Of a stretch of 64,000 nucleotides of DNA, positions 1 to 64,000 are shown piece after piece. Position numbers and translations under genes: made by a program. The stretch's first letter is position 1; each line of letters opens with the position of its first letter. The stretch comes from Chloroflexota bacterium (GTDB taxonomy: Bacteria; Chloroflexota; Anaerolineae; Anaerolineales; Anaerolineaceae): assembly GCA_023381565.1 (NCBI GenBank), contig JAMCRR010000053.1:1-64000 (forward strand), in the 5' to 3' direction. The notes beneath the pieces were generated by a model. The model was given only the letters and a program-made list of their open reading frames with translations. It made no database searches and had not been told where the DNA came from.

Positions 1-947
1 CAGCCGGGTACGTGAGCGAAAGACGCAGGATATTTTTTCAGGATCATCGGCAGGGATTGGTCATCTCCAAATAGCTGCAGGAGCAGGACGATATCTGGAT
101 TTCGGAACCCCGTTTTCGCCAGCATTTGGGCAGCCTTGACCAGCGAGCTGCCAGAGGTTGGCGGATCATCGCTAAGAACCGCCACAGCTCCCTCGCGAGC
201 CGCCCTGCGCAGCCACCTTTTCTCGCTCGAAAGCAGCCTGCGCCCTGTGCGCAAGGTCATCGTCTGCACCTCGCAAAACCCCGCCTGGCGCAGGAAAAAT
301 GCAATCAGCGGGGCCAGGTAGCTGCCCGAGGTTCGAACCCCAACCACCACCACCGGTTTATTTTTATCATTCCATTGCCTGGCAAAGCGATCTACCAGAA
401 GGCTCAGATCATCGGGGTGCTGGTCAAAGCTGCGGAAACAAGAGGGCAATCGGATCTTCTGGCGCCGCAGCGATTCAGGAAACCGCTGCGTCTTCTTCAG
501 AAGCTCGTTCGCGTCCTCATAAAGATGTTTAAAATCAGGGGATATACCACCGGCAGCCGCGGGCGACAGCTCTTCAATAAACTCTTCCCATCGGGTTTGC
601 CAGCGCCTCAGGGAGCGAGTCTGCGGGTTCTTCTCGTGGAGGAACCACATTACTCTCCCGGCTACCTGAATGGATGCAAAAAGGGTGATGCCCAGCAATG
701 TTGGCAGCCGTCGTAGATATTTATTGGCCGTGTCCAGATGGAGCGGGTCGGGATGCAAGCCGTCTTCAACAATTTGGTTAATGCCGACTGCCAGAAGATA
801 AGCATTGAGCCCATCGCCATTCTGAAGCGCATCCTCCAGGGCAGACGAAAGACTGGACAAATCATTCAAGAGATCGCGTTGAAGCAATCTCCCCACTTCG
901 AACCGAACATTTACGGTCTGTATTTCAGGAAAAGTTATTGCAGTCAT
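1..947 (-). CDS. Phosphoribosyltransferase-like protein (partial, cut by left edge)
   Basis: The frame is open from an ATG at 947 to the left edge, at least 315 residues, so the C-terminus is missing. The second half contains a beta-strand run ending GVRTSGSYLAP and, about 65 residues later, VLSDDPPTSGSSL. The latter fits the PRPP-binding loop of type I phosphoribosyltransferases (two acidic residues followed by a T/S-S-G turn). The first ~200 residues are helical and I do not recognise them. The start lies 23 bp inside the end of the upstream glycosyltransferase, so the two are translationally coupled. With two glycosyltransferases in the same operon, a role in glycan or sugar-phosphate metabolism is likely, but the substrate cannot be read from the sequence. 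It could also be a regulatory PRTase homologue without catalytic activity. Confidence 0.75.
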   Translation of the reverse strand, partial: MTAITFPEIQTVNVRFEVGRLLQRDLLNDLSSLSSALEDALQNGDGLNAYLLAVGINQIVEDGLHPDPLHLDTANKYLRRLPTLLGITLFASIQVAGRVMWFLHEKNPQTRSLRRWQTRWEEFIEELSPAAAGGISPDFKHLYEDANELLKKTQRFPESLRRQKIRLPSCFRSFDQHPDDLSLLVDRFARQWNDKNKPVVVVGVRTSGSYLAPLIAFFLRQAGFCEVQTMTLRTGRRLLSSEKRWLRRAAREGAVAVLSDDPPTSGSSLVKAAQMLAKTGFRNPDIVLLLQLFGDDQSLPMILKKYPASFAHVPG

Positions 948-3279
948 TTGAAATAGGAAGTCGGAGTGTATTTTGATCGAGATCGGGAAGAAGGCGCCAA
1001 TCCTGCGCCATTCGCCGGCTACGCAGGTAAGCGAAGGGACCATCGAGCATTCCCCTACGCTCCACCCTGTTTAGCTCTTGGGGGTAATCTGCTCGCTTAC
1101 CAGAATTCTTCTGAGAACGCGAACTGAACAGGTAAACCAATCCGCTGGGGATCCGCGCACTGATATCAAGGATCCTGAGCGGGTGGTCGAGAAGGATTTT
1201 TGTCAGGTAGGCCGTCAGCCCGACGCCGTAGCCATAAGCCTGGCGGTGGAGGGCTGCGTAGTCACGCCTGTGGCGGTGATAAACAAGCGCCGCCGGCTCA
1301 TAAACCAGAGTGTAACCCCTGGAAACTACCTCAAAAAAGGCAGCGAGATCATCACCCCCCATTGCTGGAGTGCCAGCTCCGGTAGCAGGGTCAAACCCGC
1401 CAATTCTCTTCAATATCGCCGCATCGAAGGCCATATTAGCACCAGCGCCAAACCAACCAGCCGCATAGGGATATAGTGGGTGTGGAACCCGGTGTTCTTG
1501 CAGGTTGTAGATCTTGCGGACAAAGCCTTTATTGAAACCGTTGTATTGCTCCATCCAGGCCTGAGCAGGGGTTTCTAACTCTGCGGGGAATATAATCCCG
1601 GTTACACAGGCTACTTTCTCGGCGATTGCAAAAGCTGCCGCCAGCCTGGTCAACCAGGACCGATCCACGACCACATCGTCATCGGTAAAAGCCAGGATCT
1701 TCCCACCGGCCTGGCGCAGGCCGCGGTTGCGAGCATTTGAAAGCCCCGGACGATCTTCGCGCTGGTAGACTACATTTGAAATACCCGCGTAGCGATTACG
1801 AAGGAGCTCGGCTGTGGCTTCCGTGCTTGGAGCGTTATCGATCACGATGATTTCGTAATCTGGATAATCCAGGGCTAAGAGCGAATCCAGGGTGAGTGCC
1901 AGTGAATCCGCACGATCGCGCGTAGACACAATCACGCTGGCAGGGGGAACCACCTGGGTGGCCAGACGGGTGTTTTCGCGCACGCAACCGGCCAGGCCTG
2001 CACCAGGCAATCCTTCCGCACCCATCCCGGAGACCGTGGCGAGGCCGTCCCTCCGCAAGTGGTCGTTGATCGAGGTGCCCAGGGCATCCCAGATTTGGGC
2101 TGCGACATCCGATGCCTGCAGGCCATCTTCCCTCAGGTCGAGGTTTACCTGCCCCAACGGCTGCCCGTGGAAACGTATCAAGGCCAGGAGACGCGAGTAA
2201 TGTTTTGCTGATTTGACATCTACAGCGGGAATATCCGCAAGAGGCTGGCCGATCTCGAGGTCGACAACGCGGGTGGGCAGAAAATCTGGCGCAGCCAGAT
2301 CGGCTTTTTCAACCGCTGCCGGAGGCGAGGGGTTTTTCACCGGCTTCCCTGCCCAAATTTTCCCAACCAGATAGCCTCCCGTCGTCACGGCGAGTCCCGT
2401 AACAATTGCGGCAGCCCGCCCTAACCCGGCCGGTTGGCGGTGCAAGAAAGCATCGGCCAGCCCGCGGGCCACGCCTTCTGGAAGAGTCCGGAAGGTATAA
2501 GAGCGCTCGCTGGCAAGCCCATCGCTTTCACCCACCCATTGCGTCACCTGAGCTTTCGAGAGCCCCTCCGAGTAGCAGCGCTTCAGAAAATAGCCGACAT
2601 TCGTCCGGTTCCCGGGGACGCGGTGCTCAACTTTTGCCGCCGGCTCAAAAAGGATCACTCCCTGCGGCCAGTGCTGCCGTGTCCGGATGCACAGTTCGGT
2701 TTCCTCGCAGCCGAGAGGCCGAGTTCCTACACGCCCGATGCCGTCGCGAAATCCACCGACAATGTCAAAGACTTCTCTCCGGAATGACATGTTACAGCCG
2801 ATCAGGTTGCGAACAGGCGCAGCAGATGTTGGCATCCCGCGATAGGTGCATCCCACCACCCATTGGAACTCCTCAGCCAACCATGCAGGCTGGCCATCCA
2901 CCCACCTCGGACGGATTTCACCACCTACCCCTAAGATCTGTTCGGATTGATATCCTTCTATCAGGTGTTCAACCCAATCCGGCGCTGCGACGGCATCTTC
3001 GTCCATGAAGGCGATCACATCTCCTCTTGCAGCAGCGATCCCCGTATTGCGAGCACCCGATAGGCCCTGCGACTGCTGATTTTCAACTGCCGTTATATCC
3101 GAGATCTCTCGCCGGATGCGCTTGAGCAGCTCCGGGTTATGATCTACCACGACGATCACCTCCTGCGGGGGGAGGGTCTGGCGTCGAAGCGATTCTACGG
3201 CTGCCAGAAGCTCGCACCAGCGATCCTGTGTATATGCGCAGATAACGACAGACAGCGAAGGAAAGGGCTGCATGATCAA
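925..3279 (-). CDS. Double-domain family 2 glycosyltransferase
   Basis: This protein of about 784 residues carries two GT-A folds. Domain 1 (~8-250) has the acidic metal-binding motif MDED at 92-95. Domain 2 (~446-700) has TDDD at 532-535 and the GLSNARNRG motif typical of GT2 enzymes. Between them are a hydrophobic segment (~288-308) and about 110 residues (~330-440) that I cannot assign. GT2 enzymes transfer sugars from nucleotide-activated donors, so two domains suggest two successive additions or an alternating polymer. A TTG at 3279 overlaps the stop of the upstream gene and has AAGGA about 8 nt upstream; an ATG two codons later is the alternative start. It is the second gene of a three-gene minus-strand operon. 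Sugar donor and acceptor are unknown. Confidence 0.88.
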   Translation of the reverse strand: MIMQPFPSLSVVICAYTQDRWCELLAAVESLRRQTLPPQEVIVVVDHNPELLKRIRREISDITAVENQQSQGLSGARNTGIAAARGDVIAFMDEDAVAAPDWVEHLIEGYQSEQILGVGGEIRPRWVDGQPAWLAEEFQWVVGCTYRGMPTSAAPVRNLIGCNMSFRREVFDIVGGFRDGIGRVGTRPLGCEETELCIRTRQHWPQGVILFEPAAKVEHRVPGNRTNVGYFLKRCYSEGLSKAQVTQWVGESDGLASERSYTFRTLPEGVARGLADAFLHRQPAGLGRAAAIVTGLAVTTGGYLVGKIWAGKPVKNPSPPAAVEKADLAAPDFLPTRVVDLEIGQPLADIPAVDVKSAKHYSRLLALIRFHGQPLGQVNLDLREDGLQASDVAAQIWDALGTSINDHLRRDGLATVSGMGAEGLPGAGLAGCVRENTRLATQVVPPASVIVSTRDRADSLALTLDSLLALDYPDYEIIVIDNAPSTEATAELLRNRYAGISNVVYQREDRPGLSNARNRGLRQAGGKILAFTDDDVVVDRSWLTRLAAAFAIAEKVACVTGIIFPAELETPAQAWMEQYNGFNKGFVRKIYNLQEHRVPHPLYPYAAGWFGAGANMAFDAAILKRIGGFDPATGAGTPAMGGDDLAAFFEVVSRGYTLVYEPAALVYHRHRRDYAALHRQAYGYGVGLTAYLTKILLDHPLRILDISARIPSGLVYLFSSRSQKNSGKRADYPQELNRVERRGMLDGPFAYLRSRRMAQDWRLLPDLDQNTLRLPISNDCNNFS

Positions 3280-4094
3280 TCGCTCTTTCCTTCAGCTTCG
3301 TACGCCGGGGGCAGAGCGCCATTTGGAAACGGACTGGCAGGAGGAAACGACCGCGATGCATCCGCCACAGAAAATCCACCCTCATTAATAATCTGCGGAG
3401 TGAAGATGATCTCACTCAAGATTGTGCGGAGTATGCGCCACCCATCCGGGATTGCCTTCAGGTGGCTTTCTCCGTGTTTACGCAGGGCTTCAAAGCTGGG
3501 TACCTCAGCCACCTTGAGCCCCGCGGTAAACGCGCGCAGATTTAGTGTGGTTTCGATTTCAAACCCATTTGAATCCGGATTCAGAACTGGAAGGTATTGC
3601 GACCAGAACGCATTGTAACCATAGCAGAGGTCTGAAAATTGGCATCCAAATGCCAGACGCACAAAGATCGTCAATAGACGGTTGCCAAGCTGGCGGATGA
3701 ACGTGATATCCTCAGACCCCCCACCCTGAATGAAACGGGACCCTTTAACATAATCCGCTCCCGCCCGCAGAATGCCCACAAAGGCGGGTATTTCAGCAGG
3801 ATCCGTCGAACCATCCGCATCGAGCATCACGATGATATCGCCTCGCGCAGCATTGAATCCACAGCGCAAAGCTGCCCCTTTTCCCCGACCTGTTTGCAGG
3901 ATAACGCGTACTTTGGGGTGGAGCCGGCGGGCAACCTCTACCGTGCCGTCCACCGAGTTCCCGTCAACGATTAATACTTCTTTGACCCAGGTAGGTATTT
4001 TGGGCAATACATAATGCAAATTTTCAGCTTCGTTAAGCGTTGGAATTACGACACTGACCCACGGTGGGTCATGAGGAGAGACTACTGACACCAT
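3276..4094 (-). CDS. GT2 glycosyltransferase, polyprenyl-phosphate sugar transferase type
   Basis: A 272-residue protein with a single GT-A domain of the dolichol/polyprenyl-phosphate mannose synthase type. The N-terminal strand VSVVIPTLNEAENL is followed by VDGNSVDGT and the metal/nucleotide motif DADGSTD at ~92-98, then the GSRF and YGYNAFW elements usual in this family. Members load a sugar from GDP-Man or UDP-Glc onto a polyprenyl phosphate at the inner face of the membrane. No C-terminal membrane anchor is visible, so it is the soluble catalytic form. GAGGTG lies about 8 nt before the ATG. It is the first gene of the operon with the double GT2 and the PRTase-like gene, and probably supplies their lipid-linked sugar. 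The donor sugar is inference. Confidence 0.88.
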   Translation of the reverse strand: MVSVVSPHDPPWVSVVIPTLNEAENLHYVLPKIPTWVKEVLIVDGNSVDGTVEVARRLHPKVRVILQTGRGKGAALRCGFNAARGDIIVMLDADGSTDPAEIPAFVGILRAGADYVKGSRFIQGGGSEDITFIRQLGNRLLTIFVRLAFGCQFSDLCYGYNAFWSQYLPVLNPDSNGFEIETTLNLRAFTAGLKVAEVPSFEALRKHGESHLKAIPDGWRILRTILSEIIFTPQIINEGGFSVADASRSFPPASPFPNGALPPAYEAEGKSD

Positions 4095-4135
4095 TAATTA
4101 CACCTCTATTTTAAATCCCAATATCGGTTAACGAT

Positions 4136-4170
4136 GATACTCAAAATCCATTACAAGATTTTTGAGTATC
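4136..4170. promoter_or_regulatory. 11-bp perfect inverted repeat upstream of the glycan operon
   Basis: The arms GATACTCAAAA and TTTTGAGTATC (4136-4146 and 4160-4170) pair perfectly around a 13-nt spacer. The repeat lies 42 bp upstream of the ATG at 4094 and downstream of the sixA-like gene. It may be an operator for the glycan operon or a symmetric terminator of the upstream gene. The rest of 4095-4438 is AT-rich and shows no convincing gene; a 68-codon frame there has no ribosome-binding site and no recognisable motif. Confidence 0.5.
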
Positions 4171-4438
4171 TATGGGGTTTATTATCTTGTTTTAATGGAA
4201 CCAGCGGGAGAATTCCTTTTAACCCGTTCCTCAGGCGGGTTGTTGTTTGGGAAGGGTTTTGATATTATGATATCCCCGCTTTTGCCCAACACATCATCCA
4301 TAACCGCATTTGATATGTGGACTATATTGATCGACATACTGGTAAATTGTAGGGGGAAAATCGGATAAGTCAAGTAGTCTTTTGTAGCAATTGCATTAGG
4401 ATTTGGTTAAAATACAGGTTTCTTCCCCCCGTTCAGGT

Positions 4439-4939
4439 TTATTCGATCTCTTTAGGGCGCCAAATTTCGATTAATTCGGCATCTGTGCTTTTCTTGAGCG
4501 CCTTCCAATCCTCGAGCTGAATCACCAGGTAGGCAATGGCTGCCGTGGGAAGAGCTTCAACGCGCTTGGTCAGCAAGGGCAGCATGCTTTCCAACCCAGG
4601 GTTATGGCCGATCACCATGACTCTCTCCAGGTCTGCGGGGAGTTTGCGCAGGGCTTTTAGATATTCGTCCGCTTCTGCCATATAAAACGAGTCAATATAC
4701 CGAATTTTGCCGGAATATTCACAGGCTTTGGCTACGATCTCAGCAGTTTGCTCAGCGCGTTCAGCCGGAGAAGATAGAATTAATTGAGGTACGAGCTCTT
4801 TTTCTTTGATCAACTCGCCCATCTGCAAAGCATTCTTCTTCCCCTTCTTGCTCAATGAGCGTTTGCGATCTTTAATACCATGCTCTTTCCAGCTTCCTTT
4901 GGCATGGCGCATGAGCAGTAAAGTCTTCATCGTTTTCAT
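4439..4939 (-). CDS. sixA: SixA-type phosphohistidine phosphatase
   Basis: A 166-residue histidine-phosphatase-superfamily protein. The catalytic RHAK-type motif (LLLMRHAK, ~8-15) lies at the N-terminus, SSPAERAEQTA supplies the second arginine, and VIGHNPGL supplies the second catalytic histidine. Length and motifs fit SixA, which removes phosphate from phosphohistidine, for example on Hpt domains or PTS proteins. GAGGGG lies upstream of ATG 4939, and a second ATG three codons later is possible. The gene stands alone and is divergent from the peptide transporter. No PTS or Hpt protein is visible in the window, so its partner is unknown. Confidence 0.85.
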   Translation of the reverse strand: MKTMKTLLLMRHAKGSWKEHGIKDRKRSLSKKGKKNALQMGELIKEKELVPQLILSSPAERAEQTAEIVAKACEYSGKIRYIDSFYMAEADEYLKALRKLPADLERVMVIGHNPGLESMLPLLTKRVEALPTAAIAYLVIQLEDWKALKKSTDAELIEIWRPKEIE

Positions 4940-5240
4940 CCCCTCAAGTAACTAGATTATCGATATCGCCCATTCATGGTGAAATGAAGATTGACCACGG
5001 TTTATTCTGGAGCGATCTGATTAACAATTTATATAAGTATAACCGTATTCACAAAGAATTTTAATCTGATCTTTAGGTTAACTTTATTCACTTATAAAGT
5101 CTCATTTGCTCTCGTTTAGTATGATGGGTAACAGGTGGGCAAACATTATCTGGATTCTTGCTTTACTTCGCTTGCCGGAACTGGCTCATAAGTACCGGTT
5201 AGTTTCGTATCAGTACGTTATTTACAAGGAGAAAGTAGAT
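4940..5240. other. Divergent intergenic region, sixA-like / oppA-like
   Basis: A 301-bp AT-rich stretch between divergently transcribed genes, so both promoters should lie here. I could not single out a convincing -35/-10 pair. The plus-strand frame is open upstream of 5241, but the product there has no signal peptide, and the ribosome-binding site and lipoprotein signal clearly place the start at 5241. Confidence 0.5.
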
Positions 5241-7244
5241 ATGCACAAAGTATTTGGCAAACCTTCACTGGTATTTACAGCGGTCGTAATTGCCTCCATG
5301 GTGCTCGCCTCATGTGCACCTGCAACTGCAACACCCACAAGCTCTATCCCCTCTACGGGGTCCACACCATCTGCCGCTGCACCAACTACAGCGGTAAACA
5401 CCCCGGCGCCGGTTAGTCCCACCACAGCGCCGACGGCATCTTCCACCCAGGTCAAGAATCCGAACACCCTAGTCTACGCCACAATCAGCGATCCACAATC
5501 GTTAGATCCTGCCTGGCAGTATGATACCGCAAGCCAAACGGTCGACTTCAATGTCTACGAAACCCTGCTCTTCCCCAACAAAACCTCTGCGACCAGTTTC
5601 GTGCCCATGCTGGCCACCAGCTGGACGGTATCGCCGGATGGCAAGACCTACACTTTCAACATTCGTCAAGGCGTGACCTTCCAGAACGGTGACCCACTGA
5701 CCGCTCAGGATGTGGCATACAGCTTCTGGCGTGTGATGATCACAGACCGCTCGGGTGGCCCGTCGTGGATCATGCTCGAACCTTTCTTCGGGCTGAACGT
5801 AGCCAGCTTCGCCAATGATGTGGTCAAGGCGCAGTTTGGCGGCAACTGGGTTGCTGCCGCGCAGGCTGTTGAGAACGCGGTTACCTATGATAACACCGCC
5901 AACACGGTTACTCTTCATCTAAAGCAACCGTATGGCCCAATGCTGCAAATCCTTTCTGGCAGCTGGGCAGAAATCACGGATATGGCCTGGGTCGTCAAGC
6001 TGGGCGGATGGGACGGGAATCCTGCAGATGCTCAGAAATATAACAACCCTGCCGTCCAGGCTGACCCATTGTTTAACCAGATGAATGGCACCGGTCCCTA
6101 CAAGTTCGTGCGTTGGGTCCCCAACCAGGAAGTCGATCTGGTTCGTAACGATAGCTATTGGCTGAAGACCCCACTATGGAGCGGCGGCCCCTCGGGTCCT
6201 GCGTCCATACAAAACGTGATTATCAAGAACATCCCTGAATTTAGCACGCGCTTTGCCACACTGCAAACCGGCGACTCAGATATCGCCTATGTCGACACCC
6301 AATACATCTCTCAGGTGCAGCCGTATGTCCAAACCACCTGCGACGCCAGCGGTAAGTGCACCACCACCAACCCCAATGGCCGCCTGACTTTATACTCCGG
6401 GCTGCCTTCGGTCGAATCGGTGGACCTCTTCCTTAGTGAGAATGTGAATACCACCGGCGGGAACCCCTACATCGGCTCAGGCAAGCTGGATGGCAACGGG
6501 GTGCCTCCGAATTTCTTCAGTGACATCAACGTCCGCAAGGCTTTCAACTACTGCTTCGACTGGAACACCTACATCCAGCAGGCCTACAGTGGTCAGGCTA
6601 TCCAGGCCTTTGGACCGATCATCCAGGGAGAGTTAGGTTACGATCCCAACCAGGCGCACTACAGCTTCGATCTAACGAAATGCGCCGATGCGTTCAAAGC
6701 CTCCACGCTCAAATCTGCCAGCGGGGCCAGCCTGTGGGATACCGGTTTCTACCTGCAGTACATCTACAATGTGGGCAACGACCAGCGCAAGACGGCCGGA
6801 GACATCCTGGCTCAGAATCTGCTCAAAGTCAACCCCAAGTTCCACCTGCAGGTCGTCGGTGAGCCTTTCCCACTCGAGCTGAGCGACCAGACTGCCGGAC
6901 GCTTACCCATTTACGCACTGGGCTGGCTAGAAGACTACCATGATCCCCAGGACTGGGTAGTACCCTTCATGTCCAGCGGCGGTACGTACGCTGGTACGCA
7001 AGCTTTCCCAAGCGCCGTCCAAACGCAGCTTGACAACCTGATTACCCAGGGTGTTTCCACCACCGATTCGGCTGCTCGTGCCAAGATTTACGCCCAGATT
7101 CAGAACATCGCTTACCAAAACGCGCTGAATGTCTTCCTGGTCCAGCCACAAATCAATGTCTACCTTCAAAACTGGGTCAAAGGTTGGTATTACAACCCAA
7201 CCTATCCTAACCCAGGGTTTTACTTCTACGCTCTATCCAAGTAG
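5241..7244 (+). CDS. Oligopeptide/dipeptide ABC transporter substrate-binding lipoprotein
   Basis: A 667-residue protein. The start ATG 5241 follows AAGGAG by about 9 nt and opens a lipoprotein signal peptide ending LASC, with lipidated Cys25. A Ser/Thr/Pro/Ala-rich linker (~26-75) precedes a family 5 solute-binding domain (SBP_bac_5). Visible family features are the YETLL segment, the W-V-SPDGKTYTFNIRQGV motif with NGDPLTAQDV after it, and the HYSFDL/Y region late in the protein. It should capture peptides or similar solutes outside the membrane and deliver them to the two permeases downstream. A strong hairpin separates it from the first permease, a common way to express more binding protein than permease. 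The substrate is not predictable; nickel, sugars and oligopeptides are all used by this family. Confidence 0.92.
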   Translation: MHKVFGKPSLVFTAVVIASMVLASCAPATATPTSSIPSTGSTPSAAAPTTAVNTPAPVSPTTAPTASSTQVKNPNTLVYATISDPQSLDPAWQYDTASQTVDFNVYETLLFPNKTSATSFVPMLATSWTVSPDGKTYTFNIRQGVTFQNGDPLTAQDVAYSFWRVMITDRSGGPSWIMLEPFFGLNVASFANDVVKAQFGGNWVAAAQAVENAVTYDNTANTVTLHLKQPYGPMLQILSGSWAEITDMAWVVKLGGWDGNPADAQKYNNPAVQADPLFNQMNGTGPYKFVRWVPNQEVDLVRNDSYWLKTPLWSGGPSGPASIQNVIIKNIPEFSTRFATLQTGDSDIAYVDTQYISQVQPYVQTTCDASGKCTTTNPNGRLTLYSGLPSVESVDLFLSENVNTTGGNPYIGSGKLDGNGVPPNFFSDINVRKAFNYCFDWNTYIQQAYSGQAIQAFGPIIQGELGYDPNQAHYSFDLTKCADAFKASTLKSASGASLWDTGFYLQYIYNVGNDQRKTAGDILAQNLLKVNPKFHLQVVGEPFPLELSDQTAGRLPIYALGWLEDYHDPQDWVVPFMSSGGTYAGTQAFPSAVQTQLDNLITQGVSTTDSAARAKIYAQIQNIAYQNALNVFLVQPQINVYLQNWVKGWYYNPTYPNPGFYFYALSK

Positions 7245-7264
7245 TCCCACCTTTTGGATAGACG

Positions 7265-7297
7265 ATCGGGCAGGTGGGTTCCACCTGCCCGATTTTC
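7265..7297 (+). terminator. Terminator-like hairpin between binding protein and permease genes
   Basis: A perfect 13-bp GC-rich stem (7265-7277 with 7281-7293) closes a 3-nt loop and is followed by TTTT. It lies 20 bp after the binding-protein stop and 13 bp before the permease ATG. It probably acts as a partial terminator or 3' stabiliser that lowers permease expression relative to the binding protein. Confidence 0.85.
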
Positions 7298-7310
7298 TAA
7301 GAGGTCATTC

Positions 7311-8339
7311 ATGGGTCGTTATATCACTCGTCGTTTGTTGATCCTTCCTTTCGTCTTAATCGGCCTCAGTTTGATGATCTTCATCATGCTGCAGTTTCTG
7401 ACCCCGGTCGAACGCGCCGCTTTATATGTGAATAATCCCCCCCGTACGCCTGAGGCCCTGCAAAGCATCATCCAGACCTATGGCTTAAACCAGCCCATCT
7501 ACGTCCAATATTGGAATTGGCTGGATGGAATTTTTCACGGAAACCTGGGTTGGTCCAAAACCGCCAGCATGCCCGTCATTAATGCTATCGAAGCCTATTT
7601 TCCCGCCACCCTCGAGCTTTCCATCTGGAGCTTCGTGCCGATTATCTTCATCGGCATCTGGCTGGGAATCCAGGCCGCTGTTCACCAGGATACCTGGATC
7701 GACCAGGCTGCCCGGGTTTTTAGCATTATCGGGTATTCATTCCCTACTTTTGTCTTTGGGCTGCTCGTGCTGATGATCTTCTATGCCAAGCTGCAGTGGT
7801 TCCCACCCGGCCGGCTTTCCGATTGGGCGCAGGCGATCGTCTATTCTTCGAGCTGGCACACGTATACCGGGATGTATACGTTTGATGCGCTGCTAAATGG
7901 GCGCCTGGATATTTTCCTGAACGCCTTGCGCCACCTGGTTCTACCGGCTATCACTCTCGCATATGTGAACTGGGCTCTGATCCTGCGGGTGATGCGCTCA
8001 TCCATGTTGGAAGAGATACGCCAGAACTACATCATCACGGCCCGTGCGAAAGGGTTGAAGGAACGCAACGTGATCAACGATCATGCCCGGCCAAACGCCT
8101 TAATCCCGGTGGCTACGGTCGGCGGGTTGCTGCTGTTTGGGCTGCTAAATGGGGTGGTGATTACCGAGACGATTTTCAATTATCACGGGATGGGTCTCTT
8201 CGTAGCCAGCGCAGCCCTCAACCTGGATGCCGTATCCGTCCTGGGGGTTACCCTCTTCGAGGGCGCTTTGCTTGTTCTGGCAAACCTGATTGTAGATATC
8301 TTTTATGCTTCTCTGGACCCGCGCATCCGATTGGAGTGA
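7311..8339 (+). CDS. Peptide ABC transporter permease, DppB type
   Basis: A 342-residue inner-membrane permease. The start ATG 7311 has GAGGT upstream and begins with the MGRYITRRLL positively charged stretch and first membrane helix typical of DppB/OppB. A long extracytoplasmic loop (the YGLNQPIYVQYWNWL region) follows, then the BPD_transp_1 domain with the coupling motif (ITARAKGLKERNVINDHARPN), where the EAA-type loop contacts the ATPase. An upstream in-frame extension overlaps the hairpin and is not likely to be translated. It pairs with the DppC-type permease 9 bp downstream. No ATPase gene for this importer is found nearby. Confidence 0.93.
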   Translation: MGRYITRRLLILPFVLIGLSLMIFIMLQFLTPVERAALYVNNPPRTPEALQSIIQTYGLNQPIYVQYWNWLDGIFHGNLGWSKTASMPVINAIEAYFPATLELSIWSFVPIIFIGIWLGIQAAVHQDTWIDQAARVFSIIGYSFPTFVFGLLVLMIFYAKLQWFPPGRLSDWAQAIVYSSSWHTYTGMYTFDALLNGRLDIFLNALRHLVLPAITLAYVNWALILRVMRSSMLEEIRQNYIITARAKGLKERNVINDHARPNALIPVATVGGLLLFGLLNGVVITETIFNYHGMGLFVASAALNLDAVSVLGVTLFEGALLVLANLIVDIFYASLDPRIRLE

Positions 8340-8348
8340 AAATCATTC

Positions 8349-9296
8349 ATGGAAACAATTACGAAAGAAACCCCCAGACGAACGGTTTTAGCTGAAACAT
8401 TGCCCCCAAAAGAGCGCATGCCGCGTTGGATACGCATCATGCTGCGTAGCCCCGTCTCGATCACTGGGATCGTCCTGGTTATATTATTCATTGCGGTGGC
8501 CGCTCTGGCTCCGGTCCTGGCGCCACCCGAGTTTCCCTCACAACCCTTTCTAATTCCCGAATCTGGTTTCTCGCCGCAGCCTCTGCCGCCATCTGCCGCC
8601 CATCCTTTCGGGACAACGCAGAATCAATACGATCTTTTCTACGGCGTCGTGTGGGGCACCCGCACCGCTTTCGAAGTCGGCATCCTTGTCACCTTGACTA
8701 CCGTTTTGATCGGAGCAGGCTTCGGCGCCATTTTTGCTTACACTGGCGGATGGATGGATGAGGTATTTCAACGCATCGTAGAGCTATTCCTGGCTTTCCC
8801 ATTTTTGCTCGCCGCAATCACCCTGGCAACAGTTCTGGGGGCGACCATCCACAATGGACTCGTCACCGGTATGATCGCTCTCATCGTATTCGGGTGGCCC
8901 TCCTATTCGCGCCAAATCCGCGGCGATATATTGTCCGTCAAAGAGCGCGATTTCGTCCTGGCGGCCCATGCCATCGGTACTCCGGGTTGGAGGATTTTAC
9001 TGATTCACATTTTGCCGAATGCAATGTATTCCACGCTGGTGGTAAGCTCGCTCAATATCGGCAATAATGTGCTCACATTTGCCGCTCTCAGCTTCCTGGG
9101 CTTAGGCGCCCCTCAAGGGTATGCCGATTGGGGGCAGCTGTTGAGCCTGGCGCGTAACTGGATTCCCAGCCTTTCGCAATATTGGTACATCGTCGTCTTT
9201 CCGGGCATTGCCCTGTTGCTCTTCGTATTGGCCTGGAATTTGATCGGGGATGCCTTCCGAGATGCTTTAGATCCAAAGATGAGCAGTTACCGGTAG
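8349..9296 (+). CDS. Peptide ABC transporter permease, DppC type
   Basis: A 315-residue second permease. It has the cytoplasmic N-terminus and first helix (~37-58), the typical extracytoplasmic segment with HPFGTTQNQYDLF (DppC-type HPFGTD/R-Q-D motif), and the BPD_transp_1 domain with the coupling loop (LAAHAIGTPGWRILLIHILPN). With DppB it forms the transmembrane channel. It follows dppB by 9 bp and ends the operon. The DppD/DppF ATPases that normally follow are absent, so the importer must borrow ATPases encoded elsewhere. Confidence 0.93.
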   Translation: METITKETPRRTVLAETLPPKERMPRWIRIMLRSPVSITGIVLVILFIAVAALAPVLAPPEFPSQPFLIPESGFSPQPLPPSAAHPFGTTQNQYDLFYGVVWGTRTAFEVGILVTLTTVLIGAGFGAIFAYTGGWMDEVFQRIVELFLAFPFLLAAITLATVLGATIHNGLVTGMIALIVFGWPSYSRQIRGDILSVKERDFVLAAHAIGTPGWRILLIHILPNAMYSTLVVSSLNIGNNVLTFAALSFLGLGAPQGYADWGQLLSLARNWIPSLSQYWYIVVFPGIALLLFVLAWNLIGDAFRDALDPKMSSYR

Positions 9297-9391
9297 ACGA
9301 AATATGTAAAAGGGGGAAGTATTTTCTGGGCCGGATACGAAGTAAGTCTTAAATTATATTAGTTCAGAGATGTTTAAATAAAAATGAAGAG

Positions 9392-9440
9392 AGGTGGCGC
9401 CCCTTTGCACATACTGCGTGCATCGGGGACTTACCCACCT
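9392..9440. other. Three-tier inverted-repeat element in the oppC-ftsH gap
   Basis: Three nested stems can form: 9392-9397 with 9435-9440 (AGGTGG/CCACCT), 9400-9403 with 9425-9428 (CCCC/GGGG) and 9407-9410 with 9418-9421 (GCAC/GTGC). The element lies downstream of the permease on the plus strand and downstream of the candidate 29-residue gene on the minus strand, where it is followed by a T-rich tract. It may be a bidirectional terminator or a structured RNA. I could not match it to a riboswitch family. The surrounding 9297-9907 region otherwise holds only the small gene described next and AT-rich sequence before ftsH. Confidence 0.4.
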
Positions 9441-9480
9441 GCTCCTCATGAAGGAGAAGAGTATGGCCTGCTTCGTTCTG

Positions 9481-9570
9481 CTAGAACCTACCATTGAAGG
9501 CGCCAGCAACCAGCACGACCACAACCCATGAAACACCCAGGTCTGAGAAGGTATCACTCAAATCCGCCAT
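9481..9570 (-). CDS. Candidate 29-residue single-span membrane peptide
   Basis: A short frame with an excellent ribosome-binding site: AAGGAG lies 6 nt before ATG 9570 and the stop is TAG. The peptide has a polar, acidic N-terminus (MADLSDTFSDLG), a hydrophobic stretch rich in valine (~13-23) long enough for a short membrane helix, and ends AFNGRF. I do not recognise a family. Support is the Shine-Dalgarno sequence, the amphipathic-plus-hydrophobic layout and the position in an otherwise empty 611-bp gap. A chance frame cannot be excluded. Confidence 0.35.
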   Translation of the reverse strand: MADLSDTFSDLGVSWVVVVLVAGAFNGRF

Positions 9571-9863
9571 TTTGAGCTCCTTCGTTCAAACCTGCCGTAC
9601 TGCACTACGTCACTAATATACACTAATTTGCTCCGATTAGTCCTTATCTTCAACGAAAATCGACATAAAGATCAGCTTAAGAAAAGGGTGGAACGATCAC
9701 TACCATTTCGCTCCCCATGCGATTCTCCAGACTCTTAAGGTTTCCTTAGGGTTGCCTCTAATTAGCGATAAAGACATTTCGCACAATCCGTGGTATTTTA
9801 TTAACTGAAATTATACGAAATACCTCAATAAATTGTGGGGCGATCAGGGACACCAATAACAAA

Positions 9864-9880
9864 TTATGGTCCAACCATAA
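9864..9880. promoter_or_regulatory. Inverted repeat just upstream of ftsH
   Basis: TTATGGT and ACCATAA (9864-9870 and 9874-9880) form a perfect 7-bp inverted repeat with a 3-bp spacer, 27 bp before the ftsH start codon. It is not the CIRCE element of HrcA. It could be a repressor site or a 5'-UTR hairpin. No clear -35/-10 pair was identified between 9571 and 9860. Confidence 0.4.
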
Positions 9881-9907
9881 AAAAGGTAATAAGTAGAGGG
9901 AGAAATT

Positions 9908-11815
9908 ATGGATCCGAATGAGGAAAAACCGAAAAAACCGCAGCTTTCATGGTTTTGGTGGGTACTATTAATAGGATTGATTGTTTGGAATGTGATTTCG
10001 TTCTGGCCGCAAGGGCAGCCAGTAGCAAATATACCCTACAGCACCTTTACATCCGAGGTTAACTCCGGGAATGTTGCGAATGTCACAATCAATGGAAGCA
10101 GCATTACAGGTACATTCACTAAATCAATCAATTTCCCGTCGTCAAGCCAGAGTGGTTCCACAACCCAGGCTTATACTCAATTTTCAACAAATTTCCCGAC
10201 TGACGTGGGCGATCCAACGCTGATTCCCTTATTAAACGCCCACAACGTGCAGATCAACGTCACTGCGCCTGCCAGCCCCTTACTCAGCATCCTGTTGACG
10301 GATGGGCTGCCCGTGCTGCTCCTGGTCTTGGTGCTGGTATGGATAGGGCGGCAAACGTCGCGCAGCCAATCGGGCATCTTCAATTTCGGGCACAGCAAGG
10401 CGCGCCAGTACAACATCAACCATCCGACAGTGACCTTCAAAGATATTGCCGGAGCGGACGAAGCAAAGAACGAGCTGAGCGAGATCGTCGATTTTCTACG
10501 CCGGCCTCAGAAATATCACAAGATCGGCGCCCGCATCCCGCGGGGTGTCCTCCTCGTAGGGCCTCCGGGAACCGGGAAGACACTCATGGCCCGAGCTGTG
10601 GCCGGAGAAGCAGGGGTGCCATTCTCCAACATTAGCGCCTCTGAGTTCGTTGAGATGTTCGTTGGGGTGGGCGCCAGCCGGGTGCGCGATCTATTTGAAA
10701 AAGCCAAGGCGATGGCGCCGGCGATCGTCTTCATCGACGAGCTGGATGCCGTTGGACGCAGGCGCGGTGCAGGCGTGGGGAATGTAAATGACGAGCGCGA
10801 ACAAACTCTCAACCAGCTCCTGGTCGAGATGGATGGTTTCGATGAGCATCATGAGGTGATCGTCATGGCAGCAACCAACCGGCCAGACGTGCTCGATCCG
10901 GCATTGCTGCGACCGGGGCGTTTCGATCGCCAGATTGTTGTCGGCCTCCCAGACCGGAAGGGACGTGAAGGCATCCTAAAAATCCACACCGCGCCCCTCA
11001 GCCTGAACCCTGATGTGGATCTTGGGCTACTATCCCAAACCACCACCGGGTTCAGCGGCGCCGATCTGGCAAACCTGTGCAATGAGGCCGCTCTGATTGC
11101 CGCCGGTAAGAACCACGACCGCATCAGCATGGTCGATTTTGAAGAGGCCCTGGATAAGGTCTTGTTGGGTGCAGCCCGGACATTACTCCTGAACGATGAA
11201 GAACGGCGCACCGTTGCCTACCACGAATCAGGCCACGCGCTGGTCGCCTGGCTGACTCCAGAAGCAGACCCGGTGCACAAAGTCACCATCATCCCACGCG
11301 GGCGCGCTCTAGGCGTAACCGAGCAGCTTCCAGGAGAAGACCACTATAATTACAGCAAAGATTACCTGTTATCCCGCCTGGCGGTTATGTTGGGTGGACG
11401 CGCCGCAGAAGAAACCGTTCTGAACGCCATCACTACCGGCGCCGAAAACGATCTGGTGGAGGCTACGCGACTTGCCCGCCGCATGGTGACCCGTTGGGGA
11501 ATGGGAAGTATTGGCTTGATGGTTTCCAGCACGAACGAGGAGCAGCCCTTCTTGGGATACGAGCTGGCCCAACAACGCGATATCAGTGAAGAGACGGCAG
11601 CCCGGATCGACCGGGACGTACAACGGCTGTTGAATGATCGATACACCGAGGTCCAACATCTGATCGAGGAGAACCGCACCAAGCTGGATAAGTTGGTCGA
11701 AGTATTATTAAAAGAGGAGACGATCGATCAAACAATCATCGAAGAAATCCTGGGCAAGCGTGTCTTCGCTCTAGACCAGGGCATACTGCAGCCAGTGGAG
11801 AGCACCGCGCAATGA
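9908..11815 (+). CDS. ftsH: ATP-dependent zinc metalloprotease FtsH
   Basis: A 635-residue membrane-bound AAA+ protease that degrades misfolded or regulatory membrane and cytosolic proteins. It has two membrane helices (~14-34 and ~126-146) flanking a periplasmic-type domain. The AAA module has Walker A GPPGTGKT at 218-225, Walker B IVFIDELD at 273-280 and the second region of homology with two arginines (RPGRFDRQ, 335-342). The M41 peptidase domain has HESGH at 438-442 and the third zinc ligand region TGAENDL near 511-518. GAGGGAG precedes the ATG. Length is normal for the family and all catalytic residues are present. It is monocistronic, with a hairpin downstream. Confidence 0.98.
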
Positions 11816-11886
11816 AATAGCAGCTTTTTTGTCTTCTTACACTGCGGGGGTATCTGGCATGGGATGCAGAGAAAAAGCCCCTTCTG

Positions 11887-11920
11887 GTGAAAGCGGGTGC
11901 AAAAACCCGCTTTCACTTAT
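11887..11920 (+). terminator. Terminator-like hairpin after ftsH
   Basis: A perfect 12-bp stem (11887-11898 with 11905-11916) closes a 6-nt loop and is followed by a T/A-rich tract. It lies 72 bp after the ftsH stop. The U-run is imperfect, so termination may be only partly intrinsic. Confidence 0.7.
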
Positions 11921-11990
11921 ATATTAAGATAAATTAAATATTAAAATTGTGATATAAAGGGAGAAGAGGGGAGGCCATCGATTCCGCCAA

Positions 11991-12695
11991 ATGAGCGCGC
12001 ATATCCTGATCGTTGATGATGATGATTTACTTCGGCGCAGCCTGGCGTTTAGCCTGGAACAATCCGGGTTTCAGGTAACTACCGCCGTGACTGCGGAAGA
12101 TGCATTCGGGGTTGCATCCCAAACCCACCCAGATTTAATCATCCTGGATATCATGCTCCCGGGGATGGACGGTTTAACTGCCTTACGCCAGTTTCGCGAT
12201 GTCTTACAGATTCCCGTGATTTTCTTGACGGCCCGGCGCAGGGAATTGGATCATATTCTTGGGATGGAACTTGGAGCCGACGACTATATCACGAAACCTT
12301 TCAACCCCGACGTGCTCATCTCTCACATTCGCGCCGTCTTGCGCCGGGTATCCGGTCCCCGATATGCGCTCCACGAACCATCCACCATCGTCCTCGGGGA
12401 TTTAGAGATCGATCCGAACGGTCGCACGGTGACGATCGGGGGCAAGGCGGTATCCCTGACGCCGAAGGAATTCGAGCTTCTCTACGCCCTGGCGCTGGAG
12501 CCCAACCGCGTGCTTTCCGTCGAGACATTACTGGCACGCGGCTGGGGCGCAGAATATATCGGGGAGCCTCAAATCGTCTACGTGCATATCCGCTGGCTTC
12601 GTGAGAAAATCGAGCAAAATGCGCAAGACCCAAAGCGAATCGTCACGGTTCGGGGAGTGGGGTACAAGTTGATACCACAGGAAAATATTCCGTGA
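11991..12695 (+). CDS. OmpR/PhoB-family response regulator
   Basis: A 234-residue two-component DNA-binding regulator. The receiver domain (~4-118) has the acidic pair D10/D11, the phospho-acceptor D53 in ILDIMLPGMDG, the conserved T in FLTARR and the lysine of the YITKPF motif. The C-terminal winged helix (~130-230) has the LTPKEFELLYALALEPN and RGVGYKL signatures. The stop overlaps the kinase start by 4 nt (GTGA), so the two genes are translationally coupled and form a cognate pair. The ribosome-binding site is weak. Target genes are unknown; ftsH lies upstream but is separated by a hairpin. Confidence 0.95.
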   Translation: MSAHILIVDDDDLLRRSLAFSLEQSGFQVTTAVTAEDAFGVASQTHPDLIILDIMLPGMDGLTALRQFRDVLQIPVIFLTARRRELDHILGMELGADDYITKPFNPDVLISHIRAVLRRVSGPRYALHEPSTIVLGDLEIDPNGRTVTIGGKAVSLTPKEFELLYALALEPNRVLSVETLLARGWGAEYIGEPQIVYVHIRWLREKIEQNAQDPKRIVTVRGVGYKLIPQENIP

Positions 12696-14110
12696 TCCGT
12701 ACGCTGCGGTTTCGCCTGCTGGTCAGCCATGTCTTACCAATCCTGCTCCTCATTCCACTGGTGGGGTTGGCGCTGATATATTTGCTTGAGGTCAACCTCT
12801 TGCTCCCCTCGTTAGTCAGTGAGATGACGGATCAGGGGACTCTCATCGCCCAATTAGCCCAAGAAAATCCCAAAATTTGGACCGATCCAACCCAGGCAAG
12901 CAAATTTCTAGATCAGATCAAACTCAAAGAACCCACTCGCCTGGCGCTGCTTTCCCCATCCTATACCCTGCTGGCCATAAATCGGCCTGAAAGCAGCCAG
13001 GCTATTGGAATGACAGTAAGCGGCCTGCCTAATTCTGCATCCACGCCAGAAGCAGTGCGCTCGCGGATTACTCCGGGTTTTTTTTCCAGCCAACCAGTGG
13101 TGGATGTACTCTATCCGGTCGATAACTCCTCAGGGCAACTCTTGGGATATGTGCGCTTATACCGCCGCCTGGAGGATGTCGCCCAGGGATTGCAGCAATC
13201 ACGCTTGTTAATCGCCGGTGTACTTCTGGTTGGGTTGCTCATCAGCAGCGTGATCGCCTTGATTTTGGGGGAGATGATGAGCCGCGCCATCAATCAGGTC
13301 ACTCGGGCGATCTCTCAGGCGCCATTAACTGGCGAAGCCGCACCTATTCCGGAAAGTGGGGTGACTGAGATCCACGCGCTCATCCAGGCTTTCAACCGCC
13401 TGCAGGCAAAGCGCTACGACCTCGAATCTTCCCGCCAGCTGATGATGGCCAACCTGATCCACGAACTCGGCCGGCCTCTGGGAAGCCTCCAGGCTGCCCT
13501 GCACGCCCTGCTGAAGGGAGCAGATGAGAATGCCCCGCTGCGGCGCGATTTGCTGGAAGGGATGGCGGTCAGGGTCGAACGGATGGCACGCCTGGTCGAG
13601 GACCTGGCCGAATCGCACATCCAGAGCAGTGGGTATTTCAAATTGAACCGTACGAGCCTCGCTCCCAATCCCTGGATTGAAAAAATGATCCCTCTCTGGG
13701 AAGAGGTCGCCAGAGAGCACGGCATCCAATGGACCAGTGAAATCTCTCCTGATTTGCCCCACATTTTTGCGGATGAAGATCGCTTATCCGAAGCACTGGA
13801 TAACCTGGTTAATAACGCCTTCAAATTCACCCCAGAGGGGGGAAAAGTGACCCTGGTTGCTTGCGTCGAGAACAGCTCGCTCTGCTTCAGGGTCACCGAT
13901 ACCGGGCTGGGTATATCGCCTGAAGACCAACAGAAAATATTCGAACCGTTCTACCGCAGCGTCCGGCCGTCCTGGAAAGCTCCCGGGTTGGGGTTGGGGC
14001 TTTCGATCACCCGCTCAATTGTACGTGCTCACGGGGGGCATATCGAGCTGCAAAGTGAGCCGGGACAGGGCAGCGTCTTTTCAATCTACTTCCCCTTTAT
14101 CCATTCTTAA
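12692..14110 (+). CDS. Membrane sensor histidine kinase
   Basis: A 472-residue kinase starting at GTG 12692, which overlaps the regulator stop. It has TM1 at ~11-33, an extracytoplasmic sensor region (~34-170), TM2 at ~171-193 and a HAMP-like linker. A HisKA domain follows with phospho-acceptor His257 in NLIHELGRP, then a HATPase_c domain with the N box (NLVNNAFKF), G1 (DTGLGIS), F box (IFEPFYRS) and G2 (GLGLGLS). It phosphorylates the preceding regulator. The sensor region has no motif that I recognise, so the signal is unknown. All kinase residues appear intact. Confidence 0.95.
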   Translation: MIRTLRFRLLVSHVLPILLLIPLVGLALIYLLEVNLLLPSLVSEMTDQGTLIAQLAQENPKIWTDPTQASKFLDQIKLKEPTRLALLSPSYTLLAINRPESSQAIGMTVSGLPNSASTPEAVRSRITPGFFSSQPVVDVLYPVDNSSGQLLGYVRLYRRLEDVAQGLQQSRLLIAGVLLVGLLISSVIALILGEMMSRAINQVTRAISQAPLTGEAAPIPESGVTEIHALIQAFNRLQAKRYDLESSRQLMMANLIHELGRPLGSLQAALHALLKGADENAPLRRDLLEGMAVRVERMARLVEDLAESHIQSSGYFKLNRTSLAPNPWIEKMIPLWEEVAREHGIQWTSEISPDLPHIFADEDRLSEALDNLVNNAFKFTPEGGKVTLVACVENSSLCFRVTDTGLGISPEDQQKIFEPFYRSVRPSWKAPGLGLGLSITRSIVRAHGGHIELQSEPGQGSVFSIYFPFIHS

Positions 14111-14155
14111 GCTGCTCTTTGCTTAGACTTAAAGATTATTGATGCCGGGGTTGTT

Positions 14156-14563
14156 ATGATGACTGTGATCGGCTTAATGAATAAGGGAGGGCTGGTTGAG
14201 AATCCTGGCAGGTTTGAGGCAAGTAAAGGGATTTTATTCTCTCCAGCCCCGGGAAATCAGCATCGTGAGAAGAGGATCCCAGATGTGGGTGTGATTATTA
14301 TCCCCTGGATTATCGGGGGGTTATTGAGCGCAGTGATCCTTGTCGTCGGAACCAGTCTGGTCTCCATGTGGAAGGCCCGAGATAAAAGCTCCGATACGGG
14401 CCTCTGGCAGATCAACAGACGGCTATTAGTCATATTATTAATTCTGGCGTTTTTGGGGTTGGTCTTTCTCGTTGGTTATCTGTTTACAGGGATGGTAATC
14501 TTCCCCGAAGGCATTAATTACCTGCATCCCAATCAATTCTTTCCGTTTTTCACTCCCTTATAA
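14156..14563 (+). CDS. Small two-span membrane protein of unknown function
   Basis: A frame of 135 codons encoding two hydrophobic segments (~46-71 and ~88-112) separated by a short charged loop and ending in an aromatic-rich tail. The first ~42 codons look poorly constrained. A GTG at 14285 or 14291 with an AGAGGAT sequence upstream may be the real start and would give a ~90-residue protein beginning just before the first helix. It follows the kinase by 45 bp on the same strand and might belong to that operon. No family recognised. Confidence 0.5.
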   Translation: MMTVIGLMNKGGLVENPGRFEASKGILFSPAPGNQHREKRIPDVGVIIIPWIIGGLLSAVILVVGTSLVSMWKARDKSSDTGLWQINRRLLVILLILAFLGLVFLVGYLFTGMVIFPEGINYLHPNQFFPFFTPL

Positions 14564-14655
14564 TCTAATCTACATGCAACCCCCTTAACCAAGCCCAACG
14601 ACCTCCACGCTCGACTAAGGCGATATCTCTTATTCCAATCGCTTGGGTATTCAAA

Positions 14656-15459
14656 TTAATGCAAGATCTTGCTCAAGAAGGCTCGCGTGCGCTCCTCACG
14701 CGGGTTTGCAAAGAGCTGATCGGGGGTGGTATCTTCGATTATCCGCCCTTCATCGATGAACAAGATCCGGTCTGCAGCTGCGCGGGCGAAACCCATTTCG
14801 TGAGAGACGACGATCATGGTTATCTCGCGGGCTAACTCCTTCATCACGTCCAGGACCTCGCCGATCATTTCAGGGTCCAGAGCAGAGGTTGGCTCGTCGA
14901 ACAGCATCAGGCTGGGCTTCATAGCCAGAGCGCGTGCAATCGCTACACGTTGCTGCTGCCCCCCCGAGAGCTGGTTGGGGTAATTATCACGTTTATCATA
15001 CAATCCTACGCGGGTCAGAAGTTGCTCAGCATCAGACCTGGACTGGGCTTTCGACATTTTGCGTACATTCACGGGGGCTTCGATGATATTTTCCATCACC
15101 GTCAGGTGTGGGAACAGATTGAAGCGCTGGAACACCATACCAATATCTGCCCTTTGCCGGGCGATATTGCCCTCTGATTCCTCGTACAATTTCCCCCCTC
15201 GCTCGTAATAGCCGATCATCCTGCCATTCACGAAGATATGCCCGCTGTCAATCTTTTCCAGGTGGTTAATGCAGCGCAGCAATGTGCTTTTGCCCGAGCC
15301 AGAGGGTCCTATGATCACAACGACTTCATTTTTACGGACTTCGAGGCTCACGTCTTTTAGAACCTGCAGAGATCCAAAGCTTTTATTCACACGATGAGCT
15401 TTGACAATCATCGTGCTGTCGATTTGCTCTACGCTTGCGGGTTTCGATAAAGTTGACAT
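14656..15459 (-). CDS. glnQ: Polar amino-acid ABC transporter ATP-binding protein, GlnQ type
   Basis: A 267-residue ATPase with Walker [10 protein letters not shown], the Q-loop [13 protein letters not shown] characteristic of amino-acid transport ATPases, signature [15 protein letters not shown], Walker [15 protein letters not shown] and the switch histidine in VSHEMGFA. The family energises uptake of glutamine, histidine, arginine and related amino acids. GGTGAGGG lies before ATG 15459. It is the last gene of a binding protein-permease-ATPase operon, 26 bp after the permease. Which amino acid is transported cannot be deduced. Confidence 0.95.
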
Positions 15460-15485
15460 ATTCCCTCACCTGGATAAACTCGGGA

Positions 15486-16253
15486 TCAATGACCGGCGAA
15501 TAAACGCTGGAGCATTCCCGGAGCTCGTTCGATGCCTTTGCGCTCCCCCAAAGAAGCTTCGATCCGAGATTGGATCAATGACCAGACTGTGGTCAAAAAG
15601 AGATAGTAGATGGATGCTACCAGGAAGAGTTCAAATGGAGCGAAGATGCGAGCGTTGATCTGGGTAAAGGCATAGTAAAGCTCTCCAGCCGAGATAACCG
15701 CCATCAAAGAGGTCGTTTTCATCATATTATTGAACTCATTCCCCAACGGCGGCACGATCACTTTGGCTGCTTGCGGCAAGATAATCCTCTGCATAGCCTT
15801 GCCGTAGGTCATGCCCAACGATTTCGCCGCCTCCATCTGACCGGGGTCAATCGCCTCGATGCCGGCCCGCACGATCTCTGCCATATACGCGCCTTCATTG
15901 ATAGCGAGGGCAAGAATTCCTGCCTGAACGGCGCCCGTGACGGTTACAATGCCGAAGTGGAAATCGGGGAAGCCATAGATGTGCGTTACCCCCAATCCAA
16001 AATACAGGAACGACATCTGCACCAGGAGCGGCGTCCCCCGAAAATACCAAACATAAAGGTCGGCCAGACCGCGCAAGGGTGCAAGCTTCGACATTTTTGC
16101 CAGAGCCGCGATCACCCCTAACAACACACCCAACGCCTGCGCTATCACGCTGGCTGCCACAGTGAGGATGAAGCCGTTGCGAACCAGCGGGTTTTGAAAG
16201 GCGGTCGGGGGATACAGGTATTGCCAGAAAACCGCCCAATCGAAATAAAACAT
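15486..16253 (-). CDS. Polar amino-acid ABC transporter permease, HisM/GlnP type
   Basis: A 255-residue membrane permease of the polar amino-acid family. It has about five helices, beginning near ~25-48, and the coupling loop EAAKSLGMTYGKAMQRIILPQA that docks on the ATPase. Family markers PLLVQMSFLYFGLG and FNNMMKTTSLMAVIS are present. A GAGGC element precedes the ATG. Only one permease gene is present, so it probably works as a homodimer. It lies between the binding-protein gene and the ATPase gene in one minus-strand operon. Confidence 0.94.
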   Translation of the reverse strand: MFYFDWAVFWQYLYPPTAFQNPLVRNGFILTVAASVIAQALGVLLGVIAALAKMSKLAPLRGLADLYVWYFRGTPLLVQMSFLYFGLGVTHIYGFPDFHFGIVTVTGAVQAGILALAINEGAYMAEIVRAGIEAIDPGQMEAAKSLGMTYGKAMQRIILPQAAKVIVPPLGNEFNNMMKTTSLMAVISAGELYYAFTQINARIFAPFELFLVASIYYLFLTTVWSLIQSRIEASLGERKGIERAPGMLQRLFAGH

Positions 16254-16314
16254 GCTTGCCTCGTGGAACTGGATTTATAAAGGTCCGATTATACTGCTGG
16301 CCGGTCGAAACGTG

Positions 16315-16336
16315 GAATTTCGGCCGGCCCGAATTC
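16315..16336 (-). other. Hairpin between binding protein and permease of the amino-acid importer
   Basis: A near-palindrome (16315-16336) pairs over 11 positions with one mismatch and one wobble pair. It lies 35 bp after the binding-protein stop and before the permease, the same place as the hairpin in the peptide importer. It lacks a T-run, so attenuation or RNA processing rather than full termination is likely. Confidence 0.45.
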
Positions 16337-16370
16337 TCGATGTCTTTCCGCAGAGTGATGTCGTTTGATT

Positions 16371-17414
16371 CTAGGGCAGCGTCACCGCACCGCTCGACAG
16401 GTTCCATTTATCCAGGATCTTCTGATAGGTTCCATCGGCCATCATACTCTTCAGGGCAGTCTCAACAGCCTGTCCAACCGGGGTTAGCGGAGCGTTCGTG
16501 CAGTCCGCCTGCCCACAAGAGAGAGCAATCCCTTCTTGGATCGGCTGAAGAACCTGTCCGACCAGCTGGAACTGATCTGGATGTTGAACAGTATAGTAAG
16601 CTGCAACGGGAGAATCGGTAAAGTACACCACCGCTTTACCCGCCTGCAAGTCTTGGAGCGCATCCGTATCTTTTTGGGTGACCAGGACGTTGATCGGTTG
16701 TTTTCCGGCGGTCGTGCAGGCTTGTGTCAGGCCTTTCCCCTGATAATCTCCGGTGCCTTGCAAATATTCGACCTCCGTTGTGCCGCTTTCGGCTGCCACC
16801 GATTTGCCGCACAGGTCTTGCGGACCAGTAATATTGTCAGGGTTGCCTTTGAGAGCCACAAATGCCTGCCCGGCTTCGAAGTAAGGGATCATGCTGACCT
16901 TTTTCTGCCTGTCTGAAGTGATATTCATGGCTGAGATGATGATGTCGCATTTGTGGCCGTTCACTGCCTCGATAATCGTGTCGAATACGCTGTTGACCCA
17001 CACCACCTGCAGGCCCAACCTCGCGCCGATCTCATTACCGATATCCACGTCCAATCCCTCCGGGTTGCCGTTGGCATCGAAGAATTCCTGCGGCGGATAA
17101 GGGATATCGGAGCAAATTAATAGCTTACCTGCCTGAACCAGGTCGCTGGCAGGAATCTGTGCCACTGGTGTTGCCCCCGTAGCGGGGGCGGTAGGTTGTG
17201 CAGCGGTCGGGGAAACCGCGGCTGTAGCGCCAGCAGTTGGCGCTGTGGTTGCCCCCGTAGTCGGTGCAGCGGGGTATGGCGCGCTGGTGGGCGAGGCTGG
17301 CGATAGTGGCGCTGTCGTTGGAGCGGACGTTGGGGTGGATGTCGCTGCGGGAGCGCAGGATGCCACCACAAGGGCGACCAAGACAAATAGGCTGACAATG
17401 CTAATCCTTTTCAT
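16371..17414 (-). CDS. Amino-acid ABC transporter substrate-binding lipoprotein (family 3)
   Basis: A 347-residue lipoprotein. ATG 17414 follows GGAGGAG by about 6 nt; an ATG 15 nt upstream overlaps that ribosome-binding site and is unlikely. The signal peptide ends VVASC with lipidated Cys20. A very Ala/Thr/Pro-rich linker (~21-90) leads to an SBP_bac_3 domain with ICSDIPYPPQEF, GLDVDIGNEIGARLG and DIIISAMNITSDRQKKV, the last being the family signature. It binds a polar amino acid at the outer face and hands it to the permease downstream. It is the first gene of the operon. Confidence 0.94.
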   Translation of the reverse strand: MKRISIVSLFVLVALVVASCAPAATSTPTSAPTTAPLSPASPTSAPYPAAPTTGATTAPTAGATAAVSPTAAQPTAPATGATPVAQIPASDLVQAGKLLICSDIPYPPQEFFDANGNPEGLDVDIGNEIGARLGLQVVWVNSVFDTIIEAVNGHKCDIIISAMNITSDRQKKVSMIPYFEAGQAFVALKGNPDNITGPQDLCGKSVAAESGTTEVEYLQGTGDYQGKGLTQACTTAGKQPINVLVTQKDTDALQDLQAGKAVVYFTDSPVAAYYTVQHPDQFQLVGQVLQPIQEGIALSCGQADCTNAPLTPVGQAVETALKSMMADGTYQKILDKWNLSSGAVTLP

Positions 17415-17776
17415 TACGATCTCCTCCAATACTTATAGATTTAATCCAGCTCAGATAATTCGAGCGGACCAATAAAAAAATGCATATTGGCATACATACA
17501 CGGCGTATGGATCAGTTTGCTGTACCCCCTTGAACAATCCTAACCAGAACCCCCCAAAAAACCTTCTCACCGCGCAGCATTATGGATAAGAAACAGTATT
17601 GAAACACCACAAAAAATATATTATTCTATAAATTACCCAATATTATAAAATTAAACAAATCAAAATGCAATACTCAATTTGAGCAATTTGGGAGCAAAAT
17701 CAATATTTCCAGGCGATTGACCGCTTTTTCGCAAACCGGGTCGTTTGCGGGTTTATTCCCCCTGTTAATACTTATC
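17415..17776. other. AT-rich intergenic region upstream of the amino-acid importer
   Basis: 362 bp with no gene that I can support. It should contain the importer promoter. A short palindrome CTCAATTTGAG lies at 17673-17683, and CATAC/GTATG repeats flank position ~17503. The sequence is notably richer in A+T than its neighbours. No convincing -35/-10 pair was found. Confidence 0.45.
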
Positions 17777-18361
17777 TTAACTCCTCTGGTCTGGGGAGTG
17801 CCAGTGCGGGTTATCTACGACCCTGATCTGGCCATTTTCCTCGACAACCAATTTGCGAAAGCCCTGATCTTCAATGGTCCCATAATCATGGCCCGCATTG
17901 GCCGGATACACCGCCAGAAAAGCCAAATCTTCCTGTCCGGTATTGACCGTCCTGTGCGCCCAACGGGGAGGAATATAAACCACACGTCCGGGCCGCATTT
18001 CTTCCACTGCCCAGTCGCCTTCGGGTAGTTCCAGCACGAGCATCCCCTGACCTTTCAACCCATAGTAGACTTCCGCCGTTTCCAAAGTGGCATGGAAATG
18101 ACCTTTGGTCATAAAGAATTCGTTGCCCACCTTACCGGGATGGATGATCGAGACCCCATGCAGCAATTCTCCGGGGATCTCGGGGCGCTTCACTTCGTAG
18201 ACCTCGTAAATAACAGTGTCTTCTTTCGCCAGCATTTGCTCGTATGCTTGAAGATTGTTGAACTGGCCGCGCAACGAAGATAGTTTGCGGATAACGTAAT
18301 TGTCGTATTTCGAGGGTATGCCTTGCGGAAAAATGAGATCGTTCGCAAAAGGGGTATCCAT
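17777..18361 (-). CDS. pgi: Cupin-type (archaeal-type) glucose-6-phosphate isomerase
   Basis: A 194-residue metal-dependent cupin enzyme that interconverts glucose-6-phosphate and fructose-6-phosphate in glycolysis and gluconeogenesis. The cupin metal ligands are visible as H88, H90 (TKGHFH), E97 (AEVYYGL) and H136 (WAHRTVN). From memory these match the numbering of the Pyrococcus enzyme, and GLKGQG and NTGQEDL also fit the family. It is unrelated to the common bacterial PGI fold. It lies 80 bp downstream of the NAGPA-type gene on the same strand. This form is common in archaea and sporadic in bacteria, so ancient transfer is plausible. Confidence 0.93.
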   Translation of the reverse strand: MDTPFANDLIFPQGIPSKYDNYVIRKLSSLRGQFNNLQAYEQMLAKEDTVIYEVYEVKRPEIPGELLHGVSIIHPGKVGNEFFMTKGHFHATLETAEVYYGLKGQGMLVLELPEGDWAVEEMRPGRVVYIPPRWAHRTVNTGQEDLAFLAVYPANAGHDYGTIEDQGFRKLVVEENGQIRVVDNPHWHSPDQRS

Positions 18362-18441
18362 GTGATTTCACCTGACCTCAATTATAACGGCTCTTCCCAG
18401 ATCGAAAGCCACTTGTTCAGGGAAAAACCAGCGCGGCCGGT

Positions 18442-20109
18442 TTATTGGTCTTTGAACCCCTTTGAGATGGAAATGTTATTTTTCAGGAGAATCCCTTCCG
18501 GCACCCATCCCATCTTTCCGCCAAAATCCACTTCCCACCAATATTCCCCTTTCGCCAATACCCCCTCCAGGTTGCTCATCTGGGGAACAATGATCCCTAC
18601 TTGATCTGGGGGCACCGTATCCACAATCGCGTAATTTGTGCCGGGACCCAACCGCAGGTCCGCTTGCGCGTTGTTGATCACTGGCGACATCGGTAGAAAG
18701 GAGGTGGATTTTTGCATGGGCTGCAGCGCCACCATCATGATACCGTTCGGCACGGCGCGTTCACAGCCGGGAACATCAGGGGATTTGGTAGATGCTGAGG
18801 CGTCTGGATCTTGCCACTCCTGGTTGATAAATGGCAAGTAGGTTTCATTTGGATAATCGCTTCTCGGGCTAACCGGAGCGCTCTGGGTTCTCGGACAGGG
18901 ATCACTGGGATGATTAACCACCACCCCATTGATGACCATCGTCGAAGAGCCACCACCGTCCTGGGCAATCCCCCAGGTCGCCCCCAACGAATCGCGGGCA
19001 AAGGCAGCCAGCTCGTCGAACGTCATCCCGATGCTGAACCCCGGCGCCCGTCCATCCACAACGATGAAAAATATATAATGGTCATTGAACGCAATGGCCG
19101 TGCGTGGATGGCGCACGATGGCCCCCGTCTCATTCATATGTTTGATTTCGCCGTCTCGCAAGAAGGTGAATGCGCCGCCAATACTGGCATACGTGTTTCC
19201 CCAATCGACCGGCAGTGAGGATTTGCAATCGGTATCGAAGGACTTGATTTGCTGCGAAATGCCGATAACATCTCCAACCAGGATATTTGCCAGAAGCTCC
19301 GTCCGGGCAGAGCCTGATGCAGACAGTACGATCGAATCGAAGGGGATCGGGGTGGACCCCCTGCCATCGTAAATCTCACGCACATAACCAACTGCTCCAT
19401 CCGGCAGTGCCAGGGGCGAGGTTGGCCGGGTCATCTCGACCACAACCTCGACGCCGGAATTGTCGGTTCTCGTCTGGCCGTTGTATTGGGGGGTATATAG
19501 GATCAGTTGGTTGTTCCCGCGCGGCACATTCACGCCGCTAATCTTCTGGGTATTTCCCGTCGCAGGATACGAGATAACCTGCCCGTCGGAGGGGGTAGCT
19601 ACACATTGCCCGATGAATGCCGTGCGATCCGTCGTCCACCCAAAACCACTCCAACCTTCAAGGTTATCGAATCGCTTGACGTACCAACCCGATTGGACCA
19701 TACCGTTTTGCGGTAAGCCGGTTGCCGTTTCCAGATAAGACCCATTGATCGCCACCACAACTTTATCCCGCGCGCCTGGCGTCCCGTTCCAGAAATTAAT
19801 CGCCTCGTCGTACCGGCCGGACATCGCGCTGATGGTTTCTCTGCCCCCGAGCATATTTCCATTTGCCAGGATGCTCTCCAGGGTGACATTGGGATTATTG
19901 CGATCCATCCGCGCAACGTACACATGGTTCGGATCTGGAAGGACAAAGTGATCAAACTCAATGCCCGGGCCAATGATCTCCCAGCTGGCCGAGGCAGCAC
20001 GAACATCCTGATAGGGCTGGATCAAACCTATCAAGATTAAACTTAAAAAGCATATCGTCGTAAAGGATCGTACCTTAATGACGTCTCTCCTATCCACGAC
20101 CCTTGCCAA
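18442..20109 (-). CDS. Secreted phosphodiester glycosidase (NAGPA domain) with SH3-like tail
   Basis: A protein of about 555 residues with an N-terminal signal peptide (hydrophobic ~17-35, likely cleavage after RAA near 40). The NAGPA/phosphodiester-glycosidase domain follows, recognised by RTAIAFNDHYIFFIVVDGR, the MTFDELAAFARDSLGA helix and the catalytic-region motif QDGGGSSTMVINGVVVN. The C-terminus (~485-545) is an SH3-like domain (DLRLGPGTNYAIVDTVPPDQ) of the kind that binds cell-wall material. The family removes N-acetylglucosamine or related sugars from phosphodiester linkages and is often linked to cell-envelope polymers. The start is uncertain: TTG 20109 has an AGCAGG-like site, but an AGGAGAG also lies a few codons inside. 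A TYLPFINQ segment lies in the linker. Confidence 0.88.
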   Translation of the reverse strand: MARVVDRRDVIKVRSFTTICFLSLILIGLIQPYQDVRAASASWEIIGPGIEFDHFVLPDPNHVYVARMDRNNPNVTLESILANGNMLGGRETISAMSGRYDEAINFWNGTPGARDKVVVAINGSYLETATGLPQNGMVQSGWYVKRFDNLEGWSGFGWTTDRTAFIGQCVATPSDGQVISYPATGNTQKISGVNVPRGNNQLILYTPQYNGQTRTDNSGVEVVVEMTRPTSPLALPDGAVGYVREIYDGRGSTPIPFDSIVLSASGSARTELLANILVGDVIGISQQIKSFDTDCKSSLPVDWGNTYASIGGAFTFLRDGEIKHMNETGAIVRHPRTAIAFNDHYIFFIVVDGRAPGFSIGMTFDELAAFARDSLGATWGIAQDGGGSSTMVINGVVVNHPSDPCPRTQSAPVSPRSDYPNETYLPFINQEWQDPDASASTKSPDVPGCERAVPNGIMMVALQPMQKSTSFLPMSPVINNAQADLRLGPGTNYAIVDTVPPDQVGIIVPQMSNLEGVLAKGEYWWEVDFGGKMGWVPEGILLKNNISISKGFKDQ

Positions 20110-20206
20110 ATGTACCTGCTGCTTGTTACCCTAGTATAGGTAGAACACTACCCAAGAGTCAAATAATAAAATTGTAAGGTGGTTTTAATCCTGATCGATC
20201 CCCGTT

Positions 20207-20545
20207 TTAATGCCTCAATTTAGGCGGGGGTTTCCGCCACCCATCGATCAGATGCCTGACCGCCAACCCTGGATGTTCCCTCAGCATGGGCGGTCCGGCA
20301 TAACGCATTACCACTTTTATCCGATCCCTCATTTCTGTTTTATAGCAATGCACCAGGCACTTCGCACAGGTCGGTTTGCTTTCCTGAAACGGGCAATGCG
20401 CTAAACGAGCCATTGCATAATCTTGAAGCTGCTGGCATTCTACACACAAGCCCTCACCAGTGCCGTGTAATTCACGACAATAGATACCGATCATGGCTGC
20501 GACTGTGCGTTGTTCTCTGGCGATGCGAGGGGAATGCTTTGGCAT
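20207..20545 (-). CDS. ygbA: YgbA-like cysteine-rich protein (nitrous-oxide-stimulated promoter family)
   Basis: A 112-residue protein with seven cysteines at 23, 34, 37, 51, 60, 63 and 67 in the pattern YCxxxH, LCxxC, CPF, KPTCxxC and HCYK. It continues VMRYAGPPMLREHP. This is the signature of the YgbA family (PF11756). In enteric bacteria the gene is in the NsrR nitric-oxide regulon and the product is linked to iron and NO stress. The cysteines probably bind metal or an Fe-S cluster. It is a small cytoplasmic protein transcribed alone. The biochemical function here is inference. Confidence 0.88.
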   Translation of the reverse strand: MPKHSPRIAREQRTVAAMIGIYCRELHGTGEGLCVECQQLQDYAMARLAHCPFQESKPTCAKCLVHCYKTEMRDRIKVVMRYAGPPMLREHPGLAVRHLIDGWRKPPPKLRH

Positions 20546-20726
20546 GTAAGGTGCACTTATTATTAATCCGTGCTAACAGTAACCCTGGTGCTTAATGCAT
20601 TATACTATATTGGATAAATACAGACACATCGTTTACCGGGTTCGATCCATAAAATATACCCAGAGAAAGCCTGATCGATCCCTTGCTGTCTGTATTACCA
20701 AAACCCGCAGGAAGGATGATTAATCA

Positions 20727-21662
20727 ATGATCGTCGTAGCCAGTGCTAATGGAGGAGTGGGAATCCGCGAAGCCATGCGAGTGCTAAAATCGGGTGGTTC
20801 GGCTATCGATGCTGTCGAAGCCGGTATTCGATTGGTCGAATCTAACCCCGACGATGACAGCGTTGGATATGGAGGCCTGCCGAATATCCTGGGCGAGGTC
20901 GAGCTGGATGCCAGCATCATGGATGGCAAAACCCTGGCGGCAGGCTGTGTCGGCGCGATCAAAGGGTACGGCCACCCGATATCGGTCGCGCGCAAAGTGA
21001 TGGAGAGACTACCCCACGTGCTGCTCGTCGGCGCAGGAGCAAACCGATTTGCTGCCGAGATGGGGTTTGCCCCCCGTGAGCTTTTGACAGACTACGCTCG
21101 TGATGTGTGGCTGAAGAGGCTGGAGCACGATATGCCCGCGGATGTCCGGCAAAACCTCGCCGAACAGAACGACCTGTGGAAATGGGTGGAGCTCGCTACC
21201 GACCCGGAACGCGCCGGCGGAACGGTGAACTTCATCGCCCAGGATGGGCAGGGAAATATCTGCACTGGGGTAAGCACCAGCGGCTGGGCCTGGAAATACC
21301 CCGGCCGGCTCGGCGATTCTCCGATCATCGGAGCCGGTAACTACGCCCATAATCGTTATGGCGCGGCTGCCTGCACCGGCATGGGCGAAATGGCCATCCG
21401 CTCCGGCACCGCGCGCAGCGTCGTCCTTTACATGAAAATGGGCAAATCAATCGAAGAAGCCGGCCGTCTGGCCATGGACGATCTGGATGAGCTGGGAGGC
21501 AAATATCTCAGCCGGATGAACATCATTGCCCTGGATAAAGACGGGAGGCCGGCAGCTTTCTCCAACTACCAGGAAGCGAAATTCACCTACATGACCGGTG
21601 AAATGCAAGAACCGGTGCTCGCACCCCGGCAATTTGTGGCTACCCACTCGCGCTGGGGCTAA
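20727..21662 (+). CDS. Asparaginase-2 family Ntn hydrolase (glycosylasparaginase / isoaspartyl peptidase)
   Basis: A 311-residue N-terminal-nucleophile hydrolase precursor. It shows the alpha-subunit features GGSAIDAVEAGIRLVESNPDDDSVGYGG and DASIMDG. The autocleavage site is before Thr166 in ERAGGTVNFIAQD, where the new N-terminal threonine becomes the nucleophile. The beta-subunit has the substrate loop STSGWAWKYPGRLGDSPIIGAG. The SVGYGGLPN motif favours the N4-(beta-N-acetylglucosaminyl)-L-asparaginase branch, which releases aspartate from GlcNAc-Asn. Isoaspartyl peptidase activity is the alternative. No signal peptide, so cytoplasmic. AAGGATG precedes the ATG. A small hairpin (21679-21701) follows the stop. 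Confidence 0.92.
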   Translation: MIVVASANGGVGIREAMRVLKSGGSAIDAVEAGIRLVESNPDDDSVGYGGLPNILGEVELDASIMDGKTLAAGCVGAIKGYGHPISVARKVMERLPHVLLVGAGANRFAAEMGFAPRELLTDYARDVWLKRLEHDMPADVRQNLAEQNDLWKWVELATDPERAGGTVNFIAQDGQGNICTGVSTSGWAWKYPGRLGDSPIIGAGNYAHNRYGAAACTGMGEMAIRSGTARSVVLYMKMGKSIEEAGRLAMDDLDELGGKYLSRMNIIALDKDGRPAAFSNYQEAKFTYMTGEMQEPVLAPRQFVATHSRWG

Positions 21663-21899
21663 TGGTTATATTAACAACCGAGGCGTTCGACAACTGCCTC
21701 GCATAAAGATGCAGGCTAAATATCCGCCTCCCCGGCTTTGTAGAACGGCTGCAGGAAGGTCTCTACCCAAGAGACATTTTCGTTTCTCCATTAAAAATGA
21801 AAATGGCTTGGCAAGATTGTACTTGTAATAAATAAGAAATCATTGATATATTTTATATAAAGTGGATAATTTTTGTCGAGATGCGTATAAGGAGAAGCT

Positions 21900-23036
21900 A
21901 TGGCGAAGCAAAGCCCCCAACCAGCATTGATCGCAGTGACCGGCGGAGGAAGCGGCGGACATACCAGCGCCGCGGCCGGCATCATCGAAGCGTTGTGGGA
22001 AGGCGGGGTAGACCGCCAAAATGTGCTATGGATCGGCAGCGTGCAGGGAGTTGAGTCGCGCGTCGCCGCTCAGAAAAAAATCGCTTATCAAGCGATCAGC
22101 TCAGGTAAACTCCGGCGCTACTGGTCGAAGGATAATTTTCGAGATGTTCCCCACATCATCGCCGGGATCTTCCAGAGCATGAGGCTACTGCGGGCCAATA
22201 AACCCGGGGTGGTCGTGAGCACCGGGGGTTATGTTTCTTTGCCGGTGGTCATTGCTGCCCGCCTGCTGGGTACCCCGATCGTAGTGCACGAGCAAACCCT
22301 GGTCCCCGGCCTCGCCAACCGTATTGGCAGCCGGTTCGCCCGCAAGGTCCTGCTGACCTTCTCCGAATCTCAAGCGCATTTCTCTGGGCGTGAGTGCCTG
22401 GTGGTAGGCAACCCCCTGCGGTCAGAGCTCAAGCACCTGCCAAACCCGGCTGAGGCTTACCGCCGTTTGAATCTGGATAAATCCTTGCCCCTGCTTTACG
22501 TCACTGGGGGAGCGCAGGGGTCGAATGCCCTCAACCGTGTCATTGGAGACGCGCTGCCCCTCTTGCTGCCTCGCTGGCAGATTATCCACCAATACGGCAC
22601 TCTGCCCATGGAATGTGATGGAGATTACCTTTCCAGCCTGGCTCGCCTTCTCGAGGTCGAATTGACCAACCGCTATCACCCGATTCCATACGTCGAATCG
22701 AGCCTCAGCGATATTTTCGCAGCCGCATCCCTGGTTATTTCACGCGCCGGAGCTGCAACGGTCAATGAAATCATCCGCCTGGGTCTGGCAGCAATTCTTA
22801 TTCCATATCCTGGTGCAGCCGATCAGGAACAGCTATTGCTGGCGCAAATGCTAGAAAAAGCAGGCGCTGCCGTTCACCTCGACCAGGCCACGCTCACGCC
22901 GGATGAGCTGGTCCATTGCATCAACTTGCTAAAGCCAACCGACCTGCAAATCATGCGACAGAATGCACGCGCTTTATCCCTCGATGATGTTGAAGGGCGC
23001 CTGGCCGAGGCGATTTTAAACGTTCGCAAACATTGA
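21900..23036 (+). CDS. murG: MurG-like UDP-GlcNAc transferase
   Basis: A 378-residue GT28 enzyme with two Rossmann domains. The N-terminal glycine loop TGGGSGGH (~14-21), VVSTGGYVSLPVVIAARLLG and VHEQTLVPGLAN match MurG. The C-terminal donor domain has VTGGAQGSNALN, ISRAGAATVNEII and an EKAGAA segment. MurG adds GlcNAc to lipid I at the inner membrane face to make lipid II. Two conserved positions differ from the usual form: the loop after GGH is TSAAAG rather than xxPA, and the segment before EKAGAA reads DQEQLLLAQ. AAGGAGAAG lies just before the ATG. It stands outside any mur/fts cluster, so a specialised paralogue is possible. Confidence 0.85.
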   Translation: MAKQSPQPALIAVTGGGSGGHTSAAAGIIEALWEGGVDRQNVLWIGSVQGVESRVAAQKKIAYQAISSGKLRRYWSKDNFRDVPHIIAGIFQSMRLLRANKPGVVVSTGGYVSLPVVIAARLLGTPIVVHEQTLVPGLANRIGSRFARKVLLTFSESQAHFSGRECLVVGNPLRSELKHLPNPAEAYRRLNLDKSLPLLYVTGGAQGSNALNRVIGDALPLLLPRWQIIHQYGTLPMECDGDYLSSLARLLEVELTNRYHPIPYVESSLSDIFAAASLVISRAGAATVNEIIRLGLAAILIPYPGAADQEQLLLAQMLEKAGAAVHLDQATLTPDELVHCINLLKPTDLQIMRQNARALSLDDVEGRLAEAILNVRKH

Positions 23037-23043
23037 TGGCGAT

Positions 23044-24378
23044 CTATTTGCCAATCACCGGTAAATAAATCTTCGGGAAGACTGCTTTGTGCACAAAGCT
23101 TGCGGTGGGTTGAACACCGTGGCAAGTCTCACAGCTCTTCAGCGTTCCTGTGTGGCCCTGAAGATTGACAAACTTGATCGCATCGTTAGGCTCGCGGCTG
23201 GTAGCGATGGCATGCGTGCTGTCATGGCAGCCCTCGCAGTAGAGCCTGCCGTGGCCCACCGAGAAACGGTACAGGGGCTGCGTAAGATTCACCTCCTCGC
23301 CGTGGCATTTTGCATTATCGCAGCGCGGCTCATTCAGCCAGGGTTCAGGATTTTCCGCTACGTTAGCAATATCGCCGTGGCAGTCAACGCAGGTCATCGA
23401 ATACTCCTGCGACATGACGTCTCGCAAGCATTGCGTCTCCGGTCCTGGGTGGCAGTTATAACACCCATCGGTATCGGGGGTAATGTCTTCGAGACCGGAG
23501 TGGTGCTTGTGCATGGCATTCGAAAGACTGCTGACGCCGGCGATTCCCGGAGCTCCCAGGGCATTGTCTGGATGGCATTCTGCGCATAACACCGGGCGCT
23601 TTGAGAGAAGCGCCTCTGTATGCCCGGCAGGATACTGGGATTGGCTGAGATAGTCGTGGATCGCCAGGATATTGGCTGCCACCCTTCCCTGAGGCGCGAT
23701 CGGGTAGCGGGAGGTAGCATCACCGGTGTCGCTGTGACAGTTGACGCAGTTCATTTCAGACGAAACCGGAGCCACAACTGTAGTTTGCGCCAAAATCACC
23801 CCGCTGACCGCATCTTTCACCACAATCTGGGCAAGCTGGTAAGGATAGGGAGCTTGGACAGGGTCGACGCTATCATCACGGAACTCGGTTAATGGAATCC
23901 CACGCGCCACGTAGTGATCGCCCTCTAAATCCATTGTACCGGAGAGACCTTTGCCGGTCAGACCGATATTGGGCTGCAACGAAACGCCAAAGAGCTGCTG
24001 AGCATACGTCCAGAAATTGGTCTTGCCGGCGGAGGATGTGTTCTCTGGAAAGCTATATTCGACTGTAATCCCACTGGTGACATTCTTCGGCGGGTCGCCA
24101 ACCTGGATCACCTGCGCCCAAAGGGTGTTATAAGGCGGCAAGATCGCCAGATCTTGGAAATCGTTGTTGTAGCAGTGCATCCCCAGATCATTCCAAGCCA
24201 GGATAATCATCGAATTCCCTTGCGGACTCGATGGGGAACCTGTCACTGTCATGATCGACCCAACATCGGTAGACAGGGTGACGATCAGAACCGTGCTGAG
24301 AATGATCGCCAATGAGGTGATGAAACGACTTGCCCGTCTTCTGATTAAAGCAGAACTGCGCGGTAGTATCTTTTTCAT
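23044..24378 (-). CDS. Secreted multihaem cytochrome c
   Basis: A 444-residue protein with a signal or anchor helix at ~19-37. An N-terminal ~150-residue non-haem domain begins AWNDLGMHCYNNDF, a motif that I associate with other multihaem cytochromes. Six CXXCH haem sites lie at 211, 265, 306, 330, 381 and 416, and a seventh, irregular CX4CH (CDNAKCH) lies at 353-359. These bind c-type haems outside the cytoplasm for electron transfer. The C-terminus ends with an IYLPVIGK segment. GGGAGAG precedes the ATG. It lies 83 bp downstream of a receiver-domain gene, suggesting that it is co-transcribed with the sensory operon. It converges with murG with 7 bp between stops. Redox partner unknown. Confidence 0.92.
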   Translation of the reverse strand: MKKILPRSSALIRRRASRFITSLAIILSTVLIVTLSTDVGSIMTVTGSPSSPQGNSMIILAWNDLGMHCYNNDFQDLAILPPYNTLWAQVIQVGDPPKNVTSGITVEYSFPENTSSAGKTNFWTYAQQLFGVSLQPNIGLTGKGLSGTMDLEGDHYVARGIPLTEFRDDSVDPVQAPYPYQLAQIVVKDAVSGVILAQTTVVAPVSSEMNCVNCHSDTGDATSRYPIAPQGRVAANILAIHDYLSQSQYPAGHTEALLSKRPVLCAECHPDNALGAPGIAGVSSLSNAMHKHHSGLEDITPDTDGCYNCHPGPETQCLRDVMSQEYSMTCVDCHGDIANVAENPEPWLNEPRCDNAKCHGEEVNLTQPLYRFSVGHGRLYCEGCHDSTHAIATSREPNDAIKFVNLQGHTGTLKSCETCHGVQPTASFVHKAVFPKIYLPVIGK

Positions 24379-24461
24379 CTTTTCTCTCCCGGTTACTGGT
24401 GAAAAAGATCACGATTAATTTAGAACGGTACCTCCTTTCTCCCACCCTCGTTCATTTCAAC

Positions 24462-24860
24462 TTATTGTAATTGGACCCGCTGAAGAGAATTTTTTTCTTC
24501 CAGGATTTTCCGAACACAGCCTAAAATTTGGATAGGGTCGACCGGTTTCTTGAGAAAGTCCCTCACTCCTATCCGCCGGGCTGCCACTTCAGTTTCGATT
24601 GTAGGATGTCCGGTCAGGATGACGACTGCCACGCCTGGGGATCGCTGGTGGATAGAAGCCAGCAAATCGAGCCCGCTCATGTCAGGCAGTCTGAGGTCCA
24701 GGAAAACCAGATTGAAAGTCATCGTCTGCAGGATTCGGATGGCTGTGGCGGCATCCTTTGCCCGCATGACATCGTATCCCTCTCTGGAAAGGATTAACGC
24801 CATCGTTTTCAGAAGATTGACCTCATCATCTATGATTAATATCTTCTCGCCCGACGACAT
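24462..24860 (-). CDS. Single-domain response regulator (receiver only)
   Basis: A 132-residue CheY-like receiver with acidic pair D11/D12, phospho-acceptor D55 in VFLDLRLPDMSG, the conserved threonine in ILTGHPT and lysine in FLKKPV. No output domain. It is closely similar to the receiver half of the regulator encoded upstream (same VFLDLRLPD segment), suggesting duplication. It may act as a phosphate sink or a relay module for the neighbouring kinase. AGGAGA lies about 10 nt before the ATG. It sits between the full-length regulator (176 bp upstream) and the cytochrome gene. Confidence 0.93.
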   Translation of the reverse strand: MSSGEKILIIDDEVNLLKTMALILSREGYDVMRAKDAATAIRILQTMTFNLVFLDLRLPDMSGLDLLASIHQRSPGVAVVILTGHPTIETEVAARRIGVRDFLKKPVDPIQILGCVRKILEEKNSLQRVQLQ

Positions 24861-25036
24861 GACCGGTTTCTCCTAAGGATCGCACTGCTTCATTCTCATT
24901 CTACCGAAATCCCTGCCTGAAAACATTTGCGTTTATTGGGATTAATTGGCCCTTGCTTCATGATTGAATGCGGGATTCATCCGCCGGTGAGTGCGCCGCA
25001 ACCCATAAAAGATGTTGGGTTCCGGATTTCATTGAA

Positions 25037-25840
25037 TTACATGATCAAGCGATAGCCAACATCGCGCACGGTGATAATGTATTGGGGATTGCGCACGTCT
25101 GGCTCGAATGCCTTGCGCAGCTCATGGACCTGCCAACGCGCCATTTCACGTGCTTCAGATTTCGAGAGCGAATATCCTTGTGACTCCCATAATAAATTTT
25201 CATAACTAACCGGATCTGGAGAGTGGCGAACCAGGGTGACCAGGTAATCAAATGTAGTCGGAGCCAGAGGGATATAGCGGTCTTCCAGCAAGGCATGCCG
25301 GGTGTGCAAGTCAACCGTCAACCTACCCCGGCGGATAAAGCGTGACGGATCGGTTGCCGGTACGCTTGCCAGGACCGGCTGGGGGAAAGCCCCCTCGCCG
25401 TCGATTTCATGTAATTCAGCCAGCAGACCCTGAATCTGCGAAACCAGTTTGCGCCTGCGCGCGGGTTGCTGCTGCTCCTCCAGGATCTCCTTCACACGCA
25501 TCAGAATTGTTGTCGGGCTGACCGGTTTAATCAGATAATCGCGCGCTCCCTGGCGGACTGCTTCAATCGCTGTCTCGAGTGTGGCGTGCCCGGTGATGAT
25601 CAGCACGGGCGTATCGCGGTAGTAACGCCGAATTTCGGGAAGCAGATCTGTCCCATTCCCATCCGGCAATCTCAGGTCCAGAAACACCAGGTCGTACTCG
25701 CCTGCCTGAAGATATTGACGCGCATCGTCGATCGTCCCGGCGGTAGACACTTGATACCCATTGTGTTGGAGGATCGTCGCCAGAGTCTGGCGCAAGTTAT
25801 GTTCATCGTCGATTACCAAAATCGTATTTGCGTCAGTCAT
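25037..25840 (-). CDS. Response regulator with winged-helix output
   Basis: A 267-residue regulator. The receiver (~5-120) has D11/D12, phospho-acceptor D55, ITGHAT and the lysine of YLIKPVS. A ~60-residue linker follows, then an OmpR-type winged helix (~175-265) with LAPTTFDYLVTLVRH and ITVRDVGYRLIM. The ATG lies 8 bp inside the end of the upstream kinase gene, so the pair is translationally coupled. The receiver resembles NtrC-type receivers although the output is OmpR-like. It probably controls its own operon and the cytochrome gene downstream; that is inference from gene order. Confidence 0.93.
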   Translation of the reverse strand: MTDANTILVIDDEHNLRQTLATILQHNGYQVSTAGTIDDARQYLQAGEYDLVFLDLRLPDGNGTDLLPEIRRYYRDTPVLIITGHATLETAIEAVRQGARDYLIKPVSPTTILMRVKEILEEQQQPARRRKLVSQIQGLLAELHEIDGEGAFPQPVLASVPATDPSRFIRRGRLTVDLHTRHALLEDRYIPLAPTTFDYLVTLVRHSPDPVSYENLLWESQGYSLSKSEAREMARWQVHELRKAFEPDVRNPQYIITVRDVGYRLIM

Positions 25841-28505
25841 CCACGCCTCCTCTAGATACGAGGTCTCCGGCAGGATCTATTCTGGGAAACCAGGTAGTCA
25901 TGATCGTCCCGCCGCCAGGAGGGCATTCGACTGTGATCGAGCCTTTATGTTTCTCCATAATCTCTTTCGATATTGATAAACCCAGCCCCAATCCATCGGG
26001 CTTCGTCGTGAACAGGGGTTCGAATAACCAGGGCAAAACCTCAGGAGCAATTCCCGGCCCATTGTCGATAAACGCCACGCCGATTGCGGAGCGGTCTGGT
26101 GCATCCAAAAATTCCACCCTTAACGTTCCCCCAGAAGACGCCATCGTCTCAATGGCATTCAAGCTGATATTCAGGAAAACCTGCTTAAGCTGATCACCCA
26201 CGCCATTGACCACTCTCGGTTCGCTCGATAGGTCTTGGAGCCAGGCAATATGGTGGCGGCGCATGTGAGGGATAAGCAATTGCCTGATCTCGCCGACGAG
26301 CCTGGTCAGATCTACCGGCTGCAGCGAACCTGCTGCACGCGGGCGATAAGTCTCCCTTAGCTGAGCGACCAGATCTGAAAGACGCTCGATCTCAACCGAG
26401 GCCATATCCAGATACTCGTTCGCCTGCCCTGGCGTGCCTTCTTGACTGACGAGGTACAGGCAATTCTTAATTGTCTGCAACGGATTGTTTATTTCGTGTG
26501 TGATCGAGGCGACCATCCGCCCCACTGTGCTAAACCGATCTGCCTGGATCAGGTGGGCGCGCATTCTCTTTTCTTGCTCATAAGCTTTTTCCAGGTCCTC
26601 GTGCAGGCGGGCGTTGAGAACCGTTAGAGATACCCGATCTGCCAGGTTTTGCACCATAAGCTGATCTGCGGTGCTGTACGGAGAACGGGAATTAAATCTC
26701 CCCAATGTGAGAATTCCGATCGGCTTATTATGGGCTTTCATGGCAACCGACAGCAGGCACGATAATCCAAAGCGCCGGATGATTTCCCAATATTTCTCAT
26801 CTATTTTAATTTCTGGGTGTGCTCCCAGGTAATCCAATAAATGCAGCGGGGAACCGTGTTCGAAAATAGCTGCTGCGATCTGTTCATCCATGAGGCTAAG
26901 AGTCTCTTTCAATGCCTCCCGGATTTGCCAGAGCACGTCAGTTTCCGGAGAATCGATGGCAGTGATGGCAAATCGTTTCCCGTCTTCAGTAAGCAGGTGG
27001 ATTGCGCAAATGTCTCCGAGCGTTTCAGCCATTTTTTTTGCAAGCGTATCAAGGATCATCGAATAGTCCGGGCTGGTCTCAGCAAGCGCCTGGTAAATTT
27101 CGGTCTGCATACGCGAGCGTTCGAAATCTTCGCGGATTTGCTGCTCTGCGACTTTGCGGCGGGTGATATCCTCTTCGACGGTAATAAAAAATTCCGGTTT
27201 CCCGTTATCGTCCAGGACCGGTGTGATCGTTTGCTCTTCTGTATACAGGGAGCCGTCCTTCCGGCGGTTGATGATCTCGCCGTGCCACACATCCCCAGAT
27301 AGAATCGTGTCCCACAGCTGCTTATAGAAATCTGTGCCATGCAGGTGCGAGCTGAACAACCGCGGGGTCTTGCCGATGGTCTCCTCCGAGCTGTAGCCGC
27401 TCAACTTGCTGACGGCAGGGTTGGTCCAGAGGATCTTCCCATTCTGATCGGTGATCATGATGCTGTTCGCCGCAGCATTCAGGGCTTTCTCACCAATCTT
27501 GATCAGCCTTTCGGAAGTTTTCCGTTGGGTAATGTCGACCGCCAGCCCCCGGATCTCATTCGGCACTCCTTCCCTATGGGTATAGGTCACCAGATTCCTC
27601 ACCCAGACGGTGCCGCCTGCAGCAGTGATCATGCGAAACTCTACTTCATAGCTCTGTTTAAGAACATGTTTCTGGTCGCAATAGGATATCAACCAATCCC
27701 GGTCATCCGGATGGATATGGTCATACCAAAAATATGGATTATTCTCCCACTCCTCAATTGGGTAACCCAGAAACCTCTCAGCCTGCTTGCTGATATATAT
27801 CGTTTTTCTGCTTTCAGGGTCAGCGCGCCAGACAGTGCCGTTTATGGAGCTGAGCAGATCTTCAAGATTTTCTTGTGATTTCTCCAACTCCCTACGGATT
27901 AAGACCCGTTGGGTTTGTTCAACCATACTGAGAATCAATCCATCGACCCGGCCATCCTGGTTTTTAACCGGCTGGATGCTGCAATCCCAATAGGTTTGCT
28001 CACCCTGCGGTAATCTGCGAAGGCAAAGCGGCTTTTCGCGGATAAAGAGCGCTTCTCCAGTATCGATAACTTTGCGTAATAGGATCTCGTTTTCTGGATC
28101 GGGATATTGCTCAAAGAAATTTTTCCCGAGAAAATCTCCTGGGGCGCCAGAATTAATCCCGGCAAACGCTGGATTGACCTGGAGAATATTGAAATCACGA
28201 TCCATGCATACGATAGCCACACGGCTATTAGAAAATACATGCTCCAGGAGGTCCTCCCTTTTCCATAGGGGAGCATCCAAAATTCTGAGCGGATCCGGAC
28301 CTTTCTCCCTCGCTCGCACGGAGGATCTTGGCCGACGCACCTCGGAACCACCGGCATGTGGGCCAGCCCCTTCCCCCTCAGAGGAAGCAGGTTTCGGGGT
28401 TATACCCTTTTTCCCCTGCTGAACGGCAGGGGTCTTGTTTTTTTTTACATGGGGGGGATTTTTCGGCATACCAGTTTTGTTGGGCCTTTTCCCGGGTTCA
28501 GTCAT
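25833..28505 (-). CDS. Soluble multi-PAS/GAF sensor histidine kinase
   Basis: A kinase of about 890 residues with no membrane helix. After a basic, low-complexity N-terminus (~1-75) come three PAS domains (~85-205, 210-330, 335-455; motifs HPDDRDW, GYSSEETIGKTP and RRKDGSLYTEEQTI with PAC segments). A GAF domain (~470-640) follows, then HisKA with SITHEINNPLQTIKN (H-box) and HATPase_c with SLNAIETMASSGG, DNGPGIAPEV, LFEPLFTTK and GLGLSISKEI. The catalytic part is NtrB-like. PAS domains often hold haem, flavin or small ligands; no ligand can be assigned. ATG 28505 has GGGGA upstream; a TTG four codons earlier is the alternative. It overlaps the regulator gene by 8 bp. Confidence 0.95.
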   Translation of the reverse strand: MTEPGKRPNKTGMPKNPPHVKKNKTPAVQQGKKGITPKPASSEGEGAGPHAGGSEVRRPRSSVRAREKGPDPLRILDAPLWKREDLLEHVFSNSRVAIVCMDRDFNILQVNPAFAGINSGAPGDFLGKNFFEQYPDPENEILLRKVIDTGEALFIREKPLCLRRLPQGEQTYWDCSIQPVKNQDGRVDGLILSMVEQTQRVLIRRELEKSQENLEDLLSSINGTVWRADPESRKTIYISKQAERFLGYPIEEWENNPYFWYDHIHPDDRDWLISYCDQKHVLKQSYEVEFRMITAAGGTVWVRNLVTYTHREGVPNEIRGLAVDITQRKTSERLIKIGEKALNAAANSIMITDQNGKILWTNPAVSKLSGYSSEETIGKTPRLFSSHLHGTDFYKQLWDTILSGDVWHGEIINRRKDGSLYTEEQTITPVLDDNGKPEFFITVEEDITRRKVAEQQIREDFERSRMQTEIYQALAETSPDYSMILDTLAKKMAETLGDICAIHLLTEDGKRFAITAIDSPETDVLWQIREALKETLSLMDEQIAAAIFEHGSPLHLLDYLGAHPEIKIDEKYWEIIRRFGLSCLLSVAMKAHNKPIGILTLGRFNSRSPYSTADQLMVQNLADRVSLTVLNARLHEDLEKAYEQEKRMRAHLIQADRFSTVGRMVASITHEINNPLQTIKNCLYLVSQEGTPGQANEYLDMASVEIERLSDLVAQLRETYRPRAAGSLQPVDLTRLVGEIRQLLIPHMRRHHIAWLQDLSSEPRVVNGVGDQLKQVFLNISLNAIETMASSGGTLRVEFLDAPDRSAIGVAFIDNGPGIAPEVLPWLFEPLFTTKPDGLGLGLSISKEIMEKHKGSITVECPPGGGTIMTTWFPRIDPAGDLVSRGGVDD

Positions 28506-28549
28506 GGTGGTCCCCAATTTTCCCGTACTCTTAAGGCTTTCTTTCCTCC

Positions 28550-28577
28550 ATTGTATTCATAATTATTTATCCGTCAA
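28550..28577 (-). promoter_or_regulatory. Candidate sigma-70-type promoter of the kinase operon
   Basis: On the minus strand TTGACG (28577-28572) is followed after 16 bp by TACAAT (28555-28550). Transcription would begin near 28543, about 38 nt before the kinase ATG. Confidence 0.55.
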
Positions 28578-28612
28578 TCACCCGAAATAATCATTATGTT
28601 CAGGTTCATTGG

Positions 28613-28618
28613 TATACT
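28613..28618 (+). promoter_or_regulatory. Candidate extended -10 of the URO-D-family gene
   Basis: TATACT preceded by TGG resembles an extended -10 element, 31 bp before the ATG at 28649. No good -35 hexamer is present at the usual distance. It is divergent from the kinase promoter. Confidence 0.4.
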
Positions 28619-28648
28619 AAAGGGCATATTCCACCCAGGAGATAGCCA

Positions 28649-29842
28649 ATGGAACCCATGTCCTCACGCCAGAGGATGCTTGCGGCAATAAACCGGCAAG
28701 AAGTCGACCAGATACCGTGTTGTTTTATGAGTTTCACCGCCTTACGCAAACGGTGCCACGAAAATATGGCGGAGCTTGCCTCCGCCGAACTGGCTTTAGG
28801 TCTTGACTCTATGCTCTTCATCCCTGCGGCGTCTCGTGCTCAACGCCCCGACCATCCCGACCTGCGCGGCTTACCGGTGCGATTTCATCCACGGGTAAAA
28901 TCCCGCATTTGGCTAGAGCAACGGTCCGGTGAGTTCGATATTCTGCATCGCGAGTACGATACACCTGCGGGTAAGCTAACCACGAGCGTGCAGCTTTCAG
29001 AAGATTGGCCTCATGGCACCCACCTCCCCTTTGTCGATGATTATCAGGTGCCACGCGCCCTGAAGCCCTTGATCACCCGACCAGAAGAACTGGATGCACT
29101 CCAGTACCTGCTGATGCCCCCGGACGACGAAGATATTGCCCATTTTCGGGAAGAAGCCGCTCGAGCACATCGGTTCACTGAAGAGAAAGGCATCCTGCTG
29201 GTGGGGGGTTGGGGAGTAGGCGTGGATATGGCTTGCTGGCTGTGCGGGGTCCAGAACCTGACCATGCTGGCGATCGACCAGCCTGATTTCGTCTCCAGGC
29301 TCCTGGGGATGATCCACTCCTGGAACCTGAGCCGAATGGAAGTCGTTCTCTCCGCTCCCGTGGACTTGTATATCCGCCGGGCCTGGTACGAAGGCTGCGA
29401 TTTCATAACGCCGCGTTATTTCCGCCAGGTAGTCCTGCCGCAGCTAAAAGCTGAAGCCGCGCTGGCCCACGAACGAGGCGCGCGGTTTGGATACATCTGC
29501 TCAAGCGGGACGCGACCGATGTTAGATTTTTATCCGGAGGCCGGTGCGGATGTTCTCATTGGCATTGATCCGATCCAGGGAACCTACACCGACATGCCCC
29601 ATATGAAGCAGAAGCTGGGAGGAAAAGTTTGCTTGTGGGGAGGCGTTTCAGGAGCAATCACCGTCGAGATGGGATCGGAGGAAGAGATTCGCCAGGCTGT
29701 GCGCCGCGCGATTGCCGACCTCGGTCCCCAGGGATTTATCCTCTCGCCGATCGATAACATCACAGTCGACATGCCGCAGACCTGGCAGAATATCGATACG
29801 TTTATCGACGAATGGCGCCAGACGCGACAAGGCACCGGTTGA
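28649..29842 (+). CDS. Uroporphyrinogen decarboxylase / corrinoid methyltransferase superfamily protein
   Basis: A 397-residue protein of the URO-D superfamily TIM barrel. It starts SSRQRMLAAINRQEVDQIP, the usual N-terminus (R-x-R-x-x-A-A-I-x-x-x-x-x-D-x-x-P). Later it has YEGCDFITPRYFRQVVLPQLK and GYICSSGTRPMLDFYPEAGADVLIGIDP, followed by LWGGVSG. The Cys in YICSSG lies where MtaA/MtbA-type methyltransferases keep a zinc ligand, so it is more likely a methyltransferase-type member than a haem-pathway enzyme. True HemE is usually shorter. AGGAGA precedes the ATG. No corrinoid protein is encoded nearby, so substrate and partner are unknown. Confidence 0.82.
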   Translation: MEPMSSRQRMLAAINRQEVDQIPCCFMSFTALRKRCHENMAELASAELALGLDSMLFIPAASRAQRPDHPDLRGLPVRFHPRVKSRIWLEQRSGEFDILHREYDTPAGKLTTSVQLSEDWPHGTHLPFVDDYQVPRALKPLITRPEELDALQYLLMPPDDEDIAHFREEAARAHRFTEEKGILLVGGWGVGVDMACWLCGVQNLTMLAIDQPDFVSRLLGMIHSWNLSRMEVVLSAPVDLYIRRAWYEGCDFITPRYFRQVVLPQLKAEAALAHERGARFGYICSSGTRPMLDFYPEAGADVLIGIDPIQGTYTDMPHMKQKLGGKVCLWGGVSGAITVEMGSEEEIRQAVRRAIADLGPQGFILSPIDNITVDMPQTWQNIDTFIDEWRQTRQGTG

Positions 29843-29852
29843 GTAATAAGCT

Positions 29853-30569
29853 CTAAGGCTGCGTTTCGGGAATAATCTGGCCATCTGCCAAACGGATAAC
29901 TCGATCTGCAAAACTATCCACCAGGGCATCGTGCGTGGCCAACACCAGGGTCAAATGCTCCTGGTCTACAATACGTCTGAAGAAAGCCATAATTTCGCGG
30001 GCCGTCTGGCTGTCCAACTCACCGGTAGCTTCGTCGGCTAATAGGAGTCGGGGCGAGTTTGCCAGGGCGCGTGCAATTGCCACGCGCTGCTGCTGTCCCC
30101 CCGACATCTCATAAGGACGGTGATCGCTCCATTTTGCCAATCCGACTAAATCCAGGCAGTAGCTAGTCCTCTCGCGGCGATCTTTTGCTTTCGCCTGCGC
30201 CAGGCGCAGCATCAGCTCGACATTTTCGTAGGCTGAAAGGGTTGGCAGCAAGGCAAAAGATTGGAAGATGTAACCCACCTGGTCACGGCGCCAGCAGGTC
30301 AGTTCACTTTCGGTCATATCCTGCAGGTTAGACCCAAAACATCGAACCGCTCCCGAAGTAGGCTTGTCTAACCCACCCAGGCAATTGAGCAGGGTGGTTT
30401 TCCCACTTCCCGAACGCCCTTTAAGCGCTACAAACTCGCCAGCTTGAACAGTAAGATTTATACCGCGCAGCGCCTGCACCTCGCGGGAATCGACAGAGTA
30501 TATCCGGCAGACATCCCTGGCCTCCCAGGCAGGTGAGGCAGTATAGGCGCCCATCCCATCGGTTGTCAT
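29853..30569 (-). CDS. ABC exporter ATPase, MacB/LolD type (second ATPase)
   Basis: A 238-residue ATPase. ATG 30569 overlaps the stop of the preceding ATPase gene (ATGA) and has GGGAGG upstream; a longer in-frame start at 30614 lies inside that gene and is less likely. Motifs are Walker A GRSGSGKTT, Q-loop YIFQSFALLPTLSAYENV, signature [15 protein letters not shown], Walker B LLLADEATGELD and the H-loop ATHDALV. Compared with the usual DEPTG, the residue after the catalytic Glu is Ala. It is the last gene of the MacA-like/FtsX-like/ATPase/ATPase operon. Two ATPases for one long permease suggest a heterodimeric motor. Confidence 0.92.
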   Translation of the reverse strand: MTTDGMGAYTASPAWEARDVCRIYSVDSREVQALRGINLTVQAGEFVALKGRSGSGKTTLLNCLGGLDKPTSGAVRCFGSNLQDMTESELTCWRRDQVGYIFQSFALLPTLSAYENVELMLRLAQAKAKDRRERTSYCLDLVGLAKWSDHRPYEMSGGQQQRVAIARALANSPRLLLADEATGELDSQTAREIMAFFRRIVDQEHLTLVLATHDALVDSFADRVIRLADGQIIPETQP

Positions 30570-31558
30570 GCTTTTCCTCCCGGTCGGAAAATCCGCTGTA
30601 TCCGTTGGGACCACCGGCTGAAGAAGACCTTTTTCTGTGGCCTCCCAACCACGAATTCGTCGACTTTCTGCGTCGTGCTGGTTTCACGAGGCGCGGGACG
30701 TATCAAAATTCCTTCCTCTACCAGATCGAGCCTCGCCCTACCCTGAATGTTGTAGCGCTCCAGATACTCTTTTGGCACCTGAAGGCGACCGACTGAATCC
30801 AGGACGGTCAGCTCCTCATATTTTTCTTCCTCGTCGATGTCACTTCCTACGACTGGTTCCTGCCGGATGGTTTCGCTGGCGGTTTTGCCGTCGCGTATGG
30901 CGATCACCCGATCCACGTAGCGGGCAATCCCTGGATCGTGGCTGACAATAATAATGGTTAATTCTAAACGCAGATTGAGATCGCGAAAAATCCGAAAGAT
31001 AGACTGTGCCGTGGCTGTATCAACCTCGCCGGTAGGCTCGTCGGCCAGCAGCAGAGCGGGTTGGTTTGCCAGGGCAACCGCGATAGCCACGCGCTGCTGC
31101 TCGCCTCCTGAGAGCTGCCCCAGAGTGTGGTTTTGCCGGTCTGACAAGCCCACTGCTTCGAGCAGCTCCACTGAGCGCCTGCGGGTTTCTTTTTGGTCCA
31201 GGCCATCCAACCGCATAGGCACAGACACATTCGCAAGCGCATCCAGGTAGGAGACCAGGTTGCGTGAACCTTGCTGCCAGACAAAACCCACCTTCGTCTG
31301 GCGGTAACGGTCCAGCAGGTGGTCGGAGAGCTTCAGCAAGTCATCACCATCCACCCAGACACGCCCAGCCGACGGGCGGTCCATTCCCCCCAAGATATTC
31401 ATCAAGGTAGTCTTCCCGCTTCCACTGGTTCCCACCAGGCCAACCATCTCCCCCCGGTTCACTGTCAGGTCTAAGCCCTGGAGGGCAACCACTTCCAGGT
31501 TAGCCACCTTATAGATCTTGACCAGATTTTCACAGAGAATAAAAGGGACGCCTGCCAT
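30566..31558 (-). CDS. ABC exporter ATPase with C-terminal AbrB-like domain
   Basis: A 330-residue protein. The first ~230 residues are a MacB/LolD-type ATPase: Walker A GTSGSGKTT (43-51), signature LSGGEQQRVAIAVAL, Walker B LLLADEPTGEVD, H-loop VSHDPG. About 100 extra residues follow. Residues ~249-289 (LTVLDSVGRLQVPKEYLE, then a loop and LDLVEEGILIRP) have the layout of the SpoVT/AbrB/MazE swapped-hairpin fold: D-x-x-GR-x-x-x-P-K-E-x-L followed by two strands. The last ~40 residues are basic. AbrB domains normally bind DNA or mediate dimerisation; on a transporter ATPase the function is unknown. It begins 1 bp after the permease stop. Confidence 0.88.
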   Translation of the reverse strand: MAGVPFILCENLVKIYKVANLEVVALQGLDLTVNRGEMVGLVGTSGSGKTTLMNILGGMDRPSAGRVWVDGDDLLKLSDHLLDRYRQTKVGFVWQQGSRNLVSYLDALANVSVPMRLDGLDQKETRRRSVELLEAVGLSDRQNHTLGQLSGGEQQRVAIAVALANQPALLLADEPTGEVDTATAQSIFRIFRDLNLRLELTIIIVSHDPGIARYVDRVIAIRDGKTASETIRQEPVVGSDIDEEEKYEELTVLDSVGRLQVPKEYLERYNIQGRARLDLVEEGILIRPAPRETSTTQKVDEFVVGRPQKKVFFSRWSQRIQRIFRPGGKA

Positions 31559-31559
31559 G

Positions 31560-34433
31560 CTATGCCGTTTCTCCTAACTTGACAGCCTGGAAGATCTTTA
31601 GCCGCACTAACAGGGCGGTCAGTACCGCCAGGGCGCCAAGGAATAGAATCGCAAATAAAGCATAGATGCGGAAGATCTCAGGCCAGGCAATAAGTACCTG
31701 GTACGGGGGAATTCGCGCGGCTGCATCGCCGCCGATCTGCAGAGTTGGAATGAACAACCGGCTGGCCCATATGCCCAGGAGAGTGCCACCCGCCAGACCG
31801 GAAAGCATCAAGAAAGCCAGCTCCCAGGCCAAGAAGGCCGTCATCTGGCGGATCGAAAGACCTATGGCTCGCAAAACACCCAGTTCGATGAACCTGCGCC
31901 GAAATGAATATAACGCATAAAGAAAGAATCCAAGCACGGTCAGCACCGCTGCTGAGGAGAACCCGATCGAAAGGAGCCCGAACAAGCCCTGGCGTTCAGG
32001 ACGCACAGTTTCATCGGAAATTCCGGCTCGTGCGTCTTGCCAATCCAGCACCTTTAGCGAGACATCCTTCAATCGATCCACGATGCTGGCTGGGTCCGCC
32101 CCGGGATCTGTTTTAAGCCACACCTGGTAGGGAAACTGTCCCCCGGCCCGTTCAAACAGGTAATCCAGATTGCCGACGAATATAGGGTCTTCTTGAGGAT
32201 ACCAGGTGGGGAATAAATCAAACACCCCGGCGATTTTCAGTTCGAGGCTGGTCAGTTGGCCGTAGACAACCACGCCCATCTGCAAGGGATCGCCAATCTT
32301 AAGTGCGTACCGGCTGAGGAATGAACGGGGCACCAGGATCCCGTCAGGCTGCAAGGCCAAAGCGTTCATCAATGCTCCCAACGATGTGGGAGAAAAATCG
32401 CTGCGCCAGTAAGCGACCTTGAGAAAATCCAGGCGATCGATACCCAAGAAGGTCCCCTTTTGAGCCGCGCTGCTGAGCTGTGCAGTGGCAGGATATTGCC
32501 CCACGCGGGCTGCGGCTGCCACCCCGGGGACTTTGAGGTGCTCCGAGACTGGGATGAAAAACCAGCTGCTTCCAGTCCCTGTGTTGCCCGCTGAGGCTCC
32601 GCTTGCGGCCGCCGTCTCTGGAGCTGCTTCACCGAGCTCATTCAGGCTTAAATCCGCACCGATCCGGTAATAGACCTGATCCACCGTATGCTGATCGAGA
32701 GTTTGGGCAAGGGATGCTGTAAATGTTGACAGGCTAAGGGTCAGGACTAACAGCAAAAAAGGAGTGGCGTAAAATCCGGGAGAACGTGCCAGATGACGGG
32801 CAGCCATTAATACACCCACCGAGGAGGTCTGTGCAGATACCCAGGCTACTCCTCGCATAATCAGCGGGATCAGGCGTAGCATGATCAGCCCCAGTGCCAG
32901 CATGCCTAAAGCAGGCACAAAGAATAAGAGTGGATTTTGGAAGATATCCAGATTTGCGGAACCCATTCCTAATGGAAGGACAATGCTTCCCTGTCGGCGT
33001 AGCAGGTAAGTGCCATACACTACCGGCGCCAGTAAAAGGAAATCCAACCCCAGTCGTTGCCAGAGAGGAGAGCGAAGCTGGCGGGCCAACTCGCGCTTAT
33101 AGGTCACAATAGTTTGGCCAGAGGCGCTAATCGAAGGGATGACCTGAGCCGCGAGCGCAATTCCGGCGACGATCAGACCGGTGCGTAGAGCTGTCAGGCC
33201 AATGCGCACATCCAACCCTGATGAGGCATTGAAATCCAGGAAACTGCGGGTCTTGCCGATCAATTGGGCAACCAGGCTTCCTCCGGGCACGCCGATCAGG
33301 TAAGCAGCAATCCCGATCAACCCCCCCTCTACGACGGAGATCCCGATCACTTGCAGGGTCGTTGCTCCCCGGCTGCGTAGCATGGCGATCTCATTCCGGC
33401 GCTGGTCGACGGCTAGTTGAGCCACCAAAGCGATAAAAGCCAGCAGCAGAACCATAATCGGTATGTCGTAGGCATACAGCAAGACGGTCAGCAAGCCTGC
33501 AGATTGGCGGTACTTATCCAACGCCTCTAAAGGTGAGATCTCCAGTTTCGTATGCGGCAGGCGCAAATCTACCTGCTGGCGGAAGGTGGTGATGCGGCTA
33601 ATCAGAGGCCCGGCCTGATCCGCTCCAACCCGAGATCCATCCATCCTTAAGTACCAGGTACCGACGCTAACTGGATCGGTTATAAACGAATTGATTCGCC
33701 CGGCGAACGTCTCCTCTGGAACGAGGAGAGTCTCATCCAACGCATGCGGATCCACCGGCCAATAATCATCCTGTGGATTCGCAGCCTGCCACATTCCGGC
33801 GATGCGGACTTCGATTTCCCGGTTTGCGCCCTGGGCTTGAGGGTTTACCAGCGTATACTTCTCGCCTGCCTGCAAACCAAGCTCCTGCGCAACCTTTTCA
33901 GAAATTAAGACCTCAACCGGTTGGTCTTGTTGGGATGCAGCTGAAGGGAACTGCCCTTCCACAAGAGTAATATGTTCCTGAAGATCCGATTGAAAACCGA
34001 TGCGCACCCAGAGTAGCGGATCTTTAAGATCTGCATAGGCGGCATCTTGCTGAGAGAACATTGCCAGCGTATCCGTTTTGAACTGCCGGACGATCTGCTG
34101 TTGTGGCAAGCCCAAGCCACTGCCAGCCGATTCCGTCAGGTAACGATCGACAGCCTCTACCTTTTCCCAGGGGAGATTTCCGTAATAAGAACCTGAGTAT
34201 TGGAATAAGAATGCAAATGGAGGCCATGCCCGGTCGAAGCTAGCTGAGTCTTCCGTAATCGTGGTGCGGAACAAACGTCCGTACACCGCATCTGCATACA
34301 TCGGAATGCTGGTCGTCAGGGCGATAGCAGCGACTAAACCCAGCGTAGCCGCCAGTGCCAGGCCGCGCTGCGCCAGCAGACGCCTGGCGCCCAACCAGAA
34401 TACAGATCTCATCCCAGCAAACAGTGCTTTCAT
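31560..34433 (-). CDS. Long FtsX/MacB-like ABC exporter permease
   Basis: A 957-residue membrane protein with an N-terminal helix (~22-42), a large extracytoplasmic domain (~45-320), and a cluster of helices (~325-450) with the FtsX-type coupling segment QRRNEIAMLRSRGATTLQVIG. Further helices lie near ~475-560. A second extracytoplasmic domain (~585-790) follows, and a final FtsX block (~815-945) has RRRFIELGVLRAIGLSIRQMTAFL. The two coupling segments mark it as a fused double FtsX permease, unlike the ~650-residue E. coli MacB that carries its own ATPase. It works with the two separate ATPases downstream and the adaptor upstream. Exported substrate unknown; lipid, lipoprotein or peptide are possible. 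Confidence 0.9.
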   Translation of the reverse strand: MKALFAGMRSVFWLGARRLLAQRGLALAATLGLVAAIALTTSIPMYADAVYGRLFRTTITEDSASFDRAWPPFAFLFQYSGSYYGNLPWEKVEAVDRYLTESAGSGLGLPQQQIVRQFKTDTLAMFSQQDAAYADLKDPLLWVRIGFQSDLQEHITLVEGQFPSAASQQDQPVEVLISEKVAQELGLQAGEKYTLVNPQAQGANREIEVRIAGMWQAANPQDDYWPVDPHALDETLLVPEETFAGRINSFITDPVSVGTWYLRMDGSRVGADQAGPLISRITTFRQQVDLRLPHTKLEISPLEALDKYRQSAGLLTVLLYAYDIPIMVLLLAFIALVAQLAVDQRRNEIAMLRSRGATTLQVIGISVVEGGLIGIAAYLIGVPGGSLVAQLIGKTRSFLDFNASSGLDVRIGLTALRTGLIVAGIALAAQVIPSISASGQTIVTYKRELARQLRSPLWQRLGLDFLLLAPVVYGTYLLRRQGSIVLPLGMGSANLDIFQNPLLFFVPALGMLALGLIMLRLIPLIMRGVAWVSAQTSSVGVLMAARHLARSPGFYATPFLLLVLTLSLSTFTASLAQTLDQHTVDQVYYRIGADLSLNELGEAAPETAAASGASAGNTGTGSSWFFIPVSEHLKVPGVAAAARVGQYPATAQLSSAAQKGTFLGIDRLDFLKVAYWRSDFSPTSLGALMNALALQPDGILVPRSFLSRYALKIGDPLQMGVVVYGQLTSLELKIAGVFDLFPTWYPQEDPIFVGNLDYLFERAGGQFPYQVWLKTDPGADPASIVDRLKDVSLKVLDWQDARAGISDETVRPERQGLFGLLSIGFSSAAVLTVLGFFLYALYSFRRRFIELGVLRAIGLSIRQMTAFLAWELAFLMLSGLAGGTLLGIWASRLFIPTLQIGGDAAARIPPYQVLIAWPEIFRIYALFAILFLGALAVLTALLVRLKIFQAVKLGETA

Positions 34434-34443
34434 TCCCTTTGCC

Positions 34444-35592
34444 TCACGGCTGGACGACGACCTGACCTTCCTTCAACCCATCGAGGATTTCTACCCGGTC
34501 TTCGCTTTCGATCCCAATCTTGACATCAACACGTTTCTGGATGTCACCCTCCTGCACGATGACAAACCTGCGCCCTTCGAAAACACGGATTGCCTGCGGG
34601 GGCAGCCATAATACGGAGGGTTTCTTCTCCAGGGTTACGTCGACGCGCACTAAATCGCCCAATTCCAACCCTGCCTCTGATGCGGGGGATTTCAAGGCGA
34701 TACGCGTGGATCGATCCACATCAGCGCTCGTTGAGCTGTCTGCCCCGGTGCCATAGGGATAAGGCAATTGCCGGACTACGCCCGGAACCACCTTGCCAGG
34801 CTGGTTGACCGGAAGGACATCGGTGGGCATCCCTTCGCTTAAACTCTGCAGGTGGGTATCCAAGAGATCAGCGCTCACCTCTAAAATAGTTGGATCTGCA
34901 ACCACCACCACGGATTTGAATGCCTCGGCCGCGTAACCTTCCGTCAGGCTGATCGAAAGCACTTCTCCATCCATCGGAGAAACGATCTGAGCATCCTTTA
35001 GCTGCGCCTGTAAGTCTGCCACCTGGTTGGACAGATGAGGGTCCGCACCATCTGCCAGCTCGTCCACTCCGATTTGGGCTAATTCAACCTGCAGCTCCTG
35101 AATACCGATCTCATACTTCGAACGCCCTTGTGATTTTGCTTCTTCCAGGGATAGCTTGGCAATCTCAAGGTTTGCCTGGGCACGGCGCCTGTCGAATTCG
35201 AGCTGGCGCTGTGCAGAAGCCAGCTCGGTCTGCGCCGACTCCAGCTCTCGTTCCAGGTCAGTGTTCTCCAGATCGGCCAGCACCTGCCCGGTTTTCACCT
35301 GATCCCCGGTCTTCGCGTAAACCTTCTGTACCCGTCCGTTGGTGCGGAAGAACAAGCTGGCTTGCTTTTCGGGGACGATCCTCCCGGTAAATGTCAGCAT
35401 CCGGACGACCTCTCCCCGTTGTACGGTATAAGTGGGCTTGACGGGTGCCGGAACAGCCGGGATAGGCGTCGGTGTAGCTTCTCCCGCGGAAGGCTTCCCG
35501 GAATTTGCCGAAATTCCACTGCACCCGGTCATCCAAAGGAGCATTAACAGATAGGTGGACAGGAAGAGTGCCGCGCGTTTTGATAAATTCAT
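34444..35592 (-). CDS. MacA-like membrane-fusion/adaptor lipoprotein
   Basis: A 382-residue periplasmic-type adaptor. The chosen ATG 35592 begins a lipoprotein signal ending MTGC (Cys24) and has GAGG about 10 nt upstream. The frame extends 11 codons further without a good site. A Pro/Ala-rich linker follows, then a biotinyl-lipoyl-like half (GRVQKVYAKTGDQVKTGQVLADLEN), a helical coiled-coil hairpin (~110-200) and the second lipoyl half (IVSPMDGEVLSISL). A beta-barrel and a membrane-proximal domain (LPPQAIRVFEGRRFVIVQEG) complete it. This is the HlyD/MacA fold. It opens the exporter operon. A monoderm cell would use it without an outer-membrane channel. Confidence 0.92.
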   Translation of the reverse strand: MNLSKRAALFLSTYLLMLLWMTGCSGISANSGKPSAGEATPTPIPAVPAPVKPTYTVQRGEVVRMLTFTGRIVPEKQASLFFRTNGRVQKVYAKTGDQVKTGQVLADLENTDLERELESAQTELASAQRQLEFDRRRAQANLEIAKLSLEEAKSQGRSKYEIGIQELQVELAQIGVDELADGADPHLSNQVADLQAQLKDAQIVSPMDGEVLSISLTEGYAAEAFKSVVVVADPTILEVSADLLDTHLQSLSEGMPTDVLPVNQPGKVVPGVVRQLPYPYGTGADSSTSADVDRSTRIALKSPASEAGLELGDLVRVDVTLEKKPSVLWLPPQAIRVFEGRRFVIVQEGDIQKRVDVKIGIESEDRVEILDGLKEGQVVVQP

Positions 35593-35748
35593 TCCCAAAA
35601 CCTCGCTTTCCACCATCAGGACCATCTCCCCCCGGGGAAGTTCACAATCCCGAGAGAAAGAATGTGAGTTATTGAAGAGCTTGTGCTCGATTAACTATAC
35701 CCCACTCCCGATCACTGATGACCCAATCGGGCTGAGATAGTGATCATT

Positions 35749-35767
35749 ATCCCCTGTTACAGGGGAT
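35749..35767. promoter_or_regulatory. Inverted repeat between divergent exporter and dehydrogenase genes
   Basis: ATCCCCTG and CAGGGGAT (35749-35756 and 35760-35767) pair perfectly with a 3-bp spacer. Its place between two divergent start codons suggests a regulator-binding site. TATGAT at 35787-35792, 17 bp before the dehydrogenase ATG, could be its -10, which would give a very short leader. Confidence 0.5.
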
Positions 35768-35808
35768 GAACATCACATCTTCTTCTTATGATAAAATCGA
35801 TCTTAATT

Positions 35809-36816
35809 ATGAAAGCTTTACGTCTCTATCATCCTGGAGATCTTCGAGTAGTCGATGAACCCACTCCGCAGCCGGGAGCGGGTGAAGCCCTGGTGCGGGT
35901 GAAAGCGGTGGGCTTGTGCGGTTCTGATCTGCACTGGTTTACCGAGGGGGGCATCGGTGATTCTCACCTGGTGCAACCGCACGTTCTCGGGCATGAGTTT
36001 GCCGGCGAAATCGAAGATGGCTCCCGCCGTGGTGAGCGGATAGCAGTTGACCCGGCAATTTCGTGCGGGGAGTGCCGCCACTGCCTGGATGGGAACCCGA
36101 ATTTTTGTTTGCACCTGCGTTTTGCCGGAGACGGTAAAACCGATGGTGGTTTGCGAGAGAAGGTGGCCTGGCCAGAGCGTTTCCTCTTCCCCATCCCCGA
36201 TTCGATTTCGGAGATCGAAGGCGCCATGCTGGAACCCCTGGGGGTGGCTCTGCATTCTCTGGATTTGAGCCACCTGCGCATGGGCATGAAAGTCGGCGTT
36301 TTTGGCTGCGGGCCGATCGGCTTGCTCGTCATCCAGCTGGCTCGCCGAGCCGGCGCCGACCAGATCATCGCCGTGGATAAGCTTCCGCACCGCATGGAAG
36401 CTGCGATGCATTGCGGTGCGACCCAGGTCTTCTCGGCTCAAGATGCAGAGCTTGGAGAGCAGATTGCGACTGCTACCCATCACCAAGGCATCGATATCGC
36501 ATTCGAAGCCGCTGGTGAGAACGCCGCCGTGGAGGCTGCCATCGGGTCTGCTCGCCGGGGCGGGCGTGTGGTCCTGATCGGCATTCCCGCCGATGATCGG
36601 ATCTCTTTTTCTGCCTCAACCACCCGGCGTAAAGGCCTCACCCTGGCGGTCGTCCGGCGAATGAAAAATACCTATCCGCGCGCCGTCCACCTGGTGGAGA
36701 GTGGTTGGGTTGATGTGCGCTCGCTGGTGTCGCACCGGTTTACCCTGGATCAGTACGCGGAAGCCTTCAGGGTTGCCTGCAACCGAGAAGGGTTGAAAGT
36801 CATCATCGAGCCGTAG
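35809..36816 (+). CDS. Zinc-dependent sugar/polyol or alcohol dehydrogenase (MDR family)
   Basis: A 335-residue medium-chain dehydrogenase. Catalytic zinc ligands are C37, H62 and E63 (GLCGSD, GHEFAGE). The structural zinc site has four cysteines at 86, 89, 92 and 100. The NAD(P)-binding loop is VFGCGPIGLL. The family oxidises secondary alcohols such as sorbitol, threonine or galactitol. The N-terminus is set at ATG 35809, because family proteins begin MKAL; a start 7 codons upstream lacks support. No Shine-Dalgarno sequence is visible. It converges with the KDG kinase gene, and the surrounding genes suggest a polyol or sugar acid as substrate. Confidence 0.9.
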   Translation: MKALRLYHPGDLRVVDEPTPQPGAGEALVRVKAVGLCGSDLHWFTEGGIGDSHLVQPHVLGHEFAGEIEDGSRRGERIAVDPAISCGECRHCLDGNPNFCLHLRFAGDGKTDGGLREKVAWPERFLFPIPDSISEIEGAMLEPLGVALHSLDLSHLRMGMKVGVFGCGPIGLLVIQLARRAGADQIIAVDKLPHRMEAAMHCGATQVFSAQDAELGEQIATATHHQGIDIAFEAAGENAAVEAAIGSARRGGRVVLIGIPADDRISFSASTTRRKGLTLAVVRRMKNTYPRAVHLVESGWVDVRSLVSHRFTLDQYAEAFRVACNREGLKVIIEP

Positions 36817-36842
36817 GCTACCGGCTTATTTCACCCGTGAGA

Positions 36843-37880
36843 TTATCTTGAGATGCGCCCAGAGGCATCGCCGGTCATCAGCTGCTCAACCTCAGCCATG
36901 CTTACGGCGTTGAAATCGCCGGGGATTGTGTGCTTCAGGCAGGAAGCAGCCGATGCAAACCGCAGGGCGCGCTCCAGGTTGCCGCCAGACTCGCGCATGC
37001 CATAGATGAGGCCGGCTGAGAAAGCGTCACCCCCGCCCACACGGTCGACAATGGGGGAGATATCGTAAACCGGCGCCACCAGGAAGCCGTCGTGATGCCA
37101 GAGCACTGCCGACCAGGTATTGTGGCTGGCCGATAGCGAACCGCGCAGGGTGATGGCGATGTGTTTCAGATTGGGCAACCGTTGGGCTATCTCTTCGCAA
37201 ACTGCGCGGTAGCGTTCGGGGTCCAGCTTGCCGCTGCGAACGTCGCTCTGGGATGCTTTGATGCCGAAGACTTTATCGGCATCTTCCTCGTTCCCCACTG
37301 CTACATCGCACATTCCCACCAGCTCCTCCATGACTTTGCCTGGAGCTGAGGTCCATTTCCAAAGCTTGGCTCGATAATTGAGGTCGCAAGAGATCGTCAA
37401 CCCCATCTCTTTCGCTGTCATAACCGCCTCTTTGCAGACCCGGGCAGCACTCTCGGAGACCGCGGGGGTGATCCCCGTCCAGTGGCACCAATCGGCATCT
37501 GAAAAAACCGCTCGCCAGTCGATCATTCCCGGTTGTAAGGTGGCAAAACTCGACTCTGCCCGGTCGTAGAGTACCTTGCTTGGCCGTTGGGCCACTCCCG
37601 TTTCAAGGAAGTAAATCCCCATGCGGTCGCCTCCCATGATGATATGATCGGTTAGGATGCCGTGTTGGTGAAGAAAAGCCAGGCAGCCCATTCCCAGGTC
37701 GTTATCCGGAAGGCGGGTAACAAATTCGGCTTGAACGCCAAAGGAGGCCAGCGAGGCGGCCACATTGGCTTCGCCTCCGCCGTAAGTCGCCTCCAAAGAA
37801 CGAGTGCGGCGCAGCCTCTCGAAGCCCGGCGGGCAAAGTCGCAGCATGATCTCACCGAAGGTAACCACTTTTTCTGACAT
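36843..37880 (-). CDS. kdgK: 2-keto-3-deoxygluconate kinase-like PfkB sugar kinase
   Basis: A 345-residue ribokinase-family enzyme. The N-terminus VVTFGEIMLRLCPPG and YGGGEANVAASLASFG with TRLPDNDLG are the KdgK pattern; family members phosphorylate 2-keto-3-deoxygluconate for Entner-Doudoroff-type breakdown of uronates. The C-terminal signature is RVGGGDAFSAGLIYG, containing the catalytic aspartate. The usual DTVGAGD reads DRVGGGD here, which is common in KdgK homologues. GGGAGGG precedes the ATG. The KDPG aldolase that would normally act next is not in the window. The neighbours are oxidoreductases of sugar-acid metabolism. Confidence 0.9.
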   Translation of the reverse strand: MSEKVVTFGEIMLRLCPPGFERLRRTRSLEATYGGGEANVAASLASFGVQAEFVTRLPDNDLGMGCLAFLHQHGILTDHIIMGGDRMGIYFLETGVAQRPSKVLYDRAESSFATLQPGMIDWRAVFSDADWCHWTGITPAVSESAARVCKEAVMTAKEMGLTISCDLNYRAKLWKWTSAPGKVMEELVGMCDVAVGNEEDADKVFGIKASQSDVRSGKLDPERYRAVCEEIAQRLPNLKHIAITLRGSLSASHNTWSAVLWHHDGFLVAPVYDISPIVDRVGGGDAFSAGLIYGMRESGGNLERALRFASAASCLKHTIPGDFNAVSMAEVEQLMTGDASGRISR

Positions 37881-38029
37881 ATCACCCTCCCGAGGGAAAT
37901 TATATCCATAGATGACTCAGATTGACACAGATTATACACACAGAGAATATTCGAAGACGGTTTACTTTTAGTAACCACCCGAGTCTATCTTTGTTCATCT
38001 GTGCCAGATATTTTCAGTTCCAGGTTCGC

Positions 38030-38058
38030 TTGACACCCGAATCAGAATCGAGTATAGT
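38030..38058 (+). promoter_or_regulatory. Strong sigma-70-type promoter of the BKACE-SDR operon
   Basis: TTGACA at 38030-38035, a 17-bp spacer and TATAGT at 38053-38058. Transcription should begin near 38065, inside the operator described next. The GTG start codon lies about 60 nt downstream. Confidence 0.8.
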
Positions 38059-38062
38059 CCAA

Positions 38063-38086
38063 AATTGGACATACCATTTGTCCAAA
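38063..38086 (+). promoter_or_regulatory. Operator for the GntR/FadR-type regulator
   Basis: AATTGGACATACC at 38063-38075 differs by one base from AATTGGTCATACC in the gntR promoter. Its core TGGACATACCA is close to the TNGTNNNACNA consensus of FadR-subfamily regulators. GTCCAA half-sites at 38058-38063 and 38080-38085 form inverted repeats with the central TTGGAC. It overlaps the predicted transcription start, which is consistent with repression. Confidence 0.65.
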
Positions 38087-38125
38087 TCGCTTTTTACCGA
38101 TAAAAACCTCTCCCGGAGGGAAATT

Positions 38126-38905
38126 GTGGAGCCATTAATCATCATCGCCACGCCCAACATCAGCTGGCTGCACCCGGATGTTGACTACCCGCGTTCTCCT
38201 GAAAGCATCGCCGAAGAGGCAGCGCTCTGCCGCCAGAATGGCGCCTCGATCTTGCATACCCATGCCGAAGGGCGCTGGACCGAGACCATCCGAGCAGTCC
38301 GGTCCACCAGCGACATCATTGTGCAGTGCGGCATGTCCAGCCTCCCGATTGCAGATCGAATGGACGTCTTCCGCGAGAACGCGGACATGATCTCGATCAT
38401 CTTGAACCACCACGACGAAGCCTTCGCTCGGACGGAATGCAACGCGCTCCACCTCAAACCCGAGCTGGAGGAGTACGCCCGGTTGTGCGCCGAATACAGT
38501 GTGATCCCCGAGTTTGAAGTCTGGCATACAGGCTCGATCTGGAATTTGAACTACCTGATCGAAAAACGAGCCATCCGGCCTCCCTATGTGACGACCCTGT
38601 TTCTTGGCTGGCCAGGCGGTACGTGGTCTCCTCCAACCATCGAGGAATATCTCTACCGGCGCAAGAACATGCCTGCCGGCTGCGTCTGCAACGTCAGCAT
38701 CATGGGTGATGCGCAGCGCGACATCGTCAGCACGGCGATACTGCTTGGCGATCACGTCAGGGTCGGCACCGAAGATTATCCCTTCAACCATTTCGGCCAG
38801 GTCGTCCCAACTCACGAGTTGGTGAAAGAAACCGCCGAGCTGGCTCGGGCGATCGGCCGGCCGGTAGCTACCCCAGATCAGGCGCGCAAGATGATCGGCC
38901 TTTAG
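38126..38905 (+). CDS. BKACE-family (DUF849) beta-keto acid cleavage enzyme
   Basis: A 259-residue TIM-barrel enzyme. The start is GTG 38126, five bases after GGAGGG; the open frame continues upstream but covers the promoter. Metal ligands H44 and H46 (ILHTHAEG) and E216 in VRVGTEDYPF match the zinc site of 3-keto-5-aminohexanoate cleavage enzyme. BKACE enzymes condense a beta-keto acid with acetyl-CoA to give acetoacetate and a CoA ester. Which keto acid is used is not evident: the neighbouring SDR could produce it by oxidising a beta-hydroxy acid. It is the first gene of a two-gene operon, 9 bp before the SDR. Confidence 0.9.
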   Translation: MEPLIIIATPNISWLHPDVDYPRSPESIAEEAALCRQNGASILHTHAEGRWTETIRAVRSTSDIIVQCGMSSLPIADRMDVFRENADMISIILNHHDEAFARTECNALHLKPELEEYARLCAEYSVIPEFEVWHTGSIWNLNYLIEKRAIRPPYVTTLFLGWPGGTWSPPTIEEYLYRRKNMPAGCVCNVSIMGDAQRDIVSTAILLGDHVRVGTEDYPFNHFGQVVPTHELVKETAELARAIGRPVATPDQARKMIGL

Positions 38906-38914
38906 GAGGAGGGA

Positions 38915-39688
38915 ATGTGCGCAGATAAAAAAGTTGCCATCATCACCGGCGCAGCGCGCGGCATTGGCGCAGCTACCGCCCAGAAATTCGCCCGCCAGGG
39001 CTACGCCGTTATCCTGCTGGACGTCCTGGAAGAGGGTCAGGAGATCAGCCGCCTCATCAACACCGAGGGCGGGGAGAGCTTTTTTTTCAAGTGCGATGTA
39101 TCTGACGAGAGCCAGGTGCGGGAGCGAGTGCAGTGGGTAGGGGAGCAATACGGGCGCATCGACGCCTTGCTGAATATTGCCGGGATCGTTCTGGTAAAGC
39201 CCTTTGAGGAGATATCTTGGGAGGAATACCAGCGCACCTTCGACGTGAACGTAGGAGGCACCTTCCTGATGTGCAAGTACGTGCTGCCGTTCATGAAGCG
39301 GCAGAAGCACGGCGTAATCGTCAACATGGCTTCTGTCTCGGGGCATGTCGGTCAGACCGATCACGTCATGTATGGCGCCACGAAGGGCGCCATCATCGCC
39401 ATGGCGCGCGCTCTGGCCTGGGAGGTCGCCCCCTACAACATCCGCGTGAATACGATCAGCCCGGGATCGGTGGACACCCCCATGCTGCGCGGCGACATCG
39501 ATCTCGAATCCCGCCGCAGCGGTTTGCCCTTCGACGAGGTTAAGAAGATACGAGAAGCCGAGCAGGCTTTCAAGCGCTGGGCCGATCCCGCTGAAATTGC
39601 CGAGCCGATTTTCTACCTGGCCAGTGAGGGCGCCTCTTTCATCACCGGGGCCGACCTGCTGGTGGATTGCGGGTGGGTGGCTAAGTAG
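38915..39688 (+). CDS. Short-chain dehydrogenase/reductase (SDR)
   Basis: A 257-residue classical SDR. The cofactor motif is TGAARGIG (11-18), with D36 after the second strand favouring NAD. NIAG (87-90) replaces the usual NNAG. The catalytic triad is S140, Y153 and K157 (YGATK). AGGAGGAG precedes the ATG, and the gene directly follows the BKACE gene. The likely role is oxidation of a hydroxy acid or sugar acid to the keto acid that the BKACE enzyme cleaves; this is inference from coupling. Its stop touches the stop of the convergent epimerase gene with no spacer. Confidence 0.93.
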   Translation: MCADKKVAIITGAARGIGAATAQKFARQGYAVILLDVLEEGQEISRLINTEGGESFFFKCDVSDESQVRERVQWVGEQYGRIDALLNIAGIVLVKPFEEISWEEYQRTFDVNVGGTFLMCKYVLPFMKRQKHGVIVNMASVSGHVGQTDHVMYGATKGAIIAMARALAWEVAPYNIRVNTISPGSVDTPMLRGDIDLESRRSGLPFDEVKKIREAEQAFKRWADPAEIAEPIFYLASEGASFITGADLLVDCGWVAK

Positions 39689-40675
39689 CTAGAGAATCGC
39701 CCGGGTATAATCCAGGGAGATCTTTCCATCAACGATAGCTTTCTTAAAGACATCGATCGTCTCTGCAACCCCCTGCTGGAGAGGGGTCTCTGGAAGGCGA
39801 CCTAAAAGCTGCCGCAGCGCAGTATTGTCGATAGCTTGCGGAAAGGGAAGCGGAGACGGATCAAAGGTGAGCTTATCTTTTACCTCCGGCGCAGCGGTCT
39901 CGATGCAGGCAATCACCTCCTGTGTGCTCACGGCCGCGCCGCCCAGGTTGAAGACACCGGCGCCTTCGAATGGCGCCCGCGCAGCCCGGATAAATATCTT
40001 CGCTACGTCATCCGCATATTGGAGGTTGTAACGACCGCCGTAGGTGATGTGGTAGGGTTTCCCCAACGCGGCCGCCAGCATAGCCTTGGTGGGCGTGGAG
40101 GTCATCCCCTGATCGCGGCCCGGACCATAGACGACGTATGGCCGCAAGCCGATGCTCGAAATTCCATCATCGAGAAAATAAACCCGGGCAGTGCCTTCAT
40201 TAGCCTGCTTGAAAACGCCGTATAGCGAGTGCGGTTTGAGCGGCGCATCATGCGGCAAACTGACATCCGGATACTCGCTCTTCTCCCCATAGACCGCTGT
40301 GCTGCTGGCATAGACCACCCTCTTCAGCCCGGTATGTTTTGCTGCTTCGAAAATATTGACCGTGCCAACCACATTGACTTTTGCGCCCTGGGGCGGATCG
40401 GCCTTCACGAATGGAAGCTGCAAAGCAGCCAGGTGGATAAGATGGGTAACCTCAAAACGGCGAATAGCGTCCTCCAGGTCGGGGAGATCGACGATATCCC
40501 CATGGATGGTTTCGAGGCGGGAGAGCTCTTCAGCATCCAGGATCATCCTGAGCCGGTGGTTGCTGCCCTCCTGGTCGAAGAGGAATGCCGGGATCCCTTC
40601 CCGGAGAAGATTGCGAATGACCCAGGCGCCGATGGCGCCATGAGCGCCGGTGACGAGAAATCGTTCTTCGGACAT
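39689..40675 (-). CDS. NAD-dependent epimerase/dehydratase (extended SDR)
   Basis: A 328-residue extended SDR. ATG 40675 has GGGGAGGGG upstream and starts the Rossmann domain at once (FLVTGAHGAIG, glycine motif 10-16). A start 11 codons earlier has no such site. The catalytic residues are S124/S125 (ASSTAVYG), Y152 and K156 (YGVFK). The RPYVVYGPGRDQG segment is the usual substrate-side motif. It resembles UDP-sugar epimerases and bacterial uronate dehydrogenases. The placement with catabolic genes and a GntR regulator favours a free-sugar or sugar-acid substrate, such as D-erythronate or uronate. It lies 29 bp downstream of gntR in one operon. Confidence 0.9.
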   Translation of the reverse strand: MSEERFLVTGAHGAIGAWVIRNLLREGIPAFLFDQEGSNHRLRMILDAEELSRLETIHGDIVDLPDLEDAIRRFEVTHLIHLAALQLPFVKADPPQGAKVNVVGTVNIFEAAKHTGLKRVVYASSTAVYGEKSEYPDVSLPHDAPLKPHSLYGVFKQANEGTARVYFLDDGISSIGLRPYVVYGPGRDQGMTSTPTKAMLAAALGKPYHITYGGRYNLQYADDVAKIFIRAARAPFEGAGVFNLGGAAVSTQEVIACIETAAPEVKDKLTFDPSPLPFPQAIDNTALRQLLGRLPETPLQQGVAETIDVFKKAIVDGKISLDYTRAIL

Positions 40676-40704
40676 TACCCCTCCCCTTAACAAAGATTTC
40701 TGAT

Positions 40705-41442
40705 TCAACCGTCGGTTAATTCTTCCGTTTGGCTGAGTACCTTCAGCTTTTCTTCAACATGATCGAGGTGGCGTTCCATCGCCCTGCTGGCGGCTTGAGG
40801 ATCGCGTTTTTTAATCGCGGTGATAATCGCCCGATGGTCGGTATAGGTCAAGTTCCGCATCTCCGGGTCCTCGCCTGTCCTGTGCCGGCTGTAGACGCTC
40901 AACTTGCTGATCGAAGCCATCAAAATCGATAGGATTTTATTGCGGGCTGCCTCGGCAATGCGCTCGTGGATCTCGAGGTCGCACTGCAGGAATTCTTCCG
41001 GGTTATCGATGCTCCTCCCAGAGCGTTCCAGGCATGCTTCCAGATCTGTGATTTCTTCCGGCGTTATCCGAATGGCTGCCATCGCGGACAGGCCCACCTC
41101 TACCACCCGTCGTGCTTGGAGAAGATCAAGATAAGTCGAATCTTCGAGGGAAAAAATCAAATCGAGGTGTTCAACCAATCGAGCTGGTTCCAAAGAAGCC
41201 ACATAAGTGCCGGAGCCCTGCCGGTTTTCGATAATACCCATTATAGAAAGCGCCCGCAACGCCTCACGCAGGGATGGGCGGCTGACGTGCATGCTTACCG
41301 CCAGCTCGCGCTCTGGAGGCAAGCGATCTCCTGGATGGAGCTGCTTTTCACGGATTAAAGAGAGCAGCCGTGCAGCAATTTTCTGGGATAAGACCTCTTT
41401 CTCAAAGGTCCCGTAATTGATATTCGTAAGGGTATTCGCCAT
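40705..41442 (-). CDS. GntR/FadR-family transcriptional regulator
   Basis: A 245-residue regulator with an N-terminal winged helix (~12-82; PGDRLPPERELAVSMHVSRPSLREALRALSIMGIIENRQGSGTYV) and a C-terminal FCD ligand domain (~95-235). Metal-site residues of the FCD type are visible as D149 and H153 (FLQCDLEIHERI) and a later TYTDHRAIITAI histidine. Such proteins usually repress sugar-acid catabolic genes until a metabolite binds. The promoter contains a 13-bp site almost identical to one at the BKACE promoter, so it probably autoregulates and controls that operon. The start is ATG 41442. Confidence 0.94.
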   Translation of the reverse strand: MANTLTNINYGTFEKEVLSQKIAARLLSLIREKQLHPGDRLPPERELAVSMHVSRPSLREALRALSIMGIIENRQGSGTYVASLEPARLVEHLDLIFSLEDSTYLDLLQARRVVEVGLSAMAAIRITPEEITDLEACLERSGRSIDNPEEFLQCDLEIHERIAEAARNKILSILMASISKLSVYSRHRTGEDPEMRNLTYTDHRAIITAIKKRDPQAASRAMERHLDHVEEKLKVLSQTEELTDG

Positions 41443-41463
41443 AATTATGCAAAGTGACTAAAA

Positions 41464-41518
41464 GGTATGACCAATTATCCAATTTAGCGATTATAGTCTG
41501 AACGCCAGCGAAAGTCAA
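41464..41518 (-). promoter_or_regulatory. gntR promoter with downstream operator
   Basis: On the minus strand TTGACT (41518-41513), a 17-bp spacer and TATAAT (41495-41490) form a near-consensus promoter. The start point would be near 41484. AATTGGTCATACC lies at 41476-41464, just downstream; its core TGGTCATACC fits the FadR-subfamily pattern TNGTNNNACNA up to the last base. Confidence 0.8.
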
Positions 41519-41549
41519 TCATATTGATGAGCTGTGGCTATAGAAATAT

Positions 41550-41577
41550 TTGTTCATTTGATGTACAATTGTTCAAA
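41550..41577 (+). promoter_or_regulatory. Candidate operator of the SorC-type regulator
   Basis: TTGTTCA occurs at 41550-41556 and again at 41569-41575. TGTTCAT and ATGTACA form an imperfect inverted repeat around TTG in the same stretch. TATAGA at 41539-41544 may be the -10. The site ends just before the regulator ATG and so could serve autoregulation. Confidence 0.45.
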
Positions 41578-41578
41578 G

Positions 41579-42568
41579 ATGGAGATTCCCCAAGGAAAAT
41601 CGAACCCAGCGCCTGTTGACAGCGTCGATAAGACCCTCGTCGAGCCACTGGTGCGCGCCGCCTGGATGTATTACGTCGAGAATAAGACCCAGCAAGATAT
41701 CGCCGAGCGCATGGGCATCTCCCGCCTCAAAGTCCTGCGTCTGCTCAGAGATGCGCGTGATCAGGGCATCGTCAATATCGACATCCGCACTCCTCTGGCT
41801 CCCTATCTCAATCTGGAGAATCGGCTGCGCGAAAAATTTGCCCTGCGCGATGCAATTGTAACCACCGCGGCCGAAGAAGGCGACCCCCTTTACACGGCAT
41901 TGGCCAGCGCAGCTGCCAGGTTCCTCGAGCAGCGCCTGCAGGATCAGATGGTTGTCGGCATGGGTTTGGCGCGCACGCTGTTGAAGATCCCAGACCTGAT
42001 CCGCGTGCCTCGCCCAATTAAATGCACATTTGTGGCTCTCACGGGGGGTTTATCGTATATTACAAATGTTGACACATACAATTTGTTCCACAAGATGGCC
42101 ATCGTTGTGGGTGGGAATGTTAAATACATCCTGGCGCCATTTATTGTCTCCTCCAGGGAGATTAAAAATGCCCTGCTCCAGGATGAAACCATCCAAAGCG
42201 CCATCCATCTGGCGCGCAGCAGCACCCTGGCGATGGTCAGTGTTGGCGTAGCGGACAAAACCGGACTGATCTACCAGTTCAGCCAGATGAGTCCAGCGGA
42301 CCTTGAGGAAATCCGCAAACTGGGCGGGGTGGGCGATATCCTCGGCCGTTTCTATAATCAGGCTGGCCAGGAGTTGCCCATCGCCCTACGCGATCGAACG
42401 ATTGGCGTCGATATCAAAGAGCTCAAAGCCATCCCCACCGTAGTCATGGTCGCCGGCGGCCCGACCAAACGCGCCGCTATCCTGGCTGCCCTACACGGAA
42501 AAATCCCCCATATCCTGATTACCGATACCCAGACAGCCCAATGGTTAGTTGAACAAGCAATCCTTTAA
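41579..42568 (+). CDS. SorC/DeoR-family sugar-binding transcriptional regulator
   Basis: A 329-residue regulator. The N-terminal helix-turn-helix (~15-70) contains WMYYVENKTQQDIAERMGISRLKVLRLLRDAR, typical of SorC proteins. The C-terminal ~260 residues are the effector domain related to sugar-phosphate isomerases, with VGMGLARTLLKIP, VALTGGLSYIT and TVVMVAGGPTKRAAILAALHG. Members are released from DNA by phosphorylated sugars. The ATG at 41579 is preferred, since the frame upstream covers the putative operator; no Shine-Dalgarno sequence is evident. It is followed after 84 bp by the FGGY kinase operon, whose product would be its inducer. Confidence 0.9.
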   Translation: MEIPQGKSNPAPVDSVDKTLVEPLVRAAWMYYVENKTQQDIAERMGISRLKVLRLLRDARDQGIVNIDIRTPLAPYLNLENRLREKFALRDAIVTTAAEEGDPLYTALASAAARFLEQRLQDQMVVGMGLARTLLKIPDLIRVPRPIKCTFVALTGGLSYITNVDTYNLFHKMAIVVGGNVKYILAPFIVSSREIKNALLQDETIQSAIHLARSSTLAMVSVGVADKTGLIYQFSQMSPADLEEIRKLGGVGDILGRFYNQAGQELPIALRDRTIGVDIKELKAIPTVVMVAGGPTKRAAILAALHGKIPHILITDTQTAQWLVEQAIL

Positions 42569-42652
42569 TTAGACAGCTTATCGGTGGCGTCACTCACTTG
42601 ATTGGCTTGATCCAGTATCTTGATTAGACATCCGTCTTCTCTGGAGGCAATC

Positions 42653-44191
42653 ATGAGCGAGTCGTATCTGATGGCACTAGACGCCGGATCGGGTGCAGGA
42701 CGATGTTTTTTGGTCAGTTTGGATGGGAAAAAGGCTTTATCGGCTTACCAGGAATGGAGCTATTTTACTCCGCCGGGTTTAACCGCCGCCGCTTCGGCTT
42801 TCGACCCGGATACGTTCTGGTCGATCTTTGCCGGCGTCACCCAGCAAGCCCTCGCCAAAGCCGGCATCCATGGCAACCAGGTAGTTGCCATCAGCTCGAC
42901 CAGCCAGCGCGAGGGTGCGGTCTTCCTGGGTAAGGGAGGCAAAGAGGTCTATGCCGGGCCGAACCGTGATTTTCGAGCCGCATTCGAGGGCATGCAGCTT
43001 GCCAACACCTTCGGCGACGAGCTTTACCGTCGCACCGGTCACTATCCCAGCGGTCTTTTTGCCCCAGCGCGTCTGCTCTGGCATAAGAACAATCTCCCCG
43101 AAGTATATGCACAAATTACTGCCCTGCTTTCGATCAACGATTGGGTCTTGTACCGCCTGTCCGGCGAATGTGCCTGCGAACCGACCAACGCCGCAGAGAC
43201 CTGCCTGTACGACCTGGTAAACGGGGATTGGGCCTGGGATGTGATCGAATCCCTGGGGCTTAACCCGCAAATCTTCCGGCGCATCCTTCCTTCCGGCACC
43301 CAGCTTGGGGTGGTCTCCCACCAGGTTGCCGAGCAAACCGGGCTGCGTGCCGGCACCCCCGTCGTCGTTGGAGCCGCCGACACTCAATGCGGACTGACCG
43401 GCAGCGGGGCGATCTGCCCCAGCAATATCACTGCCGTTTCCGGCACGACTACGCCGGTCCAGATGGTCACCTCCATGCCCATCATTGATGAGCAGCAAAG
43501 GTTGTGGGCAGGCGCTCACATGATCCCGGGGCTTTTCATCCTGGAGAGCAACGCCGGGGGCTCGGGATCTGTGTACCAGTGGTTTCGCGACTCGTTCTGC
43601 CAGGAGGAGATGGCGCAGGCGGCGGCCCAGGGCATAAGCCCATACGAGCTGATGAATGCTCAAGCCGAGCAAGCCCCGGTGGGTGCGGCCGGGATGCAAT
43701 CGCACATCGGTCTGATGGTGATGAACGCCAAAACAATGGGCATGCCCAGCAATATTTTAATGTTCGGCATGGCTCCCCTGGCGGCTGCCAACCAATGCTG
43801 CAAACCTCTGGTGCTGCGTGCCATCCTCGAAAGCCTGGCGTTTGCCGTCAAAGCCAATGCCCAGCAAATCCTGGAAGTCTCCGGGCTGTCACCTGAGTGT
43901 ATGACCGTCTGCGGGGGCCTGGCTAACTCCCGGACCTACCTGGAGGCGCTTGCGAACACCCTGCAAATGCCGGTCAAAGTGCCGGTATTGAAAGAAGGCA
44001 CTGCAGTGGGGGCGGCGATCTGCGCCGGGGTCGGCGCAGGGGTTTACCGGGATTTCGCGGAAGGCGTCCAGGCTTTGGTGCATACCGGCTGCTTGATCGA
44101 GCCAGACTCGCGCCTGAGCAGGCAGTACCGCAATTTCTATAATCGCTGGACAAAAACCCGCCTGGCTCTCGCCAACCTGGCTGCATCCTGA
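42653..44191 (+). CDS. FGGY-family carbohydrate kinase
   Basis: A 512-residue kinase. ATG 42653 follows CTGGAGG by 5 nt, and 11 codons of upstream frame are ignored. The N-terminal phosphate loop is MALDAGSGAGRCF. STSQREGAVFL and the conserved acidic position in VGAADTQCG follow, and the C-terminal ATPase half has VSGTTTPVQ and TVCGGLANSRTYLEALANTL. The sequence is closest in feel to the autoinducer-2/pentulose/gluconate kinase subgroup, but I cannot fix the substrate. It probably phosphorylates the sugar that the class II aldolase four genes later cleaves. It begins the catabolic operon behind the SorC regulator, with 18 bp to the next gene. Confidence 0.92.
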   Translation: MSESYLMALDAGSGAGRCFLVSLDGKKALSAYQEWSYFTPPGLTAAASAFDPDTFWSIFAGVTQQALAKAGIHGNQVVAISSTSQREGAVFLGKGGKEVYAGPNRDFRAAFEGMQLANTFGDELYRRTGHYPSGLFAPARLLWHKNNLPEVYAQITALLSINDWVLYRLSGECACEPTNAAETCLYDLVNGDWAWDVIESLGLNPQIFRRILPSGTQLGVVSHQVAEQTGLRAGTPVVVGAADTQCGLTGSGAICPSNITAVSGTTTPVQMVTSMPIIDEQQRLWAGAHMIPGLFILESNAGGSGSVYQWFRDSFCQEEMAQAAAQGISPYELMNAQAEQAPVGAAGMQSHIGLMVMNAKTMGMPSNILMFGMAPLAAANQCCKPLVLRAILESLAFAVKANAQQILEVSGLSPECMTVCGGLANSRTYLEALANTLQMPVKVPVLKEGTAVGAAICAGVGAGVYRDFAEGVQALVHTGCLIEPDSRLSRQYRNFYNRWTKTRLALANLAAS

Positions 44192-44209
44192 TTTTCGAAG
44201 GAGATTGAG

Positions 44210-45220
44210 ATGATTTTTTACATCACTGCATCATTGGACGACGACGGGTTGAACCAGCTTCGTTCGCTTGGAGAAGTACGCTATTACCCCCTGGCTGAAA
44301 CGAAATCCCTTCTCGGGGGAAGCCGTCTGGTCCGCGCGTTGGAAGGTGTCGACGTCTTTATCACCGAAGCAGATAATCTCAAAGCCCGCGAGCTGGAACA
44401 GCTTACCAGCCTTCAGATCATCTGTTCATGCCGCGGCAACCCGGTCAATATCGACGTCCAGACCGCGACCACCAAGGGTATCCCGGTGATCCACACCCCC
44501 GGGCGCAACGCCGAGGGAGTAGCCGACCTGGCTGTTGCGTTGATGCTTATGCTCGGGCGCCACATCCTCCAGGCCGAAAGCGCTCTGCGCCGGCGTGACC
44601 CGGCGCAAGAGATGACCATGATGGCTCGGGTTTACTTCGATCTGAAAGGCACAGAAATGTGGTGCAAGACGGTCGGGATCGTTGGTTTTGGGGCCATTGG
44701 CCGCAAGGTCGCCGCTCGCCTGCTTCCCTTTGGCTGCCAGATCATCGCTTGCGATCCCTTCGTCGAAGAGGGTGTGATGGCAGAGCACGGCGCCGGGAAA
44801 GTCGACCTCGATGCTCTGTTGGCTGCTTCGGATTACGTCACCTTGCACGTGATGCCAAACGAAGCCAATCGGGGGATGATCGGGAAGCGCGAGATCGATT
44901 TAATGAAACCCACGGCTTACTTCATCAACACCGCCCGCTCTGCACTGACGGATGAGGCAGCACTCTGCGAGGCTCTGGCCACGCATCAGATCGCCGGAGC
45001 AGGTCTTGACGTGTACGATAAAGAACCCCTGCCCCTCGACCATCCACTGATGAAACTGGAGAACGTCGTACTCCTCCCTCATATCGGAGGGAACACGTTG
45101 GAGGTCACCACTCACCAGACCCAGATCGTCGTCCCGGATATCGTGCGCTTGATCCACGGTGAAAAACCTCATAACATCATGAACCCCGAGGTGTTGGGGA
45201 ATTTCAAATTCAGAAGGTGA
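44210..45220 (+). CDS. D-isomer-specific 2-hydroxyacid dehydrogenase
   Basis: A 336-residue NAD-dependent dehydrogenase of the phosphoglycerate-dehydrogenase family. The NAD loop is VGIVGFGAIGRKVAARL with an acidic residue at the end of the next strand (ACDPF). Catalytic residues are Arg in NTARSALTDE, Glu in YDKEPLP and His in LLPHIGGNT. No ACT domain, so it is not the full serine-pathway enzyme. Reversible oxidation of a 2-hydroxyacid such as glycerate, lactate or glycolate to the 2-keto acid is expected. AAGGAG precedes the ATG. It lies between the kinase and the aldehyde oxidoreductase, and might act on the acid made by the latter. Confidence 0.93.
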   Translation: MIFYITASLDDDGLNQLRSLGEVRYYPLAETKSLLGGSRLVRALEGVDVFITEADNLKARELEQLTSLQIICSCRGNPVNIDVQTATTKGIPVIHTPGRNAEGVADLAVALMLMLGRHILQAESALRRRDPAQEMTMMARVYFDLKGTEMWCKTVGIVGFGAIGRKVAARLLPFGCQIIACDPFVEEGVMAEHGAGKVDLDALLAASDYVTLHVMPNEANRGMIGKREIDLMKPTAYFINTARSALTDEAALCEALATHQIAGAGLDVYDKEPLPLDHPLMKLENVVLLPHIGGNTLEVTTHQTQIVVPDIVRLIHGEKPHNIMNPEVLGNFKFRR

Positions 45221-45228
45221 GATAACCG

Positions 45229-47115
45229 ATGCCCAAACCAGCATGGATCTGGAAAACCCTGCGGGTCAACCTGCGCTCCCGCACCTGGGCGGTGGAAGAA
45301 AAGCCCGAGGAATGGACGCGCCAGTTCCTGGGTGGCAGGGCTTTTGGCGCTTACCACCTCGTCCAAGAGGTGCCGGATCGGGCTGACCCGTTGGGACCCG
45401 AGAATAAGCTCATCCTGGCGACCGGGGTGCTCACCTATACGAAGCTATCCGGGGCGTCACGCTTCAGCGCGGTGGCAAAATCTCCCCTCACCGGCGGTTA
45501 CGGGGAATCCGAAGCCGGCGGTTGGTGGGGACCCGAGCTGGTGGCTGCCGGGTTCAATGCCATCATCCTCGAAGATCAAGCCGATACTCCGGTTTACCTC
45601 TTGATAAAGGACGGCCAGGTCGAAATCCGCGATGCCCGACCCATCTGGGGGTTGGCTAACCGGGAAGCGTACCGCTGGATCCAGGATCAGGCGGGCCGCT
45701 GCCGTGTGCTCCAGATCGGTCCGGCGGGAGAAAATTTGGTGCGTTACGCCTGCCTGATCAATGAGCTGCGGCATATAAATGGCCGTGGGGGTATGGGCGC
45801 CGTGATGGGCTCAAAAAACTTGAAAGCCATTGCAGTCCGAGGCTCGGCAAACCCAAAAGTACTCAACCCCGAAGCATTCGCTCCGCTGCGTGAATGGCAC
45901 AATCACTATCTGCTGACTTCATTCTACGGAAAATATTTTCGCCAGCACGGCACAAACTCGGGCACAGAATATCAGAATGTGATGGGCGCCTTGCCGACGC
46001 GCAACTTCAACGAAATGACCTTCGATGAAATCGACCAGATTTCAGCAGCAGCCTTTGAGGCGGAAGCGATCAAAAGTCGGGGGACCTGCTACGGCTGCGT
46101 TCTGCGCTGCAAACCCCTTGTGTCCCTGGCCGGGGATCTGCAGGTAGACCCTGCCTTGGGCGGGCCCGAATATGAGACTGTAGCTGCGCTGGGCTCGCTC
46201 TGCGGCATCTCGGACCGAAGAGCCATTGCTAAGGGAAATGCCTTGGCAGCCGATCTGGGTCTGGACGCGATCTCTCTGGGCTCCTGCCTGGCTTTTGCCA
46301 TGGAGTGTTACGAAGCCGGCTTAATTACCCCCCAGGAATCCGGTGGGGTCGAGCTGCGCTTCGGAAATGCCGAAGCCATGCTGGCCCTGATCGAGGACAT
46401 TGCCTTCCGCCGCGGCCTGGGCAGCCTGCTTGCCGAAGGGGTTGCGCGCGCCGCCCGCACTTTAGGACGGGGAGCGGAAGCGTTTGCTTTGCACGTCAAG
46501 GGCCAGGAATTCCCCATGCACGACCCGCGCACTAAGTACGCTCAGGCATTGGCGTACGCCGTCTCTCCAACCGGCGCCGAACACAATACCACGCCGTCAG
46601 ACGAGATGTTCTCGAAGAAAGGGGAATTCTTCAAACAAATTATGCCCCTGGGTATCGAAAAGCCGGTCCCTGAAACCAGTCTGGAAGCCGACAAGGTCCG
46701 GTTGTATACCTACCTACACCACGAGCGTAGCCTGTACAATTCGCTCTTGATTTGCCTGCATGTGGTCGACCCGGTGACACCGTTTAATCTGAACAAACTG
46801 GTCGAAATCGTACTTGCGGTCACCGGATGGGAGGTAAGCAGTTGGGAGCTAATGAAAGTGGGCGAGCGCGGCACCACCCTGGCGCGGCTGTTCAACATCC
46901 GCCAGGGCTTTACGGCAGCTGATGACCGCCTGCCCGAGAAGATGTTCGTAGAGATCAAATCGGGTCCCAAAGCCGGTAGGGTTGTCGACCCGGGGGGCGC
47001 TCCAATCGCAATCCAACTCTATTATGGCATGATGGGCTGGGACGCCGGCGGCGTACCTACCCTGGCAAAACTGGCGGAACTTGGCCTGAGCGAGGTCATC
47101 CGCAGTCCGTTCTAA
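45229..47115 (+). CDS. aor: Tungsten-dependent aldehyde:ferredoxin oxidoreductase
   Basis: A 628-residue AOR-family enzyme that oxidises an aldehyde to the carboxylic acid and reduces ferredoxin, using tungsten (or molybdenum) bis-pterin and a [4Fe-4S] cluster. Cluster ligands C287, C290, C294 and C509 correspond well to those that I recall for the Pyrococcus enzyme (288, 291, 295, 494). Pterin-site motifs NGRGGMGAVMGSKNLKA (184-200) and ESEAGGWWGPEL (93-104) are present, as are E314 in GGPEYET and H452 in TGAEHN near the metal. GGTGAG lies before ATG 45229. Being inside a sugar operon is unusual and suggests that the aldehyde is an intermediate of that pathway. It is cytoplasmic, and no ferredoxin gene is adjacent. 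Confidence 0.96.
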   Translation: MPKPAWIWKTLRVNLRSRTWAVEEKPEEWTRQFLGGRAFGAYHLVQEVPDRADPLGPENKLILATGVLTYTKLSGASRFSAVAKSPLTGGYGESEAGGWWGPELVAAGFNAIILEDQADTPVYLLIKDGQVEIRDARPIWGLANREAYRWIQDQAGRCRVLQIGPAGENLVRYACLINELRHINGRGGMGAVMGSKNLKAIAVRGSANPKVLNPEAFAPLREWHNHYLLTSFYGKYFRQHGTNSGTEYQNVMGALPTRNFNEMTFDEIDQISAAAFEAEAIKSRGTCYGCVLRCKPLVSLAGDLQVDPALGGPEYETVAALGSLCGISDRRAIAKGNALAADLGLDAISLGSCLAFAMECYEAGLITPQESGGVELRFGNAEAMLALIEDIAFRRGLGSLLAEGVARAARTLGRGAEAFALHVKGQEFPMHDPRTKYAQALAYAVSPTGAEHNTTPSDEMFSKKGEFFKQIMPLGIEKPVPETSLEADKVRLYTYLHHERSLYNSLLICLHVVDPVTPFNLNKLVEIVLAVTGWEVSSWELMKVGERGTTLARLFNIRQGFTAADDRLPEKMFVEIKSGPKAGRVVDPGGAPIAIQLYYGMMGWDAGGVPTLAKLAELGLSEVIRSPF

Positions 47116-47139
47116 ACCTTTTTCAAGGAGGAAATTGAA

Positions 47140-47523
47140 ATGGCCGGTTTTGAAACGAAAGAGGATATGGCGAAAGTCATCACCCTGTGGATCGAGAAGA
47201 TGAAAGCCGATCCCTCGATCGCCAGGCGCTGCAAAGGGGTGAATGTTACCATGGGCTATGAAATCACCGACCTGGATTTTGCTTTCCACACTGATTTTAT
47301 CGACGGAGTCGTGGACGGCGGTCTGGGTGAGGCTGATCCCCCCTCGAAAGTATTCTTGGAGATGGAAAGCGCCACCTTCGACGGCATGATGACGGGTGAG
47401 GTGGACGCTGCCTCGGCCGCCATGTCGGGAGAGATGTCGTTCTCTGGAGATATGAGCGCAGCCATGGGGCTGCAGGCTCTGCAGGAAGATTTGACCCGCA
47501 TGTATCTCGAAGCCAGAGAATAG
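47140..47523 (+). CDS. SCP2 sterol-carrier-domain protein
   Basis: A 127-residue protein matching the SCP2 fold: an N-terminal helix, central strands (VNVTMGYEITDLDFAF), SKVFLEMESATFDGMMTGEVDAASAAMSGEMSF-type repeats and a final helix. The pattern of a strand, then T-F-x-x-x-x-x-G-x-x-x-x-x-x-A-x-x-x-G-x-x-x-x-x-G-D, is typical. SCP2 domains form a hydrophobic pocket that binds lipids or other non-polar ligands. GGAGG lies before the ATG, and the gene is 24 bp after aor. In this operon it may bind a hydrophobic aldehyde or protect an unstable intermediate; that is speculative. Small stand-alone SCP2 proteins next to AOR homologues are worth tracking. Confidence 0.85.
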   Translation: MAGFETKEDMAKVITLWIEKMKADPSIARRCKGVNVTMGYEITDLDFAFHTDFIDGVVDGGLGEADPPSKVFLEMESATFDGMMTGEVDAASAAMSGEMSFSGDMSAAMGLQALQEDLTRMYLEARE

Positions 47524-47554
47524 CACTCAGGCAGGCAGAGTGTCTGAATTGATT

Positions 47555-47588
47555 CCCCGGGCACGGGTTTATGACTACGCGCCCGGGG
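47555..47588 (+). other. GC-rich hairpin before the aldolase gene
   Basis: CCCCGGGC (47555-47562) and GCCCGGGG (47581-47588) pair perfectly around an 18-nt loop. It lies between the SCP2 and aldolase genes and could attenuate transcription. No T-run follows. Confidence 0.5.
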
Positions 47589-47614
47589 GTAAAATACCGT
47601 GTGTCGTAAATATC

Positions 47615-47643
47615 GTGACTTTGCCTCAGGTTGGCAGTAGAAT
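47615..47643 (+). promoter_or_regulatory. Candidate internal promoter of the aldolase gene
   Basis: GTGACT (47615-47620), 17-bp spacer, TAGAAT (47638-47643). Transcription would start near 47650, 32 nt before the ATG. It would allow aldolase expression separate from the operon. Confidence 0.45.
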
Positions 47644-47681
47644 TTGGGGTAAAGCTGATATCTTTAGAAAGGATAATTCTT

Positions 47682-48347
47682 ATGATCATGGATACCGACC
47701 ATGTGGTCACCGATTTCGAGCTGAAAGAACAACTGGTCGAAACAACCACCGAGTTATATCGTGCCGGCCTGGTGACCGCCACTGGCGGCAATCTCAGTGT
47801 TCGCAGTGTCGAACGTGAAAATGCCATCTGGATTACTCCCAGCCAGATCTTCAAGGGAGCGCTAAAACCAGAGCAGATGACCTTGATCGACATGGATGGG
47901 AAAAGACTCGAAGGAGACTACAAACCTTCGATTGAATCCGTCTTCCACGCCGGCGTGATGAAGCTACGCCCGGAAATCCACGCCGTCGTCCATACCCACG
48001 CGCCCCTGGCGACAGTGTTTGGTATGATTGACCTGCAATTGCTACCGGTAACCACGGAAGCCATTTTCTTGATGGAATATCCCCATATCCCCTGGTACAT
48101 GGGCGGCTCGAAGGATCTCGCTAAGGCGGTCATGGAGATGGTGGGGCAAACCAAAGCTATGGGCGCCTTCTTGCGCAACCATGGGCTGCTGACCCTGGGA
48201 AAGAGCCTGCGCCAGGCCGCAGATAATACCCTCATGGCTGAACATACCGCCAAGATCTTGCTCACCCTAAAAATGACCGGAATGGAGCCTTCGCTAATTC
48301 CGGAGAAAGCTGTGAAATTCCTGTCCCAATTTGCCGGAGCGCTGTAA
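47682..48347 (+). CDS. Class II aldolase, fuculose/rhamnulose-phosphate type
   Basis: A 222-residue zinc aldolase. E85 (PSIESVFH), H104 and H106 (VHTHAPLA) and H167 (RNHGLL) correspond to the catalytic Glu and three zinc ligands of L-fuculose-1-phosphate aldolase with a constant offset of 12 residues. The TGGNLSVR phosphate loop is also present. It should split a ketose-1-phosphate into dihydroxyacetone phosphate and an aldehyde such as lactaldehyde or glycolaldehyde. Decarboxylating or epimerising relatives are the alternatives. ATG 47682 follows AAAGGA by about 8 nt. It is the last gene of the kinase/AOR operon. A hairpin without T-run (48407-48428) follows the stop. Confidence 0.9.
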   Translation: MIMDTDHVVTDFELKEQLVETTTELYRAGLVTATGGNLSVRSVERENAIWITPSQIFKGALKPEQMTLIDMDGKRLEGDYKPSIESVFHAGVMKLRPEIHAVVHTHAPLATVFGMIDLQLLPVTTEAIFLMEYPHIPWYMGGSKDLAKAVMEMVGQTKAMGAFLRNHGLLTLGKSLRQAADNTLMAEHTAKILLTLKMTGMEPSLIPEKAVKFLSQFAGAL

Positions 48348-48602
48348 TCCGCGAGACCTTGCTCATCGATATACCGGTCGGTAGGCGCGTAGCTTAAAAC
48401 CATCCATCCCTATGAATGGGAAGGGATAGTGCTGTGTAAACGAGAACCACCCAAATAATGTGATCCCACGCTCCCGAATTCACCGCGGGGAAATGAAAAT
48501 CGAGTAAAATCATTTGGGTTTGTTAGTCGGGTTATTCAGGTTACTCAACTAAAGCGCTTTCGGGGAATTATCTTTTGATATCTTCGCATTTGGGAGGTTT
48601 GC

Positions 48603-49601
48603 ATGAAGCCATTAATCAAGAAATTGGTGGAGGCGTATGGGCCGTCTGGATACGAAAGCCAGGTGCGCGACCTGGTGCGCCTCGAGGTGGAAGCCTACGC
48701 CGATGAGATCCGGGTCGATGCTCTGGGAAACTTGATCGTTCGCAAGGGAAATCCCTCCCCCGAGGGGAAAACGATTATGTTGGCCGGGCACATGGATGAG
48801 CTGGGCGTCATGGTGACTCACGTCGACGAAAAGGGTTTCCTCCGCTTCACCACGATCGGCGGGGTCTATCCACAAAACTGCCTGGGAGGGCGCGTGCGCT
48901 TCATCCAGGGGATTGAAGGCGTCATCGGGGCAGAACAGCTGGAAGGGCGTGATAAACTGGCCACTTTCGATAAGATGTATATCGATGTCGGCGCTACCAG
49001 CCGGGAAACCTGCCCGGTGAAAGTGGGCGACGTGGCTGCTTTTGATCGTCCTTTCGTTGACCTGGGTGAGCGCCTGGTTTCCAAAGCCATGGATGACCGG
49101 ATTGGCGTGGCCGTGATGGTGTCTGCCCTGCAGCAGCTCAAATCGACACCGCACCAGTTGTATTTTGTTTTCACCGTCCAGGAAGAGGTGGGCTTGCGCG
49201 GTGCAACAACGGCTGCCTTCGGGGTTAACCCCGATCTGGGTGTCGCTGTGGACGTTACTCTGGTGGGAGATACCCCTAAGGGCATCAAGATGGACGTAGC
49301 TTTGGGCAAAGGGCCAGCCGTCAAAGTGCGCGATGATTATCTGATTGTCGATCCCCGTTTGGTAGATTGGATGGCTTCGACGGCTGCAAAAGCAAACATC
49401 CCTTATCAATACGAGGTCCTGGTCGGTGGGGGGACAGACGCCGCAGCCATCAACCTCACTCGTGCCGGAGCACCGTCGACCTGCCTCTCCATCCCCACCC
49501 GCTACATCCATTCTCCTTCCGAGATGGTCGATTACAACGACGTGCAAAATGCAGTCCGCCTGCTGGTCGAGCTGCTCAGCAACCCGGTGCAGTTGAAATA
49601 A
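48603..49601 (+). CDS. M42-family metallopeptidase (first of three)
   Basis: A 332-residue dinuclear metal aminopeptidase. Metal ligands and catalytic residues fit the family: H63 and D65 (AGHMDE), D164/D165 (MDDR), catalytic E194 and E195 (QEEVG), D217 (AVDVT) and H303 (RYIHSP). M42 enzymes form tetrahedral dodecamers that trim peptides in the cytoplasm (PepA/TET, glutamyl aminopeptidase, deblocking aminopeptidase). GGGAGG lies before the ATG. It opens a three-gene operon of paralogues. The 255-bp gap upstream holds the inverted repeat at 48407-48428 and no gene. Confidence 0.95.
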   Translation: MKPLIKKLVEAYGPSGYESQVRDLVRLEVEAYADEIRVDALGNLIVRKGNPSPEGKTIMLAGHMDELGVMVTHVDEKGFLRFTTIGGVYPQNCLGGRVRFIQGIEGVIGAEQLEGRDKLATFDKMYIDVGATSRETCPVKVGDVAAFDRPFVDLGERLVSKAMDDRIGVAVMVSALQQLKSTPHQLYFVFTVQEEVGLRGATTAAFGVNPDLGVAVDVTLVGDTPKGIKMDVALGKGPAVKVRDDYLIVDPRLVDWMASTAAKANIPYQYEVLVGGGTDAAAINLTRAGAPSTCLSIPTRYIHSPSEMVDYNDVQNAVRLLVELLSNPVQLK

Positions 49602-49607
49602 GGATGC

Positions 49608-50672
49608 ATGGCAATGAGCGACCTGGTTCAATTTCTTAAAGAGATGATCTCAGCGCCCGGCCTCTCCGGTTACGAGACACCCGTGCGTGAGATTATTGCC
49701 GACCGCTGGCGTCCCCTGGTGGATGAGCTGCGTACCAGCCGGTTGGGCAGCCTGGAAGGGCTGCGTAAAGGCCGAGGCGCTGAGCCGCGCCCCAGCCTGC
49801 TTCTGGCAGCCCACATGGACGCCATCGGTTTGATCGTTTCCGGCATCGCTGGCGAACACCTCCGCTTTACCGAAATCGGAGGCGTGGATCCGCGCATTCT
49901 CCCCGGACAGCCCGTCCTGGTGCACGGGCGCCGGCCTCTGCCGGGCGTCATTGTACAGCCGCCTGCCGGCTTGCTCCCTCCCGACATCAAGGATAACCCG
50001 GTGCCTATGGAACGTCTGTGGGTGGACGTCGGGCTGACATCAGAAGAGGTTGCCAACCTGGTGCATTCCGGCGATCTGATTTCCTTCGCCCAACCACCCA
50101 TCGATCTATCGGGAAATATTCTCTCCGGCCACACCATGGACGACCGCGTCTCGGTGGCTGCGGTCACCTTCTGTCTTGAAGAGCTCCAAACTCGCCTTCA
50201 TGCCTGGGACATTTGGGCTGTCGCTACGGTACAGGAAGAGACCAGTTTTGGCGGGGCGTATACTTCCACCTTCGGCCTTAATCCGGATATGGGCATTGCC
50301 ATCGACGTCACCCACGCCAAAGGCCCCGGAACAAGCGAAGCGACTATACCGCCCCTGGGGAAGGGCCTCGTCCTGGGTATTGGGCCAAATTCCCACCCCT
50401 TCCTCTTCAAGAAGTTGAAAGAACTGGCAGAAGAGCTGGAGATCCCCTATCACATCGAGCCTTATGCGCGCCATTCAGGCACAGACGCCTACGCCATACA
50501 GGTTACCGCCGAAGGAAAGCCCAGCATGGTAATCAGCATTCCGCTGCGCTACATGCACACTCCAGTCGAAACCGTCTCGATCAAGGACATCAAGCGGGTC
50601 GGGCGGCTGCTGGCAGCCTTTATCACCTCGCTGGACGACCAGTTCCTCCAGCAAATCAATTGGGAAGCGTAG
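49608..50672 (+). CDS. M42-family metallopeptidase (second of three)
   Basis: A 354-residue paralogue starting 6 bp after the first. Family motifs are AAHMDAIGL, TMDDRVS, VQEETSFGGA, AIDVTHA and RYMHTP. The usual Glu of HMDE is Ala (HMDA) and the residues after the catalytic EE pair are TSFGG instead of VGLRG, so the active site is slightly changed and specificity may differ. Two ATGs, 49608 and 49614, are possible starts; AAGGA precedes both. It is translationally close to both neighbours. Confidence 0.94.
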   Translation: MAMSDLVQFLKEMISAPGLSGYETPVREIIADRWRPLVDELRTSRLGSLEGLRKGRGAEPRPSLLLAAHMDAIGLIVSGIAGEHLRFTEIGGVDPRILPGQPVLVHGRRPLPGVIVQPPAGLLPPDIKDNPVPMERLWVDVGLTSEEVANLVHSGDLISFAQPPIDLSGNILSGHTMDDRVSVAAVTFCLEELQTRLHAWDIWAVATVQEETSFGGAYTSTFGLNPDMGIAIDVTHAKGPGTSEATIPPLGKGLVLGIGPNSHPFLFKKLKELAEELEIPYHIEPYARHSGTDAYAIQVTAEGKPSMVISIPLRYMHTPVETVSIKDIKRVGRLLAAFITSLDDQFLQQINWEA

Positions 50673-50675
50673 CTT

Positions 50676-51767
50676 ATGGAACCGAGCATAGAGTTCAAGC
50701 AAACCGCGCCGGAGATTGGCGCAGAACAGATCCAGCTGCTGCAGAAGCTCTTAAACGCCAGCGGGGTATCGGGCGACGAGGGCGAGGTGCGTGCCATCGT
50801 CCTCGAAGAAGTGAAACCTGTTGCAGACGAGGTAAAAGTAGACTCCCTGGGAAACGTTCTGGTTACCCGGCGTGGAAAAGGTGAGAACCGCCTGCGGGTC
50901 ATGCTCGACGCCCACATGGACGAAGTGGGCTTCATCGTCACCGCCGATGATGGGGATGGTTTGTTCCAATTTTCCACAGTCGGTGGGATCGATGTTCGCC
51001 AGATCGTTGGGAAGCCGGTGCTGATCGGCAAGGATCATGTCCCCGGTGTAATTGGAGCGCGCGCCATTCACCTGACCACAGCCGAAGAACGCAGGAGGGT
51101 CATCCCCCTGGATATGCTGCGCATGGACGTTGGCCTGGGAGACGCCGGCAAGCAGGTGAAACTAGGAGACCGGGCGGTGTTCGCCAGCCGCTTCAGCCAG
51201 GTTGGCGCCAGCCTGCGCGGCAAAGCATTGGACGACAGGTTGGGCGTGGCGACCTTGATCGAGCTGGTGAAACACGCCCCAGAGCAAACCGACCTGCTGG
51301 CGGTCTTTTCCACTCAGGAGGAGGTCGGGGGCTGGGGCGCAAAGGTGGCAGCTTTCCAGCTTAACCCCGATCTGGCGATTGCCGTCGATTCAACCCCCGC
51401 TTACGATCTGCCGGCCTGGGATGACGGTGAAAATACCATCTACAACACGCGCCTGGGCGCCGGCCCAGCAATCTATACGATGGACCGGGCCACGCTATCA
51501 GATCCTCGCCTGGTCCGCTTCCTGGCGCAAACGGCGGAAGCCAATCAGATCCCCTTCCAGTACCGCCAGCCGGGAGGCGGAGGCACCGACGCCGGGGTGA
51601 TTCACATGCAAAAAGAAGGCATCCCCAGCGTTTCGGTTTCCGTCCCAGGGCGCTATGCCCATACGGCCTTTGGTCTGGCGCGCCTTTCTGATTGGGAGAA
51701 TACCCTCAAACTCCTTTACCTGGCGCTCGCCGGATTATCGTCAGGCTTCTTGGATGAAATCAGATAG
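50676..51767 (+). CDS. M42-family metallopeptidase (third of three)
   Basis: A 363-residue paralogue beginning 3 bp after the second. Motifs are DAHMDEVGF, ALDDRLG, STQEEVGGWGA, AVDSTPA and RYAHTAF, all metal ligands and the catalytic Glu pair being present. It carries an N-terminal extension of ~15 residues compared with the first copy. Different substrate loops in the three copies suggest complementary peptide specificities or a hetero-oligomer. Its last 8 bp overlap the convergent zincin-like gene. Confidence 0.94.
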   Translation: MEPSIEFKQTAPEIGAEQIQLLQKLLNASGVSGDEGEVRAIVLEEVKPVADEVKVDSLGNVLVTRRGKGENRLRVMLDAHMDEVGFIVTADDGDGLFQFSTVGGIDVRQIVGKPVLIGKDHVPGVIGARAIHLTTAEERRRVIPLDMLRMDVGLGDAGKQVKLGDRAVFASRFSQVGASLRGKALDDRLGVATLIELVKHAPEQTDLLAVFSTQEEVGGWGAKVAAFQLNPDLAIAVDSTPAYDLPAWDDGENTIYNTRLGAGPAIYTMDRATLSDPRLVRFLAQTAEANQIPFQYRQPGGGGTDAGVIHMQKEGIPSVSVSVPGRYAHTAFGLARLSDWENTLKLLYLALAGLSSGFLDEIR

Positions 51768-52389
51768 ACCAGCGGCGTAGATTCGTGCGCAGCCATTCGG
51801 CGGCTCGCGAAGGCACCCGATGCCCTGCGTCGGGGTAAACCGACCAGGCGAAGACTTCGGCGAAATAATCGGAAATACTGTTGTTGCCATATAGGGCTGC
51901 CGGCTGCCATAGGTCTTCTTGCCAGGGTAGGTTGATCCCGCCATACCATCTCCATTTGAACAAGCCTCCCGCTTTGCGAGGGGCTTGTTTTGGATTCCCA
52001 CCCAGATAATAGACCAGTGCATCCGCCGGTCCTCTGCCGATGAATGTAGCCGGGAAGAAACCACCCAGGTTGTTATCCAGCAAGTGCGCCAGCTCATGCG
52101 TTACGTGAGCTTCGGCGTGAGATTTATTTGCGAACCCCCTGACCAGGAAAACCATCCGCTTGGGAAAAACCAGGCTGTATTTACCAATAAAATGGACGAA
52201 GATGGCATTCCCCAGGTGTTTTCGCACCCATTCTTGACCATCGGCGCCGGTCGTGGCTGAGACGAAATCGCCTATGCGCATCCCGCTGCAGCCGATGATC
52301 TCCAGCTCAGGAGAAGACCATTTACCCCAGAAACGCCAGCCGTATTTGTGACCCAGATCTTCCCGCAGCTCGCCCCCAGCGTTCACCAT
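51760..52389 (-). CDS. Zincin-like protein with HExxH motif (lethal-factor-like family)
   Basis: A 209-residue protein with the zinc-protease motif HVTHELAHLLDN (H98, E99, H102) and a downstream FAEVFAW segment whose E178 may be the third ligand. A third-ligand Glu in an FAE context is seen in anthrax lethal-factor-like (ATLF) metallopeptidases. No signal peptide or membrane helix is visible, and the N-terminus is close to the stop of the MFS gene 5 bp upstream, so it is co-transcribed with the exporter. Substrate unknown. A non-peptidase zinc hydrolase is possible. Confidence 0.75.
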   Translation of the reverse strand: MVNAGGELREDLGHKYGWRFWGKWSSPELEIIGCSGMRIGDFVSATTGADGQEWVRKHLGNAIFVHFIGKYSLVFPKRMVFLVRGFANKSHAEAHVTHELAHLLDNNLGGFFPATFIGRGPADALVYYLGGNPKQAPRKAGGLFKWRWYGGINLPWQEDLWQPAALYGNNSISDYFAEVFAWSVYPDAGHRVPSRAAEWLRTNLRRWSI

Positions 52390-52394
52390 CGATC

Positions 52395-53885
52395 CTACTC
52401 ACCGGCGACATGGGAGGCTGCCTGCTGAGCCCGGTTCTCTTTACCACGCACGACAGAAATAGCTGCTGCAGCCAGGCATAAAACTATGGAGACAGAGAAG
52501 GCGCTGCGCATGCCAATTACGAATTCTTGCATGATCTGGGATCCTAAGGATATGTTAGTTCCCACGAAGAGCTGCATCATCACCTGGGCAGGGAGGGCGT
52601 GAGCGGCGACCGCCAATGAAAGAGCAAAGCTGGTGACCATCCCCGCCTGGCGCATCGTCGCCAGTGTCGCCGAGGCTACTCCAAGACGCTGTTGGGGCGA
52701 GGCATTCATCACTGCGCTGGTATTTGGCGAGAAGAACATCCCGCCTCCGAGACCCATCAAGATTAACCCTCCGGCGATTTGCACGTAAGGGGTAGTAGGG
52801 GTAATCTGCAACAACCAGCTGAGTGCTGCTGCCTGGAGGATCAATCCGATTGTGGCTGGAACTCGCGCTCCGATCCTGTCAGATAACATGCCGCTCAACG
52901 GGCCCATCACTGAGGTGACCAGGGGGAAGGGTATTAGCATCAGCGCAGCTGTCAGAGGATCATAGCCGCGCACTCCTTGAAAATAGAATACGATCAGGAA
53001 ATTAACCGCGAAAAGCGCTAACGACTGCATCGTGGCAGCCATAACAGAGAAACTGTAGATCCGGTTTGAAAAAAGCGAGAAATCGAGCACGGGCATCTCG
53101 CTGCGCCGCTCCCACCAGAAAAATAACAACAAAAGCAGGGCGAATGCCACAAAGAGGCCATTTATGATTGGCGACCCCCATCCGAATTGGATGCTCAGCG
53201 TTAGCGCCATGAGCAGCGAAATGAGCGTCATGCTGAAAGTCAATGCGCCCCACACATCGAACTTTTCCCTTTTTTCATGCTTCGTCATTTCTTTCAAAAC
53301 GAGGTAGCCCCACAAAGTACCTGCCAGTCCGATGGGAACATTAATGAAGAAGATCCAACGCCAGTTGCCAGAAGTCAGGATCAGCCCACCTAAGATTGGG
53401 CCGAGTACCCCCCCGGCGGCCCAGGTGATGGCGTTAATTCCCAGCGCCCGGCCGCGCTCGTTGGCGGGAAACACCTCGGTGAGGATCGCCATGCTGTTCG
53501 AGATCATCATCGCCGCGCCGGCTCCCTGGATCAGCCGGAATAAAATCAACTGGATGGCGCTTCCCGAAACACCGCATAACGCCGACCCGATGGTAAAAAC
53601 CAGAAAGCCCAGGTTATACAGGCGCACCCGGCCGAACATATCTGCTACCCGCCCGAAAGTCAGCAAGAATACCGTGCTGATCAAAATGTAAGCCATGATC
53701 ACCCAGATCATTTCGATAAGGTCAGCGTGCAGGCTTTCCATCATCATCGGCAGACCCAAGACGACGATGGTGCTGTCGATGGCAGCCATCAGTGCCCCGA
53801 TGGTTGTGACACTGAGGACGATCCATTTATAGGCGATGCGCCCTTTAGTTTGATTACCGGTTGCCGCGAGCTTTACTTCACCCAT
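52395..53885 (-). CDS. MFS drug exporter, DHA2 (EmrB/QacA) family
   Basis: A 496-residue transporter with about 14 hydrophobic segments. Motif A is LTFGRVADMFGRVRLYNLG, motif C is WAAGGVLGPILGG, and the D-S-T-I-V motif DSTIVVLGLPMM is in helix 1; together they mark the 14-helix DHA2 proton antiporters. ATG 53885 is preferred to a TTG nine codons upstream. The gene precedes the zincin-like gene in one operon. The leader contains a hairpin and a short reading frame that may control expression. The drug or metabolite exported is unknown. Confidence 0.93.
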   Translation of the reverse strand: MGEVKLAATGNQTKGRIAYKWIVLSVTTIGALMAAIDSTIVVLGLPMMMESLHADLIEMIWVIMAYILISTVFLLTFGRVADMFGRVRLYNLGFLVFTIGSALCGVSGSAIQLILFRLIQGAGAAMMISNSMAILTEVFPANERGRALGINAITWAAGGVLGPILGGLILTSGNWRWIFFINVPIGLAGTLWGYLVLKEMTKHEKREKFDVWGALTFSMTLISLLMALTLSIQFGWGSPIINGLFVAFALLLLLFFWWERRSEMPVLDFSLFSNRIYSFSVMAATMQSLALFAVNFLIVFYFQGVRGYDPLTAALMLIPFPLVTSVMGPLSGMLSDRIGARVPATIGLILQAAALSWLLQITPTTPYVQIAGGLILMGLGGGMFFSPNTSAVMNASPQQRLGVASATLATMRQAGMVTSFALSLAVAAHALPAQVMMQLFVGTNISLGSQIMQEFVIGMRSAFSVSIVLCLAAAAISVVRGKENRAQQAASHVAGE

Positions 53886-53997
53886 ATCGAATTCTTTACT
53901 CTCCTCAAACAATTTCCGGAATATTCGATCTCATTAATCTCCAAGGCCAGATCCAACAGCCGTCCACAAAGATCCTGCCTCCAGGCATCCTCCTGAG

Positions 53998-54033
53998 TTA
54001 GCCGCTTGGGTCTAAAATTTCTGGGCCGTCCAT
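53998..54033 (-). CDS. Possible 11-residue leader peptide of the MFS gene
   Basis: ATG 54033 is preceded by GGGGGAG at 7 nt. The frame encodes MDGPEILDPSG and then stops. It lies ~110 nt before the MFS start, inside the predicted leader. Such uORFs ahead of exporter genes can sense antibiotics through ribosome stalling; no such role is proven here. Confidence 0.3.
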   Translation of the reverse strand: MDGPEILDPSG

Positions 54034-54081
54034 TTTGAGCTCCCCCTCAAAATTTCACCTGTGGTCCTGTGCCATATTATA
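54032..54081 (-). promoter_or_regulatory. -10 element and SD-bearing hairpin of the MFS leader
   Basis: On the minus strand TATAAT lies at 54081-54076. About 20 nt further, ATTTTGAG and CTCAAAAT (54053-54046 and 54039-54032) pair perfectly; the GGGGAG ribosome site of the 11-residue frame is in the 6-nt loop. The repeat is either a regulator-binding site or an RNA switch. The rest of 53886-54408 contains no supportable gene. Confidence 0.45.
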
Positions 54082-54273
54082 CTCGCATCCTCTATAAATG
54101 ACGGAGAATCTTTGAAGGTATTTTTAGTGCGATTAATCAACACCGGAAATATACCAGTACCGTTGCCCGCTATTTTCAAGATCAATTGCGACCGCTCCAA
54201 ATTTTCGTTTCTTTTCCTGCTTTCCAAATAGCATTACTTAGATGATTTTAGTATGTTATCTCGCAAAAAGTCG

Positions 54274-54279
54274 TATAAT
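54274..54279 (+). promoter_or_regulatory. Candidate -10 of the moxR-VWA operon
   Basis: TATAAT at 54274-54279 without a clear -35. It would give a 5' leader of ~123 nt to ATG 54409. The leader includes a palindrome (AAAACCGGTTTT at 54367-54378). Confidence 0.45.
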
Positions 54280-54408
54280 GGTTGAAAGAATTTCGAAATG
54301 CCCCCCAGACCGGTCGGGAATAGGGGAAAACAAGGGGGATCTCGGCCGGCTTCTCCCAGGTTAATAAAACCGGTTTTCTCAGATAGGGGCGCCAGGAAAG
54401 GATTATGT

Positions 54409-55380
54409 ATGTTGGAAGAGAATCACCACTATAAATCACCTGATGAATTGAAGGTAGCTTTAAACCAACAAAAGTACATTGCCAGTGATGAAATCGCTAC
54501 AATTTTATATTTGAGTCAGCAACTTGGGAAACCTTTACTTGTAGAAGGCCCGGCAGGCGTTGGGAAAACCGAGCTGGCGAAAGCCCTATCCGGTGCTTCC
54601 GGTCGGGAGATGATCCGCTTGCAGTGTTATGAAGGCCTGGACGAAACCAAAGCCCTGTATGAGTGGGAATATGCAAAGCAATTGCTTTACACCCAGCTCT
54701 TGCGTGATAAGCTCCGCGATACCCTGGCAGACTCCGTCAGTTTGAAATCGGCCGCCGACCGGTTGGCGGGGGAAGAAGACATCTTCTTCTCGATGCGCTT
54801 TTTGCTGCAGCGGCCCTTATTGAAAGCCATCCTCAGCAGTGAGCCAACGGTATTGCTGATCGACGAGATCGACCGCGCCGATGCCGAATTCGAGGCCTTT
54901 CTCCTGGAGGTGCTCAGCGATTTCCAGGTCAGCGTTCCCGAGCTGGGCACCCTGCAGGCAGTTCACCGCCCGCTGGTCGTGCTTACGAGCAACAACACCC
55001 GCGAGTTGAGCGAGGCGCTCAAACGGCGCTGCCTGTATCTATTCATCGATTACCCATCGGTAGAGCAGGAGTTGGCAGTCGTCCGCTTGAAAGTCCCTGA
55101 GCTGGCGCCGCGCATGGCGCGCCAGGCCGTCGAGTTAGTCCACCAGATGCGCGGGATGGACCTGCGTAAATCGCCGAGCATCAGCGAGACGCTCGATTGG
55201 GCAAAAGCGCTGGTCACCCTGAACGCCGCGCACCTGGATAACACAACCCTGGAGACCACACTCAGCGTTTTATTGAAACATGAGACCGACCTGCAGCAGG
55301 CACGTCGCAATCTGTTCAATCCGCCACCCCCACCTCGTCAAAAGGGCGACAGCCCCACAATCAAGCCCTGGCATAATTAA
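54409..55380 (+). CDS. MoxR/CoxD-type AAA+ ATPase
   Basis: A 323-residue ATPase. ATG 54409 has AGGAAAGG about 9 nt upstream, and the longer frame is not needed. Walker A GPAGVGKT is at 47-54, Walker B LLIDEID at 148-154, sensor SNNTREL at ~193-199 and an Arg pair (KRRC) at ~204-207. MoxR proteins act as chaperones that insert metal cofactors or remodel complexes together with VWA proteins. The pairing with a VWA protein 15 bp downstream is the typical CoxD/CoxE arrangement used in maturation of molybdenum CO-dehydrogenase, but no Mo enzyme of that type is in the window. Confidence 0.93.
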   Translation: MLEENHHYKSPDELKVALNQQKYIASDEIATILYLSQQLGKPLLVEGPAGVGKTELAKALSGASGREMIRLQCYEGLDETKALYEWEYAKQLLYTQLLRDKLRDTLADSVSLKSAADRLAGEEDIFFSMRFLLQRPLLKAILSSEPTVLLIDEIDRADAEFEAFLLEVLSDFQVSVPELGTLQAVHRPLVVLTSNNTRELSEALKRRCLYLFIDYPSVEQELAVVRLKVPELAPRMARQAVELVHQMRGMDLRKSPSISETLDWAKALVTLNAAHLDNTTLETTLSVLLKHETDLQQARRNLFNPPPPPRQKGDSPTIKPWHN

Positions 55381-55395
55381 CAGGGAGGTTACCCC

Positions 55396-56772
55396 ATGGA
55401 TCAGAGAATCATTCAATTTATCACAGCTTTGCGGGCTGTTGGGGTGAGGGTGAGCCTGGCAGAAAGCTCGGATGCTTTCCAGGCGATCGAACAAATGGGT
55501 GTGAAAAACAAGGACAGCTTCCGCATCGGGCTCAGGTCTACTTTGATCAAAGAGTCGAAAGACATCCCCCAGTTCGAGAAACTATTTCCTCTATTTTTTA
55601 GCTCCAACCAGCCGCCGATGTTTGATACCCTGAGCGGGCTGACTGCCGAAGAAGCGCAAAAGCTCGCCCAGGCATTGCAGCAGTTTACCCACCGGCTGCG
55701 AGCGATGATGGAAAAGCTACTGCAGGGAAAACCACTTACTCAGCAAGAGCTCAACCAGCTCGATCAGATCATAAATATGGATAACGTCGAGGACCTGCGC
55801 CTGCAGGGGTTAATGGCGCGCCGTATGGAGCAAGCCTTGCAGTTCAAGGAGGTGCGCCAGGCTCTGGAATCGCTCATGCAGCTTCTCCAGGATATGGGCA
55901 TGAATCGCGGCCGCCTGGACCAACTGCGCAAGATGCTACAGGCCAACCAACAGGCGATGCAAGGCCAGCTCTACCAGCACGCCGGGCAGAAGATCGTTGA
56001 AAACATGGCGCGCAACTCTCCGGGCGACCCCCTGGATGACCTGTACAACCAGCCCTTTCAAAACTTAAGCGAAGAAGAGATGAAACAACTGCGCCGCGAA
56101 GTCCAGCGGTTGGCAGCCGCTTTACGCACGCGTATGGCCCTGCGGTTGAAGCATGCCAAGAACGGGCAGCTTGATGTAAAAGGAACCCTGCGCGCCAATC
56201 TCAAGTACGGCAGCGTCCCGCTGGAGCTCAAGCACCGCAACCGCATGCTCAAGCCACAGATCGTGGTCCTGTGCGACATCAGCACCTCGATGCGACACCT
56301 CTCCGAGCTGATGCTAACCCTGCTCTCTGCCATTCAAGACCAAATCAGCAAGACGAATGCCTTCGCCTATATCGATCACCTGGAGTACATCTCGCCAGAT
56401 TTTGCCGGGCAGCATTCACAGGAAGCGGTCGCTGAAGTTCTCGGGCGAATGCCCTCCGGCTACTACAACACCGACCTTGGGCGAAGCCTGGTCACTCTGC
56501 TGCATGATTATCCCGATAAGCTCGATTACCGGAGTACATTGATCGTTGTCGGTGACGGCAGGAACAACTTTAACGATCCGCACCTCGAATCTTTCCGCAC
56601 GATTGCTCGCCGGAGCCGTTCGACGATCTGGCTGAATCCTGAGGCCGTACCCATGTGGGGTACAGGTGACAGCGATATGCTGAAATATGCGCCCATGTGT
56701 GATAAAGCCTTCCAGGTGAGCAATCTTGTGCAGCTTTCGGCTGCCATCGACCAGTTGTTTTTGAATGTGTGA
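55396..56772 (+). CDS. VWA-domain protein, CoxE-like
   Basis: A 458-residue partner of the MoxR ATPase. The N-terminal ~250 residues are helical, with Gln- and Leu-rich stretches (~85-200) that may coil. The C-terminal von Willebrand A domain (~285-450) has the metal-ion-dependent adhesion site D294-x-S296-x-S298, with the threonine and aspartate positions also present further on (NTDLGRSL, GDGRNN). CoxE-family proteins assist cofactor insertion with CoxD. It ends the operon, which closes with a strong terminator. Client unknown; the tungsten AOR of this window would be an interesting candidate but is not adjacent. Confidence 0.9.
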   Translation: MDQRIIQFITALRAVGVRVSLAESSDAFQAIEQMGVKNKDSFRIGLRSTLIKESKDIPQFEKLFPLFFSSNQPPMFDTLSGLTAEEAQKLAQALQQFTHRLRAMMEKLLQGKPLTQQELNQLDQIINMDNVEDLRLQGLMARRMEQALQFKEVRQALESLMQLLQDMGMNRGRLDQLRKMLQANQQAMQGQLYQHAGQKIVENMARNSPGDPLDDLYNQPFQNLSEEEMKQLRREVQRLAAALRTRMALRLKHAKNGQLDVKGTLRANLKYGSVPLELKHRNRMLKPQIVVLCDISTSMRHLSELMLTLLSAIQDQISKTNAFAYIDHLEYISPDFAGQHSQEAVAEVLGRMPSGYYNTDLGRSLVTLLHDYPDKLDYRSTLIVVGDGRNNFNDPHLESFRTIARRSRSTIWLNPEAVPMWGTGDSDMLKYAPMCDKAFQVSNLVQLSAAIDQLFLNV

Positions 56773-56805
56773 CGGTTGAGAAAACCACATTAAAAATGAG
56801 GATCG

Positions 56806-56838
56806 AAAATCGAGAGCAAGCATGCTCTCGATTTTTTT
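56806..56838 (+). terminator. Intrinsic terminator of the moxR-VWA operon
   Basis: A perfect 13-bp stem (56806-56818 with 56823-56835) with a 4-nt loop ends in a run of seven T, the last three of which extend beyond the stem. It is 34 bp after the VWA stop. Confidence 0.93.
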
Positions 56839-56954
56839 AGATCCACACATTCATTGGGTTGAGCCGTATTGTGAGCTTATTATTTATCATAAGATTCGCT
56901 CCGAGGAAAATTGATCCGGTGAAACCTAACAATCCCCAGGAATTTCGATATCCA

Positions 56955-56968
56955 TTGACAGTTGTCAA
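56955..56968. repeat. Short palindrome upstream of the ECF sigma gene
   Basis: TTGACA and TGTCAA flank GT to form a near-perfect 14-bp palindrome, 92 bp before the sigma-factor start. No -10 lies at a suitable distance from the TTGACA. It may be a regulator site for the sigma cassette. The remaining 56839-57060 shows nothing else. Confidence 0.35.
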
Positions 56969-57060
56969 CCCGTAAAATTGAGAAAAATATCACTCAGCTT
57001 GATGATTCAGCGAAGGAATCGCGCCTGCTCCCCGACATATTATAAAGAGAGGACATTGGC

Positions 57061-57681
57061 TTGAATCCAGACACCCCAGCTTCACTGTCGATCCCTGAAG
57101 ACGAGCTTATCCATGGATTGAAACAAGGCCAACCTGAAGCCTGGGAGACCCTGTGCATAACTTATGGAGAGCCGCTTTTCCTCTACGCCTATCACCGCTG
57201 CGGGCAAGACGCGGATGCAGCAGGCGATATCCGCCAGGAGACCCTGTTGGCGGCTGTAGACGCCATCTCTCACTATCGAGGGGAGACACCCCTTTTTGGA
57301 TGGTTGTGCGGCATCGCTCGTCACAAAGCCGGCGACATCCTGCGCCACCGGCAGCGCCAGGGTGTCTCTTTGGAAGCTGTCGGCGAGGCGGCAATTCCTG
57401 CGGACCGTCAACCGGTTTGGGAGGCGGTATCTCTTAACCCGGCCGAAGAGCATGCTCTCAGCAGTGAAATGCGCTCCGCCATCATCCAGGCGCTCTGGTC
57501 CTTACCAGGAGATTATCGCCTGAGTTTGATCAGCCGTTATGTGCAGGGTGAAGCGGTGGAATTGATTGCCCGCAAGCTGAAGCGCTCCTACAAAGCCACC
57601 GAATCCTTACTCAGCCGGGCTCGCTTCGCCTTAAGGAAATGCTTACAGGAGAACGATAATAATGGATCTCAGAACGGCTAA
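57061..57681 (+). CDS. ECF-type RNA polymerase sigma factor
   Basis: A 206-residue sigma factor starting at TTG 57061 with GAGAGGAC about 8 nt upstream. Region 2 (~25-95) contains EAWETLC, DIRQETLLAAVDAI and TPLFGWLCGIARHKAGDILRHR. Region 4 (~140-200) has ALWSLPGDYRLSLISRYVQGEAVELIARKLKRSYKATESLLSRARFALRK. The LP of the region 4 helix and the ARxx motif are usual. It is followed, overlapping by 20 bp, by a small membrane protein, the place where anti-sigma factors usually sit. Its target promoters cannot be read. Confidence 0.93.
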   Translation: MNPDTPASLSIPEDELIHGLKQGQPEAWETLCITYGEPLFLYAYHRCGQDADAAGDIRQETLLAAVDAISHYRGETPLFGWLCGIARHKAGDILRHRQRQGVSLEAVGEAAIPADRQPVWEAVSLNPAEEHALSSEMRSAIIQALWSLPGDYRLSLISRYVQGEAVELIARKLKRSYKATESLLSRARFALRKCLQENDNNGSQNG

Positions 57682-58018
57682 TTCCAAAATGACCGGCGAT
57701 ACCCCCGAAGATGAGATTGCCGCTATGCTGAAATCGGCAGTGATCATTTCTCCCCCTGCCATGAGCCCGGGTCAAATCCGAGACGTTGTTGACAAAGCAC
57801 GCATCCGGCTGAAACCAGTAGCGTCTTTCCCACTCTGGGCAATCGCAGGCGTGTTCGGGTGCTTCTTGATCCTTGCGGTACTTGCTATCTTCCTCTCCGG
57901 AGAGAGCTCTATCGAGCGAATCCTGGCTGCCTGGGTTCCTTTAATCAACGTTGGTTTATCTCCCTTCGTGGGCATTATTATCATCCTGCAAAGGAGAAAA
58001 CGTCATGTACCTTATTAA
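57662..58018 (+). CDS. Small two-span membrane protein, possible anti-sigma factor
   Basis: A 118-residue protein with a cytoplasmic acidic N-terminus and predicted membrane helices at ~55-79 and ~89-110, with a basic C-terminal tail (RRKRHVP). AGGAGA lies 7 nt before the ATG, which is inside the end of the sigma gene. It lacks the HxxxCxxC zinc motif of classical anti-sigma domains. The coupled position and topology suggest it binds the sigma factor at the membrane; the sequence does not prove this. It overlaps the next gene by 14 bp. Confidence 0.7.
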   Translation: MDLRTANSKMTGDTPEDEIAAMLKSAVIISPPAMSPGQIRDVVDKARIRLKPVASFPLWAIAGVFGCFLILAVLAIFLSGESSIERILAAWVPLINVGLSPFVGIIIILQRRKRHVPY

Positions 58019-58751
58019 GAAATGGCTCCCTTTCATCGCATTGATCGGCATTAGCACCCTGATCTTAACGCTGGCTTTAGCCTTCACACAACGCTCCACG
58101 ACCCTCGTAGATGACGGCGTCACTCGCCAATCAGTCGAGGCCTCCCTGCAGCGCCTCTTGCCAGGGCCCTACACCTCCCTCCAGGACCCAGGATTGCTCT
58201 CGGCGTTGGGCGAGCTTGACAAAGAGCCCTATGTTGCCGCAGTCTGGCTGGTCGACCCGGCAGGCGTGATCCTCTTCCATACCTCCGGGCCGGGGAAAGT
58301 GGGCGATACCATACAGACCCTTGCGGCAGGCGATATGGCGCCCAGCCTGGCAGCGCTTCCCGTGCAGGCGCTCTCTCAGGAACAAGAGTTCCAGCTCCTG
58401 GCGGTCGGCGCCATCCGCTCCGAAGGCGAACATAACGACGTCTTCCGCCAACGAGTTTACCCACTGACGAATGCACAGGAACAAACGATCGGTCTGGTGG
58501 TTCTGGATTACGACATCAGCCCGCAGGTCGCCAGTCCTGGCGCGGCGTGGATCATCCTTCTGCTGGGCGCCCTGATCGGGCTGGCGGTTTACTGGCTGTC
58601 CCTGCCGCTATGGGTCGCCCTGGATGCGCGTGAGCGTGGTGAGTCTCCCGCCTTATGGGGCCTCTTCGTCCTGGCGACTAACCTGATCGGCTTGCTGGCT
58701 TACCTGCTTTCGGTGAGCAGAAAACCACCTTCTCCTTCGCAAGGGGGCTAA
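58005..58751 (+). CDS. Membrane protein with extracytoplasmic sensor-like domain
   Basis: A 248-residue protein. ATG 58005 follows AAGGAG by about 8 nt, and 18 upstream codons are excluded. TM1 is at ~7-27, then a ~150-residue outside domain (AVWLVDPAGVILFHTSGPGKVGDTIQ is reminiscent of a Cache/PAS-like sensor), TM2 at ~180-201, and a last pair of segments including ALWGLFVLATNLIGLLAYLL. No kinase or output domain is seen. It forms a three-gene unit with the sigma factor and the small membrane protein and could detect the signal for that system. Function is inference. Confidence 0.7.
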   Translation: MYLIKKWLPFIALIGISTLILTLALAFTQRSTTLVDDGVTRQSVEASLQRLLPGPYTSLQDPGLLSALGELDKEPYVAAVWLVDPAGVILFHTSGPGKVGDTIQTLAAGDMAPSLAALPVQALSQEQEFQLLAVGAIRSEGEHNDVFRQRVYPLTNAQEQTIGLVVLDYDISPQVASPGAAWIILLLGALIGLAVYWLSLPLWVALDARERGESPALWGLFVLATNLIGLLAYLLSVSRKPPSPSQGG

Positions 58752-58799
58752 ACCGATGTAAACTAGTGGCTGTCAATCGTTTCACCGGATGGTCAGCCT

Positions 58800-59966
58800 G
58801 TGCCCCGTAAAATCCTGCACCTGGATTTGGATGCCTTCTTCTGCGCAGTCGAGGAAAAGCGCGACCCCTCCTTGCGCGGGAAGGCATTTATTGTCGGAGG
58901 CCGCCCAGGGGAGCGTGGCGTGGTCCTATCGGCATCCTATGCCGCCCGGAAATTCGGTATCCGCTCAGCCATGCCCACAGCACGCGCCGTCAAGCTCTGC
59001 CCGGACCTGACCATTGTTCCTGCCAAGCATGGCGCTTATTCGGCGGCCTCGCAACAAGTGATGGACCGCCTGGCGAACCTGACCCCATTGATGGAACAGA
59101 TTTCCATCGACGAAGCTTTCCTCGACATTTCCGACCTGCCCGAACCGGGTGAGGTTATCGCTCAGCGCCTGCAGGCCTCGATCCGCGACGAACTGGATCT
59201 CCCCTGCTCGATCGGCATTGCCGCCAACAAGCTGCTCGCCAAGACCGCCACCGATGTAGGCAAAGCCTCTCACCGCTCATCCGGACCGCCTTATGCCATC
59301 CTCGTTGTGCCTCCCGGGCAAGAAGCGGCCTTCCTGGCGCCTCTTCCGGTGCAAGCCCTGTGGGGGATTGGTCCGAAAACCTCTGAGAGAATGGCCGGAT
59401 TGGGCATCCATACCATTGGAGACCTGGCCAGCCTCCCTGAAGCTCAGCTTGCCTATCACTTTGGCAAAATGGGATACGAGCTGGCCCTGAGGGCGCGCGG
59501 CATCGATAACCGTCCGGTAATCACCAGCCGCGCGGTGAAATCGATCAGCCAGGAGACCACCTTCGAGAAAGATGTCAACGACCAGCGCACCCTGGAGCGC
59601 ACCCTGCAGGATCTCTCTGCCCAGGTTGGCTACCGGCTACGCCGTGAAAGCCTCGCCGGGACTACCGTACGCTTGAAGCTGCGCTGGAGCGATTTCACCA
59701 CTTTGACGCGGCAGGTTACCCTGCGGCAAGCCACCAACCAGGATGGGGAGATCTCCGCGGCTGGCCTGCAGCTGTTCCGCCAAACCTGGGAGAAGGGTCG
59801 CCTGGTACGCCTGCTGGGAGTGGGAGTCAGTGGATTAGGCCCCGCCCTACGCCAGCTCAGCTTGTGGGAAGGCGGCGGAACAGAGAAGGAGCAGCGCCTG
59901 CTCCAGGCAGTGGACGAGCTGCGCCAGCGCTACGGCAAAACTGTGATCCGTAGGGGAAAGGCGTAG
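58800..59966 (+). CDS. dinB: DNA polymerase IV (Y family)
   Basis: A 388-residue translesion polymerase. Start GTG 58800. Catalytic acidic residues are D9 (LHLDLDAFF) and D104/E105 (ISIDEAFLD). The steric-gate region FFCAVE and the finger motif SYAARKFGIRSAMP are present, and the helix-hairpin-helix GIGPKTSERMAGLGIHTIGDLA and little-finger domain (~240-360) follow. It copies damaged DNA with low fidelity. A short C-terminus without an obvious beta-clamp peptide at the very end is noted; LSLWEGGG near 352-359 may contain the clamp-binding motif (QLSLW). No LexA box was recognised upstream. Confidence 0.95.
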   Translation: MPRKILHLDLDAFFCAVEEKRDPSLRGKAFIVGGRPGERGVVLSASYAARKFGIRSAMPTARAVKLCPDLTIVPAKHGAYSAASQQVMDRLANLTPLMEQISIDEAFLDISDLPEPGEVIAQRLQASIRDELDLPCSIGIAANKLLAKTATDVGKASHRSSGPPYAILVVPPGQEAAFLAPLPVQALWGIGPKTSERMAGLGIHTIGDLASLPEAQLAYHFGKMGYELALRARGIDNRPVITSRAVKSISQETTFEKDVNDQRTLERTLQDLSAQVGYRLRRESLAGTTVRLKLRWSDFTTLTRQVTLRQATNQDGEISAAGLQLFRQTWEKGRLVRLLGVGVSGLGPALRQLSLWEGGGTEKEQRLLQAVDELRQRYGKTVIRRGKA

Positions 59967-60024
59967 GAGTGCAATTCGATTGCACCCAGGACACAATCCA
60001 ATTTCGCCCTTATCCATGCGAAAT

Positions 60025-61293
60025 TCAACAGGGCTTGCTGTCGGTATACCCGCATACGATCAGCTGCTCGTACAGATCTGTCAGGCGGGGAGCGACTTTT
60101 TCCCAGGCATATCCCAGCGCATAGGCGGCTGCATTCTCTGCCATTTTCCGCCGCAGCCCAGGGCTCATGATCAGGCGCGACAGGGCGTCGCAGAGGGCAT
60201 CCGGGTTTCCATCCGGTACATGGAACCCGGTTATGCCATCCTGCACCAGGAAGGCCAACCCACCCACTTGCGAAGCTACCACAGGCGTGCCGCAAGCCAT
60301 CGCTTCCAGCGCTACCATGCCAAACGATTCATAATGGGAAGGCACGACTACCACTTCCGCAGCCGAGTAGTAATAGGCCAGCGAATCCTGGCTGCGCTTC
60401 CCCAGGAAAACCACCAGATCGCCCAACCCCAGGCTGGCCGAAAGCGCCTGCAGGCGCGCCATTTCCGCCGTCATATCTTCTGGGCTCACATCCGGATCAC
60501 CGCCGATAATCGCCAGGTAATGCGGGTATACCGACAGCAAGCCCTCCTGGCGCATCAAGGCGATCGCCCGGATGAGGGTATCGACCCCTTTCAGTGGCTC
60601 GATCCGGCCTACGTAGAGGAGCAGGCGCTCCCCCGGTGGAACCCCAACCACCGCCCTCGCTTCATCTGCCGGGATCGGATAGAAACGGCTGGTATCCACC
60701 CCGGGCGGGACGACGGTTATCTTTTCTTTTGGCGCTCCATATAAAAACTGGAGCTGAGCTTGCTCGGCCAGCGTGGCGGCAACAATTTTATCCGCTTCAT
60801 GGATCACCACGCGCTCACCTTCCAGGCGGTACTCCCCTTCCATCTCTGCAGTGGAGTTCGCCACCCGGTTTTTCATCTTTCCCAGCGTGTGGAACATCTG
60901 GATAAAGGGAATATTCCAGCTTGCCCTCAGATCTCTGGCTGCCAGGCCGGAGAGCCAGTAATGGCTATGGATCACATCATAGCGCAGGTTCTTATCGGCG
61001 GCAAATGTCAGAATCCCCTCGACATACTGCGGCAGATATCCGGCCAGCTCTTTTTTGGGGAGAGGGATTTCAGGACCTGCCGGGACGTGCACCACCCGGT
61101 TGCCATACCCCAGGTCGTGCAGCACATGGGGCACGTGTTCGTCTTGCGAGCGCGTAAATACGTCGACGTGCACTCCCAGGCGGCCTAACTCGCGCGTCAG
61201 GTCCCGGACGTACACATTCATACCACCGGTATCTTTCCCGCCCAACGTTGCCAGAGGGCAGGTATGATAGGATAACATGGCAATATTTAACAA
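60025..61293 (-). CDS. GT4-family glycosyltransferase
   Basis: A 422-residue GT-B enzyme of the MshA/sucrose-phosphate-synthase-like GT4 group. The N-terminal domain has TGGMNVYVRDLTRELGRLGHxVDVFTR-like features and YDVIHSHYWLSG; the C-terminal domain has VVPPGVDTSRF, LLYVGRIEPLKGVDTLI and VVVPSHYESFGMVALEAMACGTPVVAS with the E-x7-E motif. It probably transfers a sugar from a nucleotide donor to a soluble acceptor. TTG 61293 with AAGAGG 8 nt upstream is the likely start; ATG 61278 has no site. Inositol or fructose-6-phosphate are known acceptors in relatives, but none can be fixed here. Confidence 0.9.
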   Translation of the reverse strand: MLNIAMLSYHTCPLATLGGKDTGGMNVYVRDLTRELGRLGVHVDVFTRSQDEHVPHVLHDLGYGNRVVHVPAGPEIPLPKKELAGYLPQYVEGILTFAADKNLRYDVIHSHYWLSGLAARDLRASWNIPFIQMFHTLGKMKNRVANSTAEMEGEYRLEGERVVIHEADKIVAATLAEQAQLQFLYGAPKEKITVVPPGVDTSRFYPIPADEARAVVGVPPGERLLLYVGRIEPLKGVDTLIRAIALMRQEGLLSVYPHYLAIIGGDPDVSPEDMTAEMARLQALSASLGLGDLVVFLGKRSQDSLAYYYSAAEVVVVPSHYESFGMVALEAMACGTPVVASQVGGLAFLVQDGITGFHVPDGNPDALCDALSRLIMSPGLRRKMAENAAAYALGYAWEKVAPRLTDLYEQLIVCGYTDSKPC

Positions 61294-61344
61294 AGAAATA
61301 CCTCTTACTAACTTTAAAACTTACCGATTTAGAGCCACTGCTGG

Positions 61345-61350
61345 TATAAT
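61345..61350 (+). promoter_or_regulatory. Promoter of the tRNA gene (extended -10)
   Basis: A consensus TATAAT preceded by TGG, 10 bp before the mature 5' end of the tRNA. No clear -35 is visible. Confidence 0.7.
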
Positions 61351-61360
61351 TTCTGCTGTT

Positions 61361-61433
61361 GCCACCGTAGCTCAGCCGGCAGAGCAGACGTTTCGTAAAC
61401 GCCAGGTCAAGGGTTCGATTCCCTTCGGTGGCT
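61361..61433 (+). tRNA. tRNA-Thr(CGT)
   Basis: A 73-nt cloverleaf. Acceptor stem GCCACCG/CGGTGGC, D stem GCTC/GAGC, anticodon loop TTCGTAA with anticodon CGT at 61394-61396, T arm AAGGG TTCGATT CCCTT, discriminator T. The anticodon stem has one A-C mismatch. CCA is not encoded. It reads the threonine codon ACG. Confidence 0.96.
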
Positions 61434-61440
61434 CTTTGAT

Positions 61441-61490
61441 TGCTCATAGTTAATGGTTTTTCCCAATAAAGGAAAAACCAGGTTAGAGCA
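61441..61490 (+). other. Long hairpin after the tRNA gene
   Basis: A 10-bp perfect stem (61454-61463 with 61471-61480) is flanked by TGCTC/GAGCA outer arms (61441-61445 and 61486-61490). It may end tRNA transcription or act in 3' processing, but has no T-run. Confidence 0.5.
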
Positions 61491-61921
61491 TACTTTATTT
61501 CCTCGATATTGTAAATCAATTTAGCCCAGATAGGCAATCACGAAATTATTCTCCTCTGTAGCCAATACATTCTCTACCTCAATTTGGCATGGGGGGAATT
61601 TTCCCTTTTGAGCGAACAAATCTCCCGGTGCATACCCTGATTCTGGGTTTCGCTCGATTGATATAGTTCTTCCTATTGGCTGATAAGTATCATTACGAAG
61701 AGGGAGTTATTCCCGACGGGACCACCCCCAAATGACTCATATGAACACCATTTTGAGTAGATTTGTGTAAAATTGTCAGCGGGAGATTGCTCGCAGCCTG
61801 GAAGGGCACCAGACTGCTCTCAAAGACATATATTCAAACCAATTAATAGGGATTGTTGCCACTATATTATCCGTCATGGCCACAAGGAATAATTAAGAAA
61901 ATAAATGATGTGAGGTGCAAG
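61491..61921. other. Intergenic region before the nitroreductase gene
   Basis: 431 bp with no supported gene. Several short frames on both strands look weakly protein-like, among them a ~55-codon minus-strand frame ending near 61527, but they lack start codons and ribosome sites. It could hold a decayed gene. No clear promoter was identified. Confidence 0.4.
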
Positions 61922-62434
61922 ATGAACGTAAGTGAAGCTATTCGTACAAAACGCGCTGTGCGGAAATTTCGAGATGAGCCTATCCCGACTGAAGCCGTGC
62001 AGGCCATCCTGAACGCCGGACGGCGGGCTCAATCAGCCAAGAACCTGCAGCCCTGGCGGTTCATTGCCATCCAGGATAAAGCCACCTTGAAAGCCCTTTC
62101 GGAGATGGGCACTTATGCCGGTCATCTGGCAGACGCGGCTCTGGGAGTCGCCATCCTGACCCCTGACCCCGCATCACGCTACAGTGTAATGTTCGACGCC
62201 GGTCAGGCGGCTGCCTTTATGCAGCTGGCTGCCTGGGAGCTAGGTATCGCATCTTGCCCGGCCACTATCTATGAGCCTGAAAAAGCCCGCGAGCTGCTGG
62301 GTTTCCCAGATGAGCTGCACCTGCGGGTGGCATTCTCCTTCGGATATCCTCTTGATAAAACTGAGCTCGAGCGCCCTCCCCAGAAAGGCGATCGCCTTGC
62401 TCTTGAGGACATTGTCCATTGGGACCGCTGGTAA
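61922..62434 (+). CDS. Nitroreductase-family flavoenzyme
   Basis: A 170-residue FMN-dependent reductase. ATG 61922 follows GAGGTG; the upstream in-frame extension is not supported. The N-terminal AIRTKRAVRKFRDEPIP and AGRRAQSAKNLQPWRFI are the FMN-binding signature; AAFMQLAAWELGIAS and the C-terminal SFGYP complete the fold. It reduces nitro compounds, quinones or related substrates with NAD(P)H or F420H2. It lies 11 bp before a PPOX-class gene, so the two are likely co-expressed. Confidence 0.92.
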   Translation: MNVSEAIRTKRAVRKFRDEPIPTEAVQAILNAGRRAQSAKNLQPWRFIAIQDKATLKALSEMGTYAGHLADAALGVAILTPDPASRYSVMFDAGQAAAFMQLAAWELGIASCPATIYEPEKARELLGFPDELHLRVAFSFGYPLDKTELERPPQKGDRLALEDIVHWDRW

Positions 62435-62445
62435 TCCAGATCCGC

Positions 62446-62859
62446 ATGACCGCATGGGAACGGGATTTTCTCACCCAACATTCGGTTGCCCACCTGGCGA
62501 CGGTGGACAAACTACACCATCCGCACGCGTTGCCGATTGTGTATGCGTTCGACGGAACACGCCTTTACACCCCTCTCGACGCCAAACCTAAGCGGGTAGA
62601 GCCATCGCAGCTTCAAAGGGTGCGTGATATCCAGGCCAACCCGCAAGTCGCCATCGTCGTGGACGAGTACGATATAGAATGGAAGCGCCTGGCTTGGGTT
62701 CAGGTGCGCGGAAAAGCAGAAATGGTCGGTGAAGGGGAGTTCTATGAAGCCGGGATCAGGCTACTTACCGATAAATATAGCCAGTATCGGGTGATGCCGC
62801 TCACCGGAAAGCCCCTGATTGTGGTTCTTGTCGAAAAGATATTGAGCTGGAAAATCTAG
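62446..62859 (+). CDS. PPOX-class, possibly F420-dependent, oxidoreductase (Rv0121-like)
   Basis: A 137-residue split-barrel flavin/deazaflavin-binding protein. HSVAHLATVDKLHHPHALPIVYAFDG, LYTPLDAKPKRV, QANPQVAIVVDEYD and WVQVRGKAEMV match the TIGR03668 (Rv0121) family, whose members are predicted to use F420. ATG 62446 is chosen although no clear Shine-Dalgarno sequence is visible; an in-frame TTG lies 9 codons upstream inside the nitroreductase gene. The KPKR segment favours a phosphate-containing cofactor. Whether the organism makes F420 is not shown by this window. Confidence 0.85.
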   Translation: MTAWERDFLTQHSVAHLATVDKLHHPHALPIVYAFDGTRLYTPLDAKPKRVEPSQLQRVRDIQANPQVAIVVDEYDIEWKRLAWVQVRGKAEMVGEGEFYEAGIRLLTDKYSQYRVMPLTGKPLIVVLVEKILSWKI

Positions 62860-62996
62860 ATACCGGCTATCCCATTTGGCGCAGTGGGTTCAGGCGTTTG
62901 TGCGAGAATAGATCCGGCACGCCCATCACATGCCCTTTGGCGATCATAAGGGCAGCCGGATATCCGGCTATTTCTGATTGCTGCGGGATAAACAGG

Positions 62997-63002
62997 TATA
63001 AT
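62997..63002 (+). promoter_or_regulatory. -10 element of a probably leaderless uridine kinase mRNA
   Basis: A perfect TATAAT ends 6 bp before the uridine kinase ATG (63009). The transcript would start at or within a base or two of the start codon. No Shine-Dalgarno sequence is present. Confidence 0.65.
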
Positions 63003-63008
63003 ATTTTC

Positions 63009-63650
63009 ATGCCCAAACCTGAAATCCCAATCATCATCGGCATCGCCGGGGGATCAAGTTCCGGTAAGACGACTGTGGCAAACATTGTTCTGCAGCGGGT
63101 TGGCGCCCACCGCATTGCTTACCTGCCCCACGATGCATACTACAAAGACCTGCGCGACCTGGCGCCTCTCCACCGCGCAGAAATTAACTTCGATCATCCC
63201 GATTCGTTAGAGACCGACCTGCTGGCCAAGCACATCCAGCAGCTAAAGAATTGGGAGCCGGTCGAGATGCCGGTCTACGATTTCACCACCGATACCCGCA
63301 CAGATAAGACCGTGCGCATCGAACCTATGCGGGTGATCATCGTCGAAGGCATATTAATCTTCGGTGAGCGCATCTTGCGCGAGCTTTTCGACGTCAAAAT
63401 TTTCGTGGATACCGACGCAGATATTCGTTTCATCCGCCGCCTGCAACGTGATATCGCCGAACGCGGGCGGACGATGGATACGGTTATCCATCAGTATCTC
63501 ACCACCGTGCGCCCAATGCACCTGGAGTTCGTAGAACCTTCCAAGCGTTATGCAGACGTCATCATTCCGGAAGGGGGCTTGAACACCGTAGCCATGGATA
63601 TGGTCATTGCCCGCATCGAGTCGTTATTGCAATCGCCTCCGAAAGAATGA
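63009..63650 (+). CDS. udk: Uridine kinase
   Basis: A 213-residue P-loop kinase that phosphorylates uridine and cytidine in pyrimidine salvage. Walker A GGSSSGKT (14-21), substrate-site HDAYYKDL, NFDHPDSLETDLL and YDFTTDTRT are present. EGILIFGERILRELFDVKIFVDTD and RRLQRDIAERGRT, containing the lid arginines, complete it. The ATG 63009 fits the family N-terminus. The frame reaches further upstream but covers the promoter. The next gene starts 1 bp after its stop. Confidence 0.95.
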   Translation: MPKPEIPIIIGIAGGSSSGKTTVANIVLQRVGAHRIAYLPHDAYYKDLRDLAPLHRAEINFDHPDSLETDLLAKHIQQLKNWEPVEMPVYDFTTDTRTDKTVRIEPMRVIIVEGILIFGERILRELFDVKIFVDTDADIRFIRRLQRDIAERGRTMDTVIHQYLTTVRPMHLEFVEPSKRYADVIIPEGGLNTVAMDMVIARIESLLQSPPKE

Positions 63651-63651
63651 C

Positions 63652-64000
63652 ATGCTGGCAAACCGGCGCACCAATCTTTTCCGCCTGGTCACCCTTCTCT
63701 TCGTTATCGCGATAACCACCCTGGTTTTTATCTACCGAGAGCAGGCTGCTCAATTGCAGGGGTATGGTTATCCGGGGATCTTCCTCCTGTCCATTGTGGC
63801 AAATGCCACCGTGATCATCCCGGTCCCCGGGGTGCTGCTGACATCTGCCATGGGAGCAGTCTTTAACCCCCTGGGGGTAGCAATTGCCGCTGGAAGCGGA
63901 GCCGCTCTGGGGGAACTCACCGGTTATATGGCGGGTTTCAGCGGGCAGGCGGTAGTCGAAAATACGAAAAGGTACGAAACCCTGACACACTGGATGCAGA
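63652..64000 (+). CDS. DedA/VTT-domain membrane protein (partial, cut by right edge)
   Basis: At least 116 residues starting at ATG 63652, one base after the uridine kinase stop. TM1 is at ~9-27. Then the VTT (SNARE-associated) pattern begins: GYPGIFLLSIVANATVIIPVPG, LLTSAMGAVFNPLGVAIAAGSGAALGELTGYMAG. This E/G-rich segment is the re-entrant loop region typical of DedA-like proteins, which handle lipid carriers and membrane integrity. The C-terminus lies beyond the window. Confidence 0.88.
   Translation, partial: MLANRRTNLFRLVTLLFVIAITTLVFIYREQAAQLQGYGYPGIFLLSIVANATVIIPVPGVLLTSAMGAVFNPLGVAIAAGSGAALGELTGYMAGFSGQAVVENTKRYETLTHWMQ

What the first reader, a model, noticed from the sequence alone, without database searches (positions are those of the whole stretch)
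42653..48347. Candidate ferredoxin-linked sugar catabolic pathway: FGGY kinase, 2-hydroxyacid dehydrogenase, tungsten AOR, SCP2 protein, class II aldolase
Five genes on one strand behind a SorC regulator combine a sugar kinase, a ketose-phosphate aldolase and an aldehyde:ferredoxin oxidoreductase with all four cluster cysteines. A pathway that fits is: sugar phosphorylated by the kinase, cleaved by the aldolase to dihydroxyacetone phosphate and an aldehyde, aldehyde oxidised with ferredoxin reduction, acid converted by the dehydrogenase. Conventional routes use NAD aldehyde dehydrogenases, so the AOR would give low-potential electrons from sugar breakdown. The SCP2 protein has no place in any sugar pathway known to me. 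I know of no characterised operon with this set.
Basis: partly seen in the sequence, partly recalled or inferred. Interest (0 to 1): 0.85.

Follow-up and report, generated by a model that had tools for sequence, protein, structure and literature searches.

The report
Kinase–aldolase cassette with lipid-carrier domain
A set of bacterial genes that looks like an ordinary sugar-breakdown pathway also carries, in nearly all of the Chloroflexota that have it, a fat- or sterol-carrying domain, often fused into one giant four-part enzyme, so it may break down sugar-like tails of membrane lipids rather than plain sugars.

Summary
FGGY–HDH–SCP2–aldolase occurs in 29 Chloroflexota genomes found here; in about 20 of them parts are fused, mostly into one ~1,300-residue protein. 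So SCP2 is not a stray: it belongs to the module. An aldehyde-oxidising gene lies beside it in at least 16 of 29: AOR in 12, NAD aldehyde dehydrogenase in 4. The linked AORs come from at least three branches. A core without SCP2 recurs in Bacillota, with AOR in 3 of 11 loci. The SCP2 fold (Z 13.9 to SCP-2), an SCP2-tailed β-glucuronidase in three operons, and an HpnA epimerase above its curated cut-off in five of the clusters suggest a hydrophobic, polyol-bearing substrate. Bacteriohopanepolyols would fit every part, but this is unproven. Substrate and activities are untested.

The parts
41534..42568 (+). SorC/DeoR-type transcriptional regulator (sugar-binding domain PF04198), likely regulator of the cassette
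   Evidence: Pfam 206 bits; SorC-type regulators also lie beside the module in L120, L191-L194 and L201, and in Streptomyces L132 and L138
42653..44191 (+). FGGY carbohydrate kinase, sister to the autoinducer-2 kinase (LsrK) branch
   Evidence: Pfam FGGY_N/C; NCBIfam AI-2 kinase 355 bits, below its cut-off of 528; best PDB match LsrK 5ya0; tree
44210..45220 (+). D-2-hydroxyacid dehydrogenase family enzyme with intact R243/E272/H291 triad and an RGNPVN(V/I)D motif shared by most cassette members
   Evidence: Pfam 185 bits; alignment of cassette HDHs
45229..47115 (+). Tungsten aldehyde:ferredoxin oxidoreductase (AOR), FeS cysteines C287/C290/C294/C509
   Evidence: Pfam AFOR_N/AFOR_C; PDB 9mqx 366 bits, 1aor 337 bits; residues
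47140..47523 (+). SCP2 (sterol carrier protein 2) protein of the module-specific SCP2 subfamily
   Evidence: Pfam 41 bits against cut-off 21.3; module SCP2s score 172-186 bits on their own profile while other SCP2s in the loci score at most 38; AlphaFold pLDDT 91, Z 13.9 to SCP-2
47556..47592 (+). GC-rich inverted repeat in the 158-bp gap between SCP2 and aldolase genes; possible mRNA hairpin
   Evidence: sequence; fold of the gap z = -3.3
47682..48347 (+). Class II (Zn) aldolase, FucA/RhuA-like superfamily, with aldolase-type Glu85 and Zn ligands H104/H106/H167
   Evidence: Pfam Aldolase_II 154 bits; alignment with E. coli FucA, AraD, YgbL

Best explanation
The window holds the unfused form of a conserved catabolic module: FGGY kinase, HDH, SCP2 lipid-carrier domain and class II Zn-aldolase, plus an aldehyde oxidoreductase. 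Most likely mechanism (inferred from gene content; no activity was tested): (1) the kinase phosphorylates a terminal hydroxyl of a sugar-like or polyol chain; (2) HDH oxidises the neighbouring carbinol with NAD+, making the ketone that retro-aldol cleavage needs; (3) the Zn-aldolase cleaves the ketose-phosphate-like intermediate into a triose phosphate (probably DHAP) and an aldehyde; (4) AOR oxidises the aldehyde to the acid and passes the electrons to ferredoxin, a step that an NAD aldehyde dehydrogenase takes over in some relatives. SCP2, tethered between HDH and aldolase, binds a hydrophobic part of the substrate or of the aldehyde. Shown: conservation, fusion, swap of AOR for ALDH, intact catalytic residues, SCP2 fold. 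Inferred: step order, product identities, hydrophobic ligand.
For: FGGY-HDH-SCP2-aldolase in 29 Chloroflexota genomes, about 20 with fused parts. An aldehyde-oxidising gene is adjacent in 16 of 29: AOR in 12 and ALDH in 4. Linked AORs fall in at least three separate places in the AOR tree. In Bacillota the core without SCP2 recurs, with AOR in L185, L190 and L197 and an iron alcohol dehydrogenase in L192. Catalytic residues of AOR, HDH and aldolase are intact. HDH is fused between kinase and aldolase while AOR/ALDH is never fused. SCP2 fold is confident. In the model of HDH-SCP2-aldolase the linkers on both sides of SCP2 have pLDDT under 50, consistent with tethering. A hydrophobic substrate is suggested by an SCP2-tailed beta-glucuronidase in the same operon and by SCP2 beside a GH4 glycosidase in L034.
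Against: HDHs of this family usually act on 2-hydroxyacids and the carboxylate-binding Arg is kept, which fits a sugar acid at least as well as a polyol. The Bacillota core lacks SCP2 and sits with ribose-type or nucleoside-type ABC transporters, so the core chemistry does not need a lipid. 13 of 29 modules show no AOR or ALDH in the sequence held, though several are at contig ends. The two closest SCP2-less relatives (L237, L247) lie inside the Chloroflexota tree. The four-domain ORFs come mostly from metagenome assemblies.
Confidence: 0.55

Rival explanations
1. Plain hydrophilic sugar or sugar-acid pathway: the kinase, HDH and aldolase act on a small sugar or aldonate, and SCP2 is only a scaffold or dimerisation domain.
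For: Bacillota relatives have no SCP2 and carry sugar-type ABC importers, SorC regulators, a xylose-isomerase-like protein and Zn-alcohol dehydrogenases. HDH keeps the carboxylate-binding Arg.
Against: SCP2 is kept as a well-conserved subfamily in 29 genomes, fused or not, is a canonical lipid-carrier fold, and a second SCP2 is attached to or beside a glycosidase in L128/L130/L228 and L034.
Confidence: 0.27
2. One reading: aldolase first, AOR makes a 2-hydroxyacid such as glycolate or lactate, HDH oxidises it to the oxoacid.
For: HDH family includes glyoxylate/hydroxypyruvate reductases; AOR is next to HDH in the window.
Against: HDH is present where no acid-forming enzyme is adjacent and where an iron alcohol dehydrogenase sits there instead (L192). 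HDH is fused to the kinase and aldolase, AOR never is.
Confidence: 0.1
3. Catabolism of autoinducer-2: the LsrK-like kinase and LsrR-like regulator process phospho-DPD.
For: Kinase is closest to LsrK in PDB and NCBIfam; regulator matches LsrR and DeoR models.
Against: Both score below curated cut-offs. The kinase tree keeps true LsrK as a separate clade with 100/100 support. No LsrF, LsrG or LsrACDB genes in the clusters.
Confidence: 0.05

Closest known systems
L-fucose/L-rhamnose-type route (isomerase, FGGY kinase, class II aldolase, lactaldehyde oxidised by ALDH or reduced by FucO); E. coli fucOAPIK locus L203
   Same: FGGY kinase plus Zn class II aldolase with an aldehyde-disposing enzyme in the same unit
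   Different: No isomerase in the window; HDH and SCP2 added; ferredoxin-linked AOR instead of NAD enzyme; kinase and aldolase outside the FucK/FucA families
DHAP shunt for 5'-deoxynucleosides (mtnK, mtnA, ald2; PMC12632272, PMC10986504)
   Same: Kinase and class II aldolase give DHAP plus a substrate-dependent aldehyde; regulated by a DeoR-type protein
   Different: Different kinase family, no MtnA in the clusters, HDH and SCP2 added
Lsr pathway for autoinducer-2 (E. coli lsr locus, L202)
   Same: Kinase sister to LsrK; SorC/LsrR-like regulator
   Different: No LsrF/LsrG or Lsr transporter; aldolase is a Zn class II enzyme
SCP2 domains appended to enzymes, as in SdsA1/Pisa1 alkylsulfatases, peroxisomal MFE-2, UbiJ
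   Same: A lipid-carrier domain tethered to enzymes with hydrophobic substrates (fold match)
   Different: Here between a dehydrogenase and a sugar-phosphate-type aldolase
Bacteriohopanepolyol genes hpnA and hpnO (PMC5462960)
   Same: HpnA-model epimerase above cut-off and a class III aminotransferase in the module clusters of five genomes
   Different: No convincing squalene-hopene cyclase in these genomes; the window cluster itself has no HpnA or aminotransferase

Membership tests
Tungsten aldehyde:ferredoxin oxidoreductase | AFOR_N and AFOR_C domains, four FeS cysteines, active-site Glu and His | tested here: met
Tungsten aldehyde:ferredoxin oxidoreductase | Aldehyde oxidation with ferredoxin reduction | not testable with these tools
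   needs enzyme assay
SCP2 lipid-carrier domain | SCP2 sequence profile and fold | tested here: met
   Pfam 41 bits vs cut-off 21.3; AlphaFold model Z 13.9, rmsd 2.4, 113 residues aligned to 8af3
SCP2 lipid-carrier domain | Binds a hydrophobic ligand | not testable with these tools
   needs binding assay or ligand-bound structure
Class II Zn aldolase (FucA type) rather than AraD epimerase | Three Zn-ligand His and catalytic Glu (Asp in AraD) | tested here: met
   all cassette members; residue roles from general knowledge. OtnC-type decarboxylases share this pattern and are not excluded
Autoinducer-2 (Lsr) catabolism | Kinase within the LsrK family | tested here: not met
   355 bits vs cut-off 528; LsrK forms its own clade
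Autoinducer-2 (Lsr) catabolism | LsrF, LsrG and Lsr transporter in the cluster | tested here: not met
   Pfam scan of window 35.8-56.8 kb
DHAP shunt | MtnK-type kinase and MtnA isomerase with the aldolase | tested here: not met
D-2-hydroxyacid dehydrogenase | Rossmann NAD domain and Arg/Glu/His triad | tested here: met
Hopanoid (bacteriohopanepolyol) side-chain metabolism | HpnA above the TIGR03466 cut-off in the same cluster | tested here: inconclusive
   Met in L118, L234, L235, L244 and L241 clusters; not met in the window genome (best 250 bits vs 367.65)
Hopanoid (bacteriohopanepolyol) side-chain metabolism | Squalene-hopene cyclase in the genome (if biosynthesis) | tested here: not met
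   62 of 64 genomes none, two weak partial hits; argues against own hopanoid synthesis, not against catabolism

The most novel reading that the evidence does not exclude
The module degrades the polyol side chain of bacteriohopanepolyols (or a similar C-C-linked polyol lipid such as a 4-hydroxylated sphingoid base). For bacteriohopanetetrol: the kinase phosphorylates C35-OH, HDH oxidises C34, the Zn-aldolase cuts C33-C32 to DHAP and a C32 hopanal held by SCP2, and AOR or ALDH makes C32 bishomohopanoic acid. In some relatives glycosidases with SCP2 remove sugars first, and an aminotransferase, an M28 hydrolase and HpnA handle amino-type side chains. C32 hopanoic acid was the most abundant hopanoic acid in one sediment-lipid study read here (PMC11884234), and I found no enzymatic route to it in the papers searched.
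Probability: 0.18. Interest if true: 0.93.

Novelty: new variant of a known kind. Interest (0 to 1): 0.72.

Why it matters
If right, bacteria have put a lipid-carrier domain inside a sugar-type kinase/dehydrogenase/aldolase enzyme, which would open a way to metabolise lipids with sugar-like heads, and would link that breakdown to ferredoxin through a tungsten enzyme. The single-chain fusions make the claim easy to test: one gene can be expressed and tried on candidate substrates. If the hopanoid reading holds, it would give an enzymatic source for C32 hopanoic acids used as molecular fossils. Even on the modest reading, this is a recurrent kinase-aldolase pathway that I could not find described in the papers searched, in which AOR and NAD aldehyde dehydrogenase replace one another.

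Tried and rejected
AI-2 (Lsr) pathway: rejected on scores and tree. AraD-type epimerase for the aldolase: rejected because Glu, not Asp, is at the catalytic position. General AOR-SCP2 partnership: in the 80 AOR loci only L034 has an SCP2 nearby, so SCP2 goes with the module, not with AOR. HpnA as a general Anaerolineae gene: weaker homologues are everywhere, but matches above cut-off are in 8 of 64 genomes, all with the SCP2 module; the controls are mostly from the window's own family, so relatedness confounds this. Searches in viral contigs gave nothing. Plasmid hits in Streptomyces and Klebsiella share HDH and FGGY adjacency, but their kinases fall with XylB/LyxK, so I do not count them as the same core; L186 and L189 are left out of the Bacillota core count for the same reason. 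The missing aldolase of L034 is probably a scaffold break: a 69%-identical C-terminal half lies against an N gap elsewhere in the same assembly. Literature searches for this gene set returned nothing.
Full report
What is in the window. They are co-directional with gaps of 84, 18, 8, 24 and 158 bp. The aldolase most likely starts at the ATG at 47682. The AOR has its four cluster cysteines, HDH its R/E/H triad, and the aldolase its three zinc histidines with a Glu at the position where AraD-type epimerases have Asp. The 158-bp gap before the aldolase holds a GC-rich hairpin.

The neighbourhood is conserved. A search of GTDB contigs with the AOR found one close relative, the Anaerolineaceae bin52 chromosome (L034), with FGGY-HDH-AOR-SCP2 in the same order at 62-69% identity. 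Its aldolase appears to be cut off by a scaffold gap. A search with the SCP2 protein led to three more genomes in which SCP2 sits with HDH and aldolase. In G003 all four activities are one 1,309-residue protein beside a SorC regulator. Searching with that protein over 400 genomes of the phylum and 396 of the class gave many more.

Tally. In the neighbourhoods read here, 29 Chloroflexota genomes carry FGGY, HDH, SCP2 and aldolase together, apart from a few that are cut by contig ends. About 20 have at least two of the parts in one reading frame, mostly the whole FGGY-HDH-SCP2-aldolase chain. Nine, the window among them, have separate genes. Two relatives (L237, L247) have FGGY-HDH-aldolase without SCP2 and are the nearest sisters of the window and L034 in a tree of the three enzymes. 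The SCP2 domains form one subfamily: 172-186 bits against their own profile, against at most 38 bits for the other SCP2 proteins of these genomes.

The aldehyde step. An AOR is in the cluster in 12 of the 29 genomes and an NAD aldehyde dehydrogenase in 4 more. With three AOR genes in the 4.3-Mb window genome, I would expect an AOR next to a random gene in about 1% of cases; 12 of 29 is far beyond that, though related genomes are not independent trials. Ten of the AORs form one clade with full support; the AOR of the window and L034 belongs to another part of the tree, and the AOR of the Bacillota locus L185 to a third. The comparison AORs were picked by similarity to the window's AOR, so I do not claim that the ten-member clade occurs only in this setting. 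Repeated recruitment of AORs, and their exchange for an NAD enzyme, argue that oxidation of an aldehyde is part of the pathway.

Outside Chloroflexota. In 299 Bacillota genomes, 17 had FGGY-HDH matches. Eleven neighbourhoods hold the same kinase branch with HDH, and in ten of these a class II aldolase was found; none of them holds the module SCP2. Three of the eleven have an AOR (L185, L190, L197). L192 has an iron alcohol dehydrogenase instead. Others have Zn-alcohol dehydrogenases and a xylose-isomerase-like protein, with ribose-type or BMP-type ABC transporters. So the core chemistry is not tied to lipids, and SCP2 looks like a Chloroflexota addition.

Order of steps. HDH is fused between kinase and aldolase, AOR and ALDH are never fused, and HDH is present whatever the aldehyde partner is. 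This suggests kinase, HDH, aldolase, then AOR or ALDH. It is an inference. HDH keeps the Arg that in this family binds a carboxylate, so a sugar acid rather than a polyol is possible, and a decarboxylase-type reaction of the aldolase superfamily is not excluded.

What SCP2 may do. The AlphaFold model of the window SCP2 is confident (pLDDT 91) and matches SCP-2 structures with Z up to 13.9, and also the SCP2 domains of alkylsulfatases. A model of HDH-SCP2-aldolase shows ordered domains joined by low-confidence linkers, as expected for a tethered carrier (pTM 0.36, so domain placement is not to be trusted). In G343, G508 and G1178 the fused gene lies in a co-directional unit with ALDH and a beta-glucuronidase; the G343 enzyme scores above its NCBIfam cut-off, and an SCP2 domain was detected at the C-terminus in G343 and G508 (the G1178 enzyme is 91% identical to that of G343). 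In L034 a GH4 glycosidase, a second SCP2 and an ABC transporter precede the kinase. SCP2 thus goes with glycosidases and with the kinase-aldolase core, which points to a glycoside whose remaining part is hydrophobic.

Hopanoid lead. In L118, L234, L235, L241 and L244 the cluster also holds a class III aminotransferase, an M28 peptidase-like protein and an epimerase of the HpnA model; the HpnA scores are above the curated cut-off. Among 64 genomes tested, the eight with HpnA above cut-off all carry the SCP2 module, but the controls are mostly from one family. HpnA has been suggested, without proof, to act between ribosylhopane and bacteriohopanetetrol, and one study found it not essential (PMC5462960). 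These genomes have no convincing squalene-hopene cyclase, so own synthesis is unlikely. A bacteriohopanetetrol side chain would use each enzyme once and give a C32 acid; in one sediment study C32 was the most abundant hopanoic acid (PMC11884234). A sphingoid base would also fit several parts. I give the hopanoid-type reading 0.18.

Verdict. No activity is shown by any of this; the substrate is open.

Noticed in passing
window 47556-47592: GC-rich inverted repeat in the gap between SCP2 and aldolase genes; the gap folds better than shuffles (z -3.3).
   Followed up: partly
window 48603-51767: Three tandem M42 aminopeptidase genes directly downstream of the aldolase, 255 bp away.
   Followed up: no
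window 35788-41442: A second catabolic-looking cluster just upstream: Zn-alcohol dehydrogenase, PfkB kinase, BKACE enzyme, two SDR-type enzymes and a GntR/FCD regulator.
   Followed up: no
L128:4784-6946 (also L130:4170-6320, L228:4573-6723): Beta-glucuronidase with a C-terminal SCP2 domain in one unit with the fused module.
   Followed up: partly
L163:7144-13115 (G003): AOR, an iron-ADH-like gene, an SCP2 and a gene that looks like mtnA within 6 kb, separate from the fused module of the same genome.
   Followed up: no
L242:3336-4811: A DapA-like domain fused to a formaldehyde-activating enzyme domain next to the AOR module; L246 holds two similar-looking genes.
   Followed up: no
L028:5-2409 (G064): A class II aldolase fragment 108 bp from an AOR in an Anaerolineae relative, with no other module part seen.
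   Followed up: no
L189:7856-13315 (G745): AOR beside an XylB-branch FGGY kinase, an HDH and a KDPG-type aldolase: a related but different combination.
   Followed up: partly
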